A stretch of 64,000 bases of DNA from a virus: positions 30,637 to 94,636 of the IMG/VR virus record IMGVR_UViG_3300030333_003379; one strand, written 5' to 3'. The translations under genes and the position numbers were made by a program. The first letter of the stretch is position 1. The number at the start of each line of letters is the position of its first letter. The notes under the pieces were generated by a model. That model saw only the letters and a list, made by a program, of their open reading frames with translations, was not told where the DNA came from and did not search any database. Below are positions 1-64,000 of the stretch, in pieces.

Positions 1-3000
1 ACGGCTTGTGCCAAGAAGTGCAGGGTGACTATACTCCGCAAGCCATGTGCATAGGAAAGCATCAGGCATAGAACCAGAATGGGTTTGCCCTGCTTTCATC
101 AATGCCATATCTGCATATTCTGGATTTGCAATTTGTGGTCTATTTACATGAGCAGATGATGTAATGTGATTTGCGCCATTGGATAGGTCTTGTGCATCGT
201 TTGGTGTCGGTGCTACTGCCATATTTACCAATTCAGGATCATGTGCCAAAAGAGGGGGAACGGTAGCCAACTCTGTTCCAACTCTTGGTTGAACCCAACC
301 TGCGAAATGCCCCTTAGCGGTCACAACGCCCCCAAGTATAGTGTTTGTAGTTACAGACGATTGAATTGTCTTATGGGGGCGTGGTCTGCCTCCCATTAGC
401 GAGTATTGTGAAAGCACGAAGCCGTTGATACAGAACTCACCGCCAGCATTGTATCTGTTCACTTTGGTTCTCGATGTGCTTGTGAACAAACCAATAGGGC
501 CACCGTGATTAGCGTTGGCGTATGCAGAAGTATCACTCTTACCCAACAACCCTTGATCGTTGTAATTGTGAGAAATCCATACCGTCTGCTCATATTCTCC
601 TTCTACTAGAGTATGTTCTTGACCCGGTGCTAACAGTATATCTGGCAATAATTGAGGGATTCTACCTGATAATGGGTCAGTCCATGGCAATTGACCATGT
701 AACATTTCACTACATGGGAATCCATCTGATGAGAAAGACCCTGTATTGAATGCTTCACCTTGCACATCCATAGTATCAAAGTAATAATTAGTGGCGTTTT
801 GATTACCCGATTCAGCAGATTGGAAACCCCAATGCTTGTTTTCTGTTTCTGCCTCAAACATTAGAGAATAAGCAGAGCCGTGAGATCTGTGTAATTGCCT
901 TCGCAATGCCTTCGGTGTGCCTCTTGTGGTTAATGGTGTAACAAAGTGGTGTCCTTGTCGCCCAAATCGAATACGGTTATGTGGGTGTGTATAGGTTGCA
1001 TCAGCCCCATTGTTTGTGTCCAAAAGCACAGACCCACGCTCTGCATGGTCGGTTAGCCTGTGTGCAGCAAACAATCGAGTAGTTCCACTTGGAACAGAAC
1101 CCGGTGTAGTGTTGAGGGAAAGACCAAAGTGGCTTTCCAATTTATCGTGCAAAATCCTCACAGGATGGAAATGAAGCATCCTATCATGTGTATCAAATTG
1201 TGTGGCTTCACCGGGATTGCTATCCTTCATTGTATCCAAGTTCTGCTCAATGATGCCATTCTTATCGGTGCGTGGCTCTGTTAATCCACCCATACCCCAA
1301 GACAGGTTTTTCCATGCTTGAACACGGTCATGCCCACTACGAACAAGGATATTTCCGGGGATTTCCTCCGGTGACGGTATTTGAATCGTCATGTTAGGCT
1401 CAATACCACTTCCGGGTGTGGAGGGAACACTCGTAATCAATCCTGTGGCTGGATCTATACGCTCTTTATTCATCTTGTAATCCTTGATTACTGTGCCAAA
1501 TGGTGAGCCACCCTCTAACATCAACTCTGTGCCAGAATCATCTATTACGGGTATATTCTCCCAGACCATTTCTTCATTCGGAATGGATAGACCCTTCACC
1601 CTCTCCGTATTGAGAGATCTAGTGGTTCTAAACGGCCTTGGAACATTTTCAGTAAGCAGACCTGCACCATGCCCATATCTCTGAATACCTGTGTTGGCAT
1701 TGGTGCTACCTGCCGATAACGCAGAGATATGTGGTAAAAATGGGTGTGAAACGCCAACATCTGCGGCTGTATTACGCATTGGTTTAGGTTGGTATTCTCC
1801 AAAGGTCACATCTCCTTTGATACCATTTTCAAACCCTACACCCCATTTACTAGATGTTCGGGCGGAATACAGTTCTTCTCCATTTGCCACATTGACGGCA
1901 TTATTGGCAACTAAGGTTATTGTGTTAGATTTGCGATAAAGCACCGTATCGGCAGGGATAGTAGTTCCTTCAAACTCAAGGAAAGTAAATCCATTGCTAG
2001 CCGCATAACCTCGGCCATAATATGTTCCATGTTGATCATATATTTGTCCACCCCAATTACCCACTATCATGCTGTAATTGAATAAGTGTTCTACTGCGTC
2101 ATATGCCGTTCCGCCCGGTGTTGGATCACCAAACGCTTCAAAATTATCAAAGTTCTTTCTACTGACGAAATTGGGTTCTTGAGTAGTCGTGTTGTTAGAA
2201 AACTTGTATGGTTTTTGAATATAATCTGTAATGTGATCTTGCAAACCGATTTTAGCATTCATACCATGATTGCCTGAATATGGTGTCCTAGCATCAGAAA
2301 AGGTCAATCTTTGGTTATCATCATGGTCTGCCTTTGTATATGCAGCCCTGCCACCAAAGGTTTCTGCCCATGTTGGTGTAAAATTAAGAACACCCTTATC
2401 ATAACTAGACCTCTTATCCACATAGATATCTTCATCACCACTATTCCATGAAAGATTTGAGCCACCAAACTGTTGTTGGGCAGTTATTCCTGTAACAACG
2501 GCAATAGCATTAGCACCAAAGTCGTTAATGATAACTTGATCACCAATAGAATAGTTCGCACCACCAGCACTTACTGTTGCTGATGTAACTCTACCTGCCG
2601 TAACAGAAGTAGTGAGAGTAAGACCTGTTCCCCATTGTGTTGTGCCTACTACATCTGTATTGGGGAGTGTGGGTTCAGTTCCAGCAGAATAGCCCGTTCC
2701 TCCCGCTAAAATGCTAACTGTGGTAACTGCACCCTTATGTGCAGACCTAAGACACAATGGCTTGCCGTCTTTATCACTAGCAATGGTCTTGACGAAAATA
2801 AACTCCCCTGCTACGGGTGTGTAACTTGGTGTTCCTGTAAGGGTAATTTTACTTGCTTCAACATCAATACTCTCAATATACTCGCCCGTATCTCTCAATG
2901 TTGAGCCATCCATAAACAAAAACGGCTCACCGACTGTAAGCCATTGTGTTGGATCTGGATTGGCGACAGTAGCCCCGCCTGTGAAATTGTAACCTTGAAG

Positions 3001-4758
3001 GATATATTCATTGCCACTACCACTTGCAACTTGTAATCCAATACCACCATGTGCTGTTGTAGATAGATAATCTGCGTGATCAAAATCTGCTCTAAGTGCC
3101 TGTTGCGTGGCTTCTGTTGCAATACGGAATCTTTCTATTTGAGATTGTGATTTGGTTCGCAAAATATCTCCTTGATTGAAAATATATGATGCTCTTGCCT
3201 CACCTTTCAGAAGCACACGATTTGTGTAATACTGTGGTTGATATGACGGTAAAGACCATTGTAATCCTGTTTTTCGATATTGTGGCCCATTTGCTATTAC
3301 TGTTGTAGATACGATATTTGCACTAATTTCAGCCACTACACCAATACTTTGCCCACTTGCATTATACACGGTATCTCCGACTTTGTAATAATCTTCTATG
3401 TTGTCGTTAGGAACAACCACTTCCAAATTAGTCCTTGCACCAGCAGTTAGAGTGCCACCTTTTGTGGCGATATAATCACTATTATGATAGATGCCTGTTG
3501 GATAAGGCCCCATTCCATCCATTTTAGTGCCATGCTCTGGTTCTTCAACAGGTAATGTCTTGGTTGTATCGTTGTAAGCGTAATTTTTGCTTGCAGGTGC
3601 TGCGTGACCCATCACGGCTGGCCCTTTGGCAACTAGATCTGGGGGTGGCATATCGGGCAATTGGCAACTATTCAAACCTTCAATACTGAATCGAGAGAAT
3701 CCACGCTGCAAAGCATGAGAACTTGCAGGGTCGCCATCTTTGACGGGTATTGCCCCTCGTGATTCGTGGTTAATCGCAGGTAATCCCATATTACCACCAT
3801 CCATAGGCTTCGCAGTAAGATACCATACGGGTAATTCGCTACCAAGACCTTGCACCACAGGGCCACCGTTTGCTGTTCCCCAATACCCACCACCTGTTGG
3901 TGTATCGGACTCCCACGACACAATTACAGTATGCTGTTCCTCCGTTTCGTTTTGAACCGCAATTTCTTGATTAACCGGTAAGTCCACGGATCCTGTATCA
4001 TGGGTAATATGAAAATCAACATAAAATTGTGATGAGAGTGTGGTTTCACTTGCAACTGACCAACTATCATAAGTCATAGTTCTGGTTCCAGCGTTTGATG
4101 TGATAGTGCCTCTTTGTGGTATATCAGAAGGTAAGCATTCTTGGGCGCATCCTTCTCTTTTGGTTAAGGTTTGTGCGCCATCTGCGCCCATTTGCGCTCT
4201 CACAAAGGCATGACCCGTTAATGGGTGAGTCCAATTACCAACACCGGGCATTGTGGAGGATGTTGATAGCACCTTTCCAAGATACTCCTTAGCACCACTC
4301 ATCTTTTTGTATGTGGCTCGTAAATACCGTGTTTGACCATGAATCCCTGCTTGATGGCTTCGACTTGAATTGATTGCAGAAGCAATCATCCTTGCTGCTT
4401 CTTCTGTGCCTAAGTCATAAGTCAAAACAGGCAAAACGGCAGACAAACCAGCATTATCTGTTCGTGTTTTTTGATTTGCTTCTGCTGCTCTTTTCAAATC
4501 AATAACCACAAAGTTAGTGCCGTTAGCAGTAACTGCTGATGTTAGATCACCTGCCTGTGGTGTGCGTATGAGAAAGTGCATACCTTGTTGATTACCACCT
4601 GCTGCCCATGTAGTGTCCACAGGATCTTCGTATTTGGTATCTGGATAAGTAAAATGGAGGCTGAAATACCCGCTTTTGGGGCGGGTTGGTGTAGTTCCAA
4701 AGGTTTGAGCAGATATAGCAGCAAAGGCTCTCTGCGAGAAAACACTCTTTACCGTCAT
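1..4758 (-). CDS. Giant tail/fibre protein, 3' end cut by window edge
   Basis: This frame stays open from an ATG at 4756-4758 to the left edge, about 1586 codons with no stop, so the C-terminus is missing. The protein begins MTVKSVFSQRAFAA. It is rich in Gly, Asn, Thr and Ser with many short beta-type stretches, as in tail fibre and baseplate proteins. Its start lies four bases beyond the stop of the 1969-residue tail protein, so it is the most distal visible gene of the tail operon. A Gly/Thr/Val-rich stretch in the middle (near 2500-2760) looks like a beta-sandwich or fibre repeat. I recognise no enzymatic motif. A receptor-binding or structural tail role is inferred from position, size and composition. 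Confidence 0.75.
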   Translation of the reverse strand, partial: MTVKSVFSQRAFAAISAQTFGTTPTRPKSGYFSLHFTYPDTKYEDPVDTTWAAGGNQQGMHFLIRTPQAGDLTSAVTANGTNFVVIDLKRAAEANQKTRTDNAGLSAVLPVLTYDLGTEEAARMIASAINSSRSHQAGIHGQTRYLRATYKKMSGAKEYLGKVLSTSSTMPGVGNWTHPLTGHAFVRAQMGADGAQTLTKREGCAQECLPSDIPQRGTITSNAGTRTMTYDSWSVASETTLSSQFYVDFHITHDTGSVDLPVNQEIAVQNETEEQHTVIVSWESDTPTGGGYWGTANGGPVVQGLGSELPVWYLTAKPMDGGNMGLPAINHESRGAIPVKDGDPASSHALQRGFSRFSIEGLNSCQLPDMPPPDLVAKGPAVMGHAAPASKNYAYNDTTKTLPVEEPEHGTKMDGMGPYPTGIYHNSDYIATKGGTLTAGARTNLEVVVPNDNIEDYYKVGDTVYNASGQSIGVVAEISANIVSTTVIANGPQYRKTGLQWSLPSYQPQYYTNRVLLKGEARASYIFNQGDILRTKSQSQIERFRIATEATQQALRADFDHADYLSTTAHGGIGLQVASGSGNEYILQGYNFTGGATVANPDPTQWLTVGEPFLFMDGSTLRDTGEYIESIDVEASKITLTGTPSYTPVAGEFIFVKTIASDKDGKPLCLRSAHKGAVTTVSILAGGTGYSAGTEPTLPNTDVVGTTQWGTGLTLTTSVTAGRVTSATVSAGGANYSIGDQVIINDFGANAIAVVTGITAQQQFGGSNLSWNSGDEDIYVDKRSSYDKGVLNFTPTWAETFGGRAAYTKADHDDNQRLTFSDARTPYSGNHGMNAKIGLQDHITDYIQKPYKFSNNTTTQEPNFVSRKNFDNFEAFGDPTPGGTAYDAVEHLFNYSMIVGNWGGQIYDQHGTYYGRGYAASNGFTFLEFEGTTIPADTVLYRKSNTITLVANNAVNVANGEELYSARTSSKWGVGFENGIKGDVTFGEYQPKPMRNTAADVGVSHPFLPHISALSAGSTNANTGIQRYGHGAGLLTENVPRPFRTTRSLNTERVKGLSIPNEEMVWENIPVIDDSGTELMLEGGSPFGTVIKDYKMNKERIDPATGLITSVPSTPGSGIEPNMTIQIPSPEEIPGNILVRSGHDRVQAWKNLSWGMGGLTEPRTDKNGIIEQNLDTMKDSNPGEATQFDTHDRMLHFHPVRILHDKLESHFGLSLNTTPGSVPSGTTRLFAAHRLTDHAERGSVLLDTNNGADATYTHPHNRIRFGRQGHHFVTPLTTRGTPKALRRQLHRSHGSAYSLMFEAETENKHWGFQSAESGNQNATNYYFDTMDVQGEAFNTGSFSSDGFPCSEMLHGQLPWTDPLSGRIPQLLPDILLAPGQEHTLVEGEYEQTVWISHNYNDQGLLGKSDTSAYANANHGGPIGLFTSTSRTKVNRYNAGGEFCINGFVLSQYSLMGGRPRPHKTIQSSVTTNTILGGVVTAKGHFAGWVQPRVGTELATVPPLLAHDPELVNMAVAPTPNDAQDLSNGANHITSSAHVNRPQIANPEYADMALMKAGQTHSGSMPDAFLCTWLAEYSHPALLGTSR

Positions 4759-4762
4759 ACTA

Positions 4763-7700
4763 TCAATCCCAATTCTTAGCCCCTATTACGCCGGCTTCGG
4801 ATGCGCTAAGGGCTTTCTTCCAAAGACCTATCTCCGCCAAACAACCCTTGAAATGGATTTTTCCATTGGTATTGGCCCCATTCGACTGTCCAATGTTACC
4901 ATGCCCGTAACCCAGAGTGCCAGCATTGATCATGGTATTTTCGTGGGTCAAACGATAAGTTCCACCTGCGCCCCCATTAAAGGTAGCATCTGTTACATAT
5001 GGAACAGAGTGTAAAGCGCAACCAATCAAAATCAAATTATGATGCCTACCAGCATAACCATTTCCATAATCTGAACCGGGATCAGCATTCAAACCAATAC
5101 CCAATTTTGGTGGTAATCTTGGGTGCTTATGAACAGTTCCGCCACCCGCAATATCGTTTCCATCTTTGTAATCCGTATCATTACTCATAGGATATCCTAC
5201 TGTATCATACACCTTATCCTCTGCCGTTGTAACAGAAACCGCAACACCATTGATGTAAATGATTGGGGCAGCATCTAATGGCTTCACCACGGTGATTTGT
5301 TGGTATAGTGATTTACTTTGATATCCTTGATAACTGTGAGATGTGTATGTGGCTTGAATCTGACCACCAGCAGCACTATTCACATGATGTGCTACAACAC
5401 GGAAATTGTAAGCAATGTTTGTTCCACCACTTGCTTGATCATGTTGTCGAGAATAGAAGGAAACACCCCATGGCTTACCATTAGAGTCAATTCCTTGCAA
5501 TATAGGGCCATTACCATGTGTCCCTACACCCCATGCGTCACTTGTGTTGTCTGGTTTTACGCAAAATGTTACACTCCAAGGCCCATTTGCTACGATGTTT
5601 TTCGCATCAGGAGGGCTTGTTTCTAATGCCTGTCTAGCAGCATCATTGGTTAAGGTCGCTTTATCGGCTATTTTGGTTAGACAAATACCCTGTGCATCAT
5701 TCCAATCATTCATTTTCACCCCTCTAGCGGATATATCTCCATGATTGCTTGCACTCACATAGAGTGGCTTTATGGACTGATCGGTAATGGCGTTGTTACC
5801 ATCTTCACCTTTCTGTAAATCACCCACACCTACTAAGTCATTTGACCAATCACCGCATAATCCCATTGGCAAACCATATTTGTTTTCTATTGGCCTCCAT
5901 TGTGGCAATCCCATACTTGTTCCGTAATTGAGAGTAGTGTAGCCATTGTGGTCTGAAATGTGTTCTGCTGCAAACTTGTTTAATCGGATGTATGCTATAC
6001 AATCATCATCCTTGTAGTGCATTCCAGCATATGAGTTATCCTTAGCAGTATCTTCATTCTTAACTTGTGAAAAGTCCAATACTGCTGCTGATGTTTGAAT
6101 CTCTTGAAGATTCTGCAAACCACTATACCCTGTTGGCCCCTTAGAGTAATGATGCGTATAGAAGTCGCTATAATCATTGGCTGTTCCATCACTTATGTCG
6201 AAAGTCACGCCTGTGTGTCCTCCACCGAAGAATATGATGCCATTAGCATCCAATAGTGGATCTAACAATTGTATTTCGACCCTTTGGAACTTGTTATCTT
6301 TACCATAAAACACGGACTTGAACTTATCTCTCAATTTAGGATTCAAAGGTTGAACATCCACTAAACCACAACAAGCACCTACACCGCTTTGCTTACAATG
6401 AGGGGATGTTGTGTGGAAAGTATCAACACCTGCAAATGTTGCTAAGTGCTTGTTATCCACCAAAATTAACCCTCTATTGGTTGATGAAAGGAGTTTATTG
6501 ATTCTCTTAGGAATATCTAGAGCCTTTCTCTCAACCCAAAGATTTGGTTGAGAAATGGGATCATAATCTGGTAGCAACGGCTCAATATCAGTCCCTGCTG
6601 CACCGTAATTTGACGCATATCTTGGGAACTTTACAGTATTGAAAGTCATTGCCTGTCCAACTCCATCGTATAATCTCAATTCATCATCTAATTCAACCGC
6701 ACCATGCACAGCACCTTGGAAAGTAGTAATTGGAACATGGGTTTCACCATCTGCACCTAATGGTAATGGGGCAGGGAATGAGTTCAATTGGTATGACCTA
6801 CTGTTCGTGGTCAAAAGCCCACCAAACCCAACCGCTTGGGTTGGTCTGTATGGATACGGGCTATTGTTGTTCAACCATATTGCAAAATTACGGCTTGAAG
6901 CACCCGGAATGGTGCTATGGATGACTATACTTGTTCCACTTTCACCATCTCGACTTTCAACATCACCCCCAAGGAATGCTCTCACATATCCCATGTGACT
7001 ACCTGTATCGGTTGATGTTGTTGATTCTGTAAATAGTGGAGGGGGATTGAATGCACTACCCCCATTTGCATTAAGAGCATCTGGATGCCCTGCTTGATTG
7101 ATTCTGCGTATCAATTCATTAACGGCTTCTTTGAAATTACTAGCAGCATTGGCTACATCTCCCAATTTGATTCTTTGTGGTCGCACCCATTCCAATGTTT
7201 CATTATCATTCTTGATGCCTTTTAATCCCAAATAACTTGCATTTACCTCAAGAGAAGGCATTAGTGGTTTATCGTCTGTTCCCCAAAAGTGTTGTTTTGG
7301 ATCAACTGTAATACCTTCCATTGAAGGCCCTCTAAGAATCAAAACACGGTTTTCATCGTCTGGGTCTATGATGACTCTAGGTGGCCTAGTGTTTGATCTA
7401 GGAACAGCACCAAACAATTTCTTTAGGCCAACGGTGATTTTATCTCTTACACTTGTAATGCTTGTGCCTGAAATGTATAGTTCATCGGCTAAATCGCTGT
7501 ATAATGGTGCAATTGCAGGGTTTGTGGTTTCTGTGGTGAAATATGAAGAAGGGGTAAGCCATCCACCCATCACAACAGGCAGACCACTTGTGATGAAATG
7601 CCCAAGCCACATAGCGTCATCTTCATCCCATGAAGTGGTGTCGAGAAGTGGGTTGCTAAAACGACCAAAATACAACCGATGAGAATTACCATTGATCTCC

Positions 7701-10672
7701 ATTTTATGGATGTGTAGCCTTATTCCAACTTCACCCAATATACCTTCTCCAACTGTAACTACAAATCCATTACCTGTATTGATAGCAGTAGCGATAGGCT
7801 CTGGTGCGCTAATATCGAAATCCCATATGGCATCACCACCAGAATACGGAACAGCACCCGTATCTTCATTTTTTGTGAACATATTGATTTTGCTATTTGT
7901 CGCAGCATAAGCCCCGCCTCCTGACGGTGCGGTTGTTAGCCAACCACCTTCATAGACAAAAGGTAAAACAGAATCCACTTCGATGTAAGCACCAGCCGTT
8001 TTCCAATTATCAGAGGATGATACTACCGCAGTATCTTCATTTGCAGACCAAGATGCAGATGGTTTGGTAAAGGTGGCAGCATTTTCACGCATACACCTAA
8101 TCGGTGGTATGCTATTGAAATCACGCACCTTGATAGCAGAAACCTCACTACGAAGCCCCCAATCAATCGCATAACGGCTTTCATAATCTTGCATTTGAGG
8201 GCGATTTACTGCCATCATAGTGCAATCCACTACCATTTCCATTGATTTGTCGCTTGGTAATGGTGATCTCTTGTTGGTGCTAGTATCCAATCTCTTTTCC
8301 ACATCAAAAAACATGGAAGGGAACAGAGGCAACTCAACCAAAGCACGAGTAGAAGCATAATATGTTGATGTTTGTTTATCATTCCTTACAGATGGATTAT
8401 TTGTGCCAATGATTGTATCTTTCCATCCCGGCAACACAGGGTGTTCCTGTCGTGTTGCCTTGATATCTAGACCACCTTGCCCTAAACCTCCCATTGTGAG
8501 GCTTACCACAGGACTCCCAATATCCCCAATCTCTTTCATTGGATATCCTTCGGATATATTGAAATCACGCTCAACTACTGAATCACCTACATCCATTAAC
8601 ACAGATCTGCCACGAAGGGCTACACCTTGCGCTTCACCATCTTCGCCACTTGTTGGGGCTATTTCCTCAACACGGCCACGCATTAACATCAATTCAATTA
8701 CACATTTACTATACGGCTTATTTCCACTTTTCTTAGCAAAGTGTTGCAAAGTAGCACTTCTTTCTCTATCTTTTGGTTGAACTAAAATGTAGTGGCGATC
8801 AGCCTTGACTTCATTATCAATAATATCAAATTGCTCTAATGCTAATGGTGAAAAATTGGTATGTGTGGCATCGGCATTAACGGAGGCTAAAGAACGCTTT
8901 CCATCAATTTTCATGTTGAGCATATGATATGCCCCTTTACTTTGTGTAACAGGAGTTCTGGTATTGGGTATTGCCACAGGCAACCCATATGCTTGCTCTT
9001 TACTTCGATTTCCAACACCGGGTTTGAGTGTTTCAATGAGATAATTAAGCATATGACTTCGGGGGGTATGCTCTAAATTGATGAATGGTGCTTGGGTCAT
9101 ATCCCCCGTTGGATTGACTTTGAGAGTATGATTCTTGATAGATGAGTCAATATCCTTAGCGGGTAAGGAAATGATACCACCCGGTGCGTGAATAGTGAAT
9201 GGTGTCCATGTTTGATTTGCATCTGCTTCAAGATATGGTCGTCTTAGGAAATCGGCTAAGGAACGAGTAGCAACACCATCCCAATACTGTGTATTGGCAT
9301 CAGGAACGGTGCGTTCTACCACCAACCACCCAGAAGTATCCTCTTTTCTTTGATTTTCTGGAAGGTCTGTTTGATCCACATAATCATCAAAATGACTAAA
9401 CAAAAGATTAGCGTCATTCAAAGAATTGGTATTTGCATTGAGTGCTGTAAAGGCAAATGGTGGGTTGTGATCCAAACCCGCCATAACTTCTCCTGTCTTA
9501 TCAATAGCCGAATAATACACCTTAATCTTGCTAGGTATGCCAACATCAATCAAAGCCTGTGGCATATCCACTATTGCAAGGCGTGGTTGCTTTTCAGGCG
9601 TAAGATGGCGTATGTATTCTCGATTAGTGGGCTTCAATGGATTGGTGAAATCCCATTCCGCTTCATGGTCAATATCCATCCCTTTGAGGGCGAATGGCCG
9701 AACATCATCTACTCGCAATGCTACGATAGTGTTGGCGGTTGAACTCAATTGTGCTGCACCTAACGAATCCAAATGTCCTGTTCCACCTTGGATGATGATA
9801 GAACTTTTCTTGGTAACTCCAAGATTGTATGTGCTTACCGTGGATTTTGTGATAACATCTAGACCTTCTCCTTGATATACGATGTTAGTCACATCAACTT
9901 TATCGTTGGTATCAATAAGAGATTCAATGCCAATATCTTCGTATTTTGACTCAAAACTATCGTTGATACCTTGCACCGTTTTAGTGATTTTTTCATCTGT
10001 TGGCATAGGTAAAGCCTTGAGGAAGAAGTTACCCTCCACAACATTGTATGAAGTAACACCGCACATACCCGGATAATCTTCATCAGGCTCAAGCATTTGT
10101 GTAACTGTGGTTGAAATAGAAGGGTTTCCATACCATGTTTGGTTACTCATTGCCATACCTGTTCCGGCAGGTGGTGGGGGTGGTGCGCCTCCGGGGATTG
10201 AACCTGTGGTAATCGTCTGTTGAAGATGGGTGGCTGTAATACCCAATACGCTCTCAATTTGTGCGACAGTATGGTTTGCTTTATCCATTGGATCTGGTGC
10301 GAACCAATTCGCATCATACGGCCAACCACCAACTGCGCTAGTGTGTCGAGCCTGTTCAGCACCTGCCAAAACGAAAGCACCTGCACCTAATCCCACAGGG
10401 CTTGCTACTACTATATCGGTAGCCACGACCTCTGGCACACCCAAAGCAGTTCTTATGTGTGCTACAATACGCAGATAACTCAATGCTGCATCTGCTCTGC
10501 TTTCTACAAGAATGGGCGCACCTGCCGCACTAACAGGGGCTAATGAGGCATCAAATGGCATTGGATAAGCATCCAAAGCAAATGGCCCCGCACCCAACAT
10601 CAATTTATTCAACATCATCATGGCGGTTTCTTCATCGTATGTTGCAACATCAGAAGTCGAAAGTGCTACCAT
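4763..10672 (-). CDS. Giant tail/baseplate protein with C-terminal LamG-like lectin fold
   Basis: This is a 1969-residue protein. The ATG at 10672 overlaps the stop of the upstream gene as TGATG, so I prefer it to the TTG one codon earlier. The last 280 or so residues look like a concanavalin/laminin-G domain: a GPWSVTFCVKP strand, then IIYINGVAVSV, then a closing GCLAEIGLWKKALSASE segment of the kind that ends LamG domains. The rest is Gly/Asn/Thr-rich without recognisable catalytic motifs. It follows the 910-residue tail protein, which carries the same fold, so both probably form the adsorption apparatus and bind glycans or surface protein. The exact role (baseplate hub, fibre, spike) is not resolved. 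Confidence 0.75.
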   Translation of the reverse strand: MVALSTSDVATYDEETAMMMLNKLMLGAGPFALDAYPMPFDASLAPVSAAGAPILVESRADAALSYLRIVAHIRTALGVPEVVATDIVVASPVGLGAGAFVLAGAEQARHTSAVGGWPYDANWFAPDPMDKANHTVAQIESVLGITATHLQQTITTGSIPGGAPPPPPAGTGMAMSNQTWYGNPSISTTVTQMLEPDEDYPGMCGVTSYNVVEGNFFLKALPMPTDEKITKTVQGINDSFESKYEDIGIESLIDTNDKVDVTNIVYQGEGLDVITKSTVSTYNLGVTKKSSIIIQGGTGHLDSLGAAQLSSTANTIVALRVDDVRPFALKGMDIDHEAEWDFTNPLKPTNREYIRHLTPEKQPRLAIVDMPQALIDVGIPSKIKVYYSAIDKTGEVMAGLDHNPPFAFTALNANTNSLNDANLLFSHFDDYVDQTDLPENQRKEDTSGWLVVERTVPDANTQYWDGVATRSLADFLRRPYLEADANQTWTPFTIHAPGGIISLPAKDIDSSIKNHTLKVNPTGDMTQAPFINLEHTPRSHMLNYLIETLKPGVGNRSKEQAYGLPVAIPNTRTPVTQSKGAYHMLNMKIDGKRSLASVNADATHTNFSPLALEQFDIIDNEVKADRHYILVQPKDRERSATLQHFAKKSGNKPYSKCVIELMLMRGRVEEIAPTSGEDGEAQGVALRGRSVLMDVGDSVVERDFNISEGYPMKEIGDIGSPVVSLTMGGLGQGGLDIKATRQEHPVLPGWKDTIIGTNNPSVRNDKQTSTYYASTRALVELPLFPSMFFDVEKRLDTSTNKRSPLPSDKSMEMVVDCTMMAVNRPQMQDYESRYAIDWGLRSEVSAIKVRDFNSIPPIRCMRENAATFTKPSASWSANEDTAVVSSSDNWKTAGAYIEVDSVLPFVYEGGWLTTAPSGGGAYAATNSKINMFTKNEDTGAVPYSGGDAIWDFDISAPEPIATAINTGNGFVVTVGEGILGEVGIRLHIHKMEINGNSHRLYFGRFSNPLLDTTSWDEDDAMWLGHFITSGLPVVMGGWLTPSSYFTTETTNPAIAPLYSDLADELYISGTSITSVRDKITVGLKKLFGAVPRSNTRPPRVIIDPDDENRVLILRGPSMEGITVDPKQHFWGTDDKPLMPSLEVNASYLGLKGIKNDNETLEWVRPQRIKLGDVANAASNFKEAVNELIRRINQAGHPDALNANGGSAFNPPPLFTESTTSTDTGSHMGYVRAFLGGDVESRDGESGTSIVIHSTIPGASSRNFAIWLNNNSPYPYRPTQAVGFGGLLTTNSRSYQLNSFPAPLPLGADGETHVPITTFQGAVHGAVELDDELRLYDGVGQAMTFNTVKFPRYASNYGAAGTDIEPLLPDYDPISQPNLWVERKALDIPKRINKLLSSTNRGLILVDNKHLATFAGVDTFHTTSPHCKQSGVGACCGLVDVQPLNPKLRDKFKSVFYGKDNKFQRVEIQLLDPLLDANGIIFFGGGHTGVTFDISDGTANDYSDFYTHHYSKGPTGYSGLQNLQEIQTSAAVLDFSQVKNEDTAKDNSYAGMHYKDDDCIAYIRLNKFAAEHISDHNGYTTLNYGTSMGLPQWRPIENKYGLPMGLCGDWSNDLVGVGDLQKGEDGNNAITDQSIKPLYVSASNHGDISARGVKMNDWNDAQGICLTKIADKATLTNDAARQALETSPPDAKNIVANGPWSVTFCVKPDNTSDAWGVGTHGNGPILQGIDSNGKPWGVSFYSRQHDQASGGTNIAYNFRVVAHHVNSAAGGQIQATYTSHSYQGYQSKSLYQQITVVKPLDAAPIIYINGVAVSVTTAEDKVYDTVGYPMSNDTDYKDGNDIAGGGTVHKHPRLPPKLGIGLNADPGSDYGNGYAGRHHNLILIGCALHSVPYVTDATFNGGAGGTYRLTHENTMINAGTLGYGHGNIGQSNGANTNGKIHFKGCLAEIGLWKKALSASEAGVIGAKNWD

Positions 10673-13404
10673 CAAGCATCAACTCCGTATTTGTCCTCAA
10701 GATATTGACGAACATTATGATCTTCTGCATCGGTCAATAATCGGTTATACATCAACACTTCATGGACAATGAAGCCCGGAGGGGCTAAATCAGCAATTGC
10801 ATTTTCTGTGGCACTTGCAGATGTTACCTTGCAAAACAATTCCATTCCTGTATTTTTGTCTGTTCCACCGCCATCTCCAATACGCAATGGGTTGGTAGAA
10901 GTCCAACCAGCATAAGTCCTATTGTCGAAATTAACGCTATCATACATACCCCAATAGATATTTGCTGCCGTTTCATCTATTCTGATAGATGTAACTGTTA
11001 TTACATCGGCTGTGGGTTTTGAGTGTGGATAAGTGCCAATAGGTGTCGCTACACCCGTAGTCGTAAGAGTGCAGTTAGTGCCACCATTGTTGAGTGTGAT
11101 ATTGAAAGCATCAAAAGCCTCACTATTGATAAGTGAAACTTTATCAGAACCAGAATACTTTGGGGTCATTACGAAATACATTGACCAATTCCCATCCGAA
11201 TGAGAAGCACCTGCCATAGTGGTTTGGTGTGTTGCGTGAGAAAACGCAGGGTTTGGTATCAGATTTGCTACCCAATTAACTCTACTCGATTGTGGTAATG
11301 TAGCATTACCCCACCCATTGACCCATCCTGAACCACCCCAATGGTATGTTCCCGCAGCAGGGTAATTTGGTTGCACAGTATTGGGTTGCATATTGGGGTT
11401 TCCACCGGGCGCATTCATAGGCCCGAATTGTTGATGAAGGCTAGGTATTACTGCTTCTAATCCAGATCTGCCATTAGCATTGGTTGCAAACTCTTTGAAC
11501 TTCCAACCATCACCCCAAGCATAGAATCCGTAATCTGCGGGTGGAGTCAATTGGGTAGATGGGGCTTTATTCTTCCACCAAAATACCCATTCCCCATCAC
11601 CAACTACGGGTGTTCCGTCATCACGCAATAAGGTGGATTTGTCGTTAGCATCTAGCCACAAGGCTAGTCCTTCTGGTATAGGAGGGTATTCGGGTATTGT
11701 GTTTGATATCGGTGCTGCCGCAGTAAGCATATTTTGTTGCATACGAGATTTAGGTGCGAACCAATAAGCATCATTATTACCACCACTAACATCTTTGAAA
11801 CGCTGCCCTTGAGTAAATCTCGCTCTAGTAAATTGCCCTCTAGGTCTTTGGATTTTAGATCCAGAAGGGTCTGCACCATTATCAATTAGCAAATCACCGT
11901 TGCCAAGTGTGAACCAAACAGGTGTGTCGTCTGCATGATTGAATAGGAATCCTTGAGTGAATGGCTCGTTGGCGTTACTTGCCAAACTTGTGTTCGATTG
12001 TAATAACACACTATCAACCACTACTCCGGGTGGTCTGTTTGTATATCCACCTTGAACCTCATATGGTGATAGTGTTGTTTGGTAATCAGAAGTTCCCATA
12101 GCACCCTTGAAATCTATTGCTAAGATACGGACTCTTTCAATTGGATTAGCCATCGGATCAAGATTTGTTCCACCCTGTGATATATTGTCTGTGCGAGTAA
12201 ATGGGTTACGCCTTAGCCCTGTAATCGGTGATGTTCCTGATACATTGATTACTGCATTTAATGGTGATTGGTGCATACCATGTCCATAGACACCATACCT
12301 ATTGATTCGGCCTAAATCGAGTATTCCTGTTTCATACCATGGTTGTTGCTTGACTTCATTAACAGGTATATTGAGAATAAATGCAGCCAACTTTTCAAGA
12401 GCAGAAGGGCCATTGTAAGAACCATCTGCATCCGAAAAATCACGAATACGAAAATACCCATATCCATTACCTGCGAGTCGTGTTATGGGGTCTGTGTTGG
12501 GCGCAGTAGCACCAGAAGGGTTAGGGAATGTTCGGAAATCGTAACCAAGGCAAACCATTGGTAATGGCATTAGGCCATCACCAGCACCATCAACCCCCGA
12601 ATAGGAGTGACTTGGGTTTTTATTGTTGAAGAAGTATAGATCGGGAATATCCACTTCATCTTCAAAGTTCCATAGCCCTGCTGTGTCGGGATTGGAAGTG
12701 AATGGTCGCAGAATAGGTTCAACTACTCCACGGCTGATTCTCACACTCTCAATTATACCACGAAACTCTCCGCCCATTCCACCGATAAACACATCCGATG
12801 AAAATGACCTCACTATCCGTTCTTCACCACCAAAGTCCATATCTGCCACTAAATCAGTATTGATGTAAATACGCATCCTTTTCCCTGTAAATTGAGCATT
12901 CACATAGAGTAATTCACGAGATTGTAATGAAATATCATCTGGCAAATAATCAGCAGTAACCCCGTATTTGTGATTGTGTGAGGGGTTTTCTGCGGGGAAT
13001 TGGACTGATGATACTACACGCTGACTAGCAACTTCTCCACTTGGATCTAAAGTGTGAACATCAAAAGAGGCATATCCCTTTTGGCGCACTTCACCCACCT
13101 TTAGTGTGTAACAATTAGGTTTGTGTAGCACTACACCACCCATATCTGGAATGATAAATGCTTCAAGTGTGAAAGCACCGATCATATTGTTTAGAGCGTT
13201 GCCTTCTTGTGGGATGTGATAGCGACCTATTTTCGTTTCATTGCTTTCATAGGATGATACAAAATTGGCAACACCTGTTTTTTCTGGATGTTCCGCAGCA
13301 AACATATCCACTCCCGTTTCTCGATATGCCCCTGTCGGCACAACCAAACCATCGGTGTAACCATTAAGGCGAACAGCCTTTGAATGAAAGGAGTGTAACG
13401 GCAT
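10672..13404 (-). CDS. Tail protein with two concanavalin/LamG-like domains
   Basis: The product is about 910 residues. The ATG at 13404 (MPLHSFHSK) is preferred to the TTG three codons upstream. Residues about 60-230 look like one jelly-roll lectin domain (GAFTLEAFIIPD, then RMRIYINTDLVADM, then FRGIIESVRISRG). Residues about 740-905 look like a second, with NWSMYFVMTPK, TSIRIDETAANIYWG and the closing VHEVLMYNRLLTDAE that is typical of LamG-type domains. It sits between the 417-residue tail protein and the 1969-residue protein in the tail operon. A role in host-surface glycan binding is inferred from the fold; the ligand is unknown. Confidence 0.75.
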   Translation of the reverse strand: MPLHSFHSKAVRLNGYTDGLVVPTGAYRETGVDMFAAEHPEKTGVANFVSSYESNETKIGRYHIPQEGNALNNMIGAFTLEAFIIPDMGGVVLHKPNCYTLKVGEVRQKGYASFDVHTLDPSGEVASQRVVSSVQFPAENPSHNHKYGVTADYLPDDISLQSRELLYVNAQFTGKRMRIYINTDLVADMDFGGEERIVRSFSSDVFIGGMGGEFRGIIESVRISRGVVEPILRPFTSNPDTAGLWNFEDEVDIPDLYFFNNKNPSHSYSGVDGAGDGLMPLPMVCLGYDFRTFPNPSGATAPNTDPITRLAGNGYGYFRIRDFSDADGSYNGPSALEKLAAFILNIPVNEVKQQPWYETGILDLGRINRYGVYGHGMHQSPLNAVINVSGTSPITGLRRNPFTRTDNISQGGTNLDPMANPIERVRILAIDFKGAMGTSDYQTTLSPYEVQGGYTNRPPGVVVDSVLLQSNTSLASNANEPFTQGFLFNHADDTPVWFTLGNGDLLIDNGADPSGSKIQRPRGQFTRARFTQGQRFKDVSGGNNDAYWFAPKSRMQQNMLTAAAPISNTIPEYPPIPEGLALWLDANDKSTLLRDDGTPVVGDGEWVFWWKNKAPSTQLTPPADYGFYAWGDGWKFKEFATNANGRSGLEAVIPSLHQQFGPMNAPGGNPNMQPNTVQPNYPAAGTYHWGGSGWVNGWGNATLPQSSRVNWVANLIPNPAFSHATHQTTMAGASHSDGNWSMYFVMTPKYSGSDKVSLINSEAFDAFNITLNNGGTNCTLTTTGVATPIGTYPHSKPTADVITVTSIRIDETAANIYWGMYDSVNFDNRTYAGWTSTNPLRIGDGGGTDKNTGMELFCKVTSASATENAIADLAPPGFIVHEVLMYNRLLTDAEDHNVRQYLEDKYGVDA

Positions 13405-13409
13405 TGGTA

Positions 13410-14663
13410 TCAAATCCCGATAAGTTGCTCACAAGCATTGAATCCTAACTCATATGTCCATACAGAGTCACCTGCGGCATATGCTGGATTAAATGTCTGC
13501 ACAACACCGGGAATGGCGATACCTTGACGGAAGAATGGATTTGGCCTAACTGTTTCACCATCTATTACATCAACAGGGTCAAACGGCTCTATGTTTTTAT
13601 GTGAAGCATAATCTGTTCCGGGGCCAGAAGGGATGATGAATTGCCTCAATTCTTCTGATACGCCTGTGGCTGTAATCAATGACTCGTATGGTATTCTCAT
13701 ACCAACAATGTATTTTGATACACTATCGGATTGATCAATACGAAGTAATTTAGACACATCAAAATTGGCTAAAGAATCAGGCATTTCAATCAAATCACCT
13801 GTAAAGGACTGTGGTGATAGCATACCACCACCTGCTGACGCATTCACAGTCATATTGATGAGATCTTGCACCTTGTCGCCCTTTGTTTTGCGACTACCTG
13901 TTACTCCACCTGTGAAGTTCGACACAAAGAATGGAGAGGCAAACTCTTGGGTTGTTACAGAAGCATCTCCTGATACCAAGGTTCTAGTGTTGCCGTTGGA
14001 TGATTTTACGAGATTGGTGAAAGTCAATTTTTCACTCGTAACAGAGGACAATCCTTGATCGGAGGCACTTGTGCTTGCAGAACCCGCACTTAACGATGTG
14101 GAAAATATCGTGCTATTTGCCACGGTCACAGTATTCACCTTCACACTCGCTGCATCAAATGCGGTTTTGATGGCCGTAGCAATAGAGCCTGTATGTGGTA
14201 TAGCACCTGTAAGATTCACAGGTATGATGCTATTTGTTGCCACGGTTGCTGCTGGAACTACACCAGATGAATAGAATTGAAGGGTGATATCCTCACCCAA
14301 ACCTGCATCTATTTGCCCTGCTGAACTAAATGTAATTCTTTTGCCGTGAAGTGCCGTAACCACTTTAGCAATTGTGTTATTTCCAATAGCATCCTGTTGA
14401 GCAAACCATGAATTAGACACATTGGTGGCACGAGAAAGGTCAATGTGAGCAGTAGCCCCATTTGAGCCACTAACATTCGTATCATCTGTTAAAATACCTG
14501 ATACTGTAACAGAAAATAAATTAGCATTGGTATCAAACCCTGCCCTAACACCAAACACAGGGATAGCCCATACTGCAACGCTTCTCGTGACGCTAAAGGC
14601 AACATTGGTCGCCTCCAACTCAATGATATCACCATCTCTCCGAATCAATTGTATCATTGGCAT
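13410..14663 (-). CDS. Probable distal tail protein
   Basis: This 417-residue protein is encoded directly after the tape measure gene, where siphovirus genomes usually place the distal tail protein. A purine-rich stretch (AAGGGGG) precedes the ATG. The N-terminus (IQLIRRDGDIIELEATNVAF) is strand-like. The middle is Ser/Thr/Val-rich, and the C-terminus (GDSVWTYELGFNACEQLIGI) is compact. I see no enzymatic motif. The name is inferred from gene order and composition, not from a recognised signature. Confidence 0.55.
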   Translation of the reverse strand: MPMIQLIRRDGDIIELEATNVAFSVTRSVAVWAIPVFGVRAGFDTNANLFSVTVSGILTDDTNVSGSNGATAHIDLSRATNVSNSWFAQQDAIGNNTIAKVVTALHGKRITFSSAGQIDAGLGEDITLQFYSSGVVPAATVATNSIIPVNLTGAIPHTGSIATAIKTAFDAASVKVNTVTVANSTIFSTSLSAGSASTSASDQGLSSVTSEKLTFTNLVKSSNGNTRTLVSGDASVTTQEFASPFFVSNFTGGVTGSRKTKGDKVQDLINMTVNASAGGGMLSPQSFTGDLIEMPDSLANFDVSKLLRIDQSDSVSKYIVGMRIPYESLITATGVSEELRQFIIPSGPGTDYASHKNIEPFDPVDVIDGETVRPNPFFRQGIAIPGVVQTFNPAYAAGDSVWTYELGFNACEQLIGI

Positions 14664-14666
14664 TTA

Positions 14667-16397
14667 TCATAACCCCCTTGATATACCGCTTCCACGAGAT
14701 CTAGAACGGAATGCTCTGGCGACTTCTTCCGATATCTGCCTTGCTAACTTCCGACCATCTCCACTCACACCATTTACATTGATAGTGATATTGGTGTCTC
14801 CACCCATACCGCCTCCCATTGCTTTCATGGTTACAGGTATGCTACGGCCATCAGGCAGAGGCACAATAGCCTCTGTTCCGTGTAATTCAGCAGTATATCC
14901 TGTTTCTGGCCCAGATGCGATACCACCTTTAGCGAATTGTGGCTTCTTCATTTCCAACTTCTTGACCCAACCAAGACCCGGAACCTTAGATGCCAATCGA
15001 ATACCCTTGTTGATTAACTCAAATAGCGGCCAAACTAGATTGATGAAGCCATTGATGAAGCCTTTAGCGTAATTCCACATGGCTTGGAATGAGCCAATGA
15101 TCATATCCTTGAGTCCAGAGAAGATTTTACCTGCTTTCTCTGTGTTTCCTGTTAAAAGAGCCATAACAATACGGACAATACCGATGAATATACGGACAAC
15201 CATCATCACATAGGTAACAACAAAACCAATAGCATTGAGTAACATCTGATAATATGGCTTAACATACGGCCAAGCCCATGATACAAACTTGATAATTAAA
15301 GATATGATTGCTGCAACTACCACAATAATAAATCCAATCAATTCACCAACAAAACGCATCAATTCGGCAATAAATCCGAATACACCAGAACTAACCAAGA
15401 AGTCAATTAGCATAGTCCACAAATCAACCACAAATGAGATGATATCACTTACGGTTGTGCCGCCATCACCAAATGCACCCATAATGAGATCCCATCCCAT
15501 CATAAATCCTTCATAGATAGCAATCCATCCGTCAATGAATGCTTGAACAATACCTGCTTCAATGACCGCTTCAAGGAAGATGAATATGGCTTCATATACA
15601 GCATTATACAACTCAAAGAATATCTCAACGGCCATAGTCATGGCTTCTGCTATACCACCAAAGAACTCTTCTGCGTTAAACTCTGGAAGTGATACATTTG
15701 CCTTGAGGGTTTCCCAAAGTCCTGTAATTCTATCCATTTGTGCTTGGACTGTATCACCTAAACCACCCACTAAAGCATCCCATGTTGGCCCAAATGCTTC
15801 ACCTGCGGTTGTTGCTATACCACCTATTGAAGATTTAGCACCACCCCAATCAATAGCACTCAACGCACCTTTGGCTTTATCCACACCTGCTTGAACCACG
15901 CCAAAGGCATCACCTATCAACGGCAGATCTTCAAGCCATGCCCGTAACGAGCCACCCCCTTGGTCGAATACAGCAACAAGTAGCATAACTGCTGCCATAA
16001 CACCAAAAACGATACCAATCATAGGTAACATAGTCACAATAATACCCGAAAATAACCCCTTTGTAGCACCAAGAACGGCTACAAGGGGGCCGAAAGTCAT
16101 TCCAAGCAAACCAACACTCTTAACCATCCCACCAAGCGTTTTATCGGTCTTAGCAGCACCTTTGGCTACATCCTCCGTAGCCTTTGTGCCATCTTTACCC
16201 ATGCCACCAAATGCTTTTTTGACGCTTTCAAGGGAAAAGTTCAACTTGATGTATTGATCATACATTGGCCCCAGAAACTTCATCATCATTCGATGCTTAT
16301 CTGGGATAAGATTGAGGGTATCACCATACTTTTCAAGGGTCTTGATGTGTTCAGCGAACTGATAATCCATCCCTGCAATTGTTTTGGAATCACCCAT
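14667..16397 (-). CDS. Tail tape measure protein
   Basis: The 576-residue product has the usual marks of a tape measure protein: a helical N-terminal third, several long hydrophobic segments (about residues 95-150 and 240-420), and a C-terminal AKGGIASGPETGYTAELHG/EAIVPLPDGRSIPV block that is common near the ends of phage tape measure proteins. It follows the two tail-chaperone ORFs, the standard order. At 576 residues it is short for a tape measure, which predicts a short tail if the usual length relation of about 0.15 nm per residue holds (inference). The ATG overlaps the end of the frameshifted T ORF by eight bases. Confidence 0.88.
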   Translation of the reverse strand: MGDSKTIAGMDYQFAEHIKTLEKYGDTLNLIPDKHRMMMKFLGPMYDQYIKLNFSLESVKKAFGGMGKDGTKATEDVAKGAAKTDKTLGGMVKSVGLLGMTFGPLVAVLGATKGLFSGIIVTMLPMIGIVFGVMAAVMLLVAVFDQGGGSLRAWLEDLPLIGDAFGVVQAGVDKAKGALSAIDWGGAKSSIGGIATTAGEAFGPTWDALVGGLGDTVQAQMDRITGLWETLKANVSLPEFNAEEFFGGIAEAMTMAVEIFFELYNAVYEAIFIFLEAVIEAGIVQAFIDGWIAIYEGFMMGWDLIMGAFGDGGTTVSDIISFVVDLWTMLIDFLVSSGVFGFIAELMRFVGELIGFIIVVVAAIISLIIKFVSWAWPYVKPYYQMLLNAIGFVVTYVMMVVRIFIGIVRIVMALLTGNTEKAGKIFSGLKDMIIGSFQAMWNYAKGFINGFINLVWPLFELINKGIRLASKVPGLGWVKKLEMKKPQFAKGGIASGPETGYTAELHGTEAIVPLPDGRSIPVTMKAMGGGMGGDTNITINVNGVSGDGRKLARQISEEVARAFRSRSRGSGISRGL

Positions 16398-16731
16398 CTT
16401 CTTTCAGCCTCGCATTCATTTTATCAAAGAAATCAGCATCACTTGTCGTGCGAACTTGTCTCCCCTTTGTAGCACCCAAGTTCTGCTCACGCTTCAATTT
16501 GTCCATCATTTCGGCCTGTTGCTCTTGATATACCGTCATCATAAGGTAATCCAAAACCACCCTTTCAGGGGGTTGATTATCCCAAGAATGAGGGGGGCAT
16601 TTGAAGAAGTGACCCAAAAAGAATGTAACAATTGATGTTCCCAACACTATGGTCTTATCATAGGGAATTGGTAGTTCCCCCTCTCCTTCATAGGTGATGA
16701 ACGCTCTGATATCGTCAAGGGTTATGCCAAA
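16390..16731 (-). CDS. Tail assembly chaperone T extension, made by -1 frameshift
   Basis: This frame has no ATG with a ribosome site; the first usable codon is a GTG deep inside (16647). It is open without a stop back to the slippery site at 16728-16734, where it joins the G ORF in the -1 frame. The T segment is about 113 residues, giving a G-T fusion of about 233. The order G, G-T, tape measure matches the lambda gpG/gpGT arrangement, in which the fusion chaperones tape measure and tail tube assembly. The C-terminus is helical and charged (AEMMDKLKREQN). Independent initiation at the GTG is possible but unsupported by any Shine-Dalgarno. Confidence 0.7.
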   Translation of the reverse strand, partial: FGITLDDIRAFITYEGEGELPIPYDKTIVLGTSIVTFFLGHFFKCPPHSWDNQPPERVVLDYLMMTVYQEQQAEMMDKLKREQNLGATKGRQVRTTSDADFFDKMNARLKEDG

Positions 16732-17090
16732 GGGCCGGTAATACCACCTTGCATCCCGGCCATCAACGAATCAAACGAAGGCAATAACTTCTGAACTTCA
16801 ACACCAACCTCTGGCTTCAATGCCAATAGTTGTTCTAGAGTCAAATCTGGATCCGTCTTGGTAATACAACGCTTAAACACGAATCTCCAATAACCACCAA
16901 AGTCAATGTTAGGGGTCATGTTGCCATCCCCGTCAGATCCAAGAGATACGAATTGGCTTAGAGCCTCTTGACGCTCTATCCAAGACAGGTCTTTCACCCA
17001 TACACTCAATTCACCCACCGGGGTTTCAATCGTGTGTTTTTCTGAATCACTACTTACCGTTAAATCACTCGCTGTCGCTTTCTCCGCCAT
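16722..17090 (-). CDS. Tail assembly chaperone G
   Basis: This is a 122-residue protein. I place the start at ATG 17090 (MAEKATASDL) because GGTGAC lies four bases upstream; a longer frame reaches 17141 without a site. It precedes the tape measure gene and the T frame. It contains a strand-rich segment (TPVGELSVWVKDLSW) and a helical C-terminus, as in phage tail chaperones of the gpG type. The final codons carry the slippery heptamer. The start overlaps the end of the SAP-domain gene by 26 bases. The function is inferred mainly from position and the frameshift. Confidence 0.72.
   Translation of the reverse strand: MAEKATASDLTVSSDSEKHTIETPVGELSVWVKDLSWIERQEALSQFVSLGSDGDGNMTPNIDFGGYWRFVFKRCITKTDPDLTLEQLLALKPEVGVEVQKLLPSFDSLMAGMQGGITGPLA
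16728..16734 (-). promoter_or_regulatory. Programmed -1 frameshift site C CCT TTG
   Basis: On the minus strand the G ORF reads GGC CCT TTG GCA TAA. The heptamer C CCT TTG fits the X XXY YYZ rule and lies six bases before the G stop. Slipping back one base gives CCC TTT GGC ATA ACC and enters the open T frame. I see no obvious strong hairpin or pseudoknot downstream by eye. Confidence 0.68.
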
Positions 17091-17454
17091 TTCCGTCACC
17101 TTCTGTGGATGGCTCGGCTTCTGCCTCTCCTTCCGCTTCACCTGCCGTTAGGCGAGCCAACAAGTCGGCTTTTGTGCCTGTTGTTGGTAGTCCACGAGTG
17201 CTACACTCGACTTGCAATTCTGTTTTGTTCATATCCTCAAAGGATTTTGGTTCAACAGGTGCAGGTGCAGGTGTTTCCTCCGCAGGTGCTTCTGGTGTCG
17301 GGGTTGGAGAAGGTGCAACAGGTGCTTCATCTACCTTGATCGTGATGCCATGTGAACTCAAACCTGCGCCTTCAATAATGCGCCCATCTGCAATTGTCCA
17401 ATCTAGCAATTCACGCCTTCCAGCGATTTCAACATACCCTGTTAGCCTTACCAT
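17065..17454 (-). CDS. Small SAP-domain protein with Pro/Ala/Glu linker
   Basis: The product is 129 residues. A strong GGGGTGAT lies four bases before the ATG at 17454. Three parts are visible: a short strand-rich head (residues 1-45), a low-complexity linker of repeated P, A, E and T (46-70), and a helix-turn-helix SAP-like motif (MNKTELQVECSTRGLPTTG then KADLLARL, about 75-103), followed by an acidic tail. SAP domains usually bind DNA. A second protein with the same plan lies at 24761-25219. It sits between the tail tube region and the tail chaperones, so it may be a virion component. The role is unknown. Confidence 0.65.
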   Translation of the reverse strand: MVRLTGYVEIAGRRELLDWTIADGRIIEGAGLSSHGITIKVDEAPVAPSPTPTPEAPAEETPAPAPVEPKSFEDMNKTELQVECSTRGLPTTGTKADLLARLTAGEAEGEAEAEPSTEGDGNGGESDSE

Positions 17455-17494
17455 TCATATCACCCCTATCATACCTATTCTTTAATCGTTTTGT

Positions 17495-18388
17495 TTAATA
17501 TCCGCCTTGCAATAGCCGATCTTTATCCCTATCATATCGTGGAACTCGCAATTCTGGCATCGTTGGGCCAGCCAATCTTTGCATACCTGCTCGGTGTCCT
17601 TCTTGTGTGAAAAGCGGTTGATCCAAAGATGAAGGGCCGTATTTTCGGTTATACATCTCTACTGCATCCTCTAGTTCCTTACCATACGGCACTTCTCCTA
17701 GAGAATCGTATCCCATTGCTGGCAAATCTCTAAGTCGTTTCCTTGCCCTCATTTGGCCTCTTGTTGGTCGGCCTCTTAATGGATTATCAATATCTCCTTG
17801 CCCATACATAATTCGCTCTGCTGTAATCTCTGCATCTGGGTCGTATCTTAATTCACCAGATTCTTTTGCCCATTGAGCAGCAGACCTATCATCTACTTGA
17901 TGAGCGTGGTCTTGTAAATCGCTATATTCTCCATATTGGCACATAGGACAAGCAACACGATCATAGCCCATTCTGTCGGACAATTCTTCGTGATATCTAT
18001 CGGGGTCTATATCTTTCAATTCAGCATAACTTGCCTCATCGTGTCCACAATGTTCACAGTAGTATGTATCTTCACCCATCTCTGCTTCCGTGTTTTCCAA
18101 CATATCTCTCATATCATCTTCGATTTGACCCATGTTGATATCAGGGTATCCTTCGGGTTGATGTGCGTATTCAATTTCTGGGCCGTAATCTAAGTTCCAA
18201 CTATGAGGCTCAAACTCACCCTGACCGTCACAATAAGGGCAATTCATGCCATAGCCACCTATATCTTTTGCTTCTTTTCCTGTGCGGTATTTGACGATAG
18301 CACCACAGCAATCAAATCGTGCTTGTGTAACACGCAAAGCGTCAAAGCCGATGTTTCCAGCCTTTAGCATAATCATTCTGTCGTTCAT
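17495..18388 (-). CDS. Zinc-ribbon protein in the tail operon, function unknown
   Basis: The product is about 297 residues. Three CxxC knuckles are visible: CPYCDGQGE near residue 50, YYCEHCGHDE near 107, and ACPMCQYGEY near 147. A further CC pair lies near the N-terminus. The knuckle style (CPYC then DGQGE) resembles DnaJ-type zinc-binding repeats, but no J domain is present. The C-terminal half is Arg-rich (RGRPTRGQMRARKRLRD) and hydrophilic, suggesting nucleic-acid or protein contacts. It lies between the tail tube gene and the SAP protein. I do not recognise the family. Confidence 0.6.
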   Translation of the reverse strand: MNDRMIMLKAGNIGFDALRVTQARFDCCGAIVKYRTGKEAKDIGGYGMNCPYCDGQGEFEPHSWNLDYGPEIEYAHQPEGYPDINMGQIEDDMRDMLENTEAEMGEDTYYCEHCGHDEASYAELKDIDPDRYHEELSDRMGYDRVACPMCQYGEYSDLQDHAHQVDDRSAAQWAKESGELRYDPDAEITAERIMYGQGDIDNPLRGRPTRGQMRARKRLRDLPAMGYDSLGEVPYGKELEDAVEMYNRKYGPSSLDQPLFTQEGHRAGMQRLAGPTMPELRVPRYDRDKDRLLQGGY

Positions 18389-18398
18389 CACAAATCAC

Positions 18399-20630
18399 TC
18401 ACAATATGAAGTAAGGGTTGGTTTCTTTTGCTTTGATATGCCTAACGGCAAACTCAACTTCTGCGGTAACAGGCCCCTTATCGTCTGGCATTGGATGTGC
18501 CGCCTTTGTTACAGTATAATCTTCGATTGTGATGAGTGCATTCTGCCTTGTTGAAGCAGAACCGGGTTTAATCATGGTCATTGTGATATCATTGGTATTG
18601 ATGTGGTGCTTTCTCTTTCGCAATTCATCAAACCATCGGCTATCTTCAACCAATGCGCTAAACTTGAAGGTATATTCACGAGCAGCCTCTGTAATCTCTG
18701 TGGCATACTGTGTAGCCCCTTCTTGCACTTGATCGGTATCAGAATAAGCACCATCTGTGCCTTTGATATACCAACGAGCCGTATTGGTGTTAGTAATACC
18801 GAACTCTGCTGCCGTAGCACGAAGTAATGGTGCGCCAAACGCTTCCATGCTGATATGCTGGAATAGATACGGTTTTTCACCATCTACTGCGATACCAGAT
18901 ACCCTTCGATTGACTTGACTGTTTGCTGTGTTCTCAAACATCCTGTGTGGCGTGATGAACTTGCTTTCAGTATCGGTGAACATTCGACCTGCTTCATAAT
19001 CTCCGCTAATCTTGACTTCACCTTCGCTGTCTGCCTTTAGTGTTAAGGCATTGACCTTACAACCAGAGAATACTCGTAGCAACTGCTCTGCACCCGGTGT
19101 AATGTCTGTTTGACGGAATGATTGCTCTAGTGAGAAGGTTGGTAGATATGAGTAGCCAAAGAAGTTATGCTCAACACCATACTTCAATTCATTTGTTCCA
19201 CTAATGATAGCAGGGGATCCTCTTTCCCATGCCACACTATTTGCACTATCCCATGTGTATTGTAGCCTTTCAACACCACATGAAGTAGCGGTGTGTCCGA
19301 ATAGGAATGGTTCTTCCACATACACATACTCTGCATCAGCACCATCTGAACTACCAACTGCAAGAACTCTGCGGATTTCATGCTTGTTTAATGTCGGTGC
19401 GGTAACATCTGCACCGGGAATCTGAACTGTGTCTTTGTCGAAGATTTGAATGTAATCACCTGCGCTGAACTTGGCTGCGGTTGTTGCACCAAGATTGATT
19501 CTCAAATCACCTGCGGTAATGTTTGCTGCGGGTGTGACGAGAACATAGATCGGGATATCCACGGTTTGCGCTCTTGCTAATGCACCAGAATCAATATCTG
19601 TGCAACCTCCAAGAACTGCTGCACCACCATAGGTTGTGTAGTGTCCAAGTAATGGCACACCATCGGCTGAAAGAACCTTGAATATACCACCTGCTGTTAC
19701 TACATCAAATACTGTATTTGTTTGATCTGTGGTTGTAATATCCGTTCCTGTATCAGCAACGCTCAATGCACCAATCAATACATCAGAGCCAACTGTGCTA
19801 CCAAGCCCAGAAACGGTTGTTCCAGATGTTGCCGTAATGGTGGCATCAACTGTGGATGTGCCAAACTCTTGTGCTGCAAGTGATTTGGTCATTGTCGTTT
19901 TCAAGTTAAGTGGTAAAGCACCCACGATTGTGTTTGCACTTGCCACATTAGCATACTCACCCATACTCTTAGCAGTATGACCACCAAGACCATATTTCAA
20001 GAATCGAAGTGAGTGAGCATTGAGATCATAAGCACCACCTGCAAGGGTTTCCTTGCCTGTGGTCAAGACATTCACATCACGACCCATGCCGACAATGTGT
20101 TGTTTTCTAACATCCAATTCTGGCTCTGGTAATGTAAATGAGTTCAATAGACCTAAGAATTGGTCTGTTTTGACTCTTTCATCTGATGTTGCGGTCATAG
20201 CCGAATCAAATGTCGGAACACGAAGTCCAAAAATAGTGAAAAAGGCATCAGCAGTTCCGGGGTTATCAGCCGAAGCCAATCTTGGTTGAATTGTAATTGT
20301 ATCAGCATCATTTGCTGTGATTGTGTAAGAACGCTTTGTTGTTGGATAGTGGTCATTTTGGTGATTGCCTGATGCGTCTGTAAAGCGGAGGGTTGCGCCT
20401 ACAAGCATATTCTTTGGCACGAGCATATTACCAGAAGTATCTACCCAATACATTCCTTCACCTACATGAATAGTAGATGTATTTGCGGTTGGCCCAACTT
20501 TCACCGTTTTCCATCCATCGGTAGTCGTTGTTCCATCCACCCATGATCCTGTTGCGTGGCCGATTAGCCCTGTTTCCTTACCCAAGGAAACTTCTGCTAA
20601 ATCTCCCTTGAACACTTGATTTATTGCCAT
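18399..20630 (-). CDS. Probable major tail tube protein, enlarged
   Basis: The 743-residue product starts MAINQVFKGDLAEVSLGK and ends with a beta-rich block (ITMTMIKPGSASTRQNALI, then VTAEVEFAVRHIKAKE) that resembles tail tube proteins. It lies after the 143-residue tail-completion candidate and before the tail chaperones and tape measure gene, as expected. Tail tube subunits are usually 150-350 residues, so the central Thr/Ala/Gly-rich region (about 100-470) would be inserted, surface-exposed Ig-like or decoration domains. A tail sheath is an alternative for a protein of this size, but I see nothing that decides it. Confidence 0.6.
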   Translation of the reverse strand: MAINQVFKGDLAEVSLGKETGLIGHATGSWVDGTTTTDGWKTVKVGPTANTSTIHVGEGMYWVDTSGNMLVPKNMLVGATLRFTDASGNHQNDHYPTTKRSYTITANDADTITIQPRLASADNPGTADAFFTIFGLRVPTFDSAMTATSDERVKTDQFLGLLNSFTLPEPELDVRKQHIVGMGRDVNVLTTGKETLAGGAYDLNAHSLRFLKYGLGGHTAKSMGEYANVASANTIVGALPLNLKTTMTKSLAAQEFGTSTVDATITATSGTTVSGLGSTVGSDVLIGALSVADTGTDITTTDQTNTVFDVVTAGGIFKVLSADGVPLLGHYTTYGGAAVLGGCTDIDSGALARAQTVDIPIYVLVTPAANITAGDLRINLGATTAAKFSAGDYIQIFDKDTVQIPGADVTAPTLNKHEIRRVLAVGSSDGADAEYVYVEEPFLFGHTATSCGVERLQYTWDSANSVAWERGSPAIISGTNELKYGVEHNFFGYSYLPTFSLEQSFRQTDITPGAEQLLRVFSGCKVNALTLKADSEGEVKISGDYEAGRMFTDTESKFITPHRMFENTANSQVNRRVSGIAVDGEKPYLFQHISMEAFGAPLLRATAAEFGITNTNTARWYIKGTDGAYSDTDQVQEGATQYATEITEAAREYTFKFSALVEDSRWFDELRKRKHHINTNDITMTMIKPGSASTRQNALITIEDYTVTKAAHPMPDDKGPVTAEVEFAVRHIKAKETNPYFIL

Positions 20631-20640
20631 ATTTTTTCCC

Positions 20641-21072
20641 TCATACTGCTTCTAATGGTTGTGCGAATAATACGACCTCGGCTTGCATTGTGTAGCGGAA
20701 TAGCCTCTTGCTACGGTCAGACAAGTCGGTTCGGGTCTTGAAGATTACCCTGTCGAAATTAACACCGTCACCTTTTCGATATTTGTGAAGTATCCTCCGC
20801 ACTTCATCACGAAGGACACCCAATCTATCTCTGCCTTTGACTGTTCTAATGTCTATGGTGAGATTTACATGGATATTCACATAATCGAAAAGGAGTTCTG
20901 GTTGTGCTTCATTGTGTGCTGTTTCAAACACACGGATAATATCGTGATCTTGCAATCTAGTGCGCTTGCCTTCGCCAGCATCCAAATTAGCAATGTCCAA
21001 AATAGACGGTTTTGGTGACTTATTCCATTGCGAATCAAGCAAATCCACAATATGTTTGATAGAGTCCGTCAT
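20641..21072 (-). CDS. Probable tail completion/terminator protein
   Basis: This 143-residue protein has an alpha/beta pattern: an N-terminal helix (IKHIVDLLDSQWN), then strand NIHVNLTIDIRTVK, helix GVLRDEVRRILHKY, strand DRVIFKTRT and a final strand MQAEVVLFAQ. This size and order fit the phage neck or tail-terminator fold. It lies just before the tail tube gene and after two small head-tail joining ORFs. The assignment is by fold pattern and position only. Confidence 0.5.
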   Translation of the reverse strand: MTDSIKHIVDLLDSQWNKSPKPSILDIANLDAGEGKRTRLQDHDIIRVFETAHNEAQPELLFDYVNIHVNLTIDIRTVKGRDRLGVLRDEVRRILHKYRKGDGVNFDRVIFKTRTDLSDRSKRLFRYTMQAEVVLFAQPLEAV

Positions 21073-21335
21073 TCAATCACCACCGCTAAATACTTCGCTT
21101 GCGCTTCCGCTACATCTAAGGCGAATGGACTATTTGCTTTATGTGCTTCCATTGTTGCGGCCAATTCTTCATCATTTAGAGGCATATCGTCTGCTTCGGC
21201 CATCTCTTTCTCTTTAATGAGCATAGCCTCAAGATGAGCAGGTTCAGCACTCGCTTTTGCTACCGCTTCTTTGTATTGTTGAAGCACTTTGGCTCGCTTT
21301 TCCAAATACTTCTGCATTTCAGGAAGATCCGCCAT
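21069..21335 (-). CDS. Small helical protein, head-tail junction region
   Basis: The product is 88 residues and almost entirely helical and charged, with Lys, Glu and Ala repeats (EKRAKVLQQYKEAVAKAS) suggesting a coiled coil. It overlaps its upstream neighbour by 17 bases and the next gene by ATGA, so it is translated within the connector block. No known family is recognised. Confidence 0.5.
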   Translation of the reverse strand: MADLPEMQKYLEKRAKVLQQYKEAVAKASAEPAHLEAMLIKEKEMAEADDMPLNDEELAATMEAHKANSPFALDVAEAQAKYLAVVIE

Positions 21336-21519
21336 TTCCGCCTCCCCTCATTGCATCAATACCTGCCTTTGTAGCCTTCTTTTTGCCATCACAATCACGG
21401 CAAAACTGCCCTTGACTTTGAGAGCCAGACCAAATAACACCATATTTGTCGCAATCGCTACAATGATCTATGATTTTACCTGATGGTAATTGTTGCCTTT
21501 GTGGTGCTTTCTCAACCAT
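21319..21519 (-). CDS. Small zinc-ribbon protein
   Basis: The 66-residue product carries two CxxC pairs (CSDCDKYG near residue 19 and FCRDCDGKK near 40), enough for one zinc site, then a basic and glycine-rich tail. It lies between the 537-residue connector candidate and the 88-residue helical protein. Its overlap with the next gene supports translation. Function unknown; it may be a structural zinc knuckle of the neck. Confidence 0.5.
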   Translation of the reverse strand: MVEKAPQRQQLPSGKIIDHCSDCDKYGVIWSGSQSQGQFCRDCDGKKKATKAGIDAMRGGGNGGSS

Positions 21520-21523
21520 AATT

Positions 21524-23137
21524 CTAACCTCCCATACCTGCTACAATAATGCTCTCTTGGAACGGAACTAGCAACTTTGCGACCTCCGCTTCTAACTTCT
21601 GATGTTTGGATGCTAAATCAACATTTTGTGTTCCTTCGGGGAATAACACCGAATAATCATCGGACATTATGATATCCATGACCACTAATTTGGTGCAAGC
21701 ATCAATGATATTTTTATCCACATACCTTTCACCATAAATGTAAGACATTCTAAGTGAATGGTTCTCAAAGAATGGGTATTCATTGTTGAATAATATCTGG
21801 CCGTTTTCCTCAATTGACCACCACGATTTTTGCCTTTCCTCATCATCAATATCGCATAAGAATCGAACTTGCTTTAGTGTAGCACCAGATACATTGTTAT
21901 CAAAGTCGTTTGCTAGATCCGATACAACGGTGAATGTATTACCATTACGACTACACAAGGCTATTCGATTGGATGTTCCATTCTCAATATACACCAATCC
22001 ATGCCCATTTACGAAGGCAGAGCCGTCAGCAACCGTAAAGGAAGTCACAGGTGTCCCTGTCGTGCCTGTAACGGTTGTTTCTACCATGGTATGCAAATTA
22101 CCCACATATGTGAGTCCACCACTATGTGAAACTGCTATGGAGGCGTTCTGCCCTCCCTCTGTGCTTCGCATAGATGAAATCTCAATAACACCATCACCTG
22201 CATCACTATTGCCAAGAGCCATGAACTCGTGATTTACATTCAAAACCGCAGATGCCGATGATGATGTTTCAACGGTCAATGAGCCGATTTGAATGGCAGA
22301 TTTGTTAAAATCTGGATCTTGATTGATTAGTGCTGCGATATTTTCTGCGGTGGATTTGTGGTCAAACTCTGACCTCCACTTTGTTTGAGCATCATTTCCT
22401 TCTGTAAGTGTGGCAACACCGTTAGCACCGGGGCATAGATAGATTGCCTCTCCACTTAGTGCCGTATGATCAGCAACCCTAATCGCTGCTCTTGCGGCAG
22501 CCATTTCACGGTAGTAATCACCTTGCCACGCACCCATTTTGAGAATACGCTGAACCGCACCATGTTTCAAGAATACTGCACCAACATAGTCGGTGTAGTA
22601 TCTCCTTCGGAATGGCTTGAATGTAGTGAAGTTCACATATTCTTCTGCTACAAGGCGTGGTCGCCATGCGTGTCGAGTTACAGTATCAACATAATCTTGA
22701 CGGATTTTGATTAAATCCTCCACATGGCTCTTTTTTACACCACGCTCTTTGCTATTGGTAAATGCGGATTGGTGTTGAAGATATGCGTTATTTGCAGTAG
22801 TGAACGACTCTGCGCCTTCTTTTGCTGCAATGAGATAGATTTGCCCGTCTGACCCCACCGAAGCGGTTGAAGTAATGGTATATGTCTTACCAATAGCGTC
22901 AGCATCGTCATAGACGAGAATAGTGTCTGTTGCCTCAAAACCCCATCTGCGGAAATCCGCCCCGGTAATTGGAAACTTGATATCAGAACCATCAATGGTG
23001 CTATTCCCTGCTAAAGCCACAGGGTCTGGTAAAGGCAATTGAAGATATTCCGCCACTTTTGCTGCGGTTGTATAGACCAATTCATCTGGGTATAGTGGCG
23101 CATCTGGCCTATGTCCGGGCGAATAGGTTCGTGGCAT
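21524..23137 (-). CDS. Probable head-tail connector protein
   Basis: The 537-residue product begins with helical segments (ELVYTTAAKVAEYLQLPL) and has a basic helical region near residues 133-190 (VEDLIKIRQDYVDTVTRHAW), as in head-tail adaptors that sit under the portal. The central part (about 200-420) is Ser/Thr/Gly-rich beta structure, apparently an insertion. The last 100 residues return to a helical segment (IDACTKLVVMDIIMSDDY). It lies between head and tail genes. The size is large for a gp6-type adaptor. The assignment rests on position and partial pattern. Confidence 0.5.
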   Translation of the reverse strand: MPRTYSPGHRPDAPLYPDELVYTTAAKVAEYLQLPLPDPVALAGNSTIDGSDIKFPITGADFRRWGFEATDTILVYDDADAIGKTYTITSTASVGSDGQIYLIAAKEGAESFTTANNAYLQHQSAFTNSKERGVKKSHVEDLIKIRQDYVDTVTRHAWRPRLVAEEYVNFTTFKPFRRRYYTDYVGAVFLKHGAVQRILKMGAWQGDYYREMAAARAAIRVADHTALSGEAIYLCPGANGVATLTEGNDAQTKWRSEFDHKSTAENIAALINQDPDFNKSAIQIGSLTVETSSSASAVLNVNHEFMALGNSDAGDGVIEISSMRSTEGGQNASIAVSHSGGLTYVGNLHTMVETTVTGTTGTPVTSFTVADGSAFVNGHGLVYIENGTSNRIALCSRNGNTFTVVSDLANDFDNNVSGATLKQVRFLCDIDDEERQKSWWSIEENGQILFNNEYPFFENHSLRMSYIYGERYVDKNIIDACTKLVVMDIIMSDDYSVLFPEGTQNVDLASKHQKLEAEVAKLLVPFQESIIVAGMGG

Positions 23138-23463
23138 TATCTGCCACCCCTAATGTGAGATCCAAGGTTGTAGTGCATAGTATCACCACAAACACCACAC
23201 TTTGGAGTCCAACAGAAGTGTAACGCACCACATGAAAGGCAACGAGTTCCAGAACCAATGTTCTGTATATCTCTGCGTTCCTTCTTTTTGATTTGAACCC
23301 GCTTCGTAGTAGCGTGTTTCATATTTTCACTAGAAAACGGTGAGTCATCTTCTGCAATTGAAGATTGACGAGCATTGGCGATCTCCGCCATGCGAACCTT
23401 GCGTCTGCGTTGAATGTCGTATGACTCTTGGAAATCCAATGTTTCAACTTTCATCCGAGCCAT
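23137..23463 (-). CDS. Small basic zinc-ribbon protein
   Basis: The product is 108 residues. The N-terminal half is strongly basic and helical (DIQRRRKVRMAEIANARQS). The C-terminal half holds two cysteine pairs, RCLSCGALHFC and KCGVCGDTMHY, with nearby histidines, consistent with one zinc ribbon. It shares one base with the next gene. It could bind nucleic acid or stabilise the head-tail joint; nothing in the sequence decides this. Confidence 0.5.
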   Translation of the reverse strand: MARMKVETLDFQESYDIQRRRKVRMAEIANARQSSIAEDDSPFSSENMKHATTKRVQIKKKERRDIQNIGSGTRCLSCGALHFCWTPKCGVCGDTMHYNLGSHIRGGR

Positions 23464-23490
23464 TTGGAGTCACCCCGTAAGGCAACTACC

Positions 23491-23835
23491 TCAAGCCCTG
23501 CCACCAGAAATAATCAAATCCACAGAAAGTGTGGATAGGTTTGTCGTGTCTGCGACTTCTGCAAGTGGTGCTGCCGCAATATCGGCAGTTGGTGTTTGGT
23601 CAGATGCTGCTACTTCAAACACTTTCAATTTCTTGTTTGTTGCATCATATCGGACAACATATCCTAGAGCAGAATCGTTAGTCACACGGACTTCATCGGG
23701 TGTTTTCACATAAGAAGTTGCATCAAACGATTCTCCACCTGTTGGGTATGAAGAATCGAAGGTTACAGTCACATAACTCGTGACTTTTGTGCCTGTTACA
23801 TTGTTTCTCTTGGTCTGCGCTAGTGTAAGTGCCAT
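23491..23835 (-). CDS. Small head-associated structural protein
   Basis: The product is about 114 residues. I choose the ATG at 23835 (MALTLAQTKRNN) because GGATGA lies five bases upstream; an in-frame ATG nine bases earlier is the alternative. The N-terminal MALTLAQTKRN, the strand VTFDSSYPTGGESFD and the C-terminal LSVDLIISGG resemble small beta-rich proteins that I recall next to capsid genes in marine siphoviruses. A decoration or joining role is inferred. Confidence 0.5.
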   Translation of the reverse strand: MALTLAQTKRNNVTGTKVTSYVTVTFDSSYPTGGESFDATSYVKTPDEVRVTNDSALGYVVRYDATNKKLKVFEVAASDQTPTADIAAAPLAEVADTTNLSTLSVDLIISGGRA

Positions 23836-23877
23836 GTCGCTCATCCTCTCTGTGCCTGTTTTCCTCTTTAACCTTGT

Positions 23878-24486
23878 CTATGAATACAATATGGTTAGCC
23901 TAATTTTATCTGTGTCTGCTGCCCATTGGACACCCGCCCCGGGATCTATGGATAAAGTGAACTTAACTGTGCCACAAACTCTACCTGTCCATGGCTGATT
24001 CTTGGCGATTGCTGTTGCTGTCCCTGCTGTGTTTAGCACCTTTGGCGCAGCAGGGGTTGTGCCATGTGCGCTTAATCCGGGCTGAACACTCAAAGCGTGT
24101 TCCATTGTTCCCATTGCTGCCCCTTCATTGGTTTGGAATCTATACACGATGTTCCCTTTGTTGGTGAAATCAAGTGCTGAAATAATAGAGCAGTAAAAGT
24201 TCTCTCCGCCAGAAACTGATGTATAATCTCCACAACTTATGCCAAAAGACCCATGAACGGTATCACCATTTGTGTTTGAAGATAATTTACTACCACTTAC
24301 ATCAAGCCAGATTGTATGAATCTCTCCATTCATTTGAATTAGAGCAGGGGCAATTATCCCTCCATCTAAATCTGCGGTTTCCCACTCATAGACGATTCGA
24401 TTAACACGAGTGCGTGAGCCATAACGCCCTGCACCATCATCAATAGTATGACTGACTATACCTGCCATTTCTTGCCATCCTCCCAT
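23878..24486 (-). CDS. Beta-rich structural protein, possible head decoration
   Basis: The 202-residue product has GGTGAT two bases before the ATG at 24486. It is mostly beta (strands TRVNRIVYEWETA, GEIHTIWLDVSG, VCGTVKFTLSID) with many Gly, Ser and Thr. Its last residues (IRLTILYS) match the end of the 115-residue protein at 25232-25579 (VRLSLLYV) in spacing and character, suggesting a shared C-terminal strand or oligomerisation element. It lies among the genes just after the capsid gene. Decoration or spike protein of the capsid is a reasonable guess. Confidence 0.45.
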   Translation of the reverse strand: MGGWQEMAGIVSHTIDDGAGRYGSRTRVNRIVYEWETADLDGGIIAPALIQMNGEIHTIWLDVSGSKLSSNTNGDTVHGSFGISCGDYTSVSGGENFYCSIISALDFTNKGNIVYRFQTNEGAAMGTMEHALSVQPGLSAHGTTPAAPKVLNTAGTATAIAKNQPWTGRVCGTVKFTLSIDPGAGVQWAADTDKIRLTILYS

Positions 24487-24761
24487 TGATCACCTGTAAT
24501 GTGTGAGTCAAGTTGGCTTCTGCAAGCAGACAGTCCTTCGTATGCTGCTTCTTGTTCACAATCTAAGCAGAAAAAGAAGTGAACGCCACCACCGTCAAAC
24601 GATTCTAATTCGGTTTCATAGGCATCTCTGCCACAGAAAGCACATTCGGGTGCATCCCCTCTGCCTTGATACAGACGACCCGGTGAACGGAACTCATCTC
24701 CCGGCCGGATTGCACCCATCTTTAGAATGCGAAAACCTGCTTTGGCTGCGTCTTGACTCAT
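24456..24761 (-). CDS. Zinc-ribbon protein with a weak copy of the A-F-x-x-A-W tag
   Basis: The product is 101 residues. The ATG at 24761 is formed on the stop of the upstream gene (TGATG). The N-terminus MSQDAAKAGFRILKMG resembles, more weakly, the recurrent tag seen elsewhere in this window. A zinc ribbon follows: ECAFCGRD near residue 39 and FFCLDCEQE near 65. The C-terminus is hydrophilic and overlaps the next gene by 31 bases. Unknown function, in the capsid-proximal cluster. Confidence 0.5.
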   Translation of the reverse strand: MSQDAAKAGFRILKMGAIRPGDEFRSPGRLYQGRGDAPECAFCGRDAYETELESFDGGGVHFFFCLDCEQEAAYEGLSACRSQLDSHITGDQWEDGKKWQV

Positions 24762-25219
24762 CACTCATCACCCTCGCTACCTTCGGCAGCAGGGTTCAAT
24801 AGTGCCTCTGCCCTTGCGGTTAGAGATGCTTTAGTTGCAGTTCTTGGTGTGGTAATGCCACGAGCCGAGAACCACTTGATCATCTCACCACGAGTCCAAT
24901 TAGGGTCAAATGGTTCTGCATCTTCTGCCTCTGCTTCTTCAACAGGTGCTTCTTCAACAGGTGCTTCTTCAACCACAGGTTCTTCGACTACGACTTCTTC
25001 AACCACAGGTGCTTCAATGACTTCTTTCATTGCTTCTGTCTTAGAAACGGAATCATCTTCAACAAGCCAATAATTGGATTTGTCTGCTCTGAACTTTGCG
25101 GCAAGATCCTCTGGAATGTTCTCAACTCTTCGTTGTCGAGTCCAACCATAGGTTACACCATCAATGCTTGATGTGTATTCAACATAAGACCTATCGCCCT
25201 TGTAAGTGACGGTTGCCAT
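24761..25219 (-). CDS. SAP-like domain protein with Glu/Val repeat linker
   Basis: The 152-residue product has three parts: a small strand-rich domain (residues 1-55), an acidic linker of tandem V-x-E-x-P and APVEE repeats (about 65-100), and a helical SAP-like motif (WTRGEMIKWFSARGITT, then KASLTARAEALL, about 107-140) with an acidic tail. The plan matches the 129-residue protein at 17065-17454, pointing to duplication or a shared design. The gene lies two genes after the major capsid gene. A virion protein contacting DNA or the capsid is possible. Confidence 0.6.
   Translation of the reverse strand: MATVTYKGDRSYVEYTSSIDGVTYGWTRQRRVENIPEDLAAKFRADKSNYWLVEDDSVSKTEAMKEVIEAPVVEEVVVEEPVVEEAPVEEAPVEEAEAEDAEPFDPNWTRGEMIKWFSARGITTPRTATKASLTARAEALLNPAAEGSEGDE
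24930..25015. repeat. Short tandem repeats coding the Glu/Val/Pro linker
   Basis: Copies of a 15-base unit similar to ACAGGTGCTTCTTCA are visible on the plus strand, in frame with the linker of the 152-residue SAP protein. Such repeats can change linker length by slippage. Confidence 0.65.
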
Positions 25220-25231
25220 CTAGCAACCCCC

Positions 25232-25579
25232 TCAAACATATAGAAGGCTCAATCTAACAACATCGGCTGTTGCTGCTGTCCAAGTAACTGTGCCACCAGA
25301 GATGGTGTAATCAGTTGCTGCCGCAGGTGAGGCACCGGGGTTGGTTGCACCTAGAAGTGCTACTACCTTAGTTCCTGAAATACCTGCGATTTCACCTGAA
25401 TCTAGTGAGAATACTGTGGATACTGTTGCTGCCTGTTTTAGATCCACAATTAGAAGATGCAATGCACCCTCTGCTGTGCCACTAATCCATGCGGTGCTGT
25501 TAGGGTCAGACCCTGCCCACATTCTGTTGTCCAATACTACTGCGCTGTCTCCGGCTGTTATGTTCGTGTTCGCTACCAT
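25232..25579 (-). CDS. Small structural protein next to the capsid gene
   Basis: The product is about 115 residues. I start at ATG 25579 (MVANTNITAG) because AGGTGAT sits five bases upstream; a GTG three codons earlier falls inside that site. The composition (Ala, Thr, Ser, Val, Gly) and strand pattern suggest a beta-barrel or beta-sandwich, as in capsid decoration proteins, which are often encoded directly after the capsid gene. The ending VRLSLLYV resembles the end of the 202-residue protein at 23878-24486. Confidence 0.5.
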   Translation of the reverse strand: MVANTNITAGDSAVVLDNRMWAGSDPNSTAWISGTAEGALHLLIVDLKQAATVSTVFSLDSGEIAGISGTKVVALLGATNPGASPAAATDYTISGGTVTWTAATADVVRLSLLYV

Positions 25580-25612
25580 TGTAATCACCTGTTATAATTC
25601 TCCTATTTAACC

Positions 25613-26761
25613 TCAACTCAAGTCCCGAATCTTTCCGCTTGCTTTGAAGAAAGTGCAGATCAATTCACCCATTGTGTGGAACATACCCATTTGACCTAGA
25701 CGGTTAATTCCGAATGGGTCTCCTGTTTCAATACCTGACTCGTGATATAGGGTTGGCTTTGCTGTTGTGAACCAACTGTAATCTGTGTCGAGGAAATACA
25801 TACGGCTGCTTCCGTCTTTGACTACATCTTTGGATGGGATGATTGGCACACCGTTGTAAGTTGCAACCATGAATCCACCTTGGATACCCGGAACACCCTT
25901 TACACCATTTACACCCGGAACAACTCTCTTCATCTCTACGAAGCGTTGTTGTGGCTGCAATAGTTGCTGAATGGTTTCTAGTGTATCATAGCCTGTTAGA
26001 ATGACTTTAGGCTGACCACCATCTTCCCATACGCTCTTGAACATACCGTCAAGAATGTTGAGAGTTAGAGGGCGATCTGCACCTGCTGCACCTGCATCAA
26101 CATTACCATCATACCAATTTGTTGCTGTGCCAGCAGCACGAGTCAAGTTGTAGATATCGTGGTCTGTTGCATCAGAAACGAAGTTAGTTGCTGTTTCAAC
26201 GAATGCACTTGAAGTAATACGGTCAAGTGAGTTGAAGTTGTTACCAGATACAGTATCAACATCAGTCAAAAGCATCTGATTGATGTGTTCTGTGTGGTGT
26301 TTTGCCATTTCCATCTTCATAACTGCACGAGCATCACCAAGACCATCATCCTTGTCTGCAAGGAACATTGCTGTTTCAGACAGATCGAATGTGTGAGCCA
26401 CAGTTCGTGGCTTGGTGCTTACATGAGCAAATGTTGGCTTGGTGGTCTCTGGTAGAGTTGCGTTCTCACCAACACCGCCACCTTTCGTAAAGTCAGGCTT
26501 TGCTGTGGTTACACGCCATCCACTCTTCTCCCATGGCTTCTTAGGCAAGATAGAGAAGGCATTGAACTCTTGGTTCAACTGTGACCAAACCTTACGACCA
26601 AAGATCGCTTGGTAAGTTCCTGTGGTGCTGCTCATCAATGGACTGTCTGCCTTGAGCAAATCAGTTCCAGAGTATGCCCATGCGTTCTGTCCTGTTCCAG
26701 CCCCATAGTAAAGGCGTTCCATATCTTCAATTGTGCGAATATATCCTGTGCTTCCACTCAT
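25613..26761 (-). CDS. Major capsid protein, HK97 fold
   Basis: The 382-residue product lies directly after the prohead protease gene, the standard position. Features fitting the HK97 fold are a helical N-terminal arm, an E-loop region near residues 60-115 (SILPKKPWEKSGWRV, TKPTFAHVSTKPRTV), a long spine-helix region (AVMKMEMAKHHTEHINQML), and a Gly/Val-rich stretch near 285-330 (GVNGVKGVPGIQGGF, then TYNGVPIIPSKDV) typical of the P/A-domains of phage capsids. No long delta domain is present at the N-terminus; the scaffold may instead be the C-terminal part of the protease. Confidence 0.85.
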   Translation of the reverse strand: MSGSTGYIRTIEDMERLYYGAGTGQNAWAYSGTDLLKADSPLMSSTTGTYQAIFGRKVWSQLNQEFNAFSILPKKPWEKSGWRVTTAKPDFTKGGGVGENATLPETTKPTFAHVSTKPRTVAHTFDLSETAMFLADKDDGLGDARAVMKMEMAKHHTEHINQMLLTDVDTVSGNNFNSLDRITSSAFVETATNFVSDATDHDIYNLTRAAGTATNWYDGNVDAGAAGADRPLTLNILDGMFKSVWEDGGQPKVILTGYDTLETIQQLLQPQQRFVEMKRVVPGVNGVKGVPGIQGGFMVATYNGVPIIPSKDVVKDGSSRMYFLDTDYSWFTTAKPTLYHESGIETGDPFGINRLGQMGMFHTMGELICTFFKASGKIRDLS

Positions 26762-26778
26762 ATCATCATCTCCTTAAT

Positions 26779-28104
26779 TCAGTTGCCCCCAAACAAGGCT
26801 CTTTGGCCTAGTTCTTCCAATGCTCTCCAGCCTTCGATACCATCACCAAGGGCTGCAAACTCTTCGTGTGTTGGAACACGAATGTCGGATGTGGAGGGAA
26901 TAGGTGCTGCTGACTTCTGAATCTCTGCGTTAGTGTTTCGCAGGGATTCAATTTCAGCCTTCAATGCTGCAATTTGAGAACCGTGATCATTCTGCTTCTG
27001 AATCTCCAACGCTCGGTTGGTTTCTGCTTCATAGCGGTCATGCCATTCTTTCTCAACAAGTGCTTTTACTGCTTCTTCATCACGAATTGCAGAGTATGCT
27101 GCATATCCACGCTCAAGGGATTGTGGAGATAGGTCAAGACCTTGCTTGATGACTTGCCTGTTACCCTTAGCCGGGTTCATTGCCATCTGCTTTGGCTGCT
27201 TGATTACATATTTGTTGGACTTAGCGTTTGGAAGGCTAGGTGCAGATGCTAGTGTTGCATCTTCTCCACTACCAATCAAATCACCTTGTCCACGGTGAGT
27301 GTATCCGTGAGAACCATCAACGCCAACCATGTATGCCTTTCCAAGACCAAAGTGGCCTCTTAGTCCATCTAGATCGACACCTTGCTGGTGTGCAAACTTC
27401 TCAAGAGAATCAATGTATGCAATTGCTGCTTGTTCCTCTTGTTTCTGCATCACAGGCGGTGCTGCTGGTGCTTCTGCGTTCTCATTAGCCATGTGCTTGT
27501 TAATTCGGCTCAAGGCATCTCGTATTTCAGTCAATGTTTCAGTTGTTTCTGCGCTCATGTTATCATCATCCATTTTCAATAGGGTGTATGTGCTTTCTGG
27601 GTTAATCCCCTTCTTGCACAAAGTAATTTCATGCAATTCCATATCCGTGATTTCACGGTGAGAGCCATGTTCTTCTGTGGTCTTGGACACACGGAAAAGG
27701 GCTTGGCCCCCTATGGAAAATGCTCGCAATTCGCCAGAGCGAACTTGCTTTTGGACTTCACGAGCCTTCTCAATGTCGTCACGAATACGGCAGACGACAA
27801 ACAGGCCGTGATCATCAACGGTGGATTTCCAAACCCTGCCTTCACTATCTGTATAGGAAGGGAGAACTTCTCCAACCTGAATACCGCTATGTGCTAGTTG
27901 CACATTACGGTAAGATGGGTTCGCCATAAACCCACTAAATGCCTTCTTTAGTGCTGAAACAGGGATTCTGTCGCCCTGTTTGTCCACCATATCAACGGAG
28001 GCATAGCCAGCAATAACTAGGTCGCCATTAACATCGGCTTTCAGAATGAACTCTGAACCCGTTGCTGACCATGTTGCGCTTGCCATTGAATCACTCCAAC
28101 TCAT
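26779..28104 (-). CDS. Prohead protease with C-terminal scaffold-like region
   Basis: The product is 441 residues. Residues about 15-180 match the U35/S78-type prohead protease pattern: GYASVDMVDKQGDRIP, the histidine of QLAHSG (H72) and the serine of RAFSIGG (S130), followed by ITDMELHEITLCKKGINPES, which is typical of this family. The C-terminal 200 residues are helical and charged (EIQKQNDHGSQIAALKAEIE), as in a scaffolding domain. The gene precedes the capsid gene. The enzyme would cut capsid and internal proteins during head maturation. Confidence 0.88.
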   Translation of the reverse strand: MSWSDSMASATWSATGSEFILKADVNGDLVIAGYASVDMVDKQGDRIPVSALKKAFSGFMANPSYRNVQLAHSGIQVGEVLPSYTDSEGRVWKSTVDDHGLFVVCRIRDDIEKAREVQKQVRSGELRAFSIGGQALFRVSKTTEEHGSHREITDMELHEITLCKKGINPESTYTLLKMDDDNMSAETTETLTEIRDALSRINKHMANENAEAPAAPPVMQKQEEQAAIAYIDSLEKFAHQQGVDLDGLRGHFGLGKAYMVGVDGSHGYTHRGQGDLIGSGEDATLASAPSLPNAKSNKYVIKQPKQMAMNPAKGNRQVIKQGLDLSPQSLERGYAAYSAIRDEEAVKALVEKEWHDRYEAETNRALEIQKQNDHGSQIAALKAEIESLRNTNAEIQKSAAPIPSTSDIRVPTHEEFAALGDGIEGWRALEELGQRALFGGN

Positions 28105-28114
28105 GTTATGGTAT

Positions 28115-31100
28115 TTAACCCGTTTGGGCAGGGTCGGGCATAGGTGGTGGTATTTCAGGGGGTTCTTCTTCTTCCATAGGAACGCTAATTTCTGCTTCTT
28201 TTCGCTGTTCCCGCATCGTTTTACGGGGATAACTCAATTTTGCATCACCCTGTTGAACATCTAATTCTCCTTCGACTTCTTCTCCAACCCCATCTGTGGT
28301 TTGCAACGAAATGTGGAGGGGTTGTGGAATCTCTTGTCCATCCTCTTGTTGGAATGGATCAAACATAGGTGTCGCTTCTTCATCAACCAATTCTGTTGGC
28401 CCTCTTGGTGCAGTTAGCATATCCATTTCACCAGACCAACCGCCCCCGGTCATACTACCAGATACACGAGCCATGTTCATTCCTTGTTTTTCCTGTATTT
28501 CGTGGTCAATTGCCTCATTTACAGTCCATTCACCCAAATCTGTGCGCTCAATACCGTATTCTGCACCCCTTTCATTTAGCAAATCTTCGGTTAATCCATT
28601 TACTGCTGCAAGAAGGTCATCCGTAGTGAATGACTTATCACTCTCTTTGATATGTTGTCTTGCATTGACTAGAATTGTATCGTTTGGCTTCAATTCACCC
28701 GTTGGTTCTAGCATAGAACGGGTAAAAATTAGTGAAGATTCACTCTCAATATAGGGTGGATAAGGGGTAATTTCACGGATATCATACTTGTATAGGTGTG
28801 CTGCGACAGGCCCCCACAGGCTTACCTGCCTTTCAGCATGAATCGCCAAAGGACTTTCATCTTCTATGTCTAGATCTAATCCATTACCATCCCATTCTGC
28901 CTTTACAACCAATGGAGGCAATTCTGGATATTCCAATACAATGTTACCATTAACACGAGATACATAGGGTAATGCACTCTTGGTAATATCACCATTTGGT
29001 GCATACAATACCCACTTATGGTGTGATTCTTTACCTTTCATAAATGTTGAAGTGGCATCTCTAAGCCATACTTCGCCACCTATTGCTTCGATATTCTTCA
29101 TCAAACCATCACGGTCTGTGAACTTGCAATCTTTCGGCATTGGGAAAGATATACCTTCATCGGTTTCGTAAAGTGTGCGGAGAATTGCCAATCTATCTTC
29201 TAATGGATCCATATGGATATCTTCACCTTTATGCACCAACAAATCAATTGCTCGATAGTGATTATCTTTCAATACACCATCAAAGGTGCAATCACCAGAT
29301 TGCTTTCGCAATCCTTCTTTGACTTGTTTTGGTAGTGATACATCCTGTCCTTTGCCATTATGCGCTGATATATGGCTACCACTCTTTGCTACGATAACCC
29401 TCTTACCTTCGGGTCGGCTTTGAACTACCCAATTACCTGTAAATCCTTTGAGATCATCAACAGAGCCGATATCATAGATAGTATGTGCTGGATTGATAAC
29501 GGTCTTGAATACCCCTGTTGCCTCATAATCATCATCGGATTTGTGCAAATCACCACTAACGATGGGTGAAAGACCCTGTTCGTTTTGAGTGAATAGTGCT
29601 GGAACATCCTCTTGCTTAGGTTGCATTGGATGGTTTAGAATGGATGGATTGATTAGATTTACATGATCTTCGTGAACTGTGGTCTGTAATGTTTCAAACG
29701 GCTTATCTTTGACTTCAAACTTGATGCTTTTACTCGGTCTATCCCATTTCCAAGCAAGTGTTGCTGGCATTTTATGCCCCCAAGCATCAAGATTGCCCGG
29801 TAAATGAATAGCGGGATGGGTAGCCTGTGATAAGGGATGAACCGCACCTAATTGCACTTCTTGTGGTGCATAACCACCTGCCGTTGGCATTGGTGCTTGT
29901 GTAGTGTAAGGGTTTTCACCCCTCATTAAATGGTAATTTGCTGCCTGTGCTAATTGTTGGATATTACCACGAGCAATCGAAAGTCCACGGATATCTCCGG
30001 GTTTTGTGCTGAATAACTCTGGATGTTGTTCCATTAACTTGAGAGCCATCTCTTGCATCATTCTTCCTTGATTGAGATCTGATGCTTCATAATGTGGATT
30101 GTGATACGCCCAATACTCTTCATCACCGGGATGGCGTTCTTGGAATCTGCCCATTCGTGGCTGACCCATATCAGAGTGCATTTGCACGATGTTGCCGATT
30201 GGCTCTTGACGCAATGCTTCAGATGGAACACTCATACGACCACCTTGACCACCGATTTCAGCAGGGTGAAGATGGTGATGGTTTGCGATTGCGTTCCATG
30301 TTCCTCTGCGAGCATTGATTGTTCTAACTCGTGGATGTTCCGAACCTGCTTCCCACCCTGTTTTCACCGCAAATCTGTGAGGATGCTCTGCCATTGTTTC
30401 ATCGTTTGCTGATACAGGGAAGAATGATGAACCACTACTATGATATCCATCTTCTGGATCATTGATAGGGTGTTCTTCATGTTCTAGCGTTCCAAGTAAT
30501 TTATCTCCCAACCAACCACTAAATGCTTCTGGATAAGAGTCACGCATCAAATGAACAAATGATTTGATATCTCTACCCACACCACCCCAATGTTGGAACG
30601 GTTGCCACCAATGATGTGAAAATGAAGGTAATAGTGTTCCGGGTTCTGCATCTTTCATCCATCCCTTTACCCAAGGTGATTTTAGATGTGCAAGGCTATC
30701 ATCCTCATTAGGACTAGAAACGGGGCCATGCCTATGTTGTGGTCTTGCCCACCATCGAGCCATTGGAATCATACGCTCATACCAATTACGCTTTGCTCTC
30801 TCCCAAGACATTCCTGTTGCTGCCTTGAAATCATTCATAATTTTCTTTGCTTCGGGGCTATCATGCCTTTCTGTTCCGCCTAATTTTCGCAATGCGCCCA
30901 TGAAAGCATCTGTTTGCTCTGGTGTTTGCCATTCTGTTCCGAATAAATATGAAAGCAAACCTAAACGAGAAGTGCGCCCGTTCCATTGCTCACGCTTCAA
31001 ATCTTCATATTCCTCTTGAGAAAGGAACTCATGCCGACTACGATCTGCTACATACAAATCTTTGAGTGTTTCAGCAGGTCGGCCAACAAACTCTTCCATA

Positions 31101-31588
31101 TCTCGTGGAATAAGACCCATTCGCTCATTTTCGTGCATCTGATGAATAATACTCTGTCCATCTTCATCTTCTTCAATTAAGTGCATCAAGTGATCAACAA
31201 AGTGTGGGTCGCCCCATTGCGCCCCATGTAATAATGGGCATGAAGGCAATTCCCATGATAACGGATGCCTATCCCCAAACGGGTTGTCGTCATGTGCTTG
31301 CGGCCAATCTTGTGCATAACTTGTGGTAAATCTCCTATTTGGAATATAGGACATATCATTTGGTAATTTGATATTGGCAAGTGGGTTAGGGCGATTCAAA
31401 TCTCGCATCTTATACTGTTTAGGAGGGGCAACCATCCCCGCCATTAGTGCAGCATCCTCTTTTTCTAATTTGGTATAATCATCGTAGTATAGTGCTACGG
31501 CCTTAACGAAATCATCACGAATCTCTTGGTTTGTGATGAAAGACAGAGCCGTATCGGTTCTTATTCTGATAAACTCTGCTCTGTCCAT
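28115..31588 (-). CDS. 1157-residue protein with degenerate DNA-ligase-like domain
   Basis: GGGGTGA lies four bases before the ATG at 31588. Residues 1-690 are hydrophilic, His/Trp/Pro-rich and unrecognised. Residues about 700-865 follow the motif order of ATP-dependent ligase/nucleotidyltransferase domains: QSRPEGKRV (723-731) at motif I, SAHNGKGQDVS (741-751) at motif Ia, TFDGVL (768-773) with IDLLVHKGED at motif III, and GEVWLRD then KGKESHHKWVLY at motifs IV and V. The motif I lysine appears to be Arg725 and the motif IV lysine Arg843, so catalysis is doubtful. The C-terminus is acidic and Pro-rich. It lies between the portal group and the protease, an odd place for a ligase. Confidence 0.65.
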   Translation of the reverse strand: MDRAEFIRIRTDTALSFITNQEIRDDFVKAVALYYDDYTKLEKEDAALMAGMVAPPKQYKMRDLNRPNPLANIKLPNDMSYIPNRRFTTSYAQDWPQAHDDNPFGDRHPLSWELPSCPLLHGAQWGDPHFVDHLMHLIEEDEDGQSIIHQMHENERMGLIPRDMEEFVGRPAETLKDLYVADRSRHEFLSQEEYEDLKREQWNGRTSRLGLLSYLFGTEWQTPEQTDAFMGALRKLGGTERHDSPEAKKIMNDFKAATGMSWERAKRNWYERMIPMARWWARPQHRHGPVSSPNEDDSLAHLKSPWVKGWMKDAEPGTLLPSFSHHWWQPFQHWGGVGRDIKSFVHLMRDSYPEAFSGWLGDKLLGTLEHEEHPINDPEDGYHSSGSSFFPVSANDETMAEHPHRFAVKTGWEAGSEHPRVRTINARRGTWNAIANHHHLHPAEIGGQGGRMSVPSEALRQEPIGNIVQMHSDMGQPRMGRFQERHPGDEEYWAYHNPHYEASDLNQGRMMQEMALKLMEQHPELFSTKPGDIRGLSIARGNIQQLAQAANYHLMRGENPYTTQAPMPTAGGYAPQEVQLGAVHPLSQATHPAIHLPGNLDAWGHKMPATLAWKWDRPSKSIKFEVKDKPFETLQTTVHEDHVNLINPSILNHPMQPKQEDVPALFTQNEQGLSPIVSGDLHKSDDDYEATGVFKTVINPAHTIYDIGSVDDLKGFTGNWVVQSRPEGKRVIVAKSGSHISAHNGKGQDVSLPKQVKEGLRKQSGDCTFDGVLKDNHYRAIDLLVHKGEDIHMDPLEDRLAILRTLYETDEGISFPMPKDCKFTDRDGLMKNIEAIGGEVWLRDATSTFMKGKESHHKWVLYAPNGDITKSALPYVSRVNGNIVLEYPELPPLVVKAEWDGNGLDLDIEDESPLAIHAERQVSLWGPVAAHLYKYDIREITPYPPYIESESSLIFTRSMLEPTGELKPNDTILVNARQHIKESDKSFTTDDLLAAVNGLTEDLLNERGAEYGIERTDLGEWTVNEAIDHEIQEKQGMNMARVSGSMTGGGWSGEMDMLTAPRGPTELVDEEATPMFDPFQQEDGQEIPQPLHISLQTTDGVGEEVEGELDVQQGDAKLSYPRKTMREQRKEAEISVPMEEEEPPEIPPPMPDPAQTG

Positions 31589-31599
31589 GTGTTCACCCC

Positions 31600-32232
31600 T
31601 TACGAGAGGCGACCCATCAACACTTCTAATTCCGAAGCGATTTCCTCAACCAATCCGGGGTTGCCATATCCACCCGCCTTCTTCAATTGCATCATTGCAT
31701 CTGTAATTGGGGCATTCCATTGATAAGTTCCGCCTTTATCATTCAAGTGCATATGCAAACTACTACCCTTTTCATCATATCCTGTTTGCGATACTGATGG
31801 GATTTTTGCCTTTTCTGTGATGAAGGTCTTTTTGGTATTCACATCATTCCAATCTGGAATTGTTTGATTAGTGTGATAATTGATTGCTTCAACTGCTGTG
31901 CCTCCACTATGATCCATAAATGTTGGAACGGAGTTCTCGACACTTGGCTCTTGCTCGTATTTGACTACAATTCCTTTTTCACGAAGGAACTCTGTGGTTT
32001 TACAAGTAGAACCCATTTTATCATCTTCACCCTTCTTTGGTTTGTTATGCTTCTGCTTTTTGGACTTAGGTAATTCTGGTGGTGCTTTCTGTCCACGGTC
32101 AGATTTGTAATCTGCTGTTTCTGCACCATGGTCAGAATAATCTGAACATCCGATATTCTTCTCAAGTTCTTTGACTATTGCCAATAATTCGCCTTCTGGC
32201 GTATCCATAGGGTCTTTCCATCTTGGTTGCAT
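31600..32232 (-). CDS. Hypothetical head-region protein
   Basis: The product is about 210 residues. The ATG at 32232 (MQPRWKDPMD) is chosen because GGTGAT lies five bases upstream; a longer frame to 32301 has no such site. A basic Lys-rich stretch near residues 52-76 (PKSKKQKHNKPKKGEDDK) follows a helical start, and the C-terminus is helical (LVEEIASELEVLMGRL). No family is recognised. It lies between portal-adjacent helical proteins and the ligase-like protein, so a minor head role is likely. Confidence 0.55.
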   Translation of the reverse strand: MQPRWKDPMDTPEGELLAIVKELEKNIGCSDYSDHGAETADYKSDRGQKAPPELPKSKKQKHNKPKKGEDDKMGSTCKTTEFLREKGIVVKYEQEPSVENSVPTFMDHSGGTAVEAINYHTNQTIPDWNDVNTKKTFITEKAKIPSVSQTGYDEKGSSLHMHLNDKGGTYQWNAPITDAMMQLKKAGGYGNPGLVEEIASELEVLMGRLS

Positions 32233-32237
32233 TGTAA

Positions 32238-32585
32238 TCACCTGTATGTTTTTCCTGATGGTGAAGATGGTGTTGGAATTGCTTCCTCCATCTGTTGCCA
32301 TTCTCTTAATTCCTCATCACGACTTTTACTGATGATATCTTGATTGAATCCGAATAATTGCTCATCGTTACCAGATCTGTTTAGTGGGTCATATGCTTCT
32401 TCTGCTAATGGTGTAATAGCCTTGAGCCACCCTGCCTTCTTCATCATGGTTTCAGGGTCATCAACGGCTTTGATAAGTGAATTGTTGTTTGATTCTAGTT
32501 GCTCGACACGCTTACGCAGAGTGCGAATCTCTTCAACCATCTCTTTTAGCAAATCTGCTGTGGCTTCTCCGATTTCCTCACTCAT
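32238..32585 (-). CDS. Coiled-coil protein, portal-protease interval
   Basis: The product is 115 residues. Residues 1-45 form a strong coiled coil (LLKEMVEEIRTLRKRVEQLE). The rest is charged and less regular, ending Pro/Ser-rich. It belongs to a run of small genes between portal and protease, where tailed viruses often encode scaffold or minor head proteins. A scaffold assistant is plausible but unproven. Confidence 0.55.
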   Translation of the reverse strand: MSEEIGEATADLLKEMVEEIRTLRKRVEQLESNNNSLIKAVDDPETMMKKAGWLKAITPLAEEAYDPLNRSGNDEQLFGFNQDIISKSRDEELREWQQMEEAIPTPSSPSGKTYR

Positions 32586-32586
32586 A

Positions 32587-33174
32587 TCACATACCTCCCA
32601 TCATTGGGCCGGGCATTGGCATTCCGCCCGGTGGCATACCTGCTGGCCCCGGTGCTGGCATATTTTGTGGTGGCATTTCACCTTGTGATGCCATCATGGG
32701 ATCCATACCCATATCTGCACCCGGTGCGCCATGGCCTACCATTTCGGGGTTTTGACTACGAATTACTTTGATAATTTTACAAAGTCCTTCAACACGGTTT
32801 CTCAATTCTGTGATGTGTTCTCCGAATCTATCAGGCAAATCCATTTGCAAATTATCCATAGTGGCTTGCATATCAATTGTGCCAAGATGATTGGTTAAAT
32901 CAACTGCAATGTCTGTAAGCCTTGAGTGTGCGTCTGCTAATGCTTCTTCATTTGAACCATATACTTGGGCATTTTGTGCTGCCATCATATCATCTGGTGA
33001 TGGTTCAGCACCGCCCATTGGTGGTGCAGGTGGTGATTCGATTGGAGGGCTTACACCTGCTGGCATAGCAGCAGTTCCTGTTTGACCTTCTTCACCATCT
33101 TGCTTACGCAATAATGAAGCCTTGAAATCCAAGACCCTCATGCGGTCTGCTATTGATGGGTTTCCTCTATACAT
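32587..33174 (-). CDS. Pro/Met/Gly-rich head-region protein
   Basis: The product is about 195 residues. I choose ATG 33174 (MYRGNPSIAD) because GAGTGATT lies just upstream on the stop of the preceding gene. The middle (about 75-140) is helical (DAHSRLTDIAVDLTNHLG and ITELRNRVEGLCKIIKVI). Both flanks are Pro, Met and Gly-rich; the tail is repeats of P-x-G-M. It is probably a flexible internal head or scaffold-like protein. No family recognised. Confidence 0.5.
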   Translation of the reverse strand: MYRGNPSIADRMRVLDFKASLLRKQDGEEGQTGTAAMPAGVSPPIESPPAPPMGGAEPSPDDMMAAQNAQVYGSNEEALADAHSRLTDIAVDLTNHLGTIDMQATMDNLQMDLPDRFGEHITELRNRVEGLCKIIKVIRSQNPEMVGHGAPGADMGMDPMMASQGEMPPQNMPAPGPAGMPPGGMPMPGPMMGGM

Positions 33175-33179
33175 CTTAA

Positions 33180-33548
33180 TCACTCGGATTGTGGTCGCCA
33201 TACATTTCTGCGACCATACCGAGATACACCGAGAACTACTGCCCCTTCTGTGCCGTCATAATCGCTTGATGTTTGATTGTGTTGTGAAATGTTACCCATT
33301 GGTAATCCTTCACCTTGAATGACTACTTCTTCACTCTTTTTCAATGCAGCATTTTCAAATGACTTTGCTAGATTCATATCTCGTTCAAGCACAGCAAGCG
33401 CATTTTTTGCTTCTTCAATGTGCTTTGCAACATCATCTAAATTATTGTGGGTAATAGCCGAGTGCATTGCTTCAATACTTGCTTGCGCCCTTCTCGCCAT
33501 AGGATCCATTTTTGCTAAGATTCCAAAATCCATGAAACTGTCCGTCAT
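33180..33548 (-). CDS. Small helical protein after portal
   Basis: The product is about 122 residues. ATG 33548 (MTDSFMDFG) has GGTTGATT upstream and is preferred to the TTG at 33557. The protein is mostly helical (AQASIEAMHSAITHNNLDDV, EAKNALAVLERDMNLA) with a basic end. It follows the portal gene closely. Unknown function, perhaps scaffold or head-completion. Confidence 0.5.
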   Translation of the reverse strand: MTDSFMDFGILAKMDPMARRAQASIEAMHSAITHNNLDDVAKHIEEAKNALAVLERDMNLAKSFENAALKKSEEVVIQGEGLPMGNISQHNQTSSDYDGTEGAVVLGVSRYGRRNVWRPQSE

Positions 33549-33594
33549 GCCAATCAACCTATCCGATACATTCCCTCTTATTGAGCATTCCCCT

Positions 33595-35397
33595 TCAATC
33601 TATCCCAAGACGGTCATCTAAGTCCCTAATCTTGCTATCCGCATTTACTTCTTCGGGTGAGCGAAAATCACGGTCATCTCCAAGGCTACCTGCTTGCTTA
33701 GGTGCGCCTGTATGACGCTTCACATGATCTGGTGATTGACCTGCCCCTCTACGATTCAAAGCAAGTTGAGCGTTAAGCCCAAGCCGTCTAAGAGGCGGTA
33801 ACTCTGTTCCCATAGTAGTCCTTACTGATTCAGGCACAGGGCCACTATCGCCACGATTTGAATCCATTACAGTTCTTTTGAGAATATCATCCATGGTCGG
33901 AGGCATATTCCAATCACTTGTTTGGACAGGTGCGCCCCCTGCGCCCCCTGCGGGTGCGGGTGCTGCATTAGGTGGTGGTGCAGGTGGTGCAGGTGGTGCT
34001 TCTTTGTAATCGAATTGGATACCTGCACTTGTATCATCACGCATGGTCGCCTCAAACCCTGCTTGCTTCATCTGCATCATGTTACGAATCATCATCTCAT
34101 CCTTACGCATCATCATAATTTCATCTTCTTCCTCATGTGGTGCTAATTTGATATGCCATTCAGTAATCTGTAATGCTTCCAAAAGAAGTGGGAATAATCT
34201 GCCATTGTATAGGTTCTGACTTGCAGCCAAAGCACGATTGGTAACTACGATCTGCATACCTTCATTATTCAAACCGCCTCCAGATACATCATTCATAAAC
34301 ACATTTGATACACCAAAGAAGGATGAAATACGCTGACGGATATCATCTTTGATAGGGATATACTGCAATTCTTCAAGTGTATCCATCATACGGACATACT
34401 CAAGACCACCACGACCACTCTCTGTTTCAACACCAACTGTGGGAATATATTGAGGGTCACGCTCAAGATGTTCCTGTATATTTCGTGCTGTCCTCTCCAC
34501 AGTTTCAAGGTTGGATGATTTAATGACCATTACACCCCTTGGCATTCTGCGCTTTTGATATGCAGCATACACATAATTGTCCATAGCAATGAGAGTATTG
34601 ACCTGTCGCCATAATGTTGCTACGGGTGAACGGCCATACAATTTAGATGGCGACCATTTGCTGATATGAATTACTTCTCCTTCGGTATAGACCTGTCCAG
34701 ATCCCACACCAGCCAAATTGATGTAATGCACAGGCACAACAGGCAATCCTGTCTTTGGACACTTCTCATCTTTATCTCCTGTTCGGAATGACCTATCCAA
34801 CAGGCTCGTGTATTGCTTGCCACCCTTCATACCACGCTTATCTGCTACGATACGCATGAAGATAGGGTCAGCACGAGTTATCTCCTTGATACGGTAAAAT
34901 TGTGGCTTGCCACTACTTGGATCAACAAAGTATTCCTTAGTGAGAATGATGTAAGCATCATCCACGATATTCAAATCCATTTCCACTTCACGAAGCACTT
35001 CAAGGAATGATTGCCCCATTCTATTTTCATTTTCAAATAACATTTCAGCATACTCAAGTTGCTCTTTATCTGGTGGTCGGACTTCTCCACCACAATCCTT
35101 GCAAACATCCACTTCTTTTTGGTATTCGGTTTCACAATCTCTGCATTTTACCACAAAGTTTGGTTTCCAATCCCAACCCTTACGGAAACATTCAGTAGCA
35201 AGATGATTAAGAATAGAACGCAAAACAAGGCACTCATAGGCTGCTGCATACAATGCGGGGATAGTAATACCCTGCAACAATGGTGGTTCTTGCACACCAG
35301 AAGTGAATAATGGCATCTCTGGAGTCGGTGTGCTATGCCTCTCCATATCCATGCCAAGAGCAGAGAATAATCGCTCAATTCGTTTCTTATCAGCCAT
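33595..35397 (-). CDS. Portal protein with zinc-ribbon insert
   Basis: The 600-residue product lies between the terminase region and the protease, the normal portal position. GGAGGCGAT precedes the ATG. The helical core (ILNHLATECFRKGWDW; EVLREVEMDLNIVDDAYIIL; PVATLWRQVNTLIAMDNYVY) and a later SFFGVSNVFMNDVSGGG segment fit portal proteins. Residues 85-102 carry two CxxC pairs (C85, C88, C99, C102), a zinc ribbon I would not expect in a portal. The C-terminal 150 residues are Pro/Ala-rich and probably disordered. The portal forms the ring through which DNA is packaged. Confidence 0.82.
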   Translation of the reverse strand: MADKKRIERLFSALGMDMERHSTPTPEMPLFTSGVQEPPLLQGITIPALYAAAYECLVLRSILNHLATECFRKGWDWKPNFVVKCRDCETEYQKEVDVCKDCGGEVRPPDKEQLEYAEMLFENENRMGQSFLEVLREVEMDLNIVDDAYIILTKEYFVDPSSGKPQFYRIKEITRADPIFMRIVADKRGMKGGKQYTSLLDRSFRTGDKDEKCPKTGLPVVPVHYINLAGVGSGQVYTEGEVIHISKWSPSKLYGRSPVATLWRQVNTLIAMDNYVYAAYQKRRMPRGVMVIKSSNLETVERTARNIQEHLERDPQYIPTVGVETESGRGGLEYVRMMDTLEELQYIPIKDDIRQRISSFFGVSNVFMNDVSGGGLNNEGMQIVVTNRALAASQNLYNGRLFPLLLEALQITEWHIKLAPHEEEDEIMMMRKDEMMIRNMMQMKQAGFEATMRDDTSAGIQFDYKEAPPAPPAPPPNAAPAPAGGAGGAPVQTSDWNMPPTMDDILKRTVMDSNRGDSGPVPESVRTTMGTELPPLRRLGLNAQLALNRRGAGQSPDHVKRHTGAPKQAGSLGDDRDFRSPEEVNADSKIRDLDDRLGID

Positions 35398-36814
35398 TTA
35401 CAATCGCCTCCACCCATGTATCTATTTTTTCTTCTGATACATTCCATTGCTTCAACAATTCGACTTGTATCTCTGGATTATGTCTATACTGTAATATCCG
35501 TTCTGCATTGATATTACCATCAAGTGCTGAAAGGAAAATAGTAGCATCTTCACGCTTATTCGTGAGATATGGCAAGGCTTCACTTGCTGCCTTAGTGAAA
35601 GATCTAGAACCTTCAATCACGAACTTATCTCCCTCCCAAGTAATACCCTCCACACCCAATCTCTGTTTTAGCACTACGGTATAGTCCTCCCCACGCTTGG
35701 TGTTAAAAGGCAGAATAAGACGGGGTGCGCCTGTTGGTGTTAAGTCCAAAGAACCCTCTACTTCCCATAGGTTTCCTATGAAAGAATCAACTGTTTTGAG
35801 GAAAATGGGTGGTTTTGGTGTTCCGTAGTATAGTGTGCGATCATCATGCTTCGTGCCTTTACCAACTACTGTTACATCAAACAAATACCCATATGATTTG
35901 ATTAAGGCCCCAATTTCCGATGAGGATGCCTTTACACCATACGATGAAAGGGTTTGTGAGTTCATTGTGCCATGTTTGAGTAAAGTGTTATGGCAATCTG
36001 CTAAAATGTTCCTCTCTCTTCGACTCAAGCGGTTTTCAGCATCAAGACGGCTATGCCAGCCTTTCCAGATTTCACTTCTTTCATCTTCTCCTTTTGCCTT
36101 CTTAACTCCAACAATTGTCTGCCTCAAAGGTAATTCCAATCTATCTGGGAATAAGGCAATTAGATTGTAATCGTTGTCTTTCAACTCAAGCATATTCCAA
36201 TCAGTATCTTCCCACCAATCGAATTGTTTGAGAACCGCTTTCTGCTCTTGATGTAATAGTGCGATTACTGAATCTAGAATGGTATCTTCGCCAGCCTTTT
36301 CCAAAACATCAAGAAGTTCAGCACCAGATATACCAAAATTGTCCACAAAGAATGTTTTGGTAACAGGTGTTTCTGCGGTTGGTGGTGCGGTAGCATCCGT
36401 TCCCGGTTGCTCTGTGGGTGCGCCTCCACCTTCATTACCATCCATGCCACCAATTGCTTTACCTGCGGTAGCCTCGGCTGGCATGGCAGGGGCTTCGGCA
36501 GGGGGTTCTTGAATTGGTTGTTGTTCAGCCTGTCCTTGAAGTGCTTCTAACTCCTGTTGAGCAGTAGCCAACTCCTGTTCCTTCTGTTTTACATTTTGTT
36601 CTGCCGTAGCAATAGCGGGATCTGGTTGTTGATTGCCACCATTTTGACCAATACCCAACTTACCTGCTATTGCACCAACTGCTTTACCAGCAAGTTTTGC
36701 AGCACCAACAACAGGTGCTGCCAACGCTTTACCTGCTACCTTTGCAGCAGGTGCAAGGAACTTTTCAATAGAGTCGTCTATTGTCCGAATCTCTGGATTA
36801 TATTCAACTCTCAT
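35390..36814 (-). CDS. Protein with amphipathic N-terminal helix, between terminase and portal
   Basis: The product is 474 residues; its ATG overlaps the terminase stop (ATGA). After 20 residues there is a Gly/Ala/Lys amphipathic stretch (AAKVAGKALAAPVVGAAKLA, about 22-60) resembling membrane-active peptides. A coiled coil with Gln and Glu (KQKEQELATAQQELEAL) and a Pro/Ala linker follow. A folded domain of about 300 residues then contains repeated W and charged helices. No family is recognised. It could be a minor head or ejection protein; the membrane-active idea is inference. Confidence 0.55.
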   Translation of the reverse strand: MRVEYNPEIRTIDDSIEKFLAPAAKVAGKALAAPVVGAAKLAGKAVGAIAGKLGIGQNGGNQQPDPAIATAEQNVKQKEQELATAQQELEALQGQAEQQPIQEPPAEAPAMPAEATAGKAIGGMDGNEGGGAPTEQPGTDATAPPTAETPVTKTFFVDNFGISGAELLDVLEKAGEDTILDSVIALLHQEQKAVLKQFDWWEDTDWNMLELKDNDYNLIALFPDRLELPLRQTIVGVKKAKGEDERSEIWKGWHSRLDAENRLSRRERNILADCHNTLLKHGTMNSQTLSSYGVKASSSEIGALIKSYGYLFDVTVVGKGTKHDDRTLYYGTPKPPIFLKTVDSFIGNLWEVEGSLDLTPTGAPRLILPFNTKRGEDYTVVLKQRLGVEGITWEGDKFVIEGSRSFTKAASEALPYLTNKREDATIFLSALDGNINAERILQYRHNPEIQVELLKQWNVSEEKIDTWVEAIVNG

Positions 36815-38235
36815 ACATCAGCCCAACCTATTCGCTTTGTCCACGCCTCACCATCAAGCACTACAATGTTATCCCTGTATTCCTTGGTAGCCTGAACCGC
36901 CAAAGCCAGAGCGATAACTGTATCATCGTGCCGGCCAAGGGACTCCATTTTACCATTCGGAAGCATGGTGAACATAGACAACTCATTCAAAAGCGTATTC
37001 ATGTGTCTATGGGTTGCCCCCTCATCTTTGTAAGGAATTATCAGATGCCGTTGTTCAAAATGTAACTGTAATGCGTGGATAACTGCCTCCTTACGCATAC
37101 GACTCATAGTGAATGGTTTTATTGGCAGATCACTAATCTCTTTCAACACTTGATGGAATGCTTGAGCGAAATTGTTTGTTTCAAGTTCTACGATTACAGG
37201 ATTGTATCTCGCATTGAGTTCGATTATCTTATCAATTTGTGATGAAAAGTCCATACCTTTCTCGTGGTGCATCCACACTATGCGCTTATGGCGATTCTCA
37301 TCCATAGCCAAAACAACCATGCAAGTATAGTCGGCTTTTCTATCTGGGCTAATCGCTGGATCCCAACCAATGTAGTAATTCACATCTTCTTCAATTGGTG
37401 GTTGGAACTCCAATTTGTATTCTTCATCTTTGCATGGGTCGGTCATTTCCACAGGGAATAGGCTTGAATCGCTTGCAATTGGTTTGCATAGATATTCACG
37501 AGTAAATGCAATTGAAGTCATTTCACCCCTACGGGTTTGTAGTGCCTCTAATGACCACCTTTCAGGCCACAATGGTTTCCCGGTTTCCTCATTGATAGCA
37601 GGGTATTCATTAACCCAATATCCTTTCAACCCCTTCAATTCTTGATACAAATCAGTATATGAGAACGGTGTTCCAACGATGCACAACTGTGCTGTGTGGT
37701 GAAGCACAGGTAACAAAGCAGTATAGAACCAAGTGGCAATATGAGTCATCTGTGATTCTGCTTCACTAGAAAGAATATCGTCAAGCACTACAATATCAGG
37801 GTGCGCCCCACGCACCGCTTTTCCAACGGACATAGCAGCAATAGATGATTTGTTGGTGAACTTGAACTTCTGCTTCGCCCATCCTCTCTTGGGTTTTAGG
37901 TGTTGAAGTGCAGGTGTTGTTTCAATCAACTCATTCATTTTACCCATGTGTTCGATGGATTGATGCTGACTGTGTGAAAAGAATAGAACTTCTGTGCCAT
38001 CATTGTATGCCATTTTCCATAGTAAATACACACGATAAAACACAGATTTGCCGTGGTCACGAGAAGCAATTACGCAGGTCTTGTTATGGTTCTCCGAAGC
38101 ATCATACCATTCTTGGTGAAAGTCGGCTAATTGGAACTTGCAAATATCTTCAAAGAAGTATTTGAAATCCCTGCGACCCATCTCCCAATCCACTTTGGAT
38201 GCTAGATCAAGAACTGCTTCACTCACGATAACCAC
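36811..38235 (-). CDS. terL: Terminase large subunit
   Basis: The 474-residue product has an ATPase domain with Walker A at residues 57-64 (ASRDHGKS), Walker B at 148-153 (IVVLDD) and the adaptor lysine region between them. A C-terminal RNase H-type nuclease follows with IGWDPAISPDRKADY and VIVELETNNFAQAF supplying acidic metal ligands. It cuts concatemeric DNA and drives it into the prohead. The start is a GTG at 38235, with a second in-frame GTG at 38226 also usable; neither has an ATG. It overlaps the upstream zinc-finger gene by 13 bases. Confidence 0.9.
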   Translation of the reverse strand: MVIVSEAVLDLASKVDWEMGRRDFKYFFEDICKFQLADFHQEWYDASENHNKTCVIASRDHGKSVFYRVYLLWKMAYNDGTEVLFFSHSQHQSIEHMGKMNELIETTPALQHLKPKRGWAKQKFKFTNKSSIAAMSVGKAVRGAHPDIVVLDDILSSEAESQMTHIATWFYTALLPVLHHTAQLCIVGTPFSYTDLYQELKGLKGYWVNEYPAINEETGKPLWPERWSLEALQTRRGEMTSIAFTREYLCKPIASDSSLFPVEMTDPCKDEEYKLEFQPPIEEDVNYYIGWDPAISPDRKADYTCMVVLAMDENRHKRIVWMHHEKGMDFSSQIDKIIELNARYNPVIVELETNNFAQAFHQVLKEISDLPIKPFTMSRMRKEAVIHALQLHFEQRHLIIPYKDEGATHRHMNTLLNELSMFTMLPNGKMESLGRHDDTVIALALAVQATKEYRDNIVVLDGEAWTKRIGWADV

Positions 38236-38672
38236 CCACTTAGGTAATTACCACAGTTAGGGCAACTGATTTCGGTGTAATAGCCCGATTGATCACGCCT
38301 ACCGGGGCTTTCAGATATTTGGAAATTGCACATATGTGGCCCTTCACCTTCACCACCCATCATGTTAGCACACCACGGTTGCAGACCATTAGCACATCTC
38401 CTACAACAAAATTGATCATCATACACATCATCCATAGTGGTGTCTGTCCTCTTTCCACAATTAGCGCATTCATGCACCACACCCCCTTCGGAATATGGCT
38501 TTGAATATGCTTCTTCCCGTTGTCGTTGTATTTCAGCAAAAAAGGGATTATTCCTTACTGCCGCACCAAAAGCAATAGTGGGATTTGGATCATTCAATCG
38601 GTGGAAATCATCATCGGGTTCAATATCATCCTCTATTTTGAGGATTTTCCAAGCCCGGTTGAATGCACTCAC
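38223..38672 (-). CDS. Zinc-finger protein starting with the A-F-x-x-A-W tag
   Basis: The 149-residue product begins at a GTG overlapping the previous stop (GTGA), with no ATG alternative near. The first 12 residues, MSAFNRAWKILK, are one of the clearest copies of the recurrent tag. Further on are HECANCGKR (about 69), QFCCRRCAN (about 88), CANMMGG and a final ISCPNCGN (about 138), making two zinc sites. It precedes the terminase gene, where a small terminase subunit or HNH protein often lies, but no signature of either is visible. Confidence 0.6.
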   Translation of the reverse strand: MSAFNRAWKILKIEDDIEPDDDFHRLNDPNPTIAFGAAVRNNPFFAEIQRQREEAYSKPYSEGGVVHECANCGKRTDTTMDDVYDDQFCCRRCANGLQPWCANMMGGEGEGPHMCNFQISESPGRRDQSGYYTEISCPNCGNYLSGWLS

Positions 38673-40564
38673 TCAACCACACCCTCTTGCCATCCCTGCG
38701 GCAAGAGGCTGTAATCGGCATCTGCCTGTTGTTGGCCTTGCATCTGTTTCAGCATACCTTGAGGCAATAATGAGAGATTGGCTGATGCCAATTTTTCATC
38801 TTTGGGTTTATCTGACGGCCATGGCCTACCTTGTTGAACAGCATAATAGTGTTCCATACTCTCATAACCCAAAGGTGCATTTCTCGGCATACCCGCATGA
38901 TGTGGTATTGGATCTGGACTTACTGAAAGTGCCTCACCGACCCCTCTAATGCTATTCATTTCTGTTTCAGATGGTAGCCTTCTTGCCTTATCTATGTTGA
39001 AATTATCATGGATAGCAAACGCATTCGGATTATCGAATGGATTTGCGAATGGGTCTTTCAGCACAGACCATGCAGAATTGAAAGCATCATGGCTTTTCTT
39101 TTTGTCCTTTTTCGGTTTTTTCGGCATTGGTGGTGTCTTATCTTCTGCCTTCTTACCCTTTTTCGGCTTTTTTGGTGACTCGGCTTCACTAGATCCGCCC
39201 TTTGCATCTATTGCATCTTGGATACGCTTTGGTAATCCGTCACTATGAAATCTCGCTACTGATGCGGGATTGCTTGCAAGCCAATCCAAAGATTGCTCAC
39301 TACCTTGTGAGGCTGCTTGAATGTGTTTAGTGTATTCACCGTATGGAACTGCTTCACCTGATGGTGCAGGTGCTTCTGCTTTTGGTGGTGCATCAAACAA
39401 TGTTTGCTGACTTTGTGGTATTGACTCACGCTTCGCCTTTCGCCCTTTCGCCCTTTGTGTCGCTGATTCAACATCTGTCGGTGCATTTGGTGCAGGTGCT
39501 TCTGCCTCTGGTGCTGGCGCAGATGGTGGTTTGTTGTATTCATTCAATCGCTCTTGATTCATTACCGTTTCATTTCCACCTTCACCCACTATGGGGCTTG
39601 GGGGTAATGGTGCTTGTTCCTTTGATTTTTCTCTACCTTCAATACCCGCCTCAATCATCTCATCTTCTGCGGAAGGGATTGGCTCAAGTAGCCCTTGGTC
39701 ATCATTTTCTAACGAAGCATAGTATGCTGCCATAGCCTTTCCTTTAGCAGATCTCGCCCCCCATGGTTTTCGTGTTCGATAATTCCAATCTTCATCACGG
39801 CTACCCGGCCCACTTTCAGCCAAAGTCGGCTTCCATGGCAATCCGACACGAGATTCTTCTGCGGGTGGTTCTTCTGCGGGTGGTGTGGGGTGGGGGTGGT
39901 GTGGTGGCATATCCTCCACATTACCCCATTCATCTGCGGTATTGGTCGCATCTCTGCGTTGTGAAACACTCCAACCTTGTTCAAATGCTGACGGTGGTGA
40001 TTGTGCGCCAACATCTTGACTTGGTGCAGGTAATTGTCTATTTTCAGGTGCTGTATTAGCACCGCCCCATGGCCCTTGTGCGCCAACATTCTCAAAGAAG
40101 CCGGGCTTGTTAATATGTTGCCAATCCTTACCTTCTACTAAATCAATAGGTTCGTTTTCTGAAAGGTGAGGAACTTCTGTTGATGAACCACTAAAGGTGT
40201 TTTCTGGTAACATCCTTGAATTATCTGTAATTGGTTGTTGAGCCGATTGTTCTGATAACATTCTCGACTCATCTGTAATTGGTGATGCAGGTGCTTTTGG
40301 TTTTCGTGGGCCTCGTGTCCTCTTTGGTTTAGGGCCACGCATTTGTTCATAAATACTCATTTGGTCATCAGTTAAATGACCAGATCTACCCGGCATTCTC
40401 CTTTTAGCGTTGTAACCACGCTTTGCACCGCCCCAAAATCCCTTTTGTAATCCATCCCAGACATATTCAAATACTGCATCTGTGGATGGTTCAGCACGAA
40501 GCGTGTGCTTTCCAAGCATCTCTGCTCGTGCTTTGATAAGAAGGTCATCGAATCGGTCAGTCAT
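38669..40564 (-). CDS. Large disordered Pro/Lys-rich protein with the A-F-x-x-A-W tag
   Basis: The product is about 631 residues. ATG 40564 (MTDRFDDLL) has AGGTGA five bases upstream. Most of the chain is low complexity (Pro, Ala, Glu, Gln, Lys), suggesting disorder. A tag copy (DAFNSAWSVLKDPF) lies at residues 493-506, after a Lys-rich stretch. A second, looser copy (VFEYVWDGLQKG) lies near 31-42. SLLPQG occurs twice near the end. It belongs to four consecutive long hydrophilic proteins (38669-45783) ahead of terminase, probably internal virion or ejection proteins. Confidence 0.55.
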   Translation of the reverse strand: MTDRFDDLLIKARAEMLGKHTLRAEPSTDAVFEYVWDGLQKGFWGGAKRGYNAKRRMPGRSGHLTDDQMSIYEQMRGPKPKRTRGPRKPKAPASPITDESRMLSEQSAQQPITDNSRMLPENTFSGSSTEVPHLSENEPIDLVEGKDWQHINKPGFFENVGAQGPWGGANTAPENRQLPAPSQDVGAQSPPSAFEQGWSVSQRRDATNTADEWGNVEDMPPHHPHPTPPAEEPPAEESRVGLPWKPTLAESGPGSRDEDWNYRTRKPWGARSAKGKAMAAYYASLENDDQGLLEPIPSAEDEMIEAGIEGREKSKEQAPLPPSPIVGEGGNETVMNQERLNEYNKPPSAPAPEAEAPAPNAPTDVESATQRAKGRKAKRESIPQSQQTLFDAPPKAEAPAPSGEAVPYGEYTKHIQAASQGSEQSLDWLASNPASVARFHSDGLPKRIQDAIDAKGGSSEAESPKKPKKGKKAEDKTPPMPKKPKKDKKKSHDAFNSAWSVLKDPFANPFDNPNAFAIHDNFNIDKARRLPSETEMNSIRGVGEALSVSPDPIPHHAGMPRNAPLGYESMEHYYAVQQGRPWPSDKPKDEKLASANLSLLPQGMLKQMQGQQQADADYSLLPQGWQEGVVE

Positions 40565-40565
40565 T

Positions 40566-42095
40566 TCACTCACCTAGATTCTTTCTTGATTCCGCATTCT
40601 TGGCTTTAATCCGTTCTAGCATATCGCCCTCATTTTCTTCGGTGCGTTTTGTTGCTTCTTCGGATTGACCGGTAGAAGGTGTGGTGGAAACCCTTTTCAT
40701 TTCAGGAGAAGGAACATCAACCTCACCCCTTGCTATTGCCAATATGTGTTGTTTTTCGTGTTCACTCATGCTTTGTAGCATTTGTATGATTTCTTCTTCT
40801 GATGCACCTTCACGCCAAGCCATTTCTCTTAATTCATCATCTCCTTCTCTTAGATGTGCATCGTAGTCATAAGGTGGGTCTAACTCATCTCCCAATGGTT
40901 TTGACCAATCCACTTCTTCATTTTTTGAAATTGATTGTCTTATGCTGATATGTGAAATAGCCTTGTGAATACGATCATGTGAATGAAGCATATCCTCCAT
41001 GCCTTCTCTTGACCTTTGGAAATTACCTTGAGCCATCTGGTTCAATTGGTTTCTACCTCTCCTTCGCTGATTCCATGCCCATAGGTTGCTTAGACCACCT
41101 GTGGCAAGACCACCGAGAATACCTCCACCGCTTTGATTAGCCATTGCTTGTGCGTTGGCTACTTGCGACATTTGTGCTGCTTCTTGTGCAGCACCCATTT
41201 GGTTGTTGCCTTGGTTGTTGCCTTGGTTGTTGCCTCGGTTGCCACCTTGACCACCACCGCCCCAACCACCCATGTTGAATGAGAATTGTGGATTATTTTG
41301 CATCATATTTTGATTGCCACCGCCAGCCATGTTCTGTCCGGGTGCGCCACCTGCTGGTGCTTGACCACCACCTGCTGGTGCTTGACCACCACCTGCTGGT
41401 GCGGGTGCGGGTGCGCCACCTGCTGGTGCTGGTGCGGGTGCGCCACCTGCTGCTGGTGCATCTGGTTGTCCATCACCATCGGCATCTCCACCTGCGGGTG
41501 CTTGTGCAGGTGCTGCGTTTGCAGGGGGATCTGGTTGCCCATCTCCGTCTGCATCTGGTGGTGCGCCACCTGCGTCTGCGCCTCCACCTGCGGGTGCAGG
41601 GGCATCTGGTTGTCCATCACCATCTGCGTCTGCGCCTCCACCTGCTGGTGGTTGCTGATTATTTGGATTAACATCTGCCTGTCCAGCACCGGGTGTTGGT
41701 GCGCCCGGAGTTAGCGACATTTTGCCCTCCATTCTCCTAGCATCTCTTACAGCGTTTTGATTCATGTGCATTGTTCCGCCTTCGCCATACATCTGTGCAA
41801 CCCAATCACCTTTTGCGCCACCCCTTGAGCCAGCACCTGCGCTTGGGTTGTTTGCTTGCCCCCCTGCTGCTTCTCTAAATGCCTTTTGACCTTCGGGTGA
41901 TAATTTCTTGTATTGCCCTGCTTGCTTATTGCGAGACATTAAATCTCGACCTGCTGCGGTGAAGATATTTCCTCTACCTCCACCTGCTGCACCTTTACCC
42001 CATTTCTCAAGATCGAACTCGCCTTTTGCGATTGCTTCTCTTTCCATCAGAAGCCTTTGACGGGCTATCAAATCTGCACTAAATTGGGGTTTCAT
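40566..42095 (-). CDS. Low-complexity protein with DxDxDG calcium-type repeats
   Basis: The product is 509 residues. Residues about 140-260 are Gly/Ala/Pro repeats punctuated by three identical DADGDGQPD units, which look like the calcium loops of thrombospondin type 3 or haloarchaeal surface repeats (D-x-D-x-D-G). Gly/Asn/Gln/Met repeats (about 265-310) and a helical, charged C-terminus (EEEIIQMLQSMSEHEKQHIL) follow. The N-terminus is helical and basic. Calcium binding is inferred from the motif. Likely virion-associated from its operon position. Confidence 0.5.
   Translation of the reverse strand: MKPQFSADLIARQRLLMEREAIAKGEFDLEKWGKGAAGGGRGNIFTAAGRDLMSRNKQAGQYKKLSPEGQKAFREAAGGQANNPSAGAGSRGGAKGDWVAQMYGEGGTMHMNQNAVRDARRMEGKMSLTPGAPTPGAGQADVNPNNQQPPAGGGADADGDGQPDAPAPAGGGADAGGAPPDADGDGQPDPPANAAPAQAPAGGDADGDGQPDAPAAGGAPAPAPAGGAPAPAPAGGGQAPAGGGQAPAGGAPGQNMAGGGNQNMMQNNPQFSFNMGGWGGGGQGGNRGNNQGNNQGNNQMGAAQEAAQMSQVANAQAMANQSGGGILGGLATGGLSNLWAWNQRRRGRNQLNQMAQGNFQRSREGMEDMLHSHDRIHKAISHISIRQSISKNEEVDWSKPLGDELDPPYDYDAHLREGDDELREMAWREGASEEEIIQMLQSMSEHEKQHILAIARGEVDVPSPEMKRVSTTPSTGQSEEATKRTEENEGDMLERIKAKNAESRKNLGE
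41330..41600. repeat. Tandem repeats coding Gly/Ala/Pro and DADGDGQPD units
   Basis: On the plus strand, units such as CCACCTGCTGGTGCTTGA and GGTGCGGGTGCGCCACC recur in frame with the minus-strand gene. The direct repeats could allow length changes by slippage and may be hard to assemble from short reads. Confidence 0.7.
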
Positions 42096-43945
42096 CTAAA
42101 GGCCACCTTTACTAATTGTATTACTTCTAACGGAACATCCATTGATTTCGACATTTCTCGCCAATCCCCTTTACTATTTAGGATTGTTACTACATCAGAG
42201 GATGGTCTTTGGATTTGACCTGCCATAAATGCAATATCGGAACTTTTTGTTGAATCCATTTGAATGTGAGGCATCATTTTGATAATTGTCTCTTCTTGGA
42301 GAGCCATATCTATCTGAACCGTTTCAAGGGCATTTTGTATTTCTTCACGAGTGAAAAGATTGGCGACAGACGCTGCCCCGCTACCCAATGCTTCACCAAT
42401 TCTATCCATAATACCTCTCCTTTCAGATTGCAAGGCTTCGCCCGATTGTTGAGGCGGAGGCATTTGCACTTGATTAGCATTTAGGTCTTGTGGTGCTTCT
42501 CGTTGCGGAATTGGCGGTGGTTGCTCTCGTTGCGGGACAGGTGGTGCTGGTTGTCTTTGAGGAACAGGATTAGCAGGTGGTTGTGGCTGTGGTGCAGGTC
42601 GTGGTGCAACAGGTGGTGCTTCTTCTATTGGTTGAATTGGTTGTTGTGGTGGTGGTTGCTCTTGAGGCAACGGTGCTTGTGGTGGTGCGTCACCTGTAAG
42701 AATGCCATGACCACCCCTCATTACCCGTTCAAGGAATGAACCACCGGGATTTGCATCCACGAGTTCTTGGATGCTTGGCACAGTCATCCCCTGTTCCTCT
42801 GCTTTTGCTCTGATATTGTTGTATAATGCCAACGCTTGTGCTTTGTTAGACCAACCGCCCCCATATTTCATGCGATTATCTCTACTATAAGAGCCGAGAA
42901 GGTTTTTGCCGTGTTTGGATTGTGCTAGTTCGGGATTATCCAAGAAGTAATTGATGTGAGCAAGTGGATCTTCTTGCATTGGAACACCTGCTTGAGCCTC
43001 AACCATTGCTTCTGCTGGATCTTGCTCAACCGCATTAGGTGGTGCTTCTCTATTACGAACACCAAACATATGGCGATTTACAATATCTAATTGCCGGCCG
43101 TCTGCCTGTGGCAAAGGTGCTGAACCGAAGTGAGGCATTTTATTCCTTAGAGTTGAGTGTTGAACCCACGCTTGTTTGAACTTTTCAGGTGTGTTAAGTG
43201 GAGTGCCGTTTGCTGCTGCTGCATCCATCATATCAAGAATAGCCTTATGACCTTCATTATCAATATAGACAGAATTAGGATGTAGTCGGTGGCTCTCGAT
43301 ATATTCTCTTGTATTACCACCGCCCCTTATCTCTTTGAGTCCTTCTGCATATGGCCTTGCCCAAGATTCTGGGCTACGATTATACTGATCACGATTGATG
43401 GTTCGGAGTTGAACCGTTCCATCTTGCATTACTTCAAACGGATTTTTTTTGTCCATTTTTGCTGCTACACCATTTCTCCACATAGGAGTCAATTGGCCGT
43501 TTGCATCAAAAGCAGGGTCAATTTTCATAGGCATGGCCTGTGGCTTTCCTCTCGCTAATGCTTCGTTGTATTTTTCCATCATTTTGTTATTGGTAATTTC
43601 AATGGCTTGATTGATAGTAGCAGCACCACATTGGATTGCGTGATTTTTTGCTGCGATAAACGCTTCTTCTCCCCATGGCCCATGTGGGCCAGAGTAAATT
43701 ATGTCTGCTTCTTCTTTTGAAAGTCCAGAGGCTTCACCTTGATAGATAGCCTCCCACATAGCATCGGCTTCAACACCCGTCATGTGCGCCCCACCAATAT
43801 CCTCTGTGGCTCGTGGCATAGCACCAAATGAACCATCTGGTTGTGCGTAACCAATGAGGCTGTTGATTAGTTCATCCCAATCATAATGACCCAGACCTTT
43901 CTGAATCACGAATTGGTCAAGAACCGCCCAACCAGCAATACTCAT
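42092..43945 (-). CDS. Large hydrophilic protein with Pro/Gln linker
   Basis: The product is 617 residues, coupled to both neighbours by ATGA-type overlaps. Residues about 1-400 are mixed helix (KEEADIIYSGPHGPWGEEAF) without a recognised family. Residues about 425-500 are almost only Pro, Gln, Ala, Val and Arg, a disordered linker. The final 100 residues are helical (REEIQNALETVQIDMALQEE). The N-terminus (MSIAGWAVLDQF) has a possible remnant of the tag. One of the run of long internal proteins before terminase. Confidence 0.5.
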   Translation of the reverse strand: MSIAGWAVLDQFVIQKGLGHYDWDELINSLIGYAQPDGSFGAMPRATEDIGGAHMTGVEADAMWEAIYQGEASGLSKEEADIIYSGPHGPWGEEAFIAAKNHAIQCGAATINQAIEITNNKMMEKYNEALARGKPQAMPMKIDPAFDANGQLTPMWRNGVAAKMDKKNPFEVMQDGTVQLRTINRDQYNRSPESWARPYAEGLKEIRGGGNTREYIESHRLHPNSVYIDNEGHKAILDMMDAAAANGTPLNTPEKFKQAWVQHSTLRNKMPHFGSAPLPQADGRQLDIVNRHMFGVRNREAPPNAVEQDPAEAMVEAQAGVPMQEDPLAHINYFLDNPELAQSKHGKNLLGSYSRDNRMKYGGGWSNKAQALALYNNIRAKAEEQGMTVPSIQELVDANPGGSFLERVMRGGHGILTGDAPPQAPLPQEQPPPQQPIQPIEEAPPVAPRPAPQPQPPANPVPQRQPAPPVPQREQPPPIPQREAPQDLNANQVQMPPPQQSGEALQSERRGIMDRIGEALGSGAASVANLFTREEIQNALETVQIDMALQEETIIKMMPHIQMDSTKSSDIAFMAGQIQRPSSDVVTILNSKGDWREMSKSMDVPLEVIQLVKVAFR

Positions 43946-45783
43946 CTCTTAGACACCCCATGCACTACATCACGAATCGTGGGATCTTCAAAGCGATATG
44001 GTGCTTGTAGTTCATCATCTAATTCTGTTCCACCTTGTGGGTCGCTACATCCACCTGCCTTGTTACCCCTCTTGGCTTTATCATCAAGTTCGGGATTACT
44101 CTTGGTTAATTTCTCCACGGCTTGTAACAAACGCTTGAGATCCTTCTTCATATCTAACAATTGACTTCGATTGAATCCCTGCAAATCTTTTCCAGATACC
44201 TGCAAGGTTGCTCTTTTGCTAATATCCATCTTCACAGTTAGAGGGTCGCCTCCTAATGGCTCACCTGCTAATGCTGCCTCTCTTGCGGCAGCCTTGTTTG
44301 GTTTGAATTGTGAAAGTGATGTTCCCTTCGGTGCGCCAGCACCAAAATGGGGGTTATGTGGTAATTTTGTGCCTTTACCACCGATACCGATGGTTTGCAC
44401 TTTATCGCCAGAAAGACCACGAGTATCAGCGTGAGCAGAATGCCCTCTCGGTAGCGCACCCATCTGTCTGCGGAACTTCTCGGCAGCCAATTTACGCTGA
44501 TATGCTACGGGATCACGGATTCTCAATGGAATACCAGATGCCCTTGGATTTGCACCCAACATCCTTCTTGGGGAGAATGCTTGTTCTCTTGGATTGCGTG
44601 AAATGTTCTGTTCGATATTTTTCTCACGCCTCTTGGTTTTACCCTTGATATCACGGCTGGCTTCCTTCTTACCACGCTTCATCTCACGCTTACGCTTGCG
44701 CTTGCGCTTGATCTTGCTTTTCTTTTCCTCCGCCTCACCTTCTTCATCTTCCTCATACTTACGCCCACGCTTCTTGCGTTTGCCTTTTACGATATCAGAC
44801 AAGAATAAAGTTGGTGGCATTTGAGATTTGTTTGCATCTTGCCATAATTTTGATTCTTCTGGACTGTAACCGAACTCACCCACGCTATCATGGAGGATAT
44901 TTTCATATTGACTTGGATCATCACTATACCTTTCATCATCCATCGGGAATGCTGCCCCTCTTGCTGCTATATCGTGTGCAGGGGTATGCACAAGTGGTGT
45001 TAGATCTTCAACACCATATGGTGCATCACTCATGGGGTCATTTTCCACTTTCTCTTCAAGCATTTGGTGAAACCATTCCTGTGGTGGCATAGCACCGTCA
45101 TTTGCTGCTTGATATGCTCGGATATCTTGAGCGTCTATGATTTCATGTAAAGGAACACCAACTGCTGCCTTTTCCCCTGTTTCCCTATGTATTCCAAGAC
45201 CTGCTAAACCACCTACAAATCCTTGAGCAAGCCAACCCGGTTCTTCTTGATTCATTTCATCAATATCTTGGGCAGCCTGTTCAATTGCTCTCCGCCTAAC
45301 TTCGTCAAATGGATCATTCTTCAACATTGACCACGCATCTTCAAATGCTTCTTTACTTCGACTAAAAATCAATCCCGGCCCTTCTCTACGAACCGGGCCA
45401 ACCCCTGCGCCTTGTGATATACCAATGCCGTCAGAAGCATGACCCATATCCACACCCATGGCGGATTCAAGTAATTCGCTTTCATTCTCCATCATTGGAG
45501 TATTGTTGATTGTTTCAGCCATTTCCTCTGGCTTTATGCTGATATGAGGCAATTCACCCTCCATTTCACGCATTGCTCTCTTTTTTCGTTGCTTCGGATC
45601 TAACTGCTCTCGCATTTCCTCACTAGCGGTTGATTGGCGGTTGTAATGAGATAATCCATCAGAATCCTCATTAGGATTCACATCATAATCCCCTAGCATC
45701 TCTCGTGGTCGAAAACCACCTGTATGCTCTTGGATGCGAACTGCTTCTTCGTTCACACCCCTTCGGGGATTTGCCATAGGCAC
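43942..45783 (-). CDS. Highly basic virion-type protein with the A-F-x-x-A-W tag
   Basis: The product is 613 residues from a GTG at 45783, which has GGAGGGG six bases upstream; ATG 45777 is the alternative. A clear tag copy (EAFEDAWSMLKNDPF) lies at 145-159. Residues about 333-390 are dominated by Lys and Arg, interrupted by a short acidic patch, and look histone-like and DNA-binding. The C-terminal 100 residues are helical with ISKRATLQVSGKDLQG. The basic block suggests condensation or ejection of packaged DNA; no family recognised. Confidence 0.55.
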   Translation of the reverse strand: MPMANPRRGVNEEAVRIQEHTGGFRPREMLGDYDVNPNEDSDGLSHYNRQSTASEEMREQLDPKQRKKRAMREMEGELPHISIKPEEMAETINNTPMMENESELLESAMGVDMGHASDGIGISQGAGVGPVRREGPGLIFSRSKEAFEDAWSMLKNDPFDEVRRRAIEQAAQDIDEMNQEEPGWLAQGFVGGLAGLGIHRETGEKAAVGVPLHEIIDAQDIRAYQAANDGAMPPQEWFHQMLEEKVENDPMSDAPYGVEDLTPLVHTPAHDIAARGAAFPMDDERYSDDPSQYENILHDSVGEFGYSPEESKLWQDANKSQMPPTLFLSDIVKGKRKKRGRKYEEDEEGEAEEKKSKIKRKRKRKREMKRGKKEASRDIKGKTKRREKNIEQNISRNPREQAFSPRRMLGANPRASGIPLRIRDPVAYQRKLAAEKFRRQMGALPRGHSAHADTRGLSGDKVQTIGIGGKGTKLPHNPHFGAGAPKGTSLSQFKPNKAAAREAALAGEPLGGDPLTVKMDISKRATLQVSGKDLQGFNRSQLLDMKKDLKRLLQAVEKLTKSNPELDDKAKRGNKAGGCSDPQGGTELDDELQAPYRFEDPTIRDVVHGVSKR

Positions 45784-46202
45784 TATCTGCCCCTCCGCAA
45801 CCTACTGTATGTTCCCGCTACACGCATAGGAATGGAAAGATACCATTGAGCGAGCATAGGGGTTCTTGAATAAGCACGAGCCAGAGGCATAAACGAAGTT
45901 GTGAATAGTGCAAGTGTTTCCTGTGCCTCTTTTTTGGAAACCTCTGGCACTCGATTTTCTAGATCTGCAAACATCATACGGATACACATGATTTGCCCAT
46001 ATGCTACACCTGCTGCATCTTCTTGAGAAGTGAGATTAAACGCATCCATGCCCTCTGTCCAGACCTTTACTACTTCTTCAAGGCCATCACACATCAAAAG
46101 TGCATCTTCAATAGAAAACACTACATTTTCTCCATTTAGCAAAGAACCGTAATCTGTGTCCTTTAGCATCAAAGATGGAATAGTGCGGTAATCATCAGTC
46201 AC
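45783..46202 (-). CDS. Helical hypothetical protein
   Basis: The product is 139 residues, mostly helical (IEDALLMCDGLEEVVKVWTE; EAQETLALFTTSFMPLARAY), with an Arg-rich end (SRLRRGR). It shares its stop region with the start of the basic 613-residue protein, so the two are co-translated. The small size and place upstream of terminase leave several possibilities open; no signature is visible. Confidence 0.5.
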   Translation of the reverse strand: MTDDYRTIPSLMLKDTDYGSLLNGENVVFSIEDALLMCDGLEEVVKVWTEGMDAFNLTSQEDAAGVAYGQIMCIRMMFADLENRVPEVSKKEAQETLALFTTSFMPLARAYSRTPMLAQWYLSIPMRVAGTYSRLRRGR

Positions 46203-46206
46203 AGTA

Positions 46207-46593
46207 TCACATCCCTTGTTTCATCGGGCAACCCGTAATTGATAGAGTATCGTCATCTAATCCACAAGTCGGGCATATTTTCCCACCCTTTTCGATTGCA
46301 CATGGTGATTTCACCACAGACCAACCTGTGCGGAATGCTCGGTCATTGGGTGCAGATTTATTCAACAACTGTGTCGTTTCCATTAGAGTAAGATTTTCAA
46401 TTTGATCACCATTCATACCTTCATACATAAGGTGTTGGTAAATGGGTCCTAACCGAATGCCGTCATTTTCAAATGAATATGTGGGCGAATCGTTTATCAT
46501 ATTCTCCACTTCTCTTAGAGTAAGATTTTCGATATCATTACCACTCATGCCCTGCGCCATAAAAAATCGGTAAATAGGGTCTAAATCAGCCAT
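46207..46593 (-). CDS. Protein with two internal repeats, the A-F-x-x-[AG]-W tag and a zinc pair
   Basis: The product is 128 residues from ATG 46593 (MADLDPIYRF), which overlaps the stop of the upstream gene. Two repeats of about 30 residues are clear: DPIYRFFMAQGMSGNDIENL at 5-24 and GPIYQHLMYEGMNGDQIENL at 49-68, each followed by T-L-x-E helices. A tag copy (RAFRTGWSVVKSP) lies at 85-97. It closes with KICPTCGLDD and GCPMKQGM cysteines. The repeat family is unknown to me. It sits in the zinc-finger cluster before the large tagged proteins. Confidence 0.6.
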   Translation of the reverse strand: MADLDPIYRFFMAQGMSGNDIENLTLREVENMINDSPTYSFENDGIRLGPIYQHLMYEGMNGDQIENLTLMETTQLLNKSAPNDRAFRTGWSVVKSPCAIEKGGKICPTCGLDDDTLSITGCPMKQGM

Positions 46594-47296
46594 CTTCAAG
46601 CACCCCCGCTTCGGATAATGCTTGACGCAGAACACGCCATTCTTCTGGTGATTTTTCGGAGAAGTGTGCTTGGATTACAGTCAAGACGCTCACCTGCTCG
46701 TTAGACCCAATGGCTTCGGCTCTTTCAAGATATTCCCCAATATCACTCAAAGTATCCCTAATTTCCTTGTGTAACTTAACTGCCGTGTCTAAACCTTTGT
46801 AATCCAAAGTGCCTTCTTCATTCTGTTCCTCTCGTAGTAAATCCACATGATCATTGAACAGGCTATTCAGCCGTTGAAGATTATTTTCTGTTTGGCGCAT
46901 AGCACCTTGAACGGTGCTAATCGTCTGTGGTAATGTTTCGATTGCCACTTGACGCTGAATAATAGGTTGCACATGGTTTTGCATATGATGTGATAAGGCA
47001 TCAGTAGTAATTTCTAGATCATCAGCCATAGCATCGAGTGGAACTATGTGATTGAGAATACTTTCCTCAATTGTCGCTCTTTCAGGATGAGTGCATAGAG
47101 GGCATTCGGAATTACTGTTATTGTGATACTCACCTGCGTGTCGCCTCATGTGCCTGTGAGCAGTTCCTTCTGCCCAACCTTGTTGAGCATCTAATTCGGC
47201 TTCTTCAAGAAGTCCAAGACGGATATTTCGCTCAAAGGCATCTCTGTCTGGATGTTGGCAGAATACACAGTTCCGTCTAGTCCTACGACCCACCAT
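46586..47296 (-). CDS. Double zinc-finger/HTH protein, candidate small terminase or DNA-binding factor
   Basis: The product is 236 residues. Two similar fingers are visible: NCVFCQHPDRDAFERNI with H-x3-H partners (residues about 9-53) and ECPLCTHPERATIEESI with H-x3-H partners (about 64-107). Each is followed by a helix-turn-helix-like segment (MADDLEITTDALSHHMQNH). The rest is a long helical region (ALRQTENNLQ-type, residues 110-210) suited to oligomerisation. DNA recognition with a coiled oligomer would fit a small terminase subunit, but this is inference; a transcription factor is equally possible. Confidence 0.55.
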   Translation of the reverse strand: MVGRRTRRNCVFCQHPDRDAFERNIRLGLLEEAELDAQQGWAEGTAHRHMRRHAGEYHNNSNSECPLCTHPERATIEESILNHIVPLDAMADDLEITTDALSHHMQNHVQPIIQRQVAIETLPQTISTVQGAMRQTENNLQRLNSLFNDHVDLLREEQNEEGTLDYKGLDTAVKLHKEIRDTLSDIGEYLERAEAIGSNEQVSVLTVIQAHFSEKSPEEWRVLRQALSEAGVLEDG

Positions 47297-47308
47297 GAAG
47301 GTGCGATA

Positions 47309-47539
47309 TCATTCATCCTTATGTGTTTTCTCATATATCTTGCGGTGAAGGTTGCAATATGGTGATGGTTTCTGAACCGCCTTCTTACAACGGTTGCCTG
47401 ATTTTGCTATTGCTTTACACCTGTGTGGTTCGTGGTCAATCACAGGCTTGACCTGCGGTTGTGCCACTACATACGCTTGTGGTTGCGGGGCTACTATTCG
47501 CCCGTTAATACCGAAAGGCAGCATACTGCCGAATGGCAA
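47309..47539 (-). CDS. Small Cys/His zinc-binding protein
   Basis: The product is about 76 residues if it begins at the TTG at 47539, or 71 from ATG 47524. The C-terminal half has HRCKAIAKSGNRCKKA then PYCNLH, a C-x8-C-x8-C-x2-H pattern seen in short DNA-associated zinc modules. The N-terminus is Pro/Gln/Val-rich. The end is basic. It overlaps the membrane-protein gene upstream. Function unknown. Confidence 0.5.
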   Translation of the reverse strand: MPFGSMLPFGINGRIVAPQPQAYVVAQPQVKPVIDHEPHRCKAIAKSGNRCKKAVQKPSPYCNLHRKIYEKTHKDE

Positions 47540-47765
47540 TAGTCATCGTGAGTAATAGCCCGAAAAACATAGCCATCATTTCACCTGTTCCAAGTGATGG
47601 CCCTTTCCAGATTAACATGGTCAATGAAAATAACATGAAAGCAATAATGAAAATCATTGTGGCACTTTCAACCAACATTACTTTCGGGCTAAACATATCC
47701 ACCATTGCTGATGACCAATTAACCTCTCCTTGCATAGCATTCTGTTCTCGATCTCTATCCGACAT
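47505..47765 (-). CDS. Small two-segment membrane protein
   Basis: The product is 86 residues from ATG 47765 (MSDRDREQNA), with GGTGA four bases upstream. Two hydrophobic helices are visible at about residues 30-54 (VESATMIFIIAFMLFSLTML) and 60-78 (GEMMAMFFGLLLTMTIAI), separated by KGPSLGTG. Holins often have this size and topology, but membrane proteins of other roles in this operon make that only a guess. Confidence 0.55.
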   Translation of the reverse strand: MSDRDREQNAMQGEVNWSSAMVDMFSPKVMLVESATMIFIIAFMLFSLTMLIWKGPSLGTGEMMAMFFGLLLTMTIAIRQYAAFRY

Positions 47766-47784
47766 ATTTTCACCTTCCATGTTA

Positions 47785-48462
47785 TCATAGTCCAACTGCT
47801 GCACCCTTCGCAGCCATGTTCATACCTTGCCCAACAGTAGCACCAAAGCCACCGTTCTGTTGAACCGCATTGCCCATCATGCCACCAAGAAGGCTACCGA
47901 AAAAGCCCGGTTGGGATGCAGGGTTCTGCATTTGATTCATCATCATACCTTGTTGGTGTGCTGCAAGGAACATCTGTAATTGTTGTTGGTTTGCATTTAG
48001 GGTGTTTTGTGCTGCACCCTGTGCTTTTTGTAGAGTAAGAGCAAGATTTTCTGCTGATAGTGTTGCTAGATCCGATGGTAATGACCCCGCATCCAAAGTC
48101 AAAACATCGTTTTCTATCTTGAATGATACATTAGCAAAGAACTCCTTGACTGATAGCATCATAATTTCTCCAATTAAATCAAGAACTAGAGCCATATTCT
48201 GTGAAATCACGAACATTGATACCGGGTCATGTAAAGCCAATAATTGAGATGTTGCCAGAACGGGATCATTTGCAGCCTGTTGCATCATAGGGTTCTGTGC
48301 CTGTTGCATCATACCCATAGCACCCAAGCCACCCATTTGTTGTGGTTGTTGCATACCATAGCCACCCATTTGCCCATATCCTTGCTGTGCTGCCAAAGAA
48401 GGCGCACCAAACTGCTGTGCCGTTTGTGTTTTATTTCCGCCTCCGAATCCAAATAGCCCCAT
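47785..48462 (-). CDS. Gln/Met/Gly-rich protein with helical core
   Basis: The product is about 225 residues. ATG 48462 (MGLFGFGGGN) follows GGTGA; an upstream GTG lies inside that site. The N-terminal 75 residues are Gln, Gly and Met-rich. The centre (about 75-150) is helical with VFVISQNMALVLDLI-like hydrophobic stretches. The C-terminus is again Gln/Gly/Met-rich. The composition resembles prion-like or flexible coat-associated proteins. Unknown family. Confidence 0.45.
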   Translation of the reverse strand: MGLFGFGGGNKTQTAQQFGAPSLAAQQGYGQMGGYGMQQPQQMGGLGAMGMMQQAQNPMMQQAANDPVLATSQLLALHDPVSMFVISQNMALVLDLIGEIMMLSVKEFFANVSFKIENDVLTLDAGSLPSDLATLSAENLALTLQKAQGAAQNTLNANQQQLQMFLAAHQQGMMMNQMQNPASQPGFFGSLLGGMMGNAVQQNGGFGATVGQGMNMAAKGAAVGL

Positions 48463-48475
48463 ATCATTCACCTTC

Positions 48476-49384
48476 CTATTGTTGTATCTGTCCTTGTTCC
48501 ATTTGCGCTTGCATTTGCGCCTGTGCTTGGGGGTTTATTCCCATTTGACTCTGCTGTGATAGTAATTCCATCTGCATAGCCCTTAAATCGAAAGTCACCG
48601 TAACCAAATCCGCTATACCCGTCATCGGGTTTGGATGCTGCGTCATAGTAACTCCTTTTGAGTATTGTGCGTCTTGTTGCACCATTCGGAAGAATGGCTC
48701 ATACTTCATCAATGATTCAGGAGTGGATCTGTTCTTAGCGGTGTTTTTACCTGTAATACCGGGAACTCGTAAAAATCGTGTTCCTTTTGCAACCTTCTTT
48801 CCAAACCCTTCTTCTGCCATTTCCTGTTCTTCAAGCATACAGCGTAAAGTATGGTAGATGTGTAAGTGAGCAGGGCATAAGGTGCTATTCATCTCATCAC
48901 CATGATCCCCATGTGTGCGAGCATGAGGCTTCTGTGCCTGTCCTGTATCCTCATTGAACCAATAGATATCTGCCAATGATAGTCCTGTTCGGTCATCAAC
49001 GATATGAGAATAAGCATTGTCGCCTTCTAAGAATCTGCGAACATCTACACCGCAACAGGCACACTCGTGTGCTGCATTGTAGCGATATACCTTGAATAAC
49101 CCAAGGTTGTAATTCGGTGGTCGCAATGCCTTGCGAAGCATTTTGATATTCTTTCTCCGAGCCTTAGCGGGATTCTTGTGGTTGGTCTTGAGATTTATCT
49201 CAACCGTTGGTATCATTTGCTCATCTCCCATATCACCAGATGAACCTGCGCTTGCCATTTCTGCTCTCTGTTGCGCTTTCAACAACTCGTATGCTATACC
49301 TGTTTGTTGCGATAAAACACGCAACTGCTCGTCAGGAACACCATTGAGCGAGATCCCGCCACCACCAAAGAAGGGTATGCCCAT
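48476..49384 (-). CDS. Zinc-binding hypothetical protein with Gln-rich tail
   Basis: The product is 302 residues. A cysteine cluster HECACCGVDVRRF lies near residue 107 and LCPAHLHIYHTLRC near 172, likely sharing one zinc, with His-rich KPHARTHGDHGDE between them. This pattern is somewhat reminiscent of HNH-type nucleases, but the order does not match well enough for me to assign one. A basic stretch (KARRKNIKMLRKAL) lies near 75. The end is Gln/Met/Ala repeats. It lies directly after the small GTPase gene. Confidence 0.5.
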   Translation of the reverse strand: MGIPFFGGGGISLNGVPDEQLRVLSQQTGIAYELLKAQQRAEMASAGSSGDMGDEQMIPTVEINLKTNHKNPAKARRKNIKMLRKALRPPNYNLGLFKVYRYNAAHECACCGVDVRRFLEGDNAYSHIVDDRTGLSLADIYWFNEDTGQAQKPHARTHGDHGDEMNSTLCPAHLHIYHTLRCMLEEQEMAEEGFGKKVAKGTRFLRVPGITGKNTAKNRSTPESLMKYEPFFRMVQQDAQYSKGVTMTQHPNPMTGIADLVTVTFDLRAMQMELLSQQSQMGINPQAQAQMQAQMEQGQIQQ

Positions 49385-49423
49385 ATGACCATGTGAGGGC
49401 TAACAGGATGATAAAACCTCTCA

Positions 49424-50149
49424 TCAAATTAAGTGAATAGTGTCCACTATCGCTCTTTCGACATTAAGGCCGTATTGTGCCGCAATAGCCTCAACATTTG
49501 TTGGGATACCTGCTCGCCTTAATCTTCTCAATTCTTCTTGGAAAGGTAATACCATCCTATACTGCCTTTTCAAACCCATAGACCACATAGCATCAGCCTC
49601 TGGTGTCCACCACACATCCATTTTGTTTAACAAGAGGCAAACTACCTTCGGTTTCCACCCCTTTGCCTTTTTCCGCATTTTGCGACTAAATGTGGAAGGA
49701 TATTTGGTGTTCGTCACTAAATCCACTATGTATTGAAACCCTGCAACTGCATCCATGGCTGCCTGTGGCGAAAGAAGTATTCTTTCATCAACCACATAGA
49801 AAATCACATCTCTGTGGTTCTCAACAATATCTTCTGCCCACATATTTCGATATTGTTGCTGACCGCCAATATCAGCAGATGTAATAGGAACACGATCCCC
49901 TTTCCAGCGAACCTGCTTCTTTGTGCTTCTTGGCATTTTGAATGAGCCGTTTTGCACAGCATGGCTAGTTCGCAATTCTAAGGGTATGGGGTCAATATCA
50001 CCGGGAACGGTAAGATATTGATCTAATGTGGTCTTTCCTGTAAGGCTTGGGCCGTATATTCCGACTTTATGTGGCCTTAGCAATCTATACACATAGGTCG
50101 CAATCTGGGCAGACCCTAGCAATAAATGCCCTGCAAACATCCAAGACAT
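49424..50149 (-). CDS. Arf/SR-beta-like small GTPase with N-terminal membrane segment
   Basis: The 241-residue product has GTPase motifs in the right order: G1 GPSLTGKTT (33-41), G3 DIGGQ (93-97) and G4 NKMD (175-178), with a switch region between. A hydrophobic N-terminal helix (about 3-22, LLLGSAQIATYVYRLL) suggests membrane attachment. This architecture and the DIGGQ motif, rather than DxxGQ of Ras, recall the Arf/SRP-receptor beta family. The insertion between G3 and G4 is longer than in Arf. It is coupled to membrane-protein genes upstream. Membrane targeting of virus assembly or host interference is inference. Confidence 0.75.
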   Translation of the reverse strand: MSWMFAGHLLLGSAQIATYVYRLLRPHKVGIYGPSLTGKTTLDQYLTVPGDIDPIPLELRTSHAVQNGSFKMPRSTKKQVRWKGDRVPITSADIGGQQQYRNMWAEDIVENHRDVIFYVVDERILLSPQAAMDAVAGFQYIVDLVTNTKYPSTFSRKMRKKAKGWKPKVVCLLLNKMDVWWTPEADAMWSMGLKRQYRMVLPFQEELRRLRRAGIPTNVEAIAAQYGLNVERAIVDTIHLI

Positions 50150-50154
50150 TCACT

Positions 50155-50376
50155 TCACTTCCCCCGAATCCAATTCCATGCGTTTTCGGGGCTGATATTG
50201 GCCCAGATATCCAATCCGACCATTACCAAAAAGGTGAGGGATACGCTACCTATGAGAACTAAAATCAATTTGATATTGTTTGTGGCTCTTTCTAATCGCC
50301 TTTCATATGCGTTTTCAGCAAGAATCATACTCATTGCTTCTGCCTGTCGCTCATTGGCGGTGCTAAACGGCCACAT
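50155..50376 (-). CDS. Small membrane protein
   Basis: The product is 73 residues. The first 32 residues are charged and helical (ANERQAEAMSMILAENAYER), and one transmembrane helix follows (LILVLIGSVSLTFLVMVGL, about 37-56). GGGGA lies before the ATG. It is encoded directly ahead of the GTPase, so it may anchor or partner it. Unknown family. Confidence 0.6.
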   Translation of the reverse strand: MWPFSTANERQAEAMSMILAENAYERRLERATNNIKLILVLIGSVSLTFLVMVGLDIWANISPENAWNWIRGK

Positions 50377-50387
50377 TCATGTTCCCC

Positions 50388-50861
50388 TCATGGTGTGAGC
50401 ATTGGTGCTTCTTCTTCATCCTTTTGCTCGGAATGTGGTTCATTCGGCAAACCAAAGGTCTGTTGCCCCATAGCCTGTGCATACATTTGTTGTTGTTGCA
50501 TCTTACCATATTGATACTGTTGGTCTTTACGCATTCTGCGTTCTTGTAGCCTTTGTTGGGATCTTAGCCACTTATCATAGCGATTCTCTTGAGCAAACTC
50601 TGCTCGCATTGCTAGAGAGTCACGAATACCACCAACATGGAATAATACCATTGAAAGACAGAGGAAGCCGAATGCAATCAAACCATACTGTAATCCCATT
50701 TCACCTGCACCTGCGGCTGGTAAATACCATCCCATGTGCGATACTGATACTGCTACACCTGTAAGTAGCGATTGCCATAGTAGCATAGCAATCAAATTGA
50801 TATCAATTCGGTTTTCGTCTGGGCCACCAAATGGTGGCATTTTTCCCGGTTGTTGTGGCAT
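50388..50861 (-). CDS. Membrane protein with Gln-rich cytoplasmic tail
   Basis: The product is about 157 residues from ATG 50861 (MPQQPGKMPP), with GGGGAGTGAG upstream. Two hydrophobic segments are visible at about 22-48 (NLIAMLLWQSLLTGVAVSV) and 57-80 (GLQYGLIAFGFLCLSMVLF). A long charged and Gln-rich tail follows (RSQQRLQERRMRKDQQYQYG). It is the first larger gene after the RHH regulator. Function unknown; with the GTPase and the 73-residue protein it forms a membrane cluster. Confidence 0.6.
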   Translation of the reverse strand: MPQQPGKMPPFGGPDENRIDINLIAMLLWQSLLTGVAVSVSHMGWYLPAAGAGEMGLQYGLIAFGFLCLSMVLFHVGGIRDSLAMRAEFAQENRYDKWLRSQQRLQERRMRKDQQYQYGKMQQQQMYAQAMGQQTFGLPNEPHSEQKDEEEAPMLTP

Positions 50862-50868
50862 TCTTCTC

Positions 50869-51018
50869 TCACTCCCCTGTGTTTTGTCGAGCCTGTTCCT
50901 GTTCAAAATACTTCTTCAATACGAAATTAACGAAAGAGGACTTAGATTCTCTACCTCTCGCTGCTTCCATTTTGGCAAATAAATCATCCGGCATTACTAC
51001 GGACACATGACGGCTCAT
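50869..51018 (-). CDS. Ribbon-helix-helix (CopG/Arc type) regulator, 49 residues
   Basis: Read by hand from ATG 51018 to the TGA at 50869. The sequence starts MSRHVSVVMPDDLFAKMEAA and ends KKYFEQEQARQNTGE. A beta strand (HVSVVMP), a first helix (DDLFAKMEAARG) and a second helix (SKSSFVNFVLKKYFEQEQ) match the RHH fold of short DNA-binding repressors, with GRESKSSFVNFVL resembling the usual G-x-S-R-S-E-x-I turn. The stop lies just before the next gene. It is first in the late operon and probably controls it. A perfect palindrome covers its start codon. Confidence 0.72.
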   Translation of the reverse strand: MSRHVSVVMPDDLFAKMEAARGRESKSSFVNFVLKKYFEQEQARQNTGE

Positions 51019-51022
51019 GTGT
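51003..51022. promoter_or_regulatory. Inverted repeat over the RHH start codon
   Basis: Arms ACACATGA and TCATGTGT are perfect reverse complements separated by CGGC, giving a 20-base palindrome. It includes the ATG of the RHH gene. It could be the operator of the RHH protein (dimers bind such sites) or an mRNA hairpin that hides the start codon. Confidence 0.65.
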
Positions 51023-51057
51023 AAATCCCACTACTGTTAGGGCTATGAAGGTTGTGA

Positions 51058-51064
51058 TTAAATA
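51058..51064 (+). promoter_or_regulatory. TATA-like box, probable leaderless promoter of the plus-strand pair
   Basis: TTAAATA is centred 27 bases before the ATG at 51088. Archaeal TATA boxes lie about 26 bases before transcription starts, so the transcript would begin at or near the start codon, and no Shine-Dalgarno is seen there. On the opposite strand the same site (TATTTAA) could serve the RHH operon with a leader of roughly 15 bases. Confidence 0.5.
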
Positions 51065-51087
51065 GCAGGGCGGTATCGGGTTTGTAT

Positions 51088-51606
51088 ATGAGCGCACCCA
51101 ATCTCGCAGAAGCCGTAACTGCTATGAGATCGTATCAAGATGTTTTGAGAGCGAATCCCTCTAACCCGAATATGATGGCTGCGTGGATACAACGCAATAC
51201 AGACGAGGCTCTTGCAGGTGATTTCTCACATAATGCTGGTATTGCAATTCTTCATTATTATGGACACCCGCTATACGGCAATATCAGCAATGTGCCACAA
51301 GATGCACAACAATGGATATCTCTTATCCAACCCGCAGAGGGCATCATAGCAGATGAGGAAACATGGATTGATATGCAAATTGCAGGGCAAACAGGTAGTG
51401 TAGCCACTCGATTATTCATTTCAGACCATTCGTGGCTTACTCAATGGGCTAACGCAAACAATTTCCCACCTAACACTCCAATGTCCTATATTGTGAATTA
51501 CTTGATTAGCAGATTAAGATCCTGTGAAGGTAACAATGGCCCAACAGGTGCAAACGGTATTTCGCATGAGGAATATGAACTACCAAATCAAGAGGAAATC
51601 CCCTGA
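51088..51606 (+). CDS. Hypothetical protein upstream of the lyase-like gene
   Basis: The product is 172 residues. ATG 51088 (MSAPNLAEAVT) is preferred to the TTG at 51082. It is mainly helical (LAEAVTAMRSYQDVLRANPS, TPMSYIVNYLISRLRSCEGN) and acidic at the end. There is no recognised family and no membrane segment. It shares a probable promoter with the HMG-CoA-lyase-like gene 46 bases downstream and runs against the flanking minus-strand operons. Early expression is possible. Confidence 0.55.
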   Translation: MSAPNLAEAVTAMRSYQDVLRANPSNPNMMAAWIQRNTDEALAGDFSHNAGIAILHYYGHPLYGNISNVPQDAQQWISLIQPAEGIIADEETWIDMQIAGQTGSVATRLFISDHSWLTQWANANNFPPNTPMSYIVNYLISRLRSCEGNNGPTGANGISHEEYELPNQEEIP

Positions 51607-51652
51607 TTTCAACAAAACCATCAAAAGATAAGGAACATTAGATGGCAAACAC

Positions 51653-52495
51653 ATGAAACCCATTGAGATATATGAAGTTGGCCCAAGGGATGGCTTACAA
51701 GCACTTTCTCATACTGTTTCTATTGAAGATAAGGTTGATTTAATCGAATCTCTGGTCAATGGTGGGTTGATTGATATTGAAGTGGGTTCTTTTGTTCACC
51801 CCAAATTAGTTCCAAGTATGGCGGATTCGGATGAAGTATTCAAGGCAGTATGGCACTTAGATGCCTGTCTTGGAGTCCTTGTGCCAAATCACAGGGGAAT
51901 TGAGAGAGCCAAAAAGGTCGGTGCAAAATACTACAACATATTCTTCTCCCCTACTCATTCATTCAATGTAGCCAATCACGGTAAATCATACCAAGAAGTG
52001 GTTGATCACTATTATCAAGCACTAGAAGGAATACCAAAAGAGAATATCCGAGTATATCTTTCAATGGCATTCAGATCTAACAAAAAGGAAATGAGTAGAG
52101 CAATGAAAGATGCTTGCGCCCTTGGCACTACTGTGGTATTATGCGACACAGATGGAACGGCAACCAATGAACAAGTGTATCACACTATACGCAGAGCAAA
52201 GCAACATACCGACAATATAGCCCTTCATCTTCACAAAAGCACCAAGTTATTCCAACATATTGCTACTGCATACGAAATGGGGGTCACTCAATTCGATAGT
52301 AGCATAGGAGGCATGGGTGGTTGCCCCTTCGTCAAGGGGTCAGAAGCAAACCTTGCAACAGAAGCATTAGTCAAGTGGTGCAACCAAATGCACATCCCTT
52401 GTGGTGTATCTCTGGAGGATTTAGAACCTGCTTTAGAAATTGTAAAGCGAATCAAAGTCCCTCATCAACCCGTCTTGGTTGAATCCCCAAATTAA
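51653..52495 (+). CDS. HMG-CoA-lyase-like enzyme (DRE-TIM family)
   Basis: The 280-residue product covers a complete TIM barrel. Active-site pattern residues of HMG-CoA lyase are present: R12, D13 and Q16 in GPRDGLQ, E43 in IEVGSF, the metal ligands H192 and H194 in LHLHKS, C224 in GGCPFVKGSEAN, and N233 nine residues later, the same spacing as in the human enzyme (C266/N275). FSPTHSFNVAN and LCDTDGTAT also fit. The reaction would be HMG-CoA to acetyl-CoA plus acetoacetate. Its 3' end overlaps the convergent methyltransferase gene by 44 bases. Other DRE-TIM lyases remain possible. Confidence 0.82.
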   Translation: MKPIEIYEVGPRDGLQALSHTVSIEDKVDLIESLVNGGLIDIEVGSFVHPKLVPSMADSDEVFKAVWHLDACLGVLVPNHRGIERAKKVGAKYYNIFFSPTHSFNVANHGKSYQEVVDHYYQALEGIPKENIRVYLSMAFRSNKKEMSRAMKDACALGTTVVLCDTDGTATNEQVYHTIRRAKQHTDNIALHLHKSTKLFQHIATAYEMGVTQFDSSIGGMGGCPFVKGSEANLATEALVKWCNQMHIPCGVSLEDLEPALEIVKRIKVPHQPVLVESPN

Positions 52496-54857
52496 AAGGC
52501 AATATAGGGGTCATTGTTTCATCATCATATCCTAAAGTGCCTCCACCAAATAACTGAACGGGTCTATTTTTCTTACCATGTGCATGAGGGTTGAATGATA
52601 TCGGGACACCACCCCAACAAGCACCACAACCCCTATCTTGGCAACTACCACCTAATTGAGAAGTGGGGCAAATGTGAATACCTTCACCAGAAGCACCTAC
52701 AAACGAAGGTGCTATCTGTGGGTGAGATGTTAATTCACGGAATCTATCTGTTAGGGCTGGCAAACCTGCTGCTTCATTTGCATCATCATCTAACCCTTGA
52801 CCGACATATGGTGCGCTCAATGATACTTTGAGGCTTTCAGGTATTGCGGTATCCCAATCTCTTACTTTCATATATTCATGGAGGGCGTTTTCCTCACGAG
52901 TTGGCAGCCAAACATCAGATTTGATGGGGCTTCTTGCCATAATGTGTTTGACGGCATCGGCAATTAACGATAAGTGTCTGGCTCTATCCTTTACTTTTCT
53001 TCCTTGTAAATCACCTGAATCTAACATTCTAAATCTTGGATCTCCAAAGTCCAAAACAGATGCAGGTATTCGGTTTGCTAATGCAGAAGCATATTCAATT
53101 GTTCCTTCTTCATCAGGCATTCGTAACGCAGCAGCATTACGCCAATGTGCAATTTGCTTGTTGTTCAAACGATATTTACCTTGATCGTGAGCATAGCAAT
53201 TCTCACAGGTCGAACCAGCACATCTCCGTAAAGTGCTACCAACCCTACATAATTGAGTTGGGAATCCTTGAGAACCACCCGGCATTTTAGATGTTGAACC
53301 AAACGGACTACCAAGTATTCTGTGACCTTCTGAACGGAGATTTTTTCCACCTGTAATGTCCTTGAAATCAGGTAATAACTCATCTAACCCCTCAAGAGGG
53401 TAACTTACATTGTGTTCTCGGTCAAATCGTGCAATGGGTTCAGGGTTTGCCTCATTCCAAAGGTAAATCTGGTCTTTGTTGTCTTTGTATGGTGTTCCAC
53501 CAAACCTCTTATCCCAATGCAATAAATCATCAGGGTCGCCTAATGCTTTGTTGAGAGTATCGGCCAATTCCGTTAAGTCATTGACGATAGATCTGCGGAT
53601 AATGCCTTGTGGGTCTATCTCATCGGGGAAGAATGCAGCCTTTCCTAACCACAAAGATGGGTCAAAGGACTCATCGAATCTTTCCTCCCATTTTTGCTGT
53701 TCGCCTTCTGTGCCTACAAATTGCTTATCTGGATGGTGTTGAAACCACCTTGCAGCATCCATATCGGGTATGTTAGCAATAGCAATTAGTTCTGGTTTAA
53801 TACCACGACTTGCTGCTCTTGTTCCAGCAGTATCCATCCTACGATTCAACAATGTTTTGAATCCTCTATCACGATACATTTCAGCAACATTAGGACTGTT
53901 GAATGCTACAATAGGCAAACCATCTTCTGCTAATTCACCTAATTGATTTGCCAATGCTTCTTGACCTGCATCCCCCATATTGATACCATAAGATGCTGCC
54001 TCACCCGCATATGGTGGATCAACGGCAGCAAGGTCTTTTCTCGGATTCAAATCTAGATTCTCAAAGAACTCATCAACAGGGCCGGGCTTCATTGTCCAAT
54101 CCTCCATCAAAGGCTGATAATGCTGATAGTTCCACACATCAGCATAAGGGCCAAAAGCCCCTCTTGTTTGTGTATAACGACCTGTTTCTGGATTATATCG
54201 AGTAAAGGCATTGGTTGATGTTTGTTGAGTCATTAACCATAATTGGGCTAATCTTTGCCAACCATCTAAATCTAATTCTCCACTATTCGCCATATCAATC
54301 ATGTAATTGAGGCTACCTTCTTGTGGGTCTTTTGTGCTACCACGCAGAGTCGGGCCGGTGTAAGTGCTAAAGTCAGCACCACCGTGAGTAAAATCATCTC
54401 CAAAGAATGTGGGTTTAGATACTTCTCCCGGTGTTGCAACTTGCTCTCGCTCTTTACCACCCTTTACTGCACTTGCATCAATACCGTGGCCTGTGAACTC
54501 ATGCCAAGGCAATTCTAGTCCACCGGGTGTATCACGCATTTCCTCATACGCATTCATCAAATGAGTATCAGCATCACCAACTACAACTTCTTTTGCTGGC
54601 ATATTGAGAGCGATATTCGCCCCACCAAGCGCAGGGTCAAGAAGTCGCTGTGCGCCAACTGATTGCATTGCATCTCTTAATGGCCCAAGGTAATGTGACT
54701 TCGCTTTACTACCTGCCCACTTTAATGGTGAAGGGATACGAGTTTTACCTGTAATATCCCCCCCTACTTTACGAGCAATCGCTGGCGTTATGCCTAAACC
54801 ACGAACCCCCATGGCTTTTGCGATCTCTATCTCATCTTTAACAGGATCATTGCTCAT
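52452..54857 (-). CDS. Adenine DNA methyltransferase fused to gp88-like Cys domain
   Basis: The product is about 801 residues from ATG 54857, with GGGGGAT upstream and overlap with the preceding stop. Residues 41-375 resemble a Dam/D12-class N6-adenine methyltransferase: SPLKWAGSK (43-51), LLDPALGGANIAL at the SAM site and the catalytic DPPY (280-283). After a spacer, residues about 510-795 look like the phage gp88 family: CAGSTCENCYAHDQGKY (546-562) and, near the end, ICPTSQLGGS then CGACW. The Cys sets probably bind metal. The fusion is unusual. It may protect or mark viral DNA. Confidence 0.7.
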   Translation of the reverse strand: MSNDPVKDEIEIAKAMGVRGLGITPAIARKVGGDITGKTRIPSPLKWAGSKAKSHYLGPLRDAMQSVGAQRLLDPALGGANIALNMPAKEVVVGDADTHLMNAYEEMRDTPGGLELPWHEFTGHGIDASAVKGGKEREQVATPGEVSKPTFFGDDFTHGGADFSTYTGPTLRGSTKDPQEGSLNYMIDMANSGELDLDGWQRLAQLWLMTQQTSTNAFTRYNPETGRYTQTRGAFGPYADVWNYQHYQPLMEDWTMKPGPVDEFFENLDLNPRKDLAAVDPPYAGEAASYGINMGDAGQEALANQLGELAEDGLPIVAFNSPNVAEMYRDRGFKTLLNRRMDTAGTRAASRGIKPELIAIANIPDMDAARWFQHHPDKQFVGTEGEQQKWEERFDESFDPSLWLGKAAFFPDEIDPQGIIRRSIVNDLTELADTLNKALGDPDDLLHWDKRFGGTPYKDNKDQIYLWNEANPEPIARFDREHNVSYPLEGLDELLPDFKDITGGKNLRSEGHRILGSPFGSTSKMPGGSQGFPTQLCRVGSTLRRCAGSTCENCYAHDQGKYRLNNKQIAHWRNAAALRMPDEEGTIEYASALANRIPASVLDFGDPRFRMLDSGDLQGRKVKDRARHLSLIADAVKHIMARSPIKSDVWLPTREENALHEYMKVRDWDTAIPESLKVSLSAPYVGQGLDDDANEAAGLPALTDRFRELTSHPQIAPSFVGASGEGIHICPTSQLGGSCQDRGCGACWGGVPISFNPHAHGKKNRPVQLFGGGTLGYDDETMTPILPFNLGIQPRRVDEGL

Positions 54858-55383
54858 CGGGATTATCCCCCATTTCATCAAGAAGTTTCTGGTTGGCTTC
54901 TTGGACTATACGCATTTGCTCTGCAAACGCTTCGTTATACATGGGATTATCATATACTGTGATACCCGGACTACCTGCTGACTTATCTTCATTAGATGGT
55001 GTTCCACTTGGCAACATATGGGGCAAAATGTCCTCTGGTGGTATATTTTCATTGGATACCCAAGAAGCATCTGCACTCACTTCATCGGGATTCATACCCA
55101 ATATAGCAAGCATCATTGGACTATGATCCATTCCCGGTTTCATTCTTGGGTCGCCTTCATCACGCCAGAATGGAACAGTAGCGATTTTAGGAGAACCCAT
55201 TCTACCAAAGGAAACCCACCTTCGGGCTATTTCGGGGTCTTTTGAAGCATATACTTCACCAAAATTACTCTTGATGCCTTCGTGGAGAATGCCACCTTTA
55301 CCGTGAAGATTTTCTTCGGGAGTAGCATGGTAATACCACGGTGCTTTCACAACCGCCCAACCTGCATCAAATGCTCTACTCAT
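54847..55383 (-). CDS. ADP-ribosyltransferase-like protein with N-terminal A-F-x-x-[AG]-W tag
   Basis: The product is about 178 residues. ATG 55383 (MSRAFDAGWAVVK) follows GGGGGAG and gives an exact copy of the recurrent tag at the N-terminus. After it comes WYYHATPEENLHGKGGILHE and GEVYASKDPEIARRWVSF, the H-A-T-P / G-I-x-x-G / V-Y-A-S pattern shared by ADP-ribosyltransferase-fold and tRNA 2'-phosphotransferase-like proteins. The remaining part is Pro/Asp-rich. Catalytic residues cannot be assigned with confidence. If active it would modify a host or viral protein or nucleic acid. Confidence 0.5.
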   Translation of the reverse strand: MSRAFDAGWAVVKAPWYYHATPEENLHGKGGILHEGIKSNFGEVYASKDPEIARRWVSFGRMGSPKIATVPFWRDEGDPRMKPGMDHSPMMLAILGMNPDEVSADASWVSNENIPPEDILPHMLPSGTPSNEDKSAGSPGITVYDNPMYNEAFAEQMRIVQEANQKLLDEMGDNPDEQ

Positions 55384-58300
55384 CCTTCTCCCCCTTCGGT
55401 TTCCTGTAAAACGCATCTGTTAAGAATTGTGGGTCAATTTCCTTTTCATCATCATTTTTTAACCTACGATTCGCTATTTCGCTTAAAATATCATTGAGGG
55501 TTTTCCTTTTCCGACCCATATTTGCATCATCTGTTGGTTTTTTCAAATGTTTCATGTATTCATCCAAATCCCATTTTGCTCTGTTATGCCCACTTCTGGA
55601 TACATTTTTGTATTCCGAACTAAATGGTTTATCACCAAACCAACCGCCTTCATATGCCATTTCCTCATCTTCTAATGGAACACCTATGTCGTGCTGGCTT
55701 TCATCTTCATCAACAACTCGATGCGTATCTAAATCCATAAATGCCTGTGCTATGGCACGAGTTACAGGATCATATTCGTGCTTTTCTCGTGGAATAGGCT
55801 TTGATGGTCTTTCTCTTTTGCCCTTTGAACCTCTCCTTTTCATCCATATACCTTTAGGCATATCTTCATCTGCGTAGTAAGATTCGTGATCACCACCGAT
55901 TAGATATTTGTATTGTGCTTCTGGTATTGAAATACCTTCTTTTTCTGCTATATCTCTAATGAAAGCCCAATCACTAATTTCAGGGTTAGTTACACCTGCT
56001 CTTGGCCCGACTCTATGTGTTTCACCATATTTGCTTTTACTCCTAAATGCCTTATCTGGATCATCCAATACATTCCATATTGACGGGTCTTTCATCCCTC
56101 TAGCAACCCTTCGCATTATTGGCTTACCTGCCAATGGGTGAGGCACTAATTCCTCTTTTGGATAAAGCCCTTCTTCTGGCTTCCTCCAATCAGAAATCCG
56201 ATCAAGTGTGCTTTGTATTTCGCCATGGGGGTCATCGAAAGATTGTTCCTCCATATCATCATCTCCCCAACTTTCATGGCGTTTCCATTTGCGGGTAACG
56301 CCCGGATATCGGTAATCTCTAGGGTTGTTAGGAACTCTTTCTAATGCTTGTGTTGGTATTAAACCATAATACAAAGAAGGGAATATATTCTCTGCAAACC
56401 TTTCGCCTCGTGGTCGGGGTTCATTGTAGTAACTTTGTGCTTCTTTTTGCCAATACTCTAATGCTGCTTGATGTTCTGGATTATCAGGCTCAAACTCTGT
56501 GAAACTGTAATCACTCAACATTTTATCAGGATACACTTTAGGGCGACTGATAGAATCAGCATCAGTAATTCCTAACTTTTCTGCCAAATCACTAATCTGT
56601 TGCTTCATAGCAGCCTTTTCTGCTGCTACACCTTCTGCCCATGCCCGTTCATTTGGGCCGGCTTCTGTGTAATCATCGTTGCCCCACCATATTCTATGGT
56701 CATCCCAATCTTTCTCTGCTGCTGCGGTGAATACATCATTGTATCTAGATCTCTCCCAATCACCAGCCCATCTGCTTTTCTCATCCCATGTATCTTTCAA
56801 TTTGTTATACAAATTGAATAACTGCTCATACTCATCTTTTTGATCACCGAACATTGAAAAATTAGGTCTTTTGCTTCTAGGTATTTCCAAATTAGTATGG
56901 AAAGGCCACCTAGATTGTTGTTCGGGCATCCAATCATATGTTAATTCTGTATCTGGATCCACCCAATCAGGATTTATGCTTGTTCCATAACTACTTGTTG
57001 GCATTTTTATTTGGTCAGCCACCATTGACGCTAGTATTCTTCTCAATTCAAGACGACCAATCTCGCCTTTGATGTTTTCAGGTAAATCCGCAATAGTGCG
57101 TGGTAATGGTGCATTACCTGCAACTACTTCATCAAAATGAGCATCTAATGCTCTTAACGCATCACCAGATAATTCCAACGCAGCCTTTCTGCGCCCTGCG
57201 GGTCTATCTGGGCGGTTGAGATAACCTTCTGGGTCTGTTTCATACATTGCTGAATCTGATAATATCCCTGCCCCTTGATTGATAATTGCATTCCTCAAAT
57301 TACGATAAATACGCTCTTGAGGGGGCAACAGTAACTTTTCTGCTTCTGGCTCTGGAGTTGGTGTCCAACCCTCATCCATACCAATAGGTGGCCTTCTTTC
57401 TGGTGGAATACCCATAATGCGCCTTAATTCATGTGTGTTCATACCCCATTTATTACTTGGTTTAAGCGCACTTGCCATCCTTTTTGCGTTAATCGGATCT
57501 TCAATACCCCACTTCTTCTGTGCAGCCTCTACCATTTCCAAATGCTTACGCCTTTGTTCCTGTTCTACATCTCGATGGTGTAACCATTTACCCATGGCAT
57601 AACCGGGATTTTGAGGATATTCCGCAGTATATGCCGCCTTTTCATGCCAAGCCGAAGGGCTTTGACCCCACTTTTTGGTTTGGCCTTGTGTTGGATTAAG
57701 AATAGCGGGTTCTCGTAAAATGTGCTTCATGGCCGCAGGGTTATCCATGAGAAAAGCCATTTTATCGCTAATTTTATCAGAACGAGTAGTTGGATTATCG
57801 AAATCCCTATCGAATCTCGTATTAGAAGCGTATCTTGGATCTAATTTGATACGATTCAAAGCACCCTGTGTTGCTCTATGACCCATCTCATGCACAATAG
57901 TATCAATAATATCAGGCTCAACATCATCTAGCCATTCACTATACCTTCTATTGTAATCTTCCATTGCTTCTTCATAACTTTCCCGACCCATAGAAGCCTC
58001 TTGCACTATATCCCCATCTTCATCTAACACCTCTAACTCATTTCTCCATTTACCTGCTATTCCGTAATCTTCATCATATGCGCTAGGGTCTGCCCATGGC
58101 CTTTCATTCTCACCACCTTTCCATTGGAAAAAACTCTTATCTGGTTTTTCAGGCGCACGACCTGTTCTCCACCCTGAACCTTCTGCAAAAGGTGAAAGAT
58201 ACACGGCTTGTGCTAATTCTCTCGGTGTAAGATAGCGAGTTACTTCTTGACCGTCAATAACATCAGTCCTTGTTTCGCCTTCAAAGTTATCAGGATCAAA

Positions 58301-58447
58301 GTCATCAGGTAATGTTTGAACCATGTTTATTGTGTCTGGATGAAATGACGACCAACCGAGATAATCCCCCTTATCCCGTCTGCCTGTGGGTTTGAGAATG
58401 AAATCGGCTTTCATTATTTTCGCCAAGGCTTGTGGTGTAAGACCCAT
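55376..58447 (-). CDS. Large protein with an HExxH zinc-protease motif
   Basis: The product is 1023 residues, with its start overlapping the previous stop (TAATG). Residues 184-192 read TIVHEMGHR, an HExxH zincin motif inside a helical segment (DIIDTIVHEMGHRATQGALN). The third zinc ligand is not obvious. The remainder is hydrophilic with many Trp, Tyr, Pro and acidic residues and no recognised domain. The N-terminus has LAKIMKADFILKP, at most a weak echo of the tag. It could be a maturation or host-directed protease or a virion protein. Confidence 0.5.
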   Translation of the reverse strand: MGLTPQALAKIMKADFILKPTGRRDKGDYLGWSSFHPDTINMVQTLPDDFDPDNFEGETRTDVIDGQEVTRYLTPRELAQAVYLSPFAEGSGWRTGRAPEKPDKSFFQWKGGENERPWADPSAYDEDYGIAGKWRNELEVLDEDGDIVQEASMGRESYEEAMEDYNRRYSEWLDDVEPDIIDTIVHEMGHRATQGALNRIKLDPRYASNTRFDRDFDNPTTRSDKISDKMAFLMDNPAAMKHILREPAILNPTQGQTKKWGQSPSAWHEKAAYTAEYPQNPGYAMGKWLHHRDVEQEQRRKHLEMVEAAQKKWGIEDPINAKRMASALKPSNKWGMNTHELRRIMGIPPERRPPIGMDEGWTPTPEPEAEKLLLPPQERIYRNLRNAIINQGAGILSDSAMYETDPEGYLNRPDRPAGRRKAALELSGDALRALDAHFDEVVAGNAPLPRTIADLPENIKGEIGRLELRRILASMVADQIKMPTSSYGTSINPDWVDPDTELTYDWMPEQQSRWPFHTNLEIPRSKRPNFSMFGDQKDEYEQLFNLYNKLKDTWDEKSRWAGDWERSRYNDVFTAAAEKDWDDHRIWWGNDDYTEAGPNERAWAEGVAAEKAAMKQQISDLAEKLGITDADSISRPKVYPDKMLSDYSFTEFEPDNPEHQAALEYWQKEAQSYYNEPRPRGERFAENIFPSLYYGLIPTQALERVPNNPRDYRYPGVTRKWKRHESWGDDDMEEQSFDDPHGEIQSTLDRISDWRKPEEGLYPKEELVPHPLAGKPIMRRVARGMKDPSIWNVLDDPDKAFRSKSKYGETHRVGPRAGVTNPEISDWAFIRDIAEKEGISIPEAQYKYLIGGDHESYYADEDMPKGIWMKRRGSKGKRERPSKPIPREKHEYDPVTRAIAQAFMDLDTHRVVDEDESQHDIGVPLEDEEMAYEGGWFGDKPFSSEYKNVSRSGHNRAKWDLDEYMKHLKKPTDDANMGRKRKTLNDILSEIANRRLKNDDEKEIDPQFLTDAFYRKPKGEKDE

Positions 58448-59994
58448 TAAGCAACCCTCCTTGGTTGAACATTGCGGAATATGTTTTCCATGATATTTGG
58501 ATTTAGGGTATTACCTAGTTGAGTATCAATGATATTCTGTCGCTTCTTCTTAGGTGGATTGACTTGGAATCCTTGATTATCCCTTTGAGGGAAATTGAAT
58601 GCTTTTGCTTCTTCTGGTGTCCAGCCCTGTATTTGCATGACTTCGGGGCGAGTTAATTTACGAACATGGGTTAAAGCAGGTCTGTGATGGGTTACAGATT
58701 CAGATGGGCCACTAAGTGGATTGATATGTTTCCATGCAAAACCTCGCTTTTCATCATTCCACGGTGATCCGCCTCTCCCCGGATTGATTGAACCTCCCAT
58801 ACTCAATGTTGGAACGGATAGTAAATCCATTGCATTAGGGGCATTGCCTTGTTGAAGTAAGTAATCAATTTGCGCTTGGCGATCACCTTCTTCCCACTCT
58901 TGTTGCATATACGGGAAGTGGTCGTTTATGCTACGATAATTTCCTCTACCCATGATTTGTGGTGTAGCCTTAGAGCCGTGAACCGCATACATTCGTTGTC
59001 TTACGGTTGGAGAACCAAACATACCCGATTCAAGAAGTGGACTTTCTCTCGCCATGGTTTTGAACTCTTGTGAGATGTTTTTATCACGGAGTAAAGGTTT
59101 GAGGATTTCAGGTGATTGTTCCACCGACATAACCACAGGGGCATTCTCCCATCCCATTACTTCACTCATAATATCGTCAGCAAAGCGCATACCTTCCATT
59201 GCACCACTCACATCAACATCTTTCGATTGATTAGAGCGAGCGATTTTCTTGCATGATGGTGATTGATGTAATGCCCAACTATCCAATCCTGTGGTGGCAT
59301 CGTGAATATGACCTAATGTATCGTCAAGTGTTTCTGGACTAAACCATTGTTGTATATGCTTACCCGGTAGATTCTCATTGAGTGTGCGAATTGACTCATC
59401 CCAACCATCCATAGCCAACACAGGATTCGCCCCAACTCGCATAGCAGCCGTTTCGGGCGCACCCATACCAGAAAATAGAGTTACCAATCCTTCAAAGGGG
59501 GCATCATCGGGCTTATCTTCATACATTGAATACTTCAAAATAGCATCCCAACCCGCTTCAAATGCGTCACTAGAGGCTAAATGCCCCATTGACCTTGACG
59601 AACAGGCATCCCATGTATCCAATACCATTTGGGCTACTTTCTTCTCTTGATCACTACCTTGTCGTAACCATAATTCCATTTTCTCTTGTAATTCAGCACA
59701 AGACCACCCCTCATCACCATTGGCTACCGCTTCTGCTAAATCAAACAACATTTGAGTGAAGAAGGGGTCTGAAAGGGGATTTGAGCCTTCTTGCTTGGCA
59801 TACTCAAACATCCATGACGATAATTCCTCTCGTGCCTCTGCACAACAGGGATCTTCAATTTCATCAGTAAGGGTATCCAAATCTTCTATGGTTCGCTCTG
59901 GCTCATACATCACAAAAGGTTGAGATGGCTCTGGATTTACATTGATTCTTGGTGAGCCGTCAGGTCGTTTAAGACCAAAGTTATCACTCACCAT
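58447..59994 (-). CDS. C5-cytosine DNA methyltransferase with tagged N-terminus
   Basis: The product is 515 residues. An N-terminal helical Cys-containing domain (about 45-135) and a tag copy (DAFEAGWDAILK, 143-154) precede the catalytic domain. Methyltransferase motifs in order: I LFSGMGAPE (173-181), IV SPSCKK with catalytic C248 (PSC in place of PPC), VI VEQ (291-293), VIII TVRQRMYAV (330-338) and X QLGNTLNP near 490; RPEVMQIQGW supports motif IX. SAM-dependent cytosine methylation of DNA is therefore likely. GGGGTGA precedes the ATG and lies in a hairpin. Confidence 0.8.
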   Translation of the reverse strand: MVSDNFGLKRPDGSPRINVNPEPSQPFVMYEPERTIEDLDTLTDEIEDPCCAEAREELSSWMFEYAKQEGSNPLSDPFFTQMLFDLAEAVANGDEGWSCAELQEKMELWLRQGSDQEKKVAQMVLDTWDACSSRSMGHLASSDAFEAGWDAILKYSMYEDKPDDAPFEGLVTLFSGMGAPETAAMRVGANPVLAMDGWDESIRTLNENLPGKHIQQWFSPETLDDTLGHIHDATTGLDSWALHQSPSCKKIARSNQSKDVDVSGAMEGMRFADDIMSEVMGWENAPVVMSVEQSPEILKPLLRDKNISQEFKTMARESPLLESGMFGSPTVRQRMYAVHGSKATPQIMGRGNYRSINDHFPYMQQEWEEGDRQAQIDYLLQQGNAPNAMDLLSVPTLSMGGSINPGRGGSPWNDEKRGFAWKHINPLSGPSESVTHHRPALTHVRKLTRPEVMQIQGWTPEEAKAFNFPQRDNQGFQVNPPKKKRQNIIDTQLGNTLNPNIMENIFRNVQPRRVA

Positions 59995-59998
59995 GTTT

Positions 59999-60013
59999 CA
60001 CCCCGAAGGGGTG
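59999..60013 (-). promoter_or_regulatory. Hairpin covering the Shine-Dalgarno of the cytosine methyltransferase
   Basis: On the minus strand CACCCC-TTC-GGGGTG ends five bases before the ATG. The GGGGTGA ribosome site is thus one arm of a six-base-pair stem. This could limit translation or be a binding site for a regulator. Confidence 0.5.
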
Positions 60014-60027
60014 TGAATCCAAAAGTG

Positions 60028-60043
60028 TTGCCGTAATCGGCAA
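60028..60043. promoter_or_regulatory. Palindromic operator candidate
   Basis: Arms TTGCCG and CGGCAA are perfect reverse complements with TAAT between them. The site is 34 bases from the methyltransferase start and 82 from the thermosome start. A dimeric regulator is suggested. Confidence 0.5.
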
Positions 60044-60124
60044 TAATCAAACACCCGTTTTACATGGATGTTAGGGTTGCCAATGATGATAAGGTTGATA
60101 GGTTAGATTGTATGCCCTCGTAAT

Positions 60125-61669
60125 ATGCAGGGGCAACCAATCTTCATCATGCAGCAAGGCACGACACAAGAACAAGGCAAAACGGCACAGTCGAATAATA
60201 TCGCTGCCGCTAAAGCAGTAGCACAAGCAGTTCGGACTACACTAGGGCCAATGGGCATGGATAAGATGCTAGTGGATGAAAGTGGAGATGTAATCATCAC
60301 AAATGATGGTGCAACCATTCTTCAAGAGATTAACATTGAACACCCAACGGCTAAGATGATTATTGAAATCGCTAAAACACAGGAACAGGAATGCTATGAT
60401 GGCACAACATCTGCTGTGATTGTCGCAGGTGAACTACTCAAGCGTTGTGAGGAACTTATTGATCAGAATGTTCATCCCACAGTCATTTGCCGTGGATTGC
60501 GAAAGGGAATGTCTTTCCTTCTATCAGATTTGAAAAATTATGAAATCAATGATATTGATTTGGATAAGATTGCCAAAACCGCCCTTACAGGCAAGTCGGC
60601 TGACTCATTCAAGGACATTATCTCTGCGATTTGTGTTGAAGCGGTGGAAAACACCGACAGCCTTGAAGATATCCGTATTACCAAGGCACTTGGTGGTTCA
60701 GCAGGGGATAGTGAGATAATCAACGGTATTATTCTCGATAAAGAGCGTTGCCACCCCGCAATGCCTTCTCATCTTCAACCATCCACCGATGGTTGGGCTA
60801 TTGCCCTAATTGATAGTAATCTTGGAGTAAAGCAGACCGAAATGGAGGCAAACATCCAGATTACAGATCCCGCACAGATTGAAGCGTTCTTAGCAAAAGA
60901 AGAAGCCGAATTGCAAAAGATGGCAGAAGATTTCCATGACCATGGTGTGCAAGTGGTTCTGTGCCAGCGTGAAATTGATGATTTAGTCAAGTATCACTTT
61001 GCTAAATTGGGCATCATTGCCGTTGAGAAGGTAACAAAGAGCGATATGGAAGCCGTAGCAATGGCTTCTGGTGCCACAATTATCAACAACATCAATGATA
61101 TGAGTAACGATGCCAAAGGATTCTTTGAAGAAGTTAAACAGGAAATGATTGGTGAAATGCCTATGCTATTCCTTTACCATGGTCAAACACCTGCCATGAC
61201 TGTATTACTTCGTGGCCCTACTACACACTTCGTTGAGGAAATTGAAAGAGCCTTTGATGATGCAGCAGGTGTGGTCAAGGTCGCCAAAGATGACGGAGTT
61301 ATCCTTGCAGGTGGAGGATCTACTTACGCAGGTCTATCCAATTCACTAGCAAATCATGCTAATCACCATGGTGGCAGAGAAGGAATGTCTATGCTGGCAC
61401 TATCAGTAGCACTTGAGTCCATTCCACGCACTCTAGCAGAGAATGCAGGTCTAGACCCGGTTGATGAGATGATGATGCTTAACCAGACACATTCAGCAGG
61501 TAACAAGTATATGGGTATCAACATCGAAGTCGGTGGCACTATTGATATGAGAGATCTAGGTGTCTATGAGCCAAAGCGTGTGGTTGAGCAAGCACTCAAG
61601 TCAGCAGTTGAAACTGCAATCATGGTGCTTCGTATTGACGACATAATTTCATCACGAAAGACCGACTAA
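60125..61669 (+). CDS. Group II chaperonin (thermosome subunit)
   Basis: The 514-residue product is clearly a thermosome: [15 protein letters not shown] aligns with the family start, NDGATIL (60-66), DGTT (92-95), [33 protein letters not shown] and [16 protein letters not shown] follow in order, and the end [19 protein letters not shown] is typical. It folds proteins in the cytosol using ATP. Two points differ from the usual: LGPMGMD in place of LGPKGMD and YDGTT in place of GDGTT, near the nucleotide site. The usual Gly/Met-rich tail is absent. It lies alone on the plus strand. Confidence 0.95.
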
Positions 61670-61788
61670 GGTTGGAATATCTTAGTGTAAAGCCAAGCGA
61701 ATGGCAACAGTATAAGAAGAATTGGTATTGCAACCATTGCAGCCAATCCCATTAGGACTAATTGCCAAAGGGGTTTATCCTCACTCAT
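61666..61788 (-). CDS. 40-residue single-span membrane peptide
   Basis: Read by hand from ATG 61788 to TAG 61666. The ATG overlaps the stop of the upstream gene (ATGA), suggesting translational coupling. Sequence starts MSEDKPLWQLVLMGLAAMVA and has a hydrophobic run from residue 9 to about 33, ending YTKIFQP. Its stop overlaps the convergent thermosome stop. The size and topology fit a small membrane regulator or holin-like peptide; nothing more specific can be said. Confidence 0.6.
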   Translation of the reverse strand: MSEDKPLWQLVLMGLAAMVAIPILLILLPFAWLYTKIFQP

Positions 61789-63572
61789 CTAAGACCACCC
61801 GTATCGGGTGGTGTTTCATCATCATCTTCGTCATAATTGATACCTGTCCATGGTAGTTCGCCTAATGAAGATACATAATCCAGAAGTTCTTTACCAGACA
61901 TTGATTCCATATCTGGGCGTTCTCCTGTTTTCCATTCGACCAAATCTTCTGTATCTTCCCACGGTCTTAATTGCATATACTGATTATTGCGAATGGCAGA
62001 ATCACCAGAAGTGTAATCATCCATGAATCTTCTCTTGCCCCCACAACCCGGACATTCACCTGCCCTGCGGTGCATATCATATTTTTGTGCGCCACTATGG
62101 ATAATTTCTTGTCGTGAAGGATCCCAATTCACTTCACTATACCCTGCTCTACCCGTAGCGGGGCTATAATCCACAATGTTGCGCTTTCCTGTTCCAACAA
62201 ATGACGGATTCCACATACTTACAGTATCATAATATCTGGGATTGTTTTCTGGGTCGTCAATATGCTCTTGCGCTCTTGGGCTATGTGATTCATGATCTCT
62301 CTTTTCTCTCGGTGTGTATAATGCCCTACAACTCGGACAGAAGGTGGCTCGTTGGGTATCTCTCATTGCCCCTATACCTGCTTTAATGGCACTTCGCTGT
62401 TGTTCATCACGATCAAAGAAGAGTGGGCTATGCCTATCTGCTTCATCACCCATAACCATCCTAAATGCTGATGGGCCACCTTCCATTGGACTATACTGAT
62501 GGTGGCGATATCCACCAAACGGCAATATACCATATCCTTCATCATCCCATATCTGCCCTGCATCATCTAGCACATCATCCCAGAATGAACGCCCACCCCT
62601 TTCTGCGATACCGTGTTTTTGTTGATATTCCAAATAGGGACATTCATTGGGATTGTGATGCCCATATGTGCTAGTAGCACCTTCTGGTAATGGGGCGCAA
62701 TAAGGGCAGATTTGGGTTCTTTGGTTGTAATCACCCATCCAATCTTGTCGGTCTGGGTCTTTTCTCCCAAACCCTGCTTCATTTTTCTCATACTGCTTTG
62801 GGTCAGGACTTGGGGCTAGATCATTACTAAACCATCTCCCATTTTCTTCCCATGAATCATCTGCAATCAATTTACCATATCTTTCCAACATTTCTTCTGT
62901 GGTTAAACGGGGATAAAATCGCTCAAAGGGTCGGATTTCATCACCAAACTCATCCATTTTTCCACTTCTCCTGTGGCGACCCGTATCGGGGTCATATACT
63001 CTTGATAGCATACCCGGATAGGGGTCAGGTCTTTGGTGAAGATTACCATGTTCATCAGTCCACTCGTATGGATAATTCTCTAATGGATAGGGAACATCCT
63101 CACCATGCCTAAGATATGGTGGTGATACCCAATCCTTACCTGCGGGGGTTTGAAGTGGCTCATGCAACATACCACCAGCATTTGGGCAGAATGGTCTCGT
63201 TCTGCCCAATCTTACACTATATTGTTCATCAGGGGGATTGTCGGGAAACAATTCCATTTCTGTATCAGGGTCATAAACATCTTTCATTGCTATTGCCCTA
63301 TCCAATTGCTCTCTTGATAGATGATTAGCCGGGGTGTAGTTCTCAAGATCTCCATCCAGAATCTTATCCCTTACGATGTTATCATATCCTCTGCTTGCAA
63401 ATCTATCAAGAATATCCCTTATGATGGGGTTTCCAATGCGACTACCTCTCTCATAGTTAAACCGGGGAACAGATTGGGTTTCCCACCCATGCACATTTTC
63501 TGGAAATAATTCAAACACAGATGAGTCATAATCCTTCTGGATTATATTCCATGCTTGATTAAACGCACTCAT
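61785..63572 (-). CDS. Multi-zinc-site protein starting with the A-F-x-x-A-W tag
   Basis: The product is 595 residues and starts MSAFNQAWNIIQKDY, an N-terminal copy of the tag. Cysteine sites include ICPYCAPLPEG with HHNPNECP further on, FCPSCRALYTPREKRDHESH, which looks like a C2H2-type finger, and ECPGCGGKRRF near residue 520. Between them the chain is hydrophilic with many Pro, Tyr and Asp. It overlaps the upstream gene by ATGA and the 40-residue peptide gene by four bases. No family recognised; at least three zinc sites are likely. Confidence 0.6.
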   Translation of the reverse strand: MSAFNQAWNIIQKDYDSSVFELFPENVHGWETQSVPRFNYERGSRIGNPIIRDILDRFASRGYDNIVRDKILDGDLENYTPANHLSREQLDRAIAMKDVYDPDTEMELFPDNPPDEQYSVRLGRTRPFCPNAGGMLHEPLQTPAGKDWVSPPYLRHGEDVPYPLENYPYEWTDEHGNLHQRPDPYPGMLSRVYDPDTGRHRRSGKMDEFGDEIRPFERFYPRLTTEEMLERYGKLIADDSWEENGRWFSNDLAPSPDPKQYEKNEAGFGRKDPDRQDWMGDYNQRTQICPYCAPLPEGATSTYGHHNPNECPYLEYQQKHGIAERGGRSFWDDVLDDAGQIWDDEGYGILPFGGYRHHQYSPMEGGPSAFRMVMGDEADRHSPLFFDRDEQQRSAIKAGIGAMRDTQRATFCPSCRALYTPREKRDHESHSPRAQEHIDDPENNPRYYDTVSMWNPSFVGTGKRNIVDYSPATGRAGYSEVNWDPSRQEIIHSGAQKYDMHRRAGECPGCGGKRRFMDDYTSGDSAIRNNQYMQLRPWEDTEDLVEWKTGERPDMESMSGKELLDYVSSLGELPWTGINYDEDDDETPPDTGGLR

Positions 63573-63832
63573 TTCTTATCCCTCAAGTTTCGTGCTAATT
63601 GGCAGCCAAGCCGTATCTTTGAAGTGGATTGCTCATTCCAGAAGGAGTCATGCTCAAGACCAAATCGCTTCTCGATATGATTACATAACTCCCTTCTAGT
63701 CATCTTGCGAAAGTCCTCATCAATATCAATACCGAGTATCACAGGTGTTTCTGGGTGTTTCAGCATAGAATCCAGAATTACATATGCCCAACCCATGAGG
63801 GTTATCAAACCACGAATAAGCCATTGAAACAT
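63569..63832 (-). CDS. Small protein with N-terminal membrane segment
   Basis: The product is 87 residues. A hydrophobic helix covers about residues 3-24 (WLIRGLITLMGWAYVILDSM). The rest is charged (DEDFRKMTRRELCNHIEKRF) and would lie inside the cell. A purine-rich GGGGCGGATGAG precedes the ATG and overlaps the previous stop. Function unknown. Confidence 0.55.
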   Translation of the reverse strand: MFQWLIRGLITLMGWAYVILDSMLKHPETPVILGIDIDEDFRKMTRRELCNHIEKRFGLEHDSFWNEQSTSKIRLGCQLARNLRDKK

Positions 63833-63835
63833 TTC

Positions 63836-64000
63836 TCATCCGCCCCTGTAAAGCCCCCGTTGAAACATTATATCAAGTAAATGCCTATTATCTTGTTTAT
63901 CTTCTGGTAATGCAGCCCTATTACGAGATCCAGCAAAGTCAATGACTTCCAAATACTTGGGGTCTATTCTATCACGAGTTCGTTGGTGATCATGCGCCCA
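63836..64000 (-). CDS. C-terminal fragment of a gene cut by the window edge
   Basis: Read by hand: this frame is open from the right edge to TGA at 63836, encoding 54 residues that end IMFQRGLYRGG. The fragment is hydrophilic and Arg/Asp-rich (HQRTRDRIDPKYLEVIDF). The start is outside the window. It overlaps the purine-rich leader of the 87-residue membrane protein. No function can be assigned. Confidence 0.6.
   Translation of the reverse strand, partial: WAHDHQRTRDRIDPKYLEVIDFAGSRNRAALPEDKQDNRHLLDIMFQRGLYRGG

Follow-up and report, generated by a model that had tools for sequence, protein, structure and literature searches.

The window analysed here is the whole 64,000 nt stretch from positions 30,637 to 94,636 of IMG/VR record IMGVR_UViG_3300030333_003379. 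It carries an intact gene for an HMG-CoA-lyase-like enzyme (Table 1), which is the second gene of a two-gene cassette. The nearest relative (L011) has a homologue of the upstream ORF directly before its lyase gene, and there the two ORFs overlap. In both genomes the lyase lies on the opposite strand to the late genes, in a cassette with an ORF of 172–174 aa, so that for the window the initial annotation of a plus-strand gene facing late genes on the other strand is correct; in most relatives it is on the same strand as its late-gene neighbours. The gene had also been credited with its own promoter, and this was not supported. The lyase showed no sigma-type excess, and the archaeal TATA pattern that was tested did not match; it is second in the cassette and the TATA-like box TTAAATAG precedes the first gene instead.

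The lyase gene is convergent with the gene of an 809-aa protein, with a 44-bp overlap; the N-terminal part of this protein has a weak match to N6-adenine methyltransferases (D12). A 241-aa protein encoded on the minus strand contains a GxxxxGKTT P-loop, has weak similarity to Arf GTPases and is conserved at 31 of the 81 loci that carry a lyase.

Table 1 Features of the window and of related loci (positions are those of the window unless a locus is named)
Feature	Position	Strand	Remarks
HMG-CoA-lyase-like enzyme	51653-52495	+	Intact ORF, ATG start, 280 aa
Codons of R12, D13 ... Q16 (human R41, D42, Q45)	51686-51700	+	Catalytic Arg and metal ligand Asp; invariant in 79/79 clade rows
S137-N143, SMAFRSN	52061-52081	+	Site of deleted GCPYEG loop; alignment with relatives and human enzyme
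H192-L-H194 metal ligands, then K195	52226-52237	+	K195 position: Asp/Asn in cellular enzymes; H, E, K or Q in viral clade
Glycine-rich catalytic loop G219-N233	52307-52351	+	C224 (human C266) and metal ligand N233 (human N275); alignment
Upstream cassette ORF	51088-51606	+	ATG at 51088 (alternative TTG start 51082); no known domain
Candidate TATA-like box TTAAATAG	51058-51065	+	Ahead of first cassette gene; from sequence only, no match to tested consensus
241-aa P-loop protein	49424-50149	-
809-aa protein	52452-54881	-
Second cytosine-methylase-like gene	58447-59994	-	Weak C-terminal match
Strong cytosine-methylase-like gene	L002:15253-17046
Thermosome gene	60125-61669		Thermosome match
FDxAWxLLK motif ORFs	38226-38672, 38672-40573, 43945-45801, 46210-46674, 54850-55419	-	Window motif search
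FDxAWxLLK motif ORFs	L012:5320-11240 and other lyase loci		Motif search

The source record is 99,897 bp (ca. 99.9 kb) long. Outside the window its plus strand encodes an RFC-like AAA ATPase, a family B polymerase (PolB), a PD-(D/E)XK nuclease and a cytosine methylase and gives a weak match to the large subunit of archaeal primase; the terminase, portal and head protease are on the minus strand. Magroviruses (order Magrovirales, viruses of Poseidoniales) are described as having genomes of ca. 90–110 kb with PolB, an archaeal-type primase and a PD-(D/E)XK nuclease, and with the replication module on one strand and the morphogenesis module on the other (PMC12999244). The source record agrees with this description in size, genes and strand arrangement, the primase match being weak, and on its gene content the genome is magrovirus-like, of the Poseidoniales-virus type. 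The nearest named records to its PolB are haloarchaeal tailed viruses, and the 15 best records listed for PolB, like those for the terminase, include no annotated magrovirus. Shared genes link 79 of the 81 lyase loci into one network. A chaperonin of the TCP1/cpn60 (thermosome) family is present in 28 of 50 lyase-bearing records and a family B polymerase in 23, many of these records being fragments. In five of them (G014, G015, G048, G049 and G050, the records of L032, L033, L085, L088 and L089) the chaperonin is weakly TCP1/cpn60-like (E 1e-38 to 1e-47) and the polymerase B match is split or interrupted; these are possibly a distinct lineage of lyase-bearing viruses.

When compared with family models, the lyase matched the HMGL-like family of Pfam (PF00682, 4.3e-25, residues 4–261), and by far the best NCBIfam model was hydroxymethylglutaryl-CoA lyase PRK05692 (2e-56, 191 bits). 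This score is below the curated cut-off of 246 bits, which is exceeded by four of eight sampled viral relatives; the window's subclade falls below it. The top sequence match in the PDB was the Bacillus HMG-CoA lyase 1ydo (5.8e-38), and comparison with PHROG gave no convincing match. Three other DRE-TIM identities were tried against curated models and rejected: homocitrate synthase (39 bits, cut-off 413), isopropylmalate synthase (38 bits, cut-off 484) and 4-hydroxy-2-oxovalerate aldolase (36 bits, cut-off 229). The C-terminal domains of the two synthases are absent from the 280-aa single-domain protein. All three known enzymes share the barrel fold, a DRE-type motif and the HxH metal site with the window lyase but have no GGCP loop, and their extra domains are missing from it.

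An AlphaFold model, built from an alignment of 47 viral proteins, had the HMGL barrel fold with high confidence (pLDDT 95.9, pTM 0.92). Its 14 best fold matches in the PDB were all HMG-CoA lyases, from human, Bacillus, Pseudomonas, Brucella and others (E 4.7e-26 to 9.4e-22), after which the matches dropped to methylthioalkylmalate, isopropylmalate and homocitrate synthases near 3e-14. Profiles and fold comparison together rule out another DRE-TIM family, the members of which are far weaker matches by both sequence and fold; the placement that would have refuted the initial annotation was therefore not seen. Thus the HMG-CoA-lyase-like gene of the initial annotation is borne out by the Pfam and NCBIfam models, the 1ydo match, the fold and the residues described below, and its viral, archaeal context is likewise supported.

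The roles of the active-site residues are taken from the human HMG-CoA lyase, for which they are established. In the alignment, human R41, D42, Q45, E72, S75, N138 and R165 correspond to R12, D13, Q16, E43, S46, N108 and R133 of the window lyase, and human D204, T205, H233, H235, C266, N275 and E279 to D165, T166, H192, H194, C224, N233 and E237. All 14 are kept, as had been claimed for every active-site position that could be aligned. They include the metal ligands Asp, His, His and Asn (D13, H192, H194 and N233; human D42, H233, H235 and N275) and the catalytic Arg41, Glu72, Asp204 and Cys266 of the human enzyme (R12, E43, D165 and C224), the last of which lies in the glycine-rich loop. Across the viral clade, R12, D13, Q16, E43, N108, R133, D165, T166, H192, H194, C224 and N233 are each found in no fewer than 78 of the 79 rows. 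The gene product would be a functional metal-dependent C–C lyase of (S)-HMG-CoA lyase type, most likely binding Mg2+ or a similar metal via D13, H192, H194 and N233, with R12 and C224 most likely the key catalytic residues.

The known TIM-barrel (S)-HMG-CoA lyases (HMGCL/MvaB/LiuE; PDB 2CW6, 3MP5, 1YDO, 2FTP and 1YDN) share with the window lyase their fold, length, metal ligands, catalytic Arg, Cys, Glu and Asp, and glycine-rich GGCPF/Y loop. The viral proteins are, however, only 30–39% identical to the cellular ones, form a clade of their own and are encoded at a late viral locus rather than in a leucine operon. They also differ next to the active site. The position of human S201 is Val in 79 of 79 viral rows, and the Asp/Asn-Thr pair after the second metal His (human D236-T237) is replaced clade-wide, mostly by His or Glu and then Gly; the window has K195-S196 here. 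In addition, a GCPYEG loop retained in most viral members is deleted in the window, L011 and related viruses, so that two features conserved in cellular HMG-CoA lyases, the Asp/Asn-Thr pair and this loop, are both missing from the window lyase. The sequence FRSN, considered as a homocitrate-synthase-like motif, is a remnant of this deletion in the window's subclade.

The fold and the residues suggest that the window lyase is likely to have HMG-CoA lyase chemistry, probably converting HMG-CoA into acetoacetate and acetyl-CoA, where substrate and activity are what we infer. Given the two conserved positions changed clade-wide and the loss of the GCPYEG loop in the window's subclade, HMG-CoA is a putative substrate. 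Because of the clade-wide substitutions, the clade might instead have shifted to another substrate, such as a different 3-hydroxy-acyl-CoA or a 2-hydroxy/oxo acid, with retro-Claisen or aldol chemistry kept, perhaps in a virus-specific pathway for a cofactor, glycan or modified base. The S201V change and loss of D236-T237 next to the metal-binding His, the loop deletion and the long stem of the clade (1.42 changes per site) would all fit such a shift. Nevertheless, the equivalents of R165, N138, T205, D204, S75 and C266 are kept, half of the eight sampled relatives score above the NCBI cut-off for HMG-CoA lyase, and there is no constant partner gene to make up a pathway, and we consider both the changed substrate and the virus-specific pathway distinctly unlikely.

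Relatives were sought by scanning 2.9 million IMG/VR contigs with alignment queries. These found 196–199 viral contigs that encode a relative of the lyase, none of which had been found with a single-sequence query. The nearest is 64–65% identical to the window lyase and the other 79 of the best 80 are 39–51% identical, and the best cellular proteins reach at most 39% among the matches listed. The 34 viral rows of an 89-protein tree all group in a single clade with 100% SH-aLRT support, on the long stem mentioned above. The clade stands beside the cellular HMG-CoA lyases and outside the other DRE-TIM enzymes, but its point of attachment among the cellular enzymes is weakly supported; the outgroups are very long. 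Judged by pairwise dN/dS of 0.04–0.21 (pairs with usable dS only), the clade evolves under purifying selection.

A reverse scan with a leucine-operon enzyme from Paracoccus gave 79 of the best 80 viral contigs at only 32–40% identity. The exception, a 5.2-kb contig at 54% identity, is probably cellular in origin. All other newly placed contigs fall inside the viral clade, which means that the viral HMG-CoA lyases in the collection are essentially one family. Two other matches were set aside: an 'Acinetobacter phage' lyase that belongs to a bacterial leucine operon, which was kept as a reference, and a human-gut 'Bacteriophage sp.' protein (L007) that groups with bacterial HMGL-like proteins.

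HMGCL has already been reported in magroviruses, as a sporadic auxiliary metabolic gene of leucine degradation (Xu et al. 2023, PMC10160649). The virus group and the annotation are the same as here, as far as can be compared by description, and the annotation as HMG-CoA lyase is not new. What is new is one large, conserved, stand-alone, archaeal-virus-specific clade with its own active-site signature; compared, again by description, with the sporadic leucine-related gene of that report, ca. 199 contigs carry it, usually on the late strand. The published assignment supports the possibility that the lyase completes the breakdown of host leucine, or of branched acyl groups, for energy and acetyl-CoA, lipid synthesis not being the target. 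The reaction would be the same, and the cell can make use of both products, acetyl-CoA and acetoacetate. Against this, neither enoyl-CoA hydratase nor CoA transferase was found in any of the 28 larger lyase-bearing records, and bacterial phages have no equivalents except for the one short contig, although bacteria that degrade leucine are common hosts in the sea. We therefore regard a role in leucine breakdown as unlikely.

HMG-CoA synthase was also absent from those 28 records, HMG-CoA reductase from all 50 lyase-bearing records, and thiolase was not found in the source genome of the window. As the genes tested for leucine breakdown, ketone bodies and the mevalonate pathway are all absent, the lyase must draw on a host pool. 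HMG-CoA is an obligatory intermediate of the mevalonate pathway in archaea and the entry to isoprenoids. Together these two points make the initial suggestion of a drain on the lipid precursor a reasonable one. The enzyme, from an old virus-specific clade, would tap the HMG-CoA of the host, the standing pool of which in archaea would be that of the mevalonate pathway. Splitting it into acetoacetate and acetyl-CoA would stop the synthesis of new isoprenoid lipids during infection and return the carbon as acetyl-CoA for virus production.

The drain is plausible from the stand-alone gene, the restriction of the clade to archaeal-type viruses among those tested and the presumed substrate at the entry to isoprenoids. 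The clade-wide changes beside the active site and the late-gene location in most relatives argue against certainty. It also counts against the favoured explanation that magrovirus-like contigs are not uniformly lyase-bearing: the gene is present in 10 of 25 contigs picked by a magrovirus-like polymerase (six of nine among those of at least 80 kb), a sample that is tilted because the polymerase query was derived from lyase-bearing viruses. On balance we lean slightly towards an HMG-CoA lyase of a viral clade that draws on HMG-CoA of the host mevalonate pathway. That draining the lipid precursor is its main purpose is put forward only tentatively. It is rather unlikely, if conceivable, that this archaeal-host-tied clade is a widespread viral means of attacking, or tapping, the entry to isoprenoid lipid synthesis, by which membrane carbon is turned into acetyl-CoA late in infection.

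To our knowledge, there are hardly any known cases of archaeal viruses acting on the lipid metabolism of their hosts. In the present case an enzyme family that would, if an HMG-CoA lyase, act on the precursor of all archaeal membranes occurs in numerous tailed viruses whose hosts are abundant marine archaea, and in almost no other viruses of the collection scanned. Viral cleavage of HMG-CoA thus becomes a question that one protein and one substrate suffice to test. If HMG-CoA is cut, viral infection would redirect the lipid carbon of an archaeal group that is among the most abundant in the ocean; if it is not, this clade points to a substrate new to a well-studied fold.

The position of the lyase on the late strand, including between terminase and portal, is later than expected of a metabolic takeover gene. 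The order terminase–lyase–portal was seen in 15 contigs, with an HNH-like gene adjoining the lyase, and no constant partner gene lies beside it across the viral loci. Such a position could suggest that the protein is expressed late or carried in the virion and has a structural or moonlighting function, its enzyme residues being a relic. However, the catalytic residues are invariant, dN/dS is low, and none of the lyases has the tag F-x-x-A-W-x-L-L-K that is frequent among the neighbouring proteins, all of which makes a virion role highly improbable.

This tag was observed in its general form, F-x-x-[AGST]-W-x-[LIVMA]-[LIVM]-K (FDxAWxLLK), in 201 of 1528 ORFs of the viral lyase loci, against 0.2 expected from shuffles, a count of which some is shared descent because homologous ORFs were counted separately. 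The motif lies mostly at residue 3–5 of otherwise dissimilar proteins, and may serve as a tag for virion packaging or for targeting.
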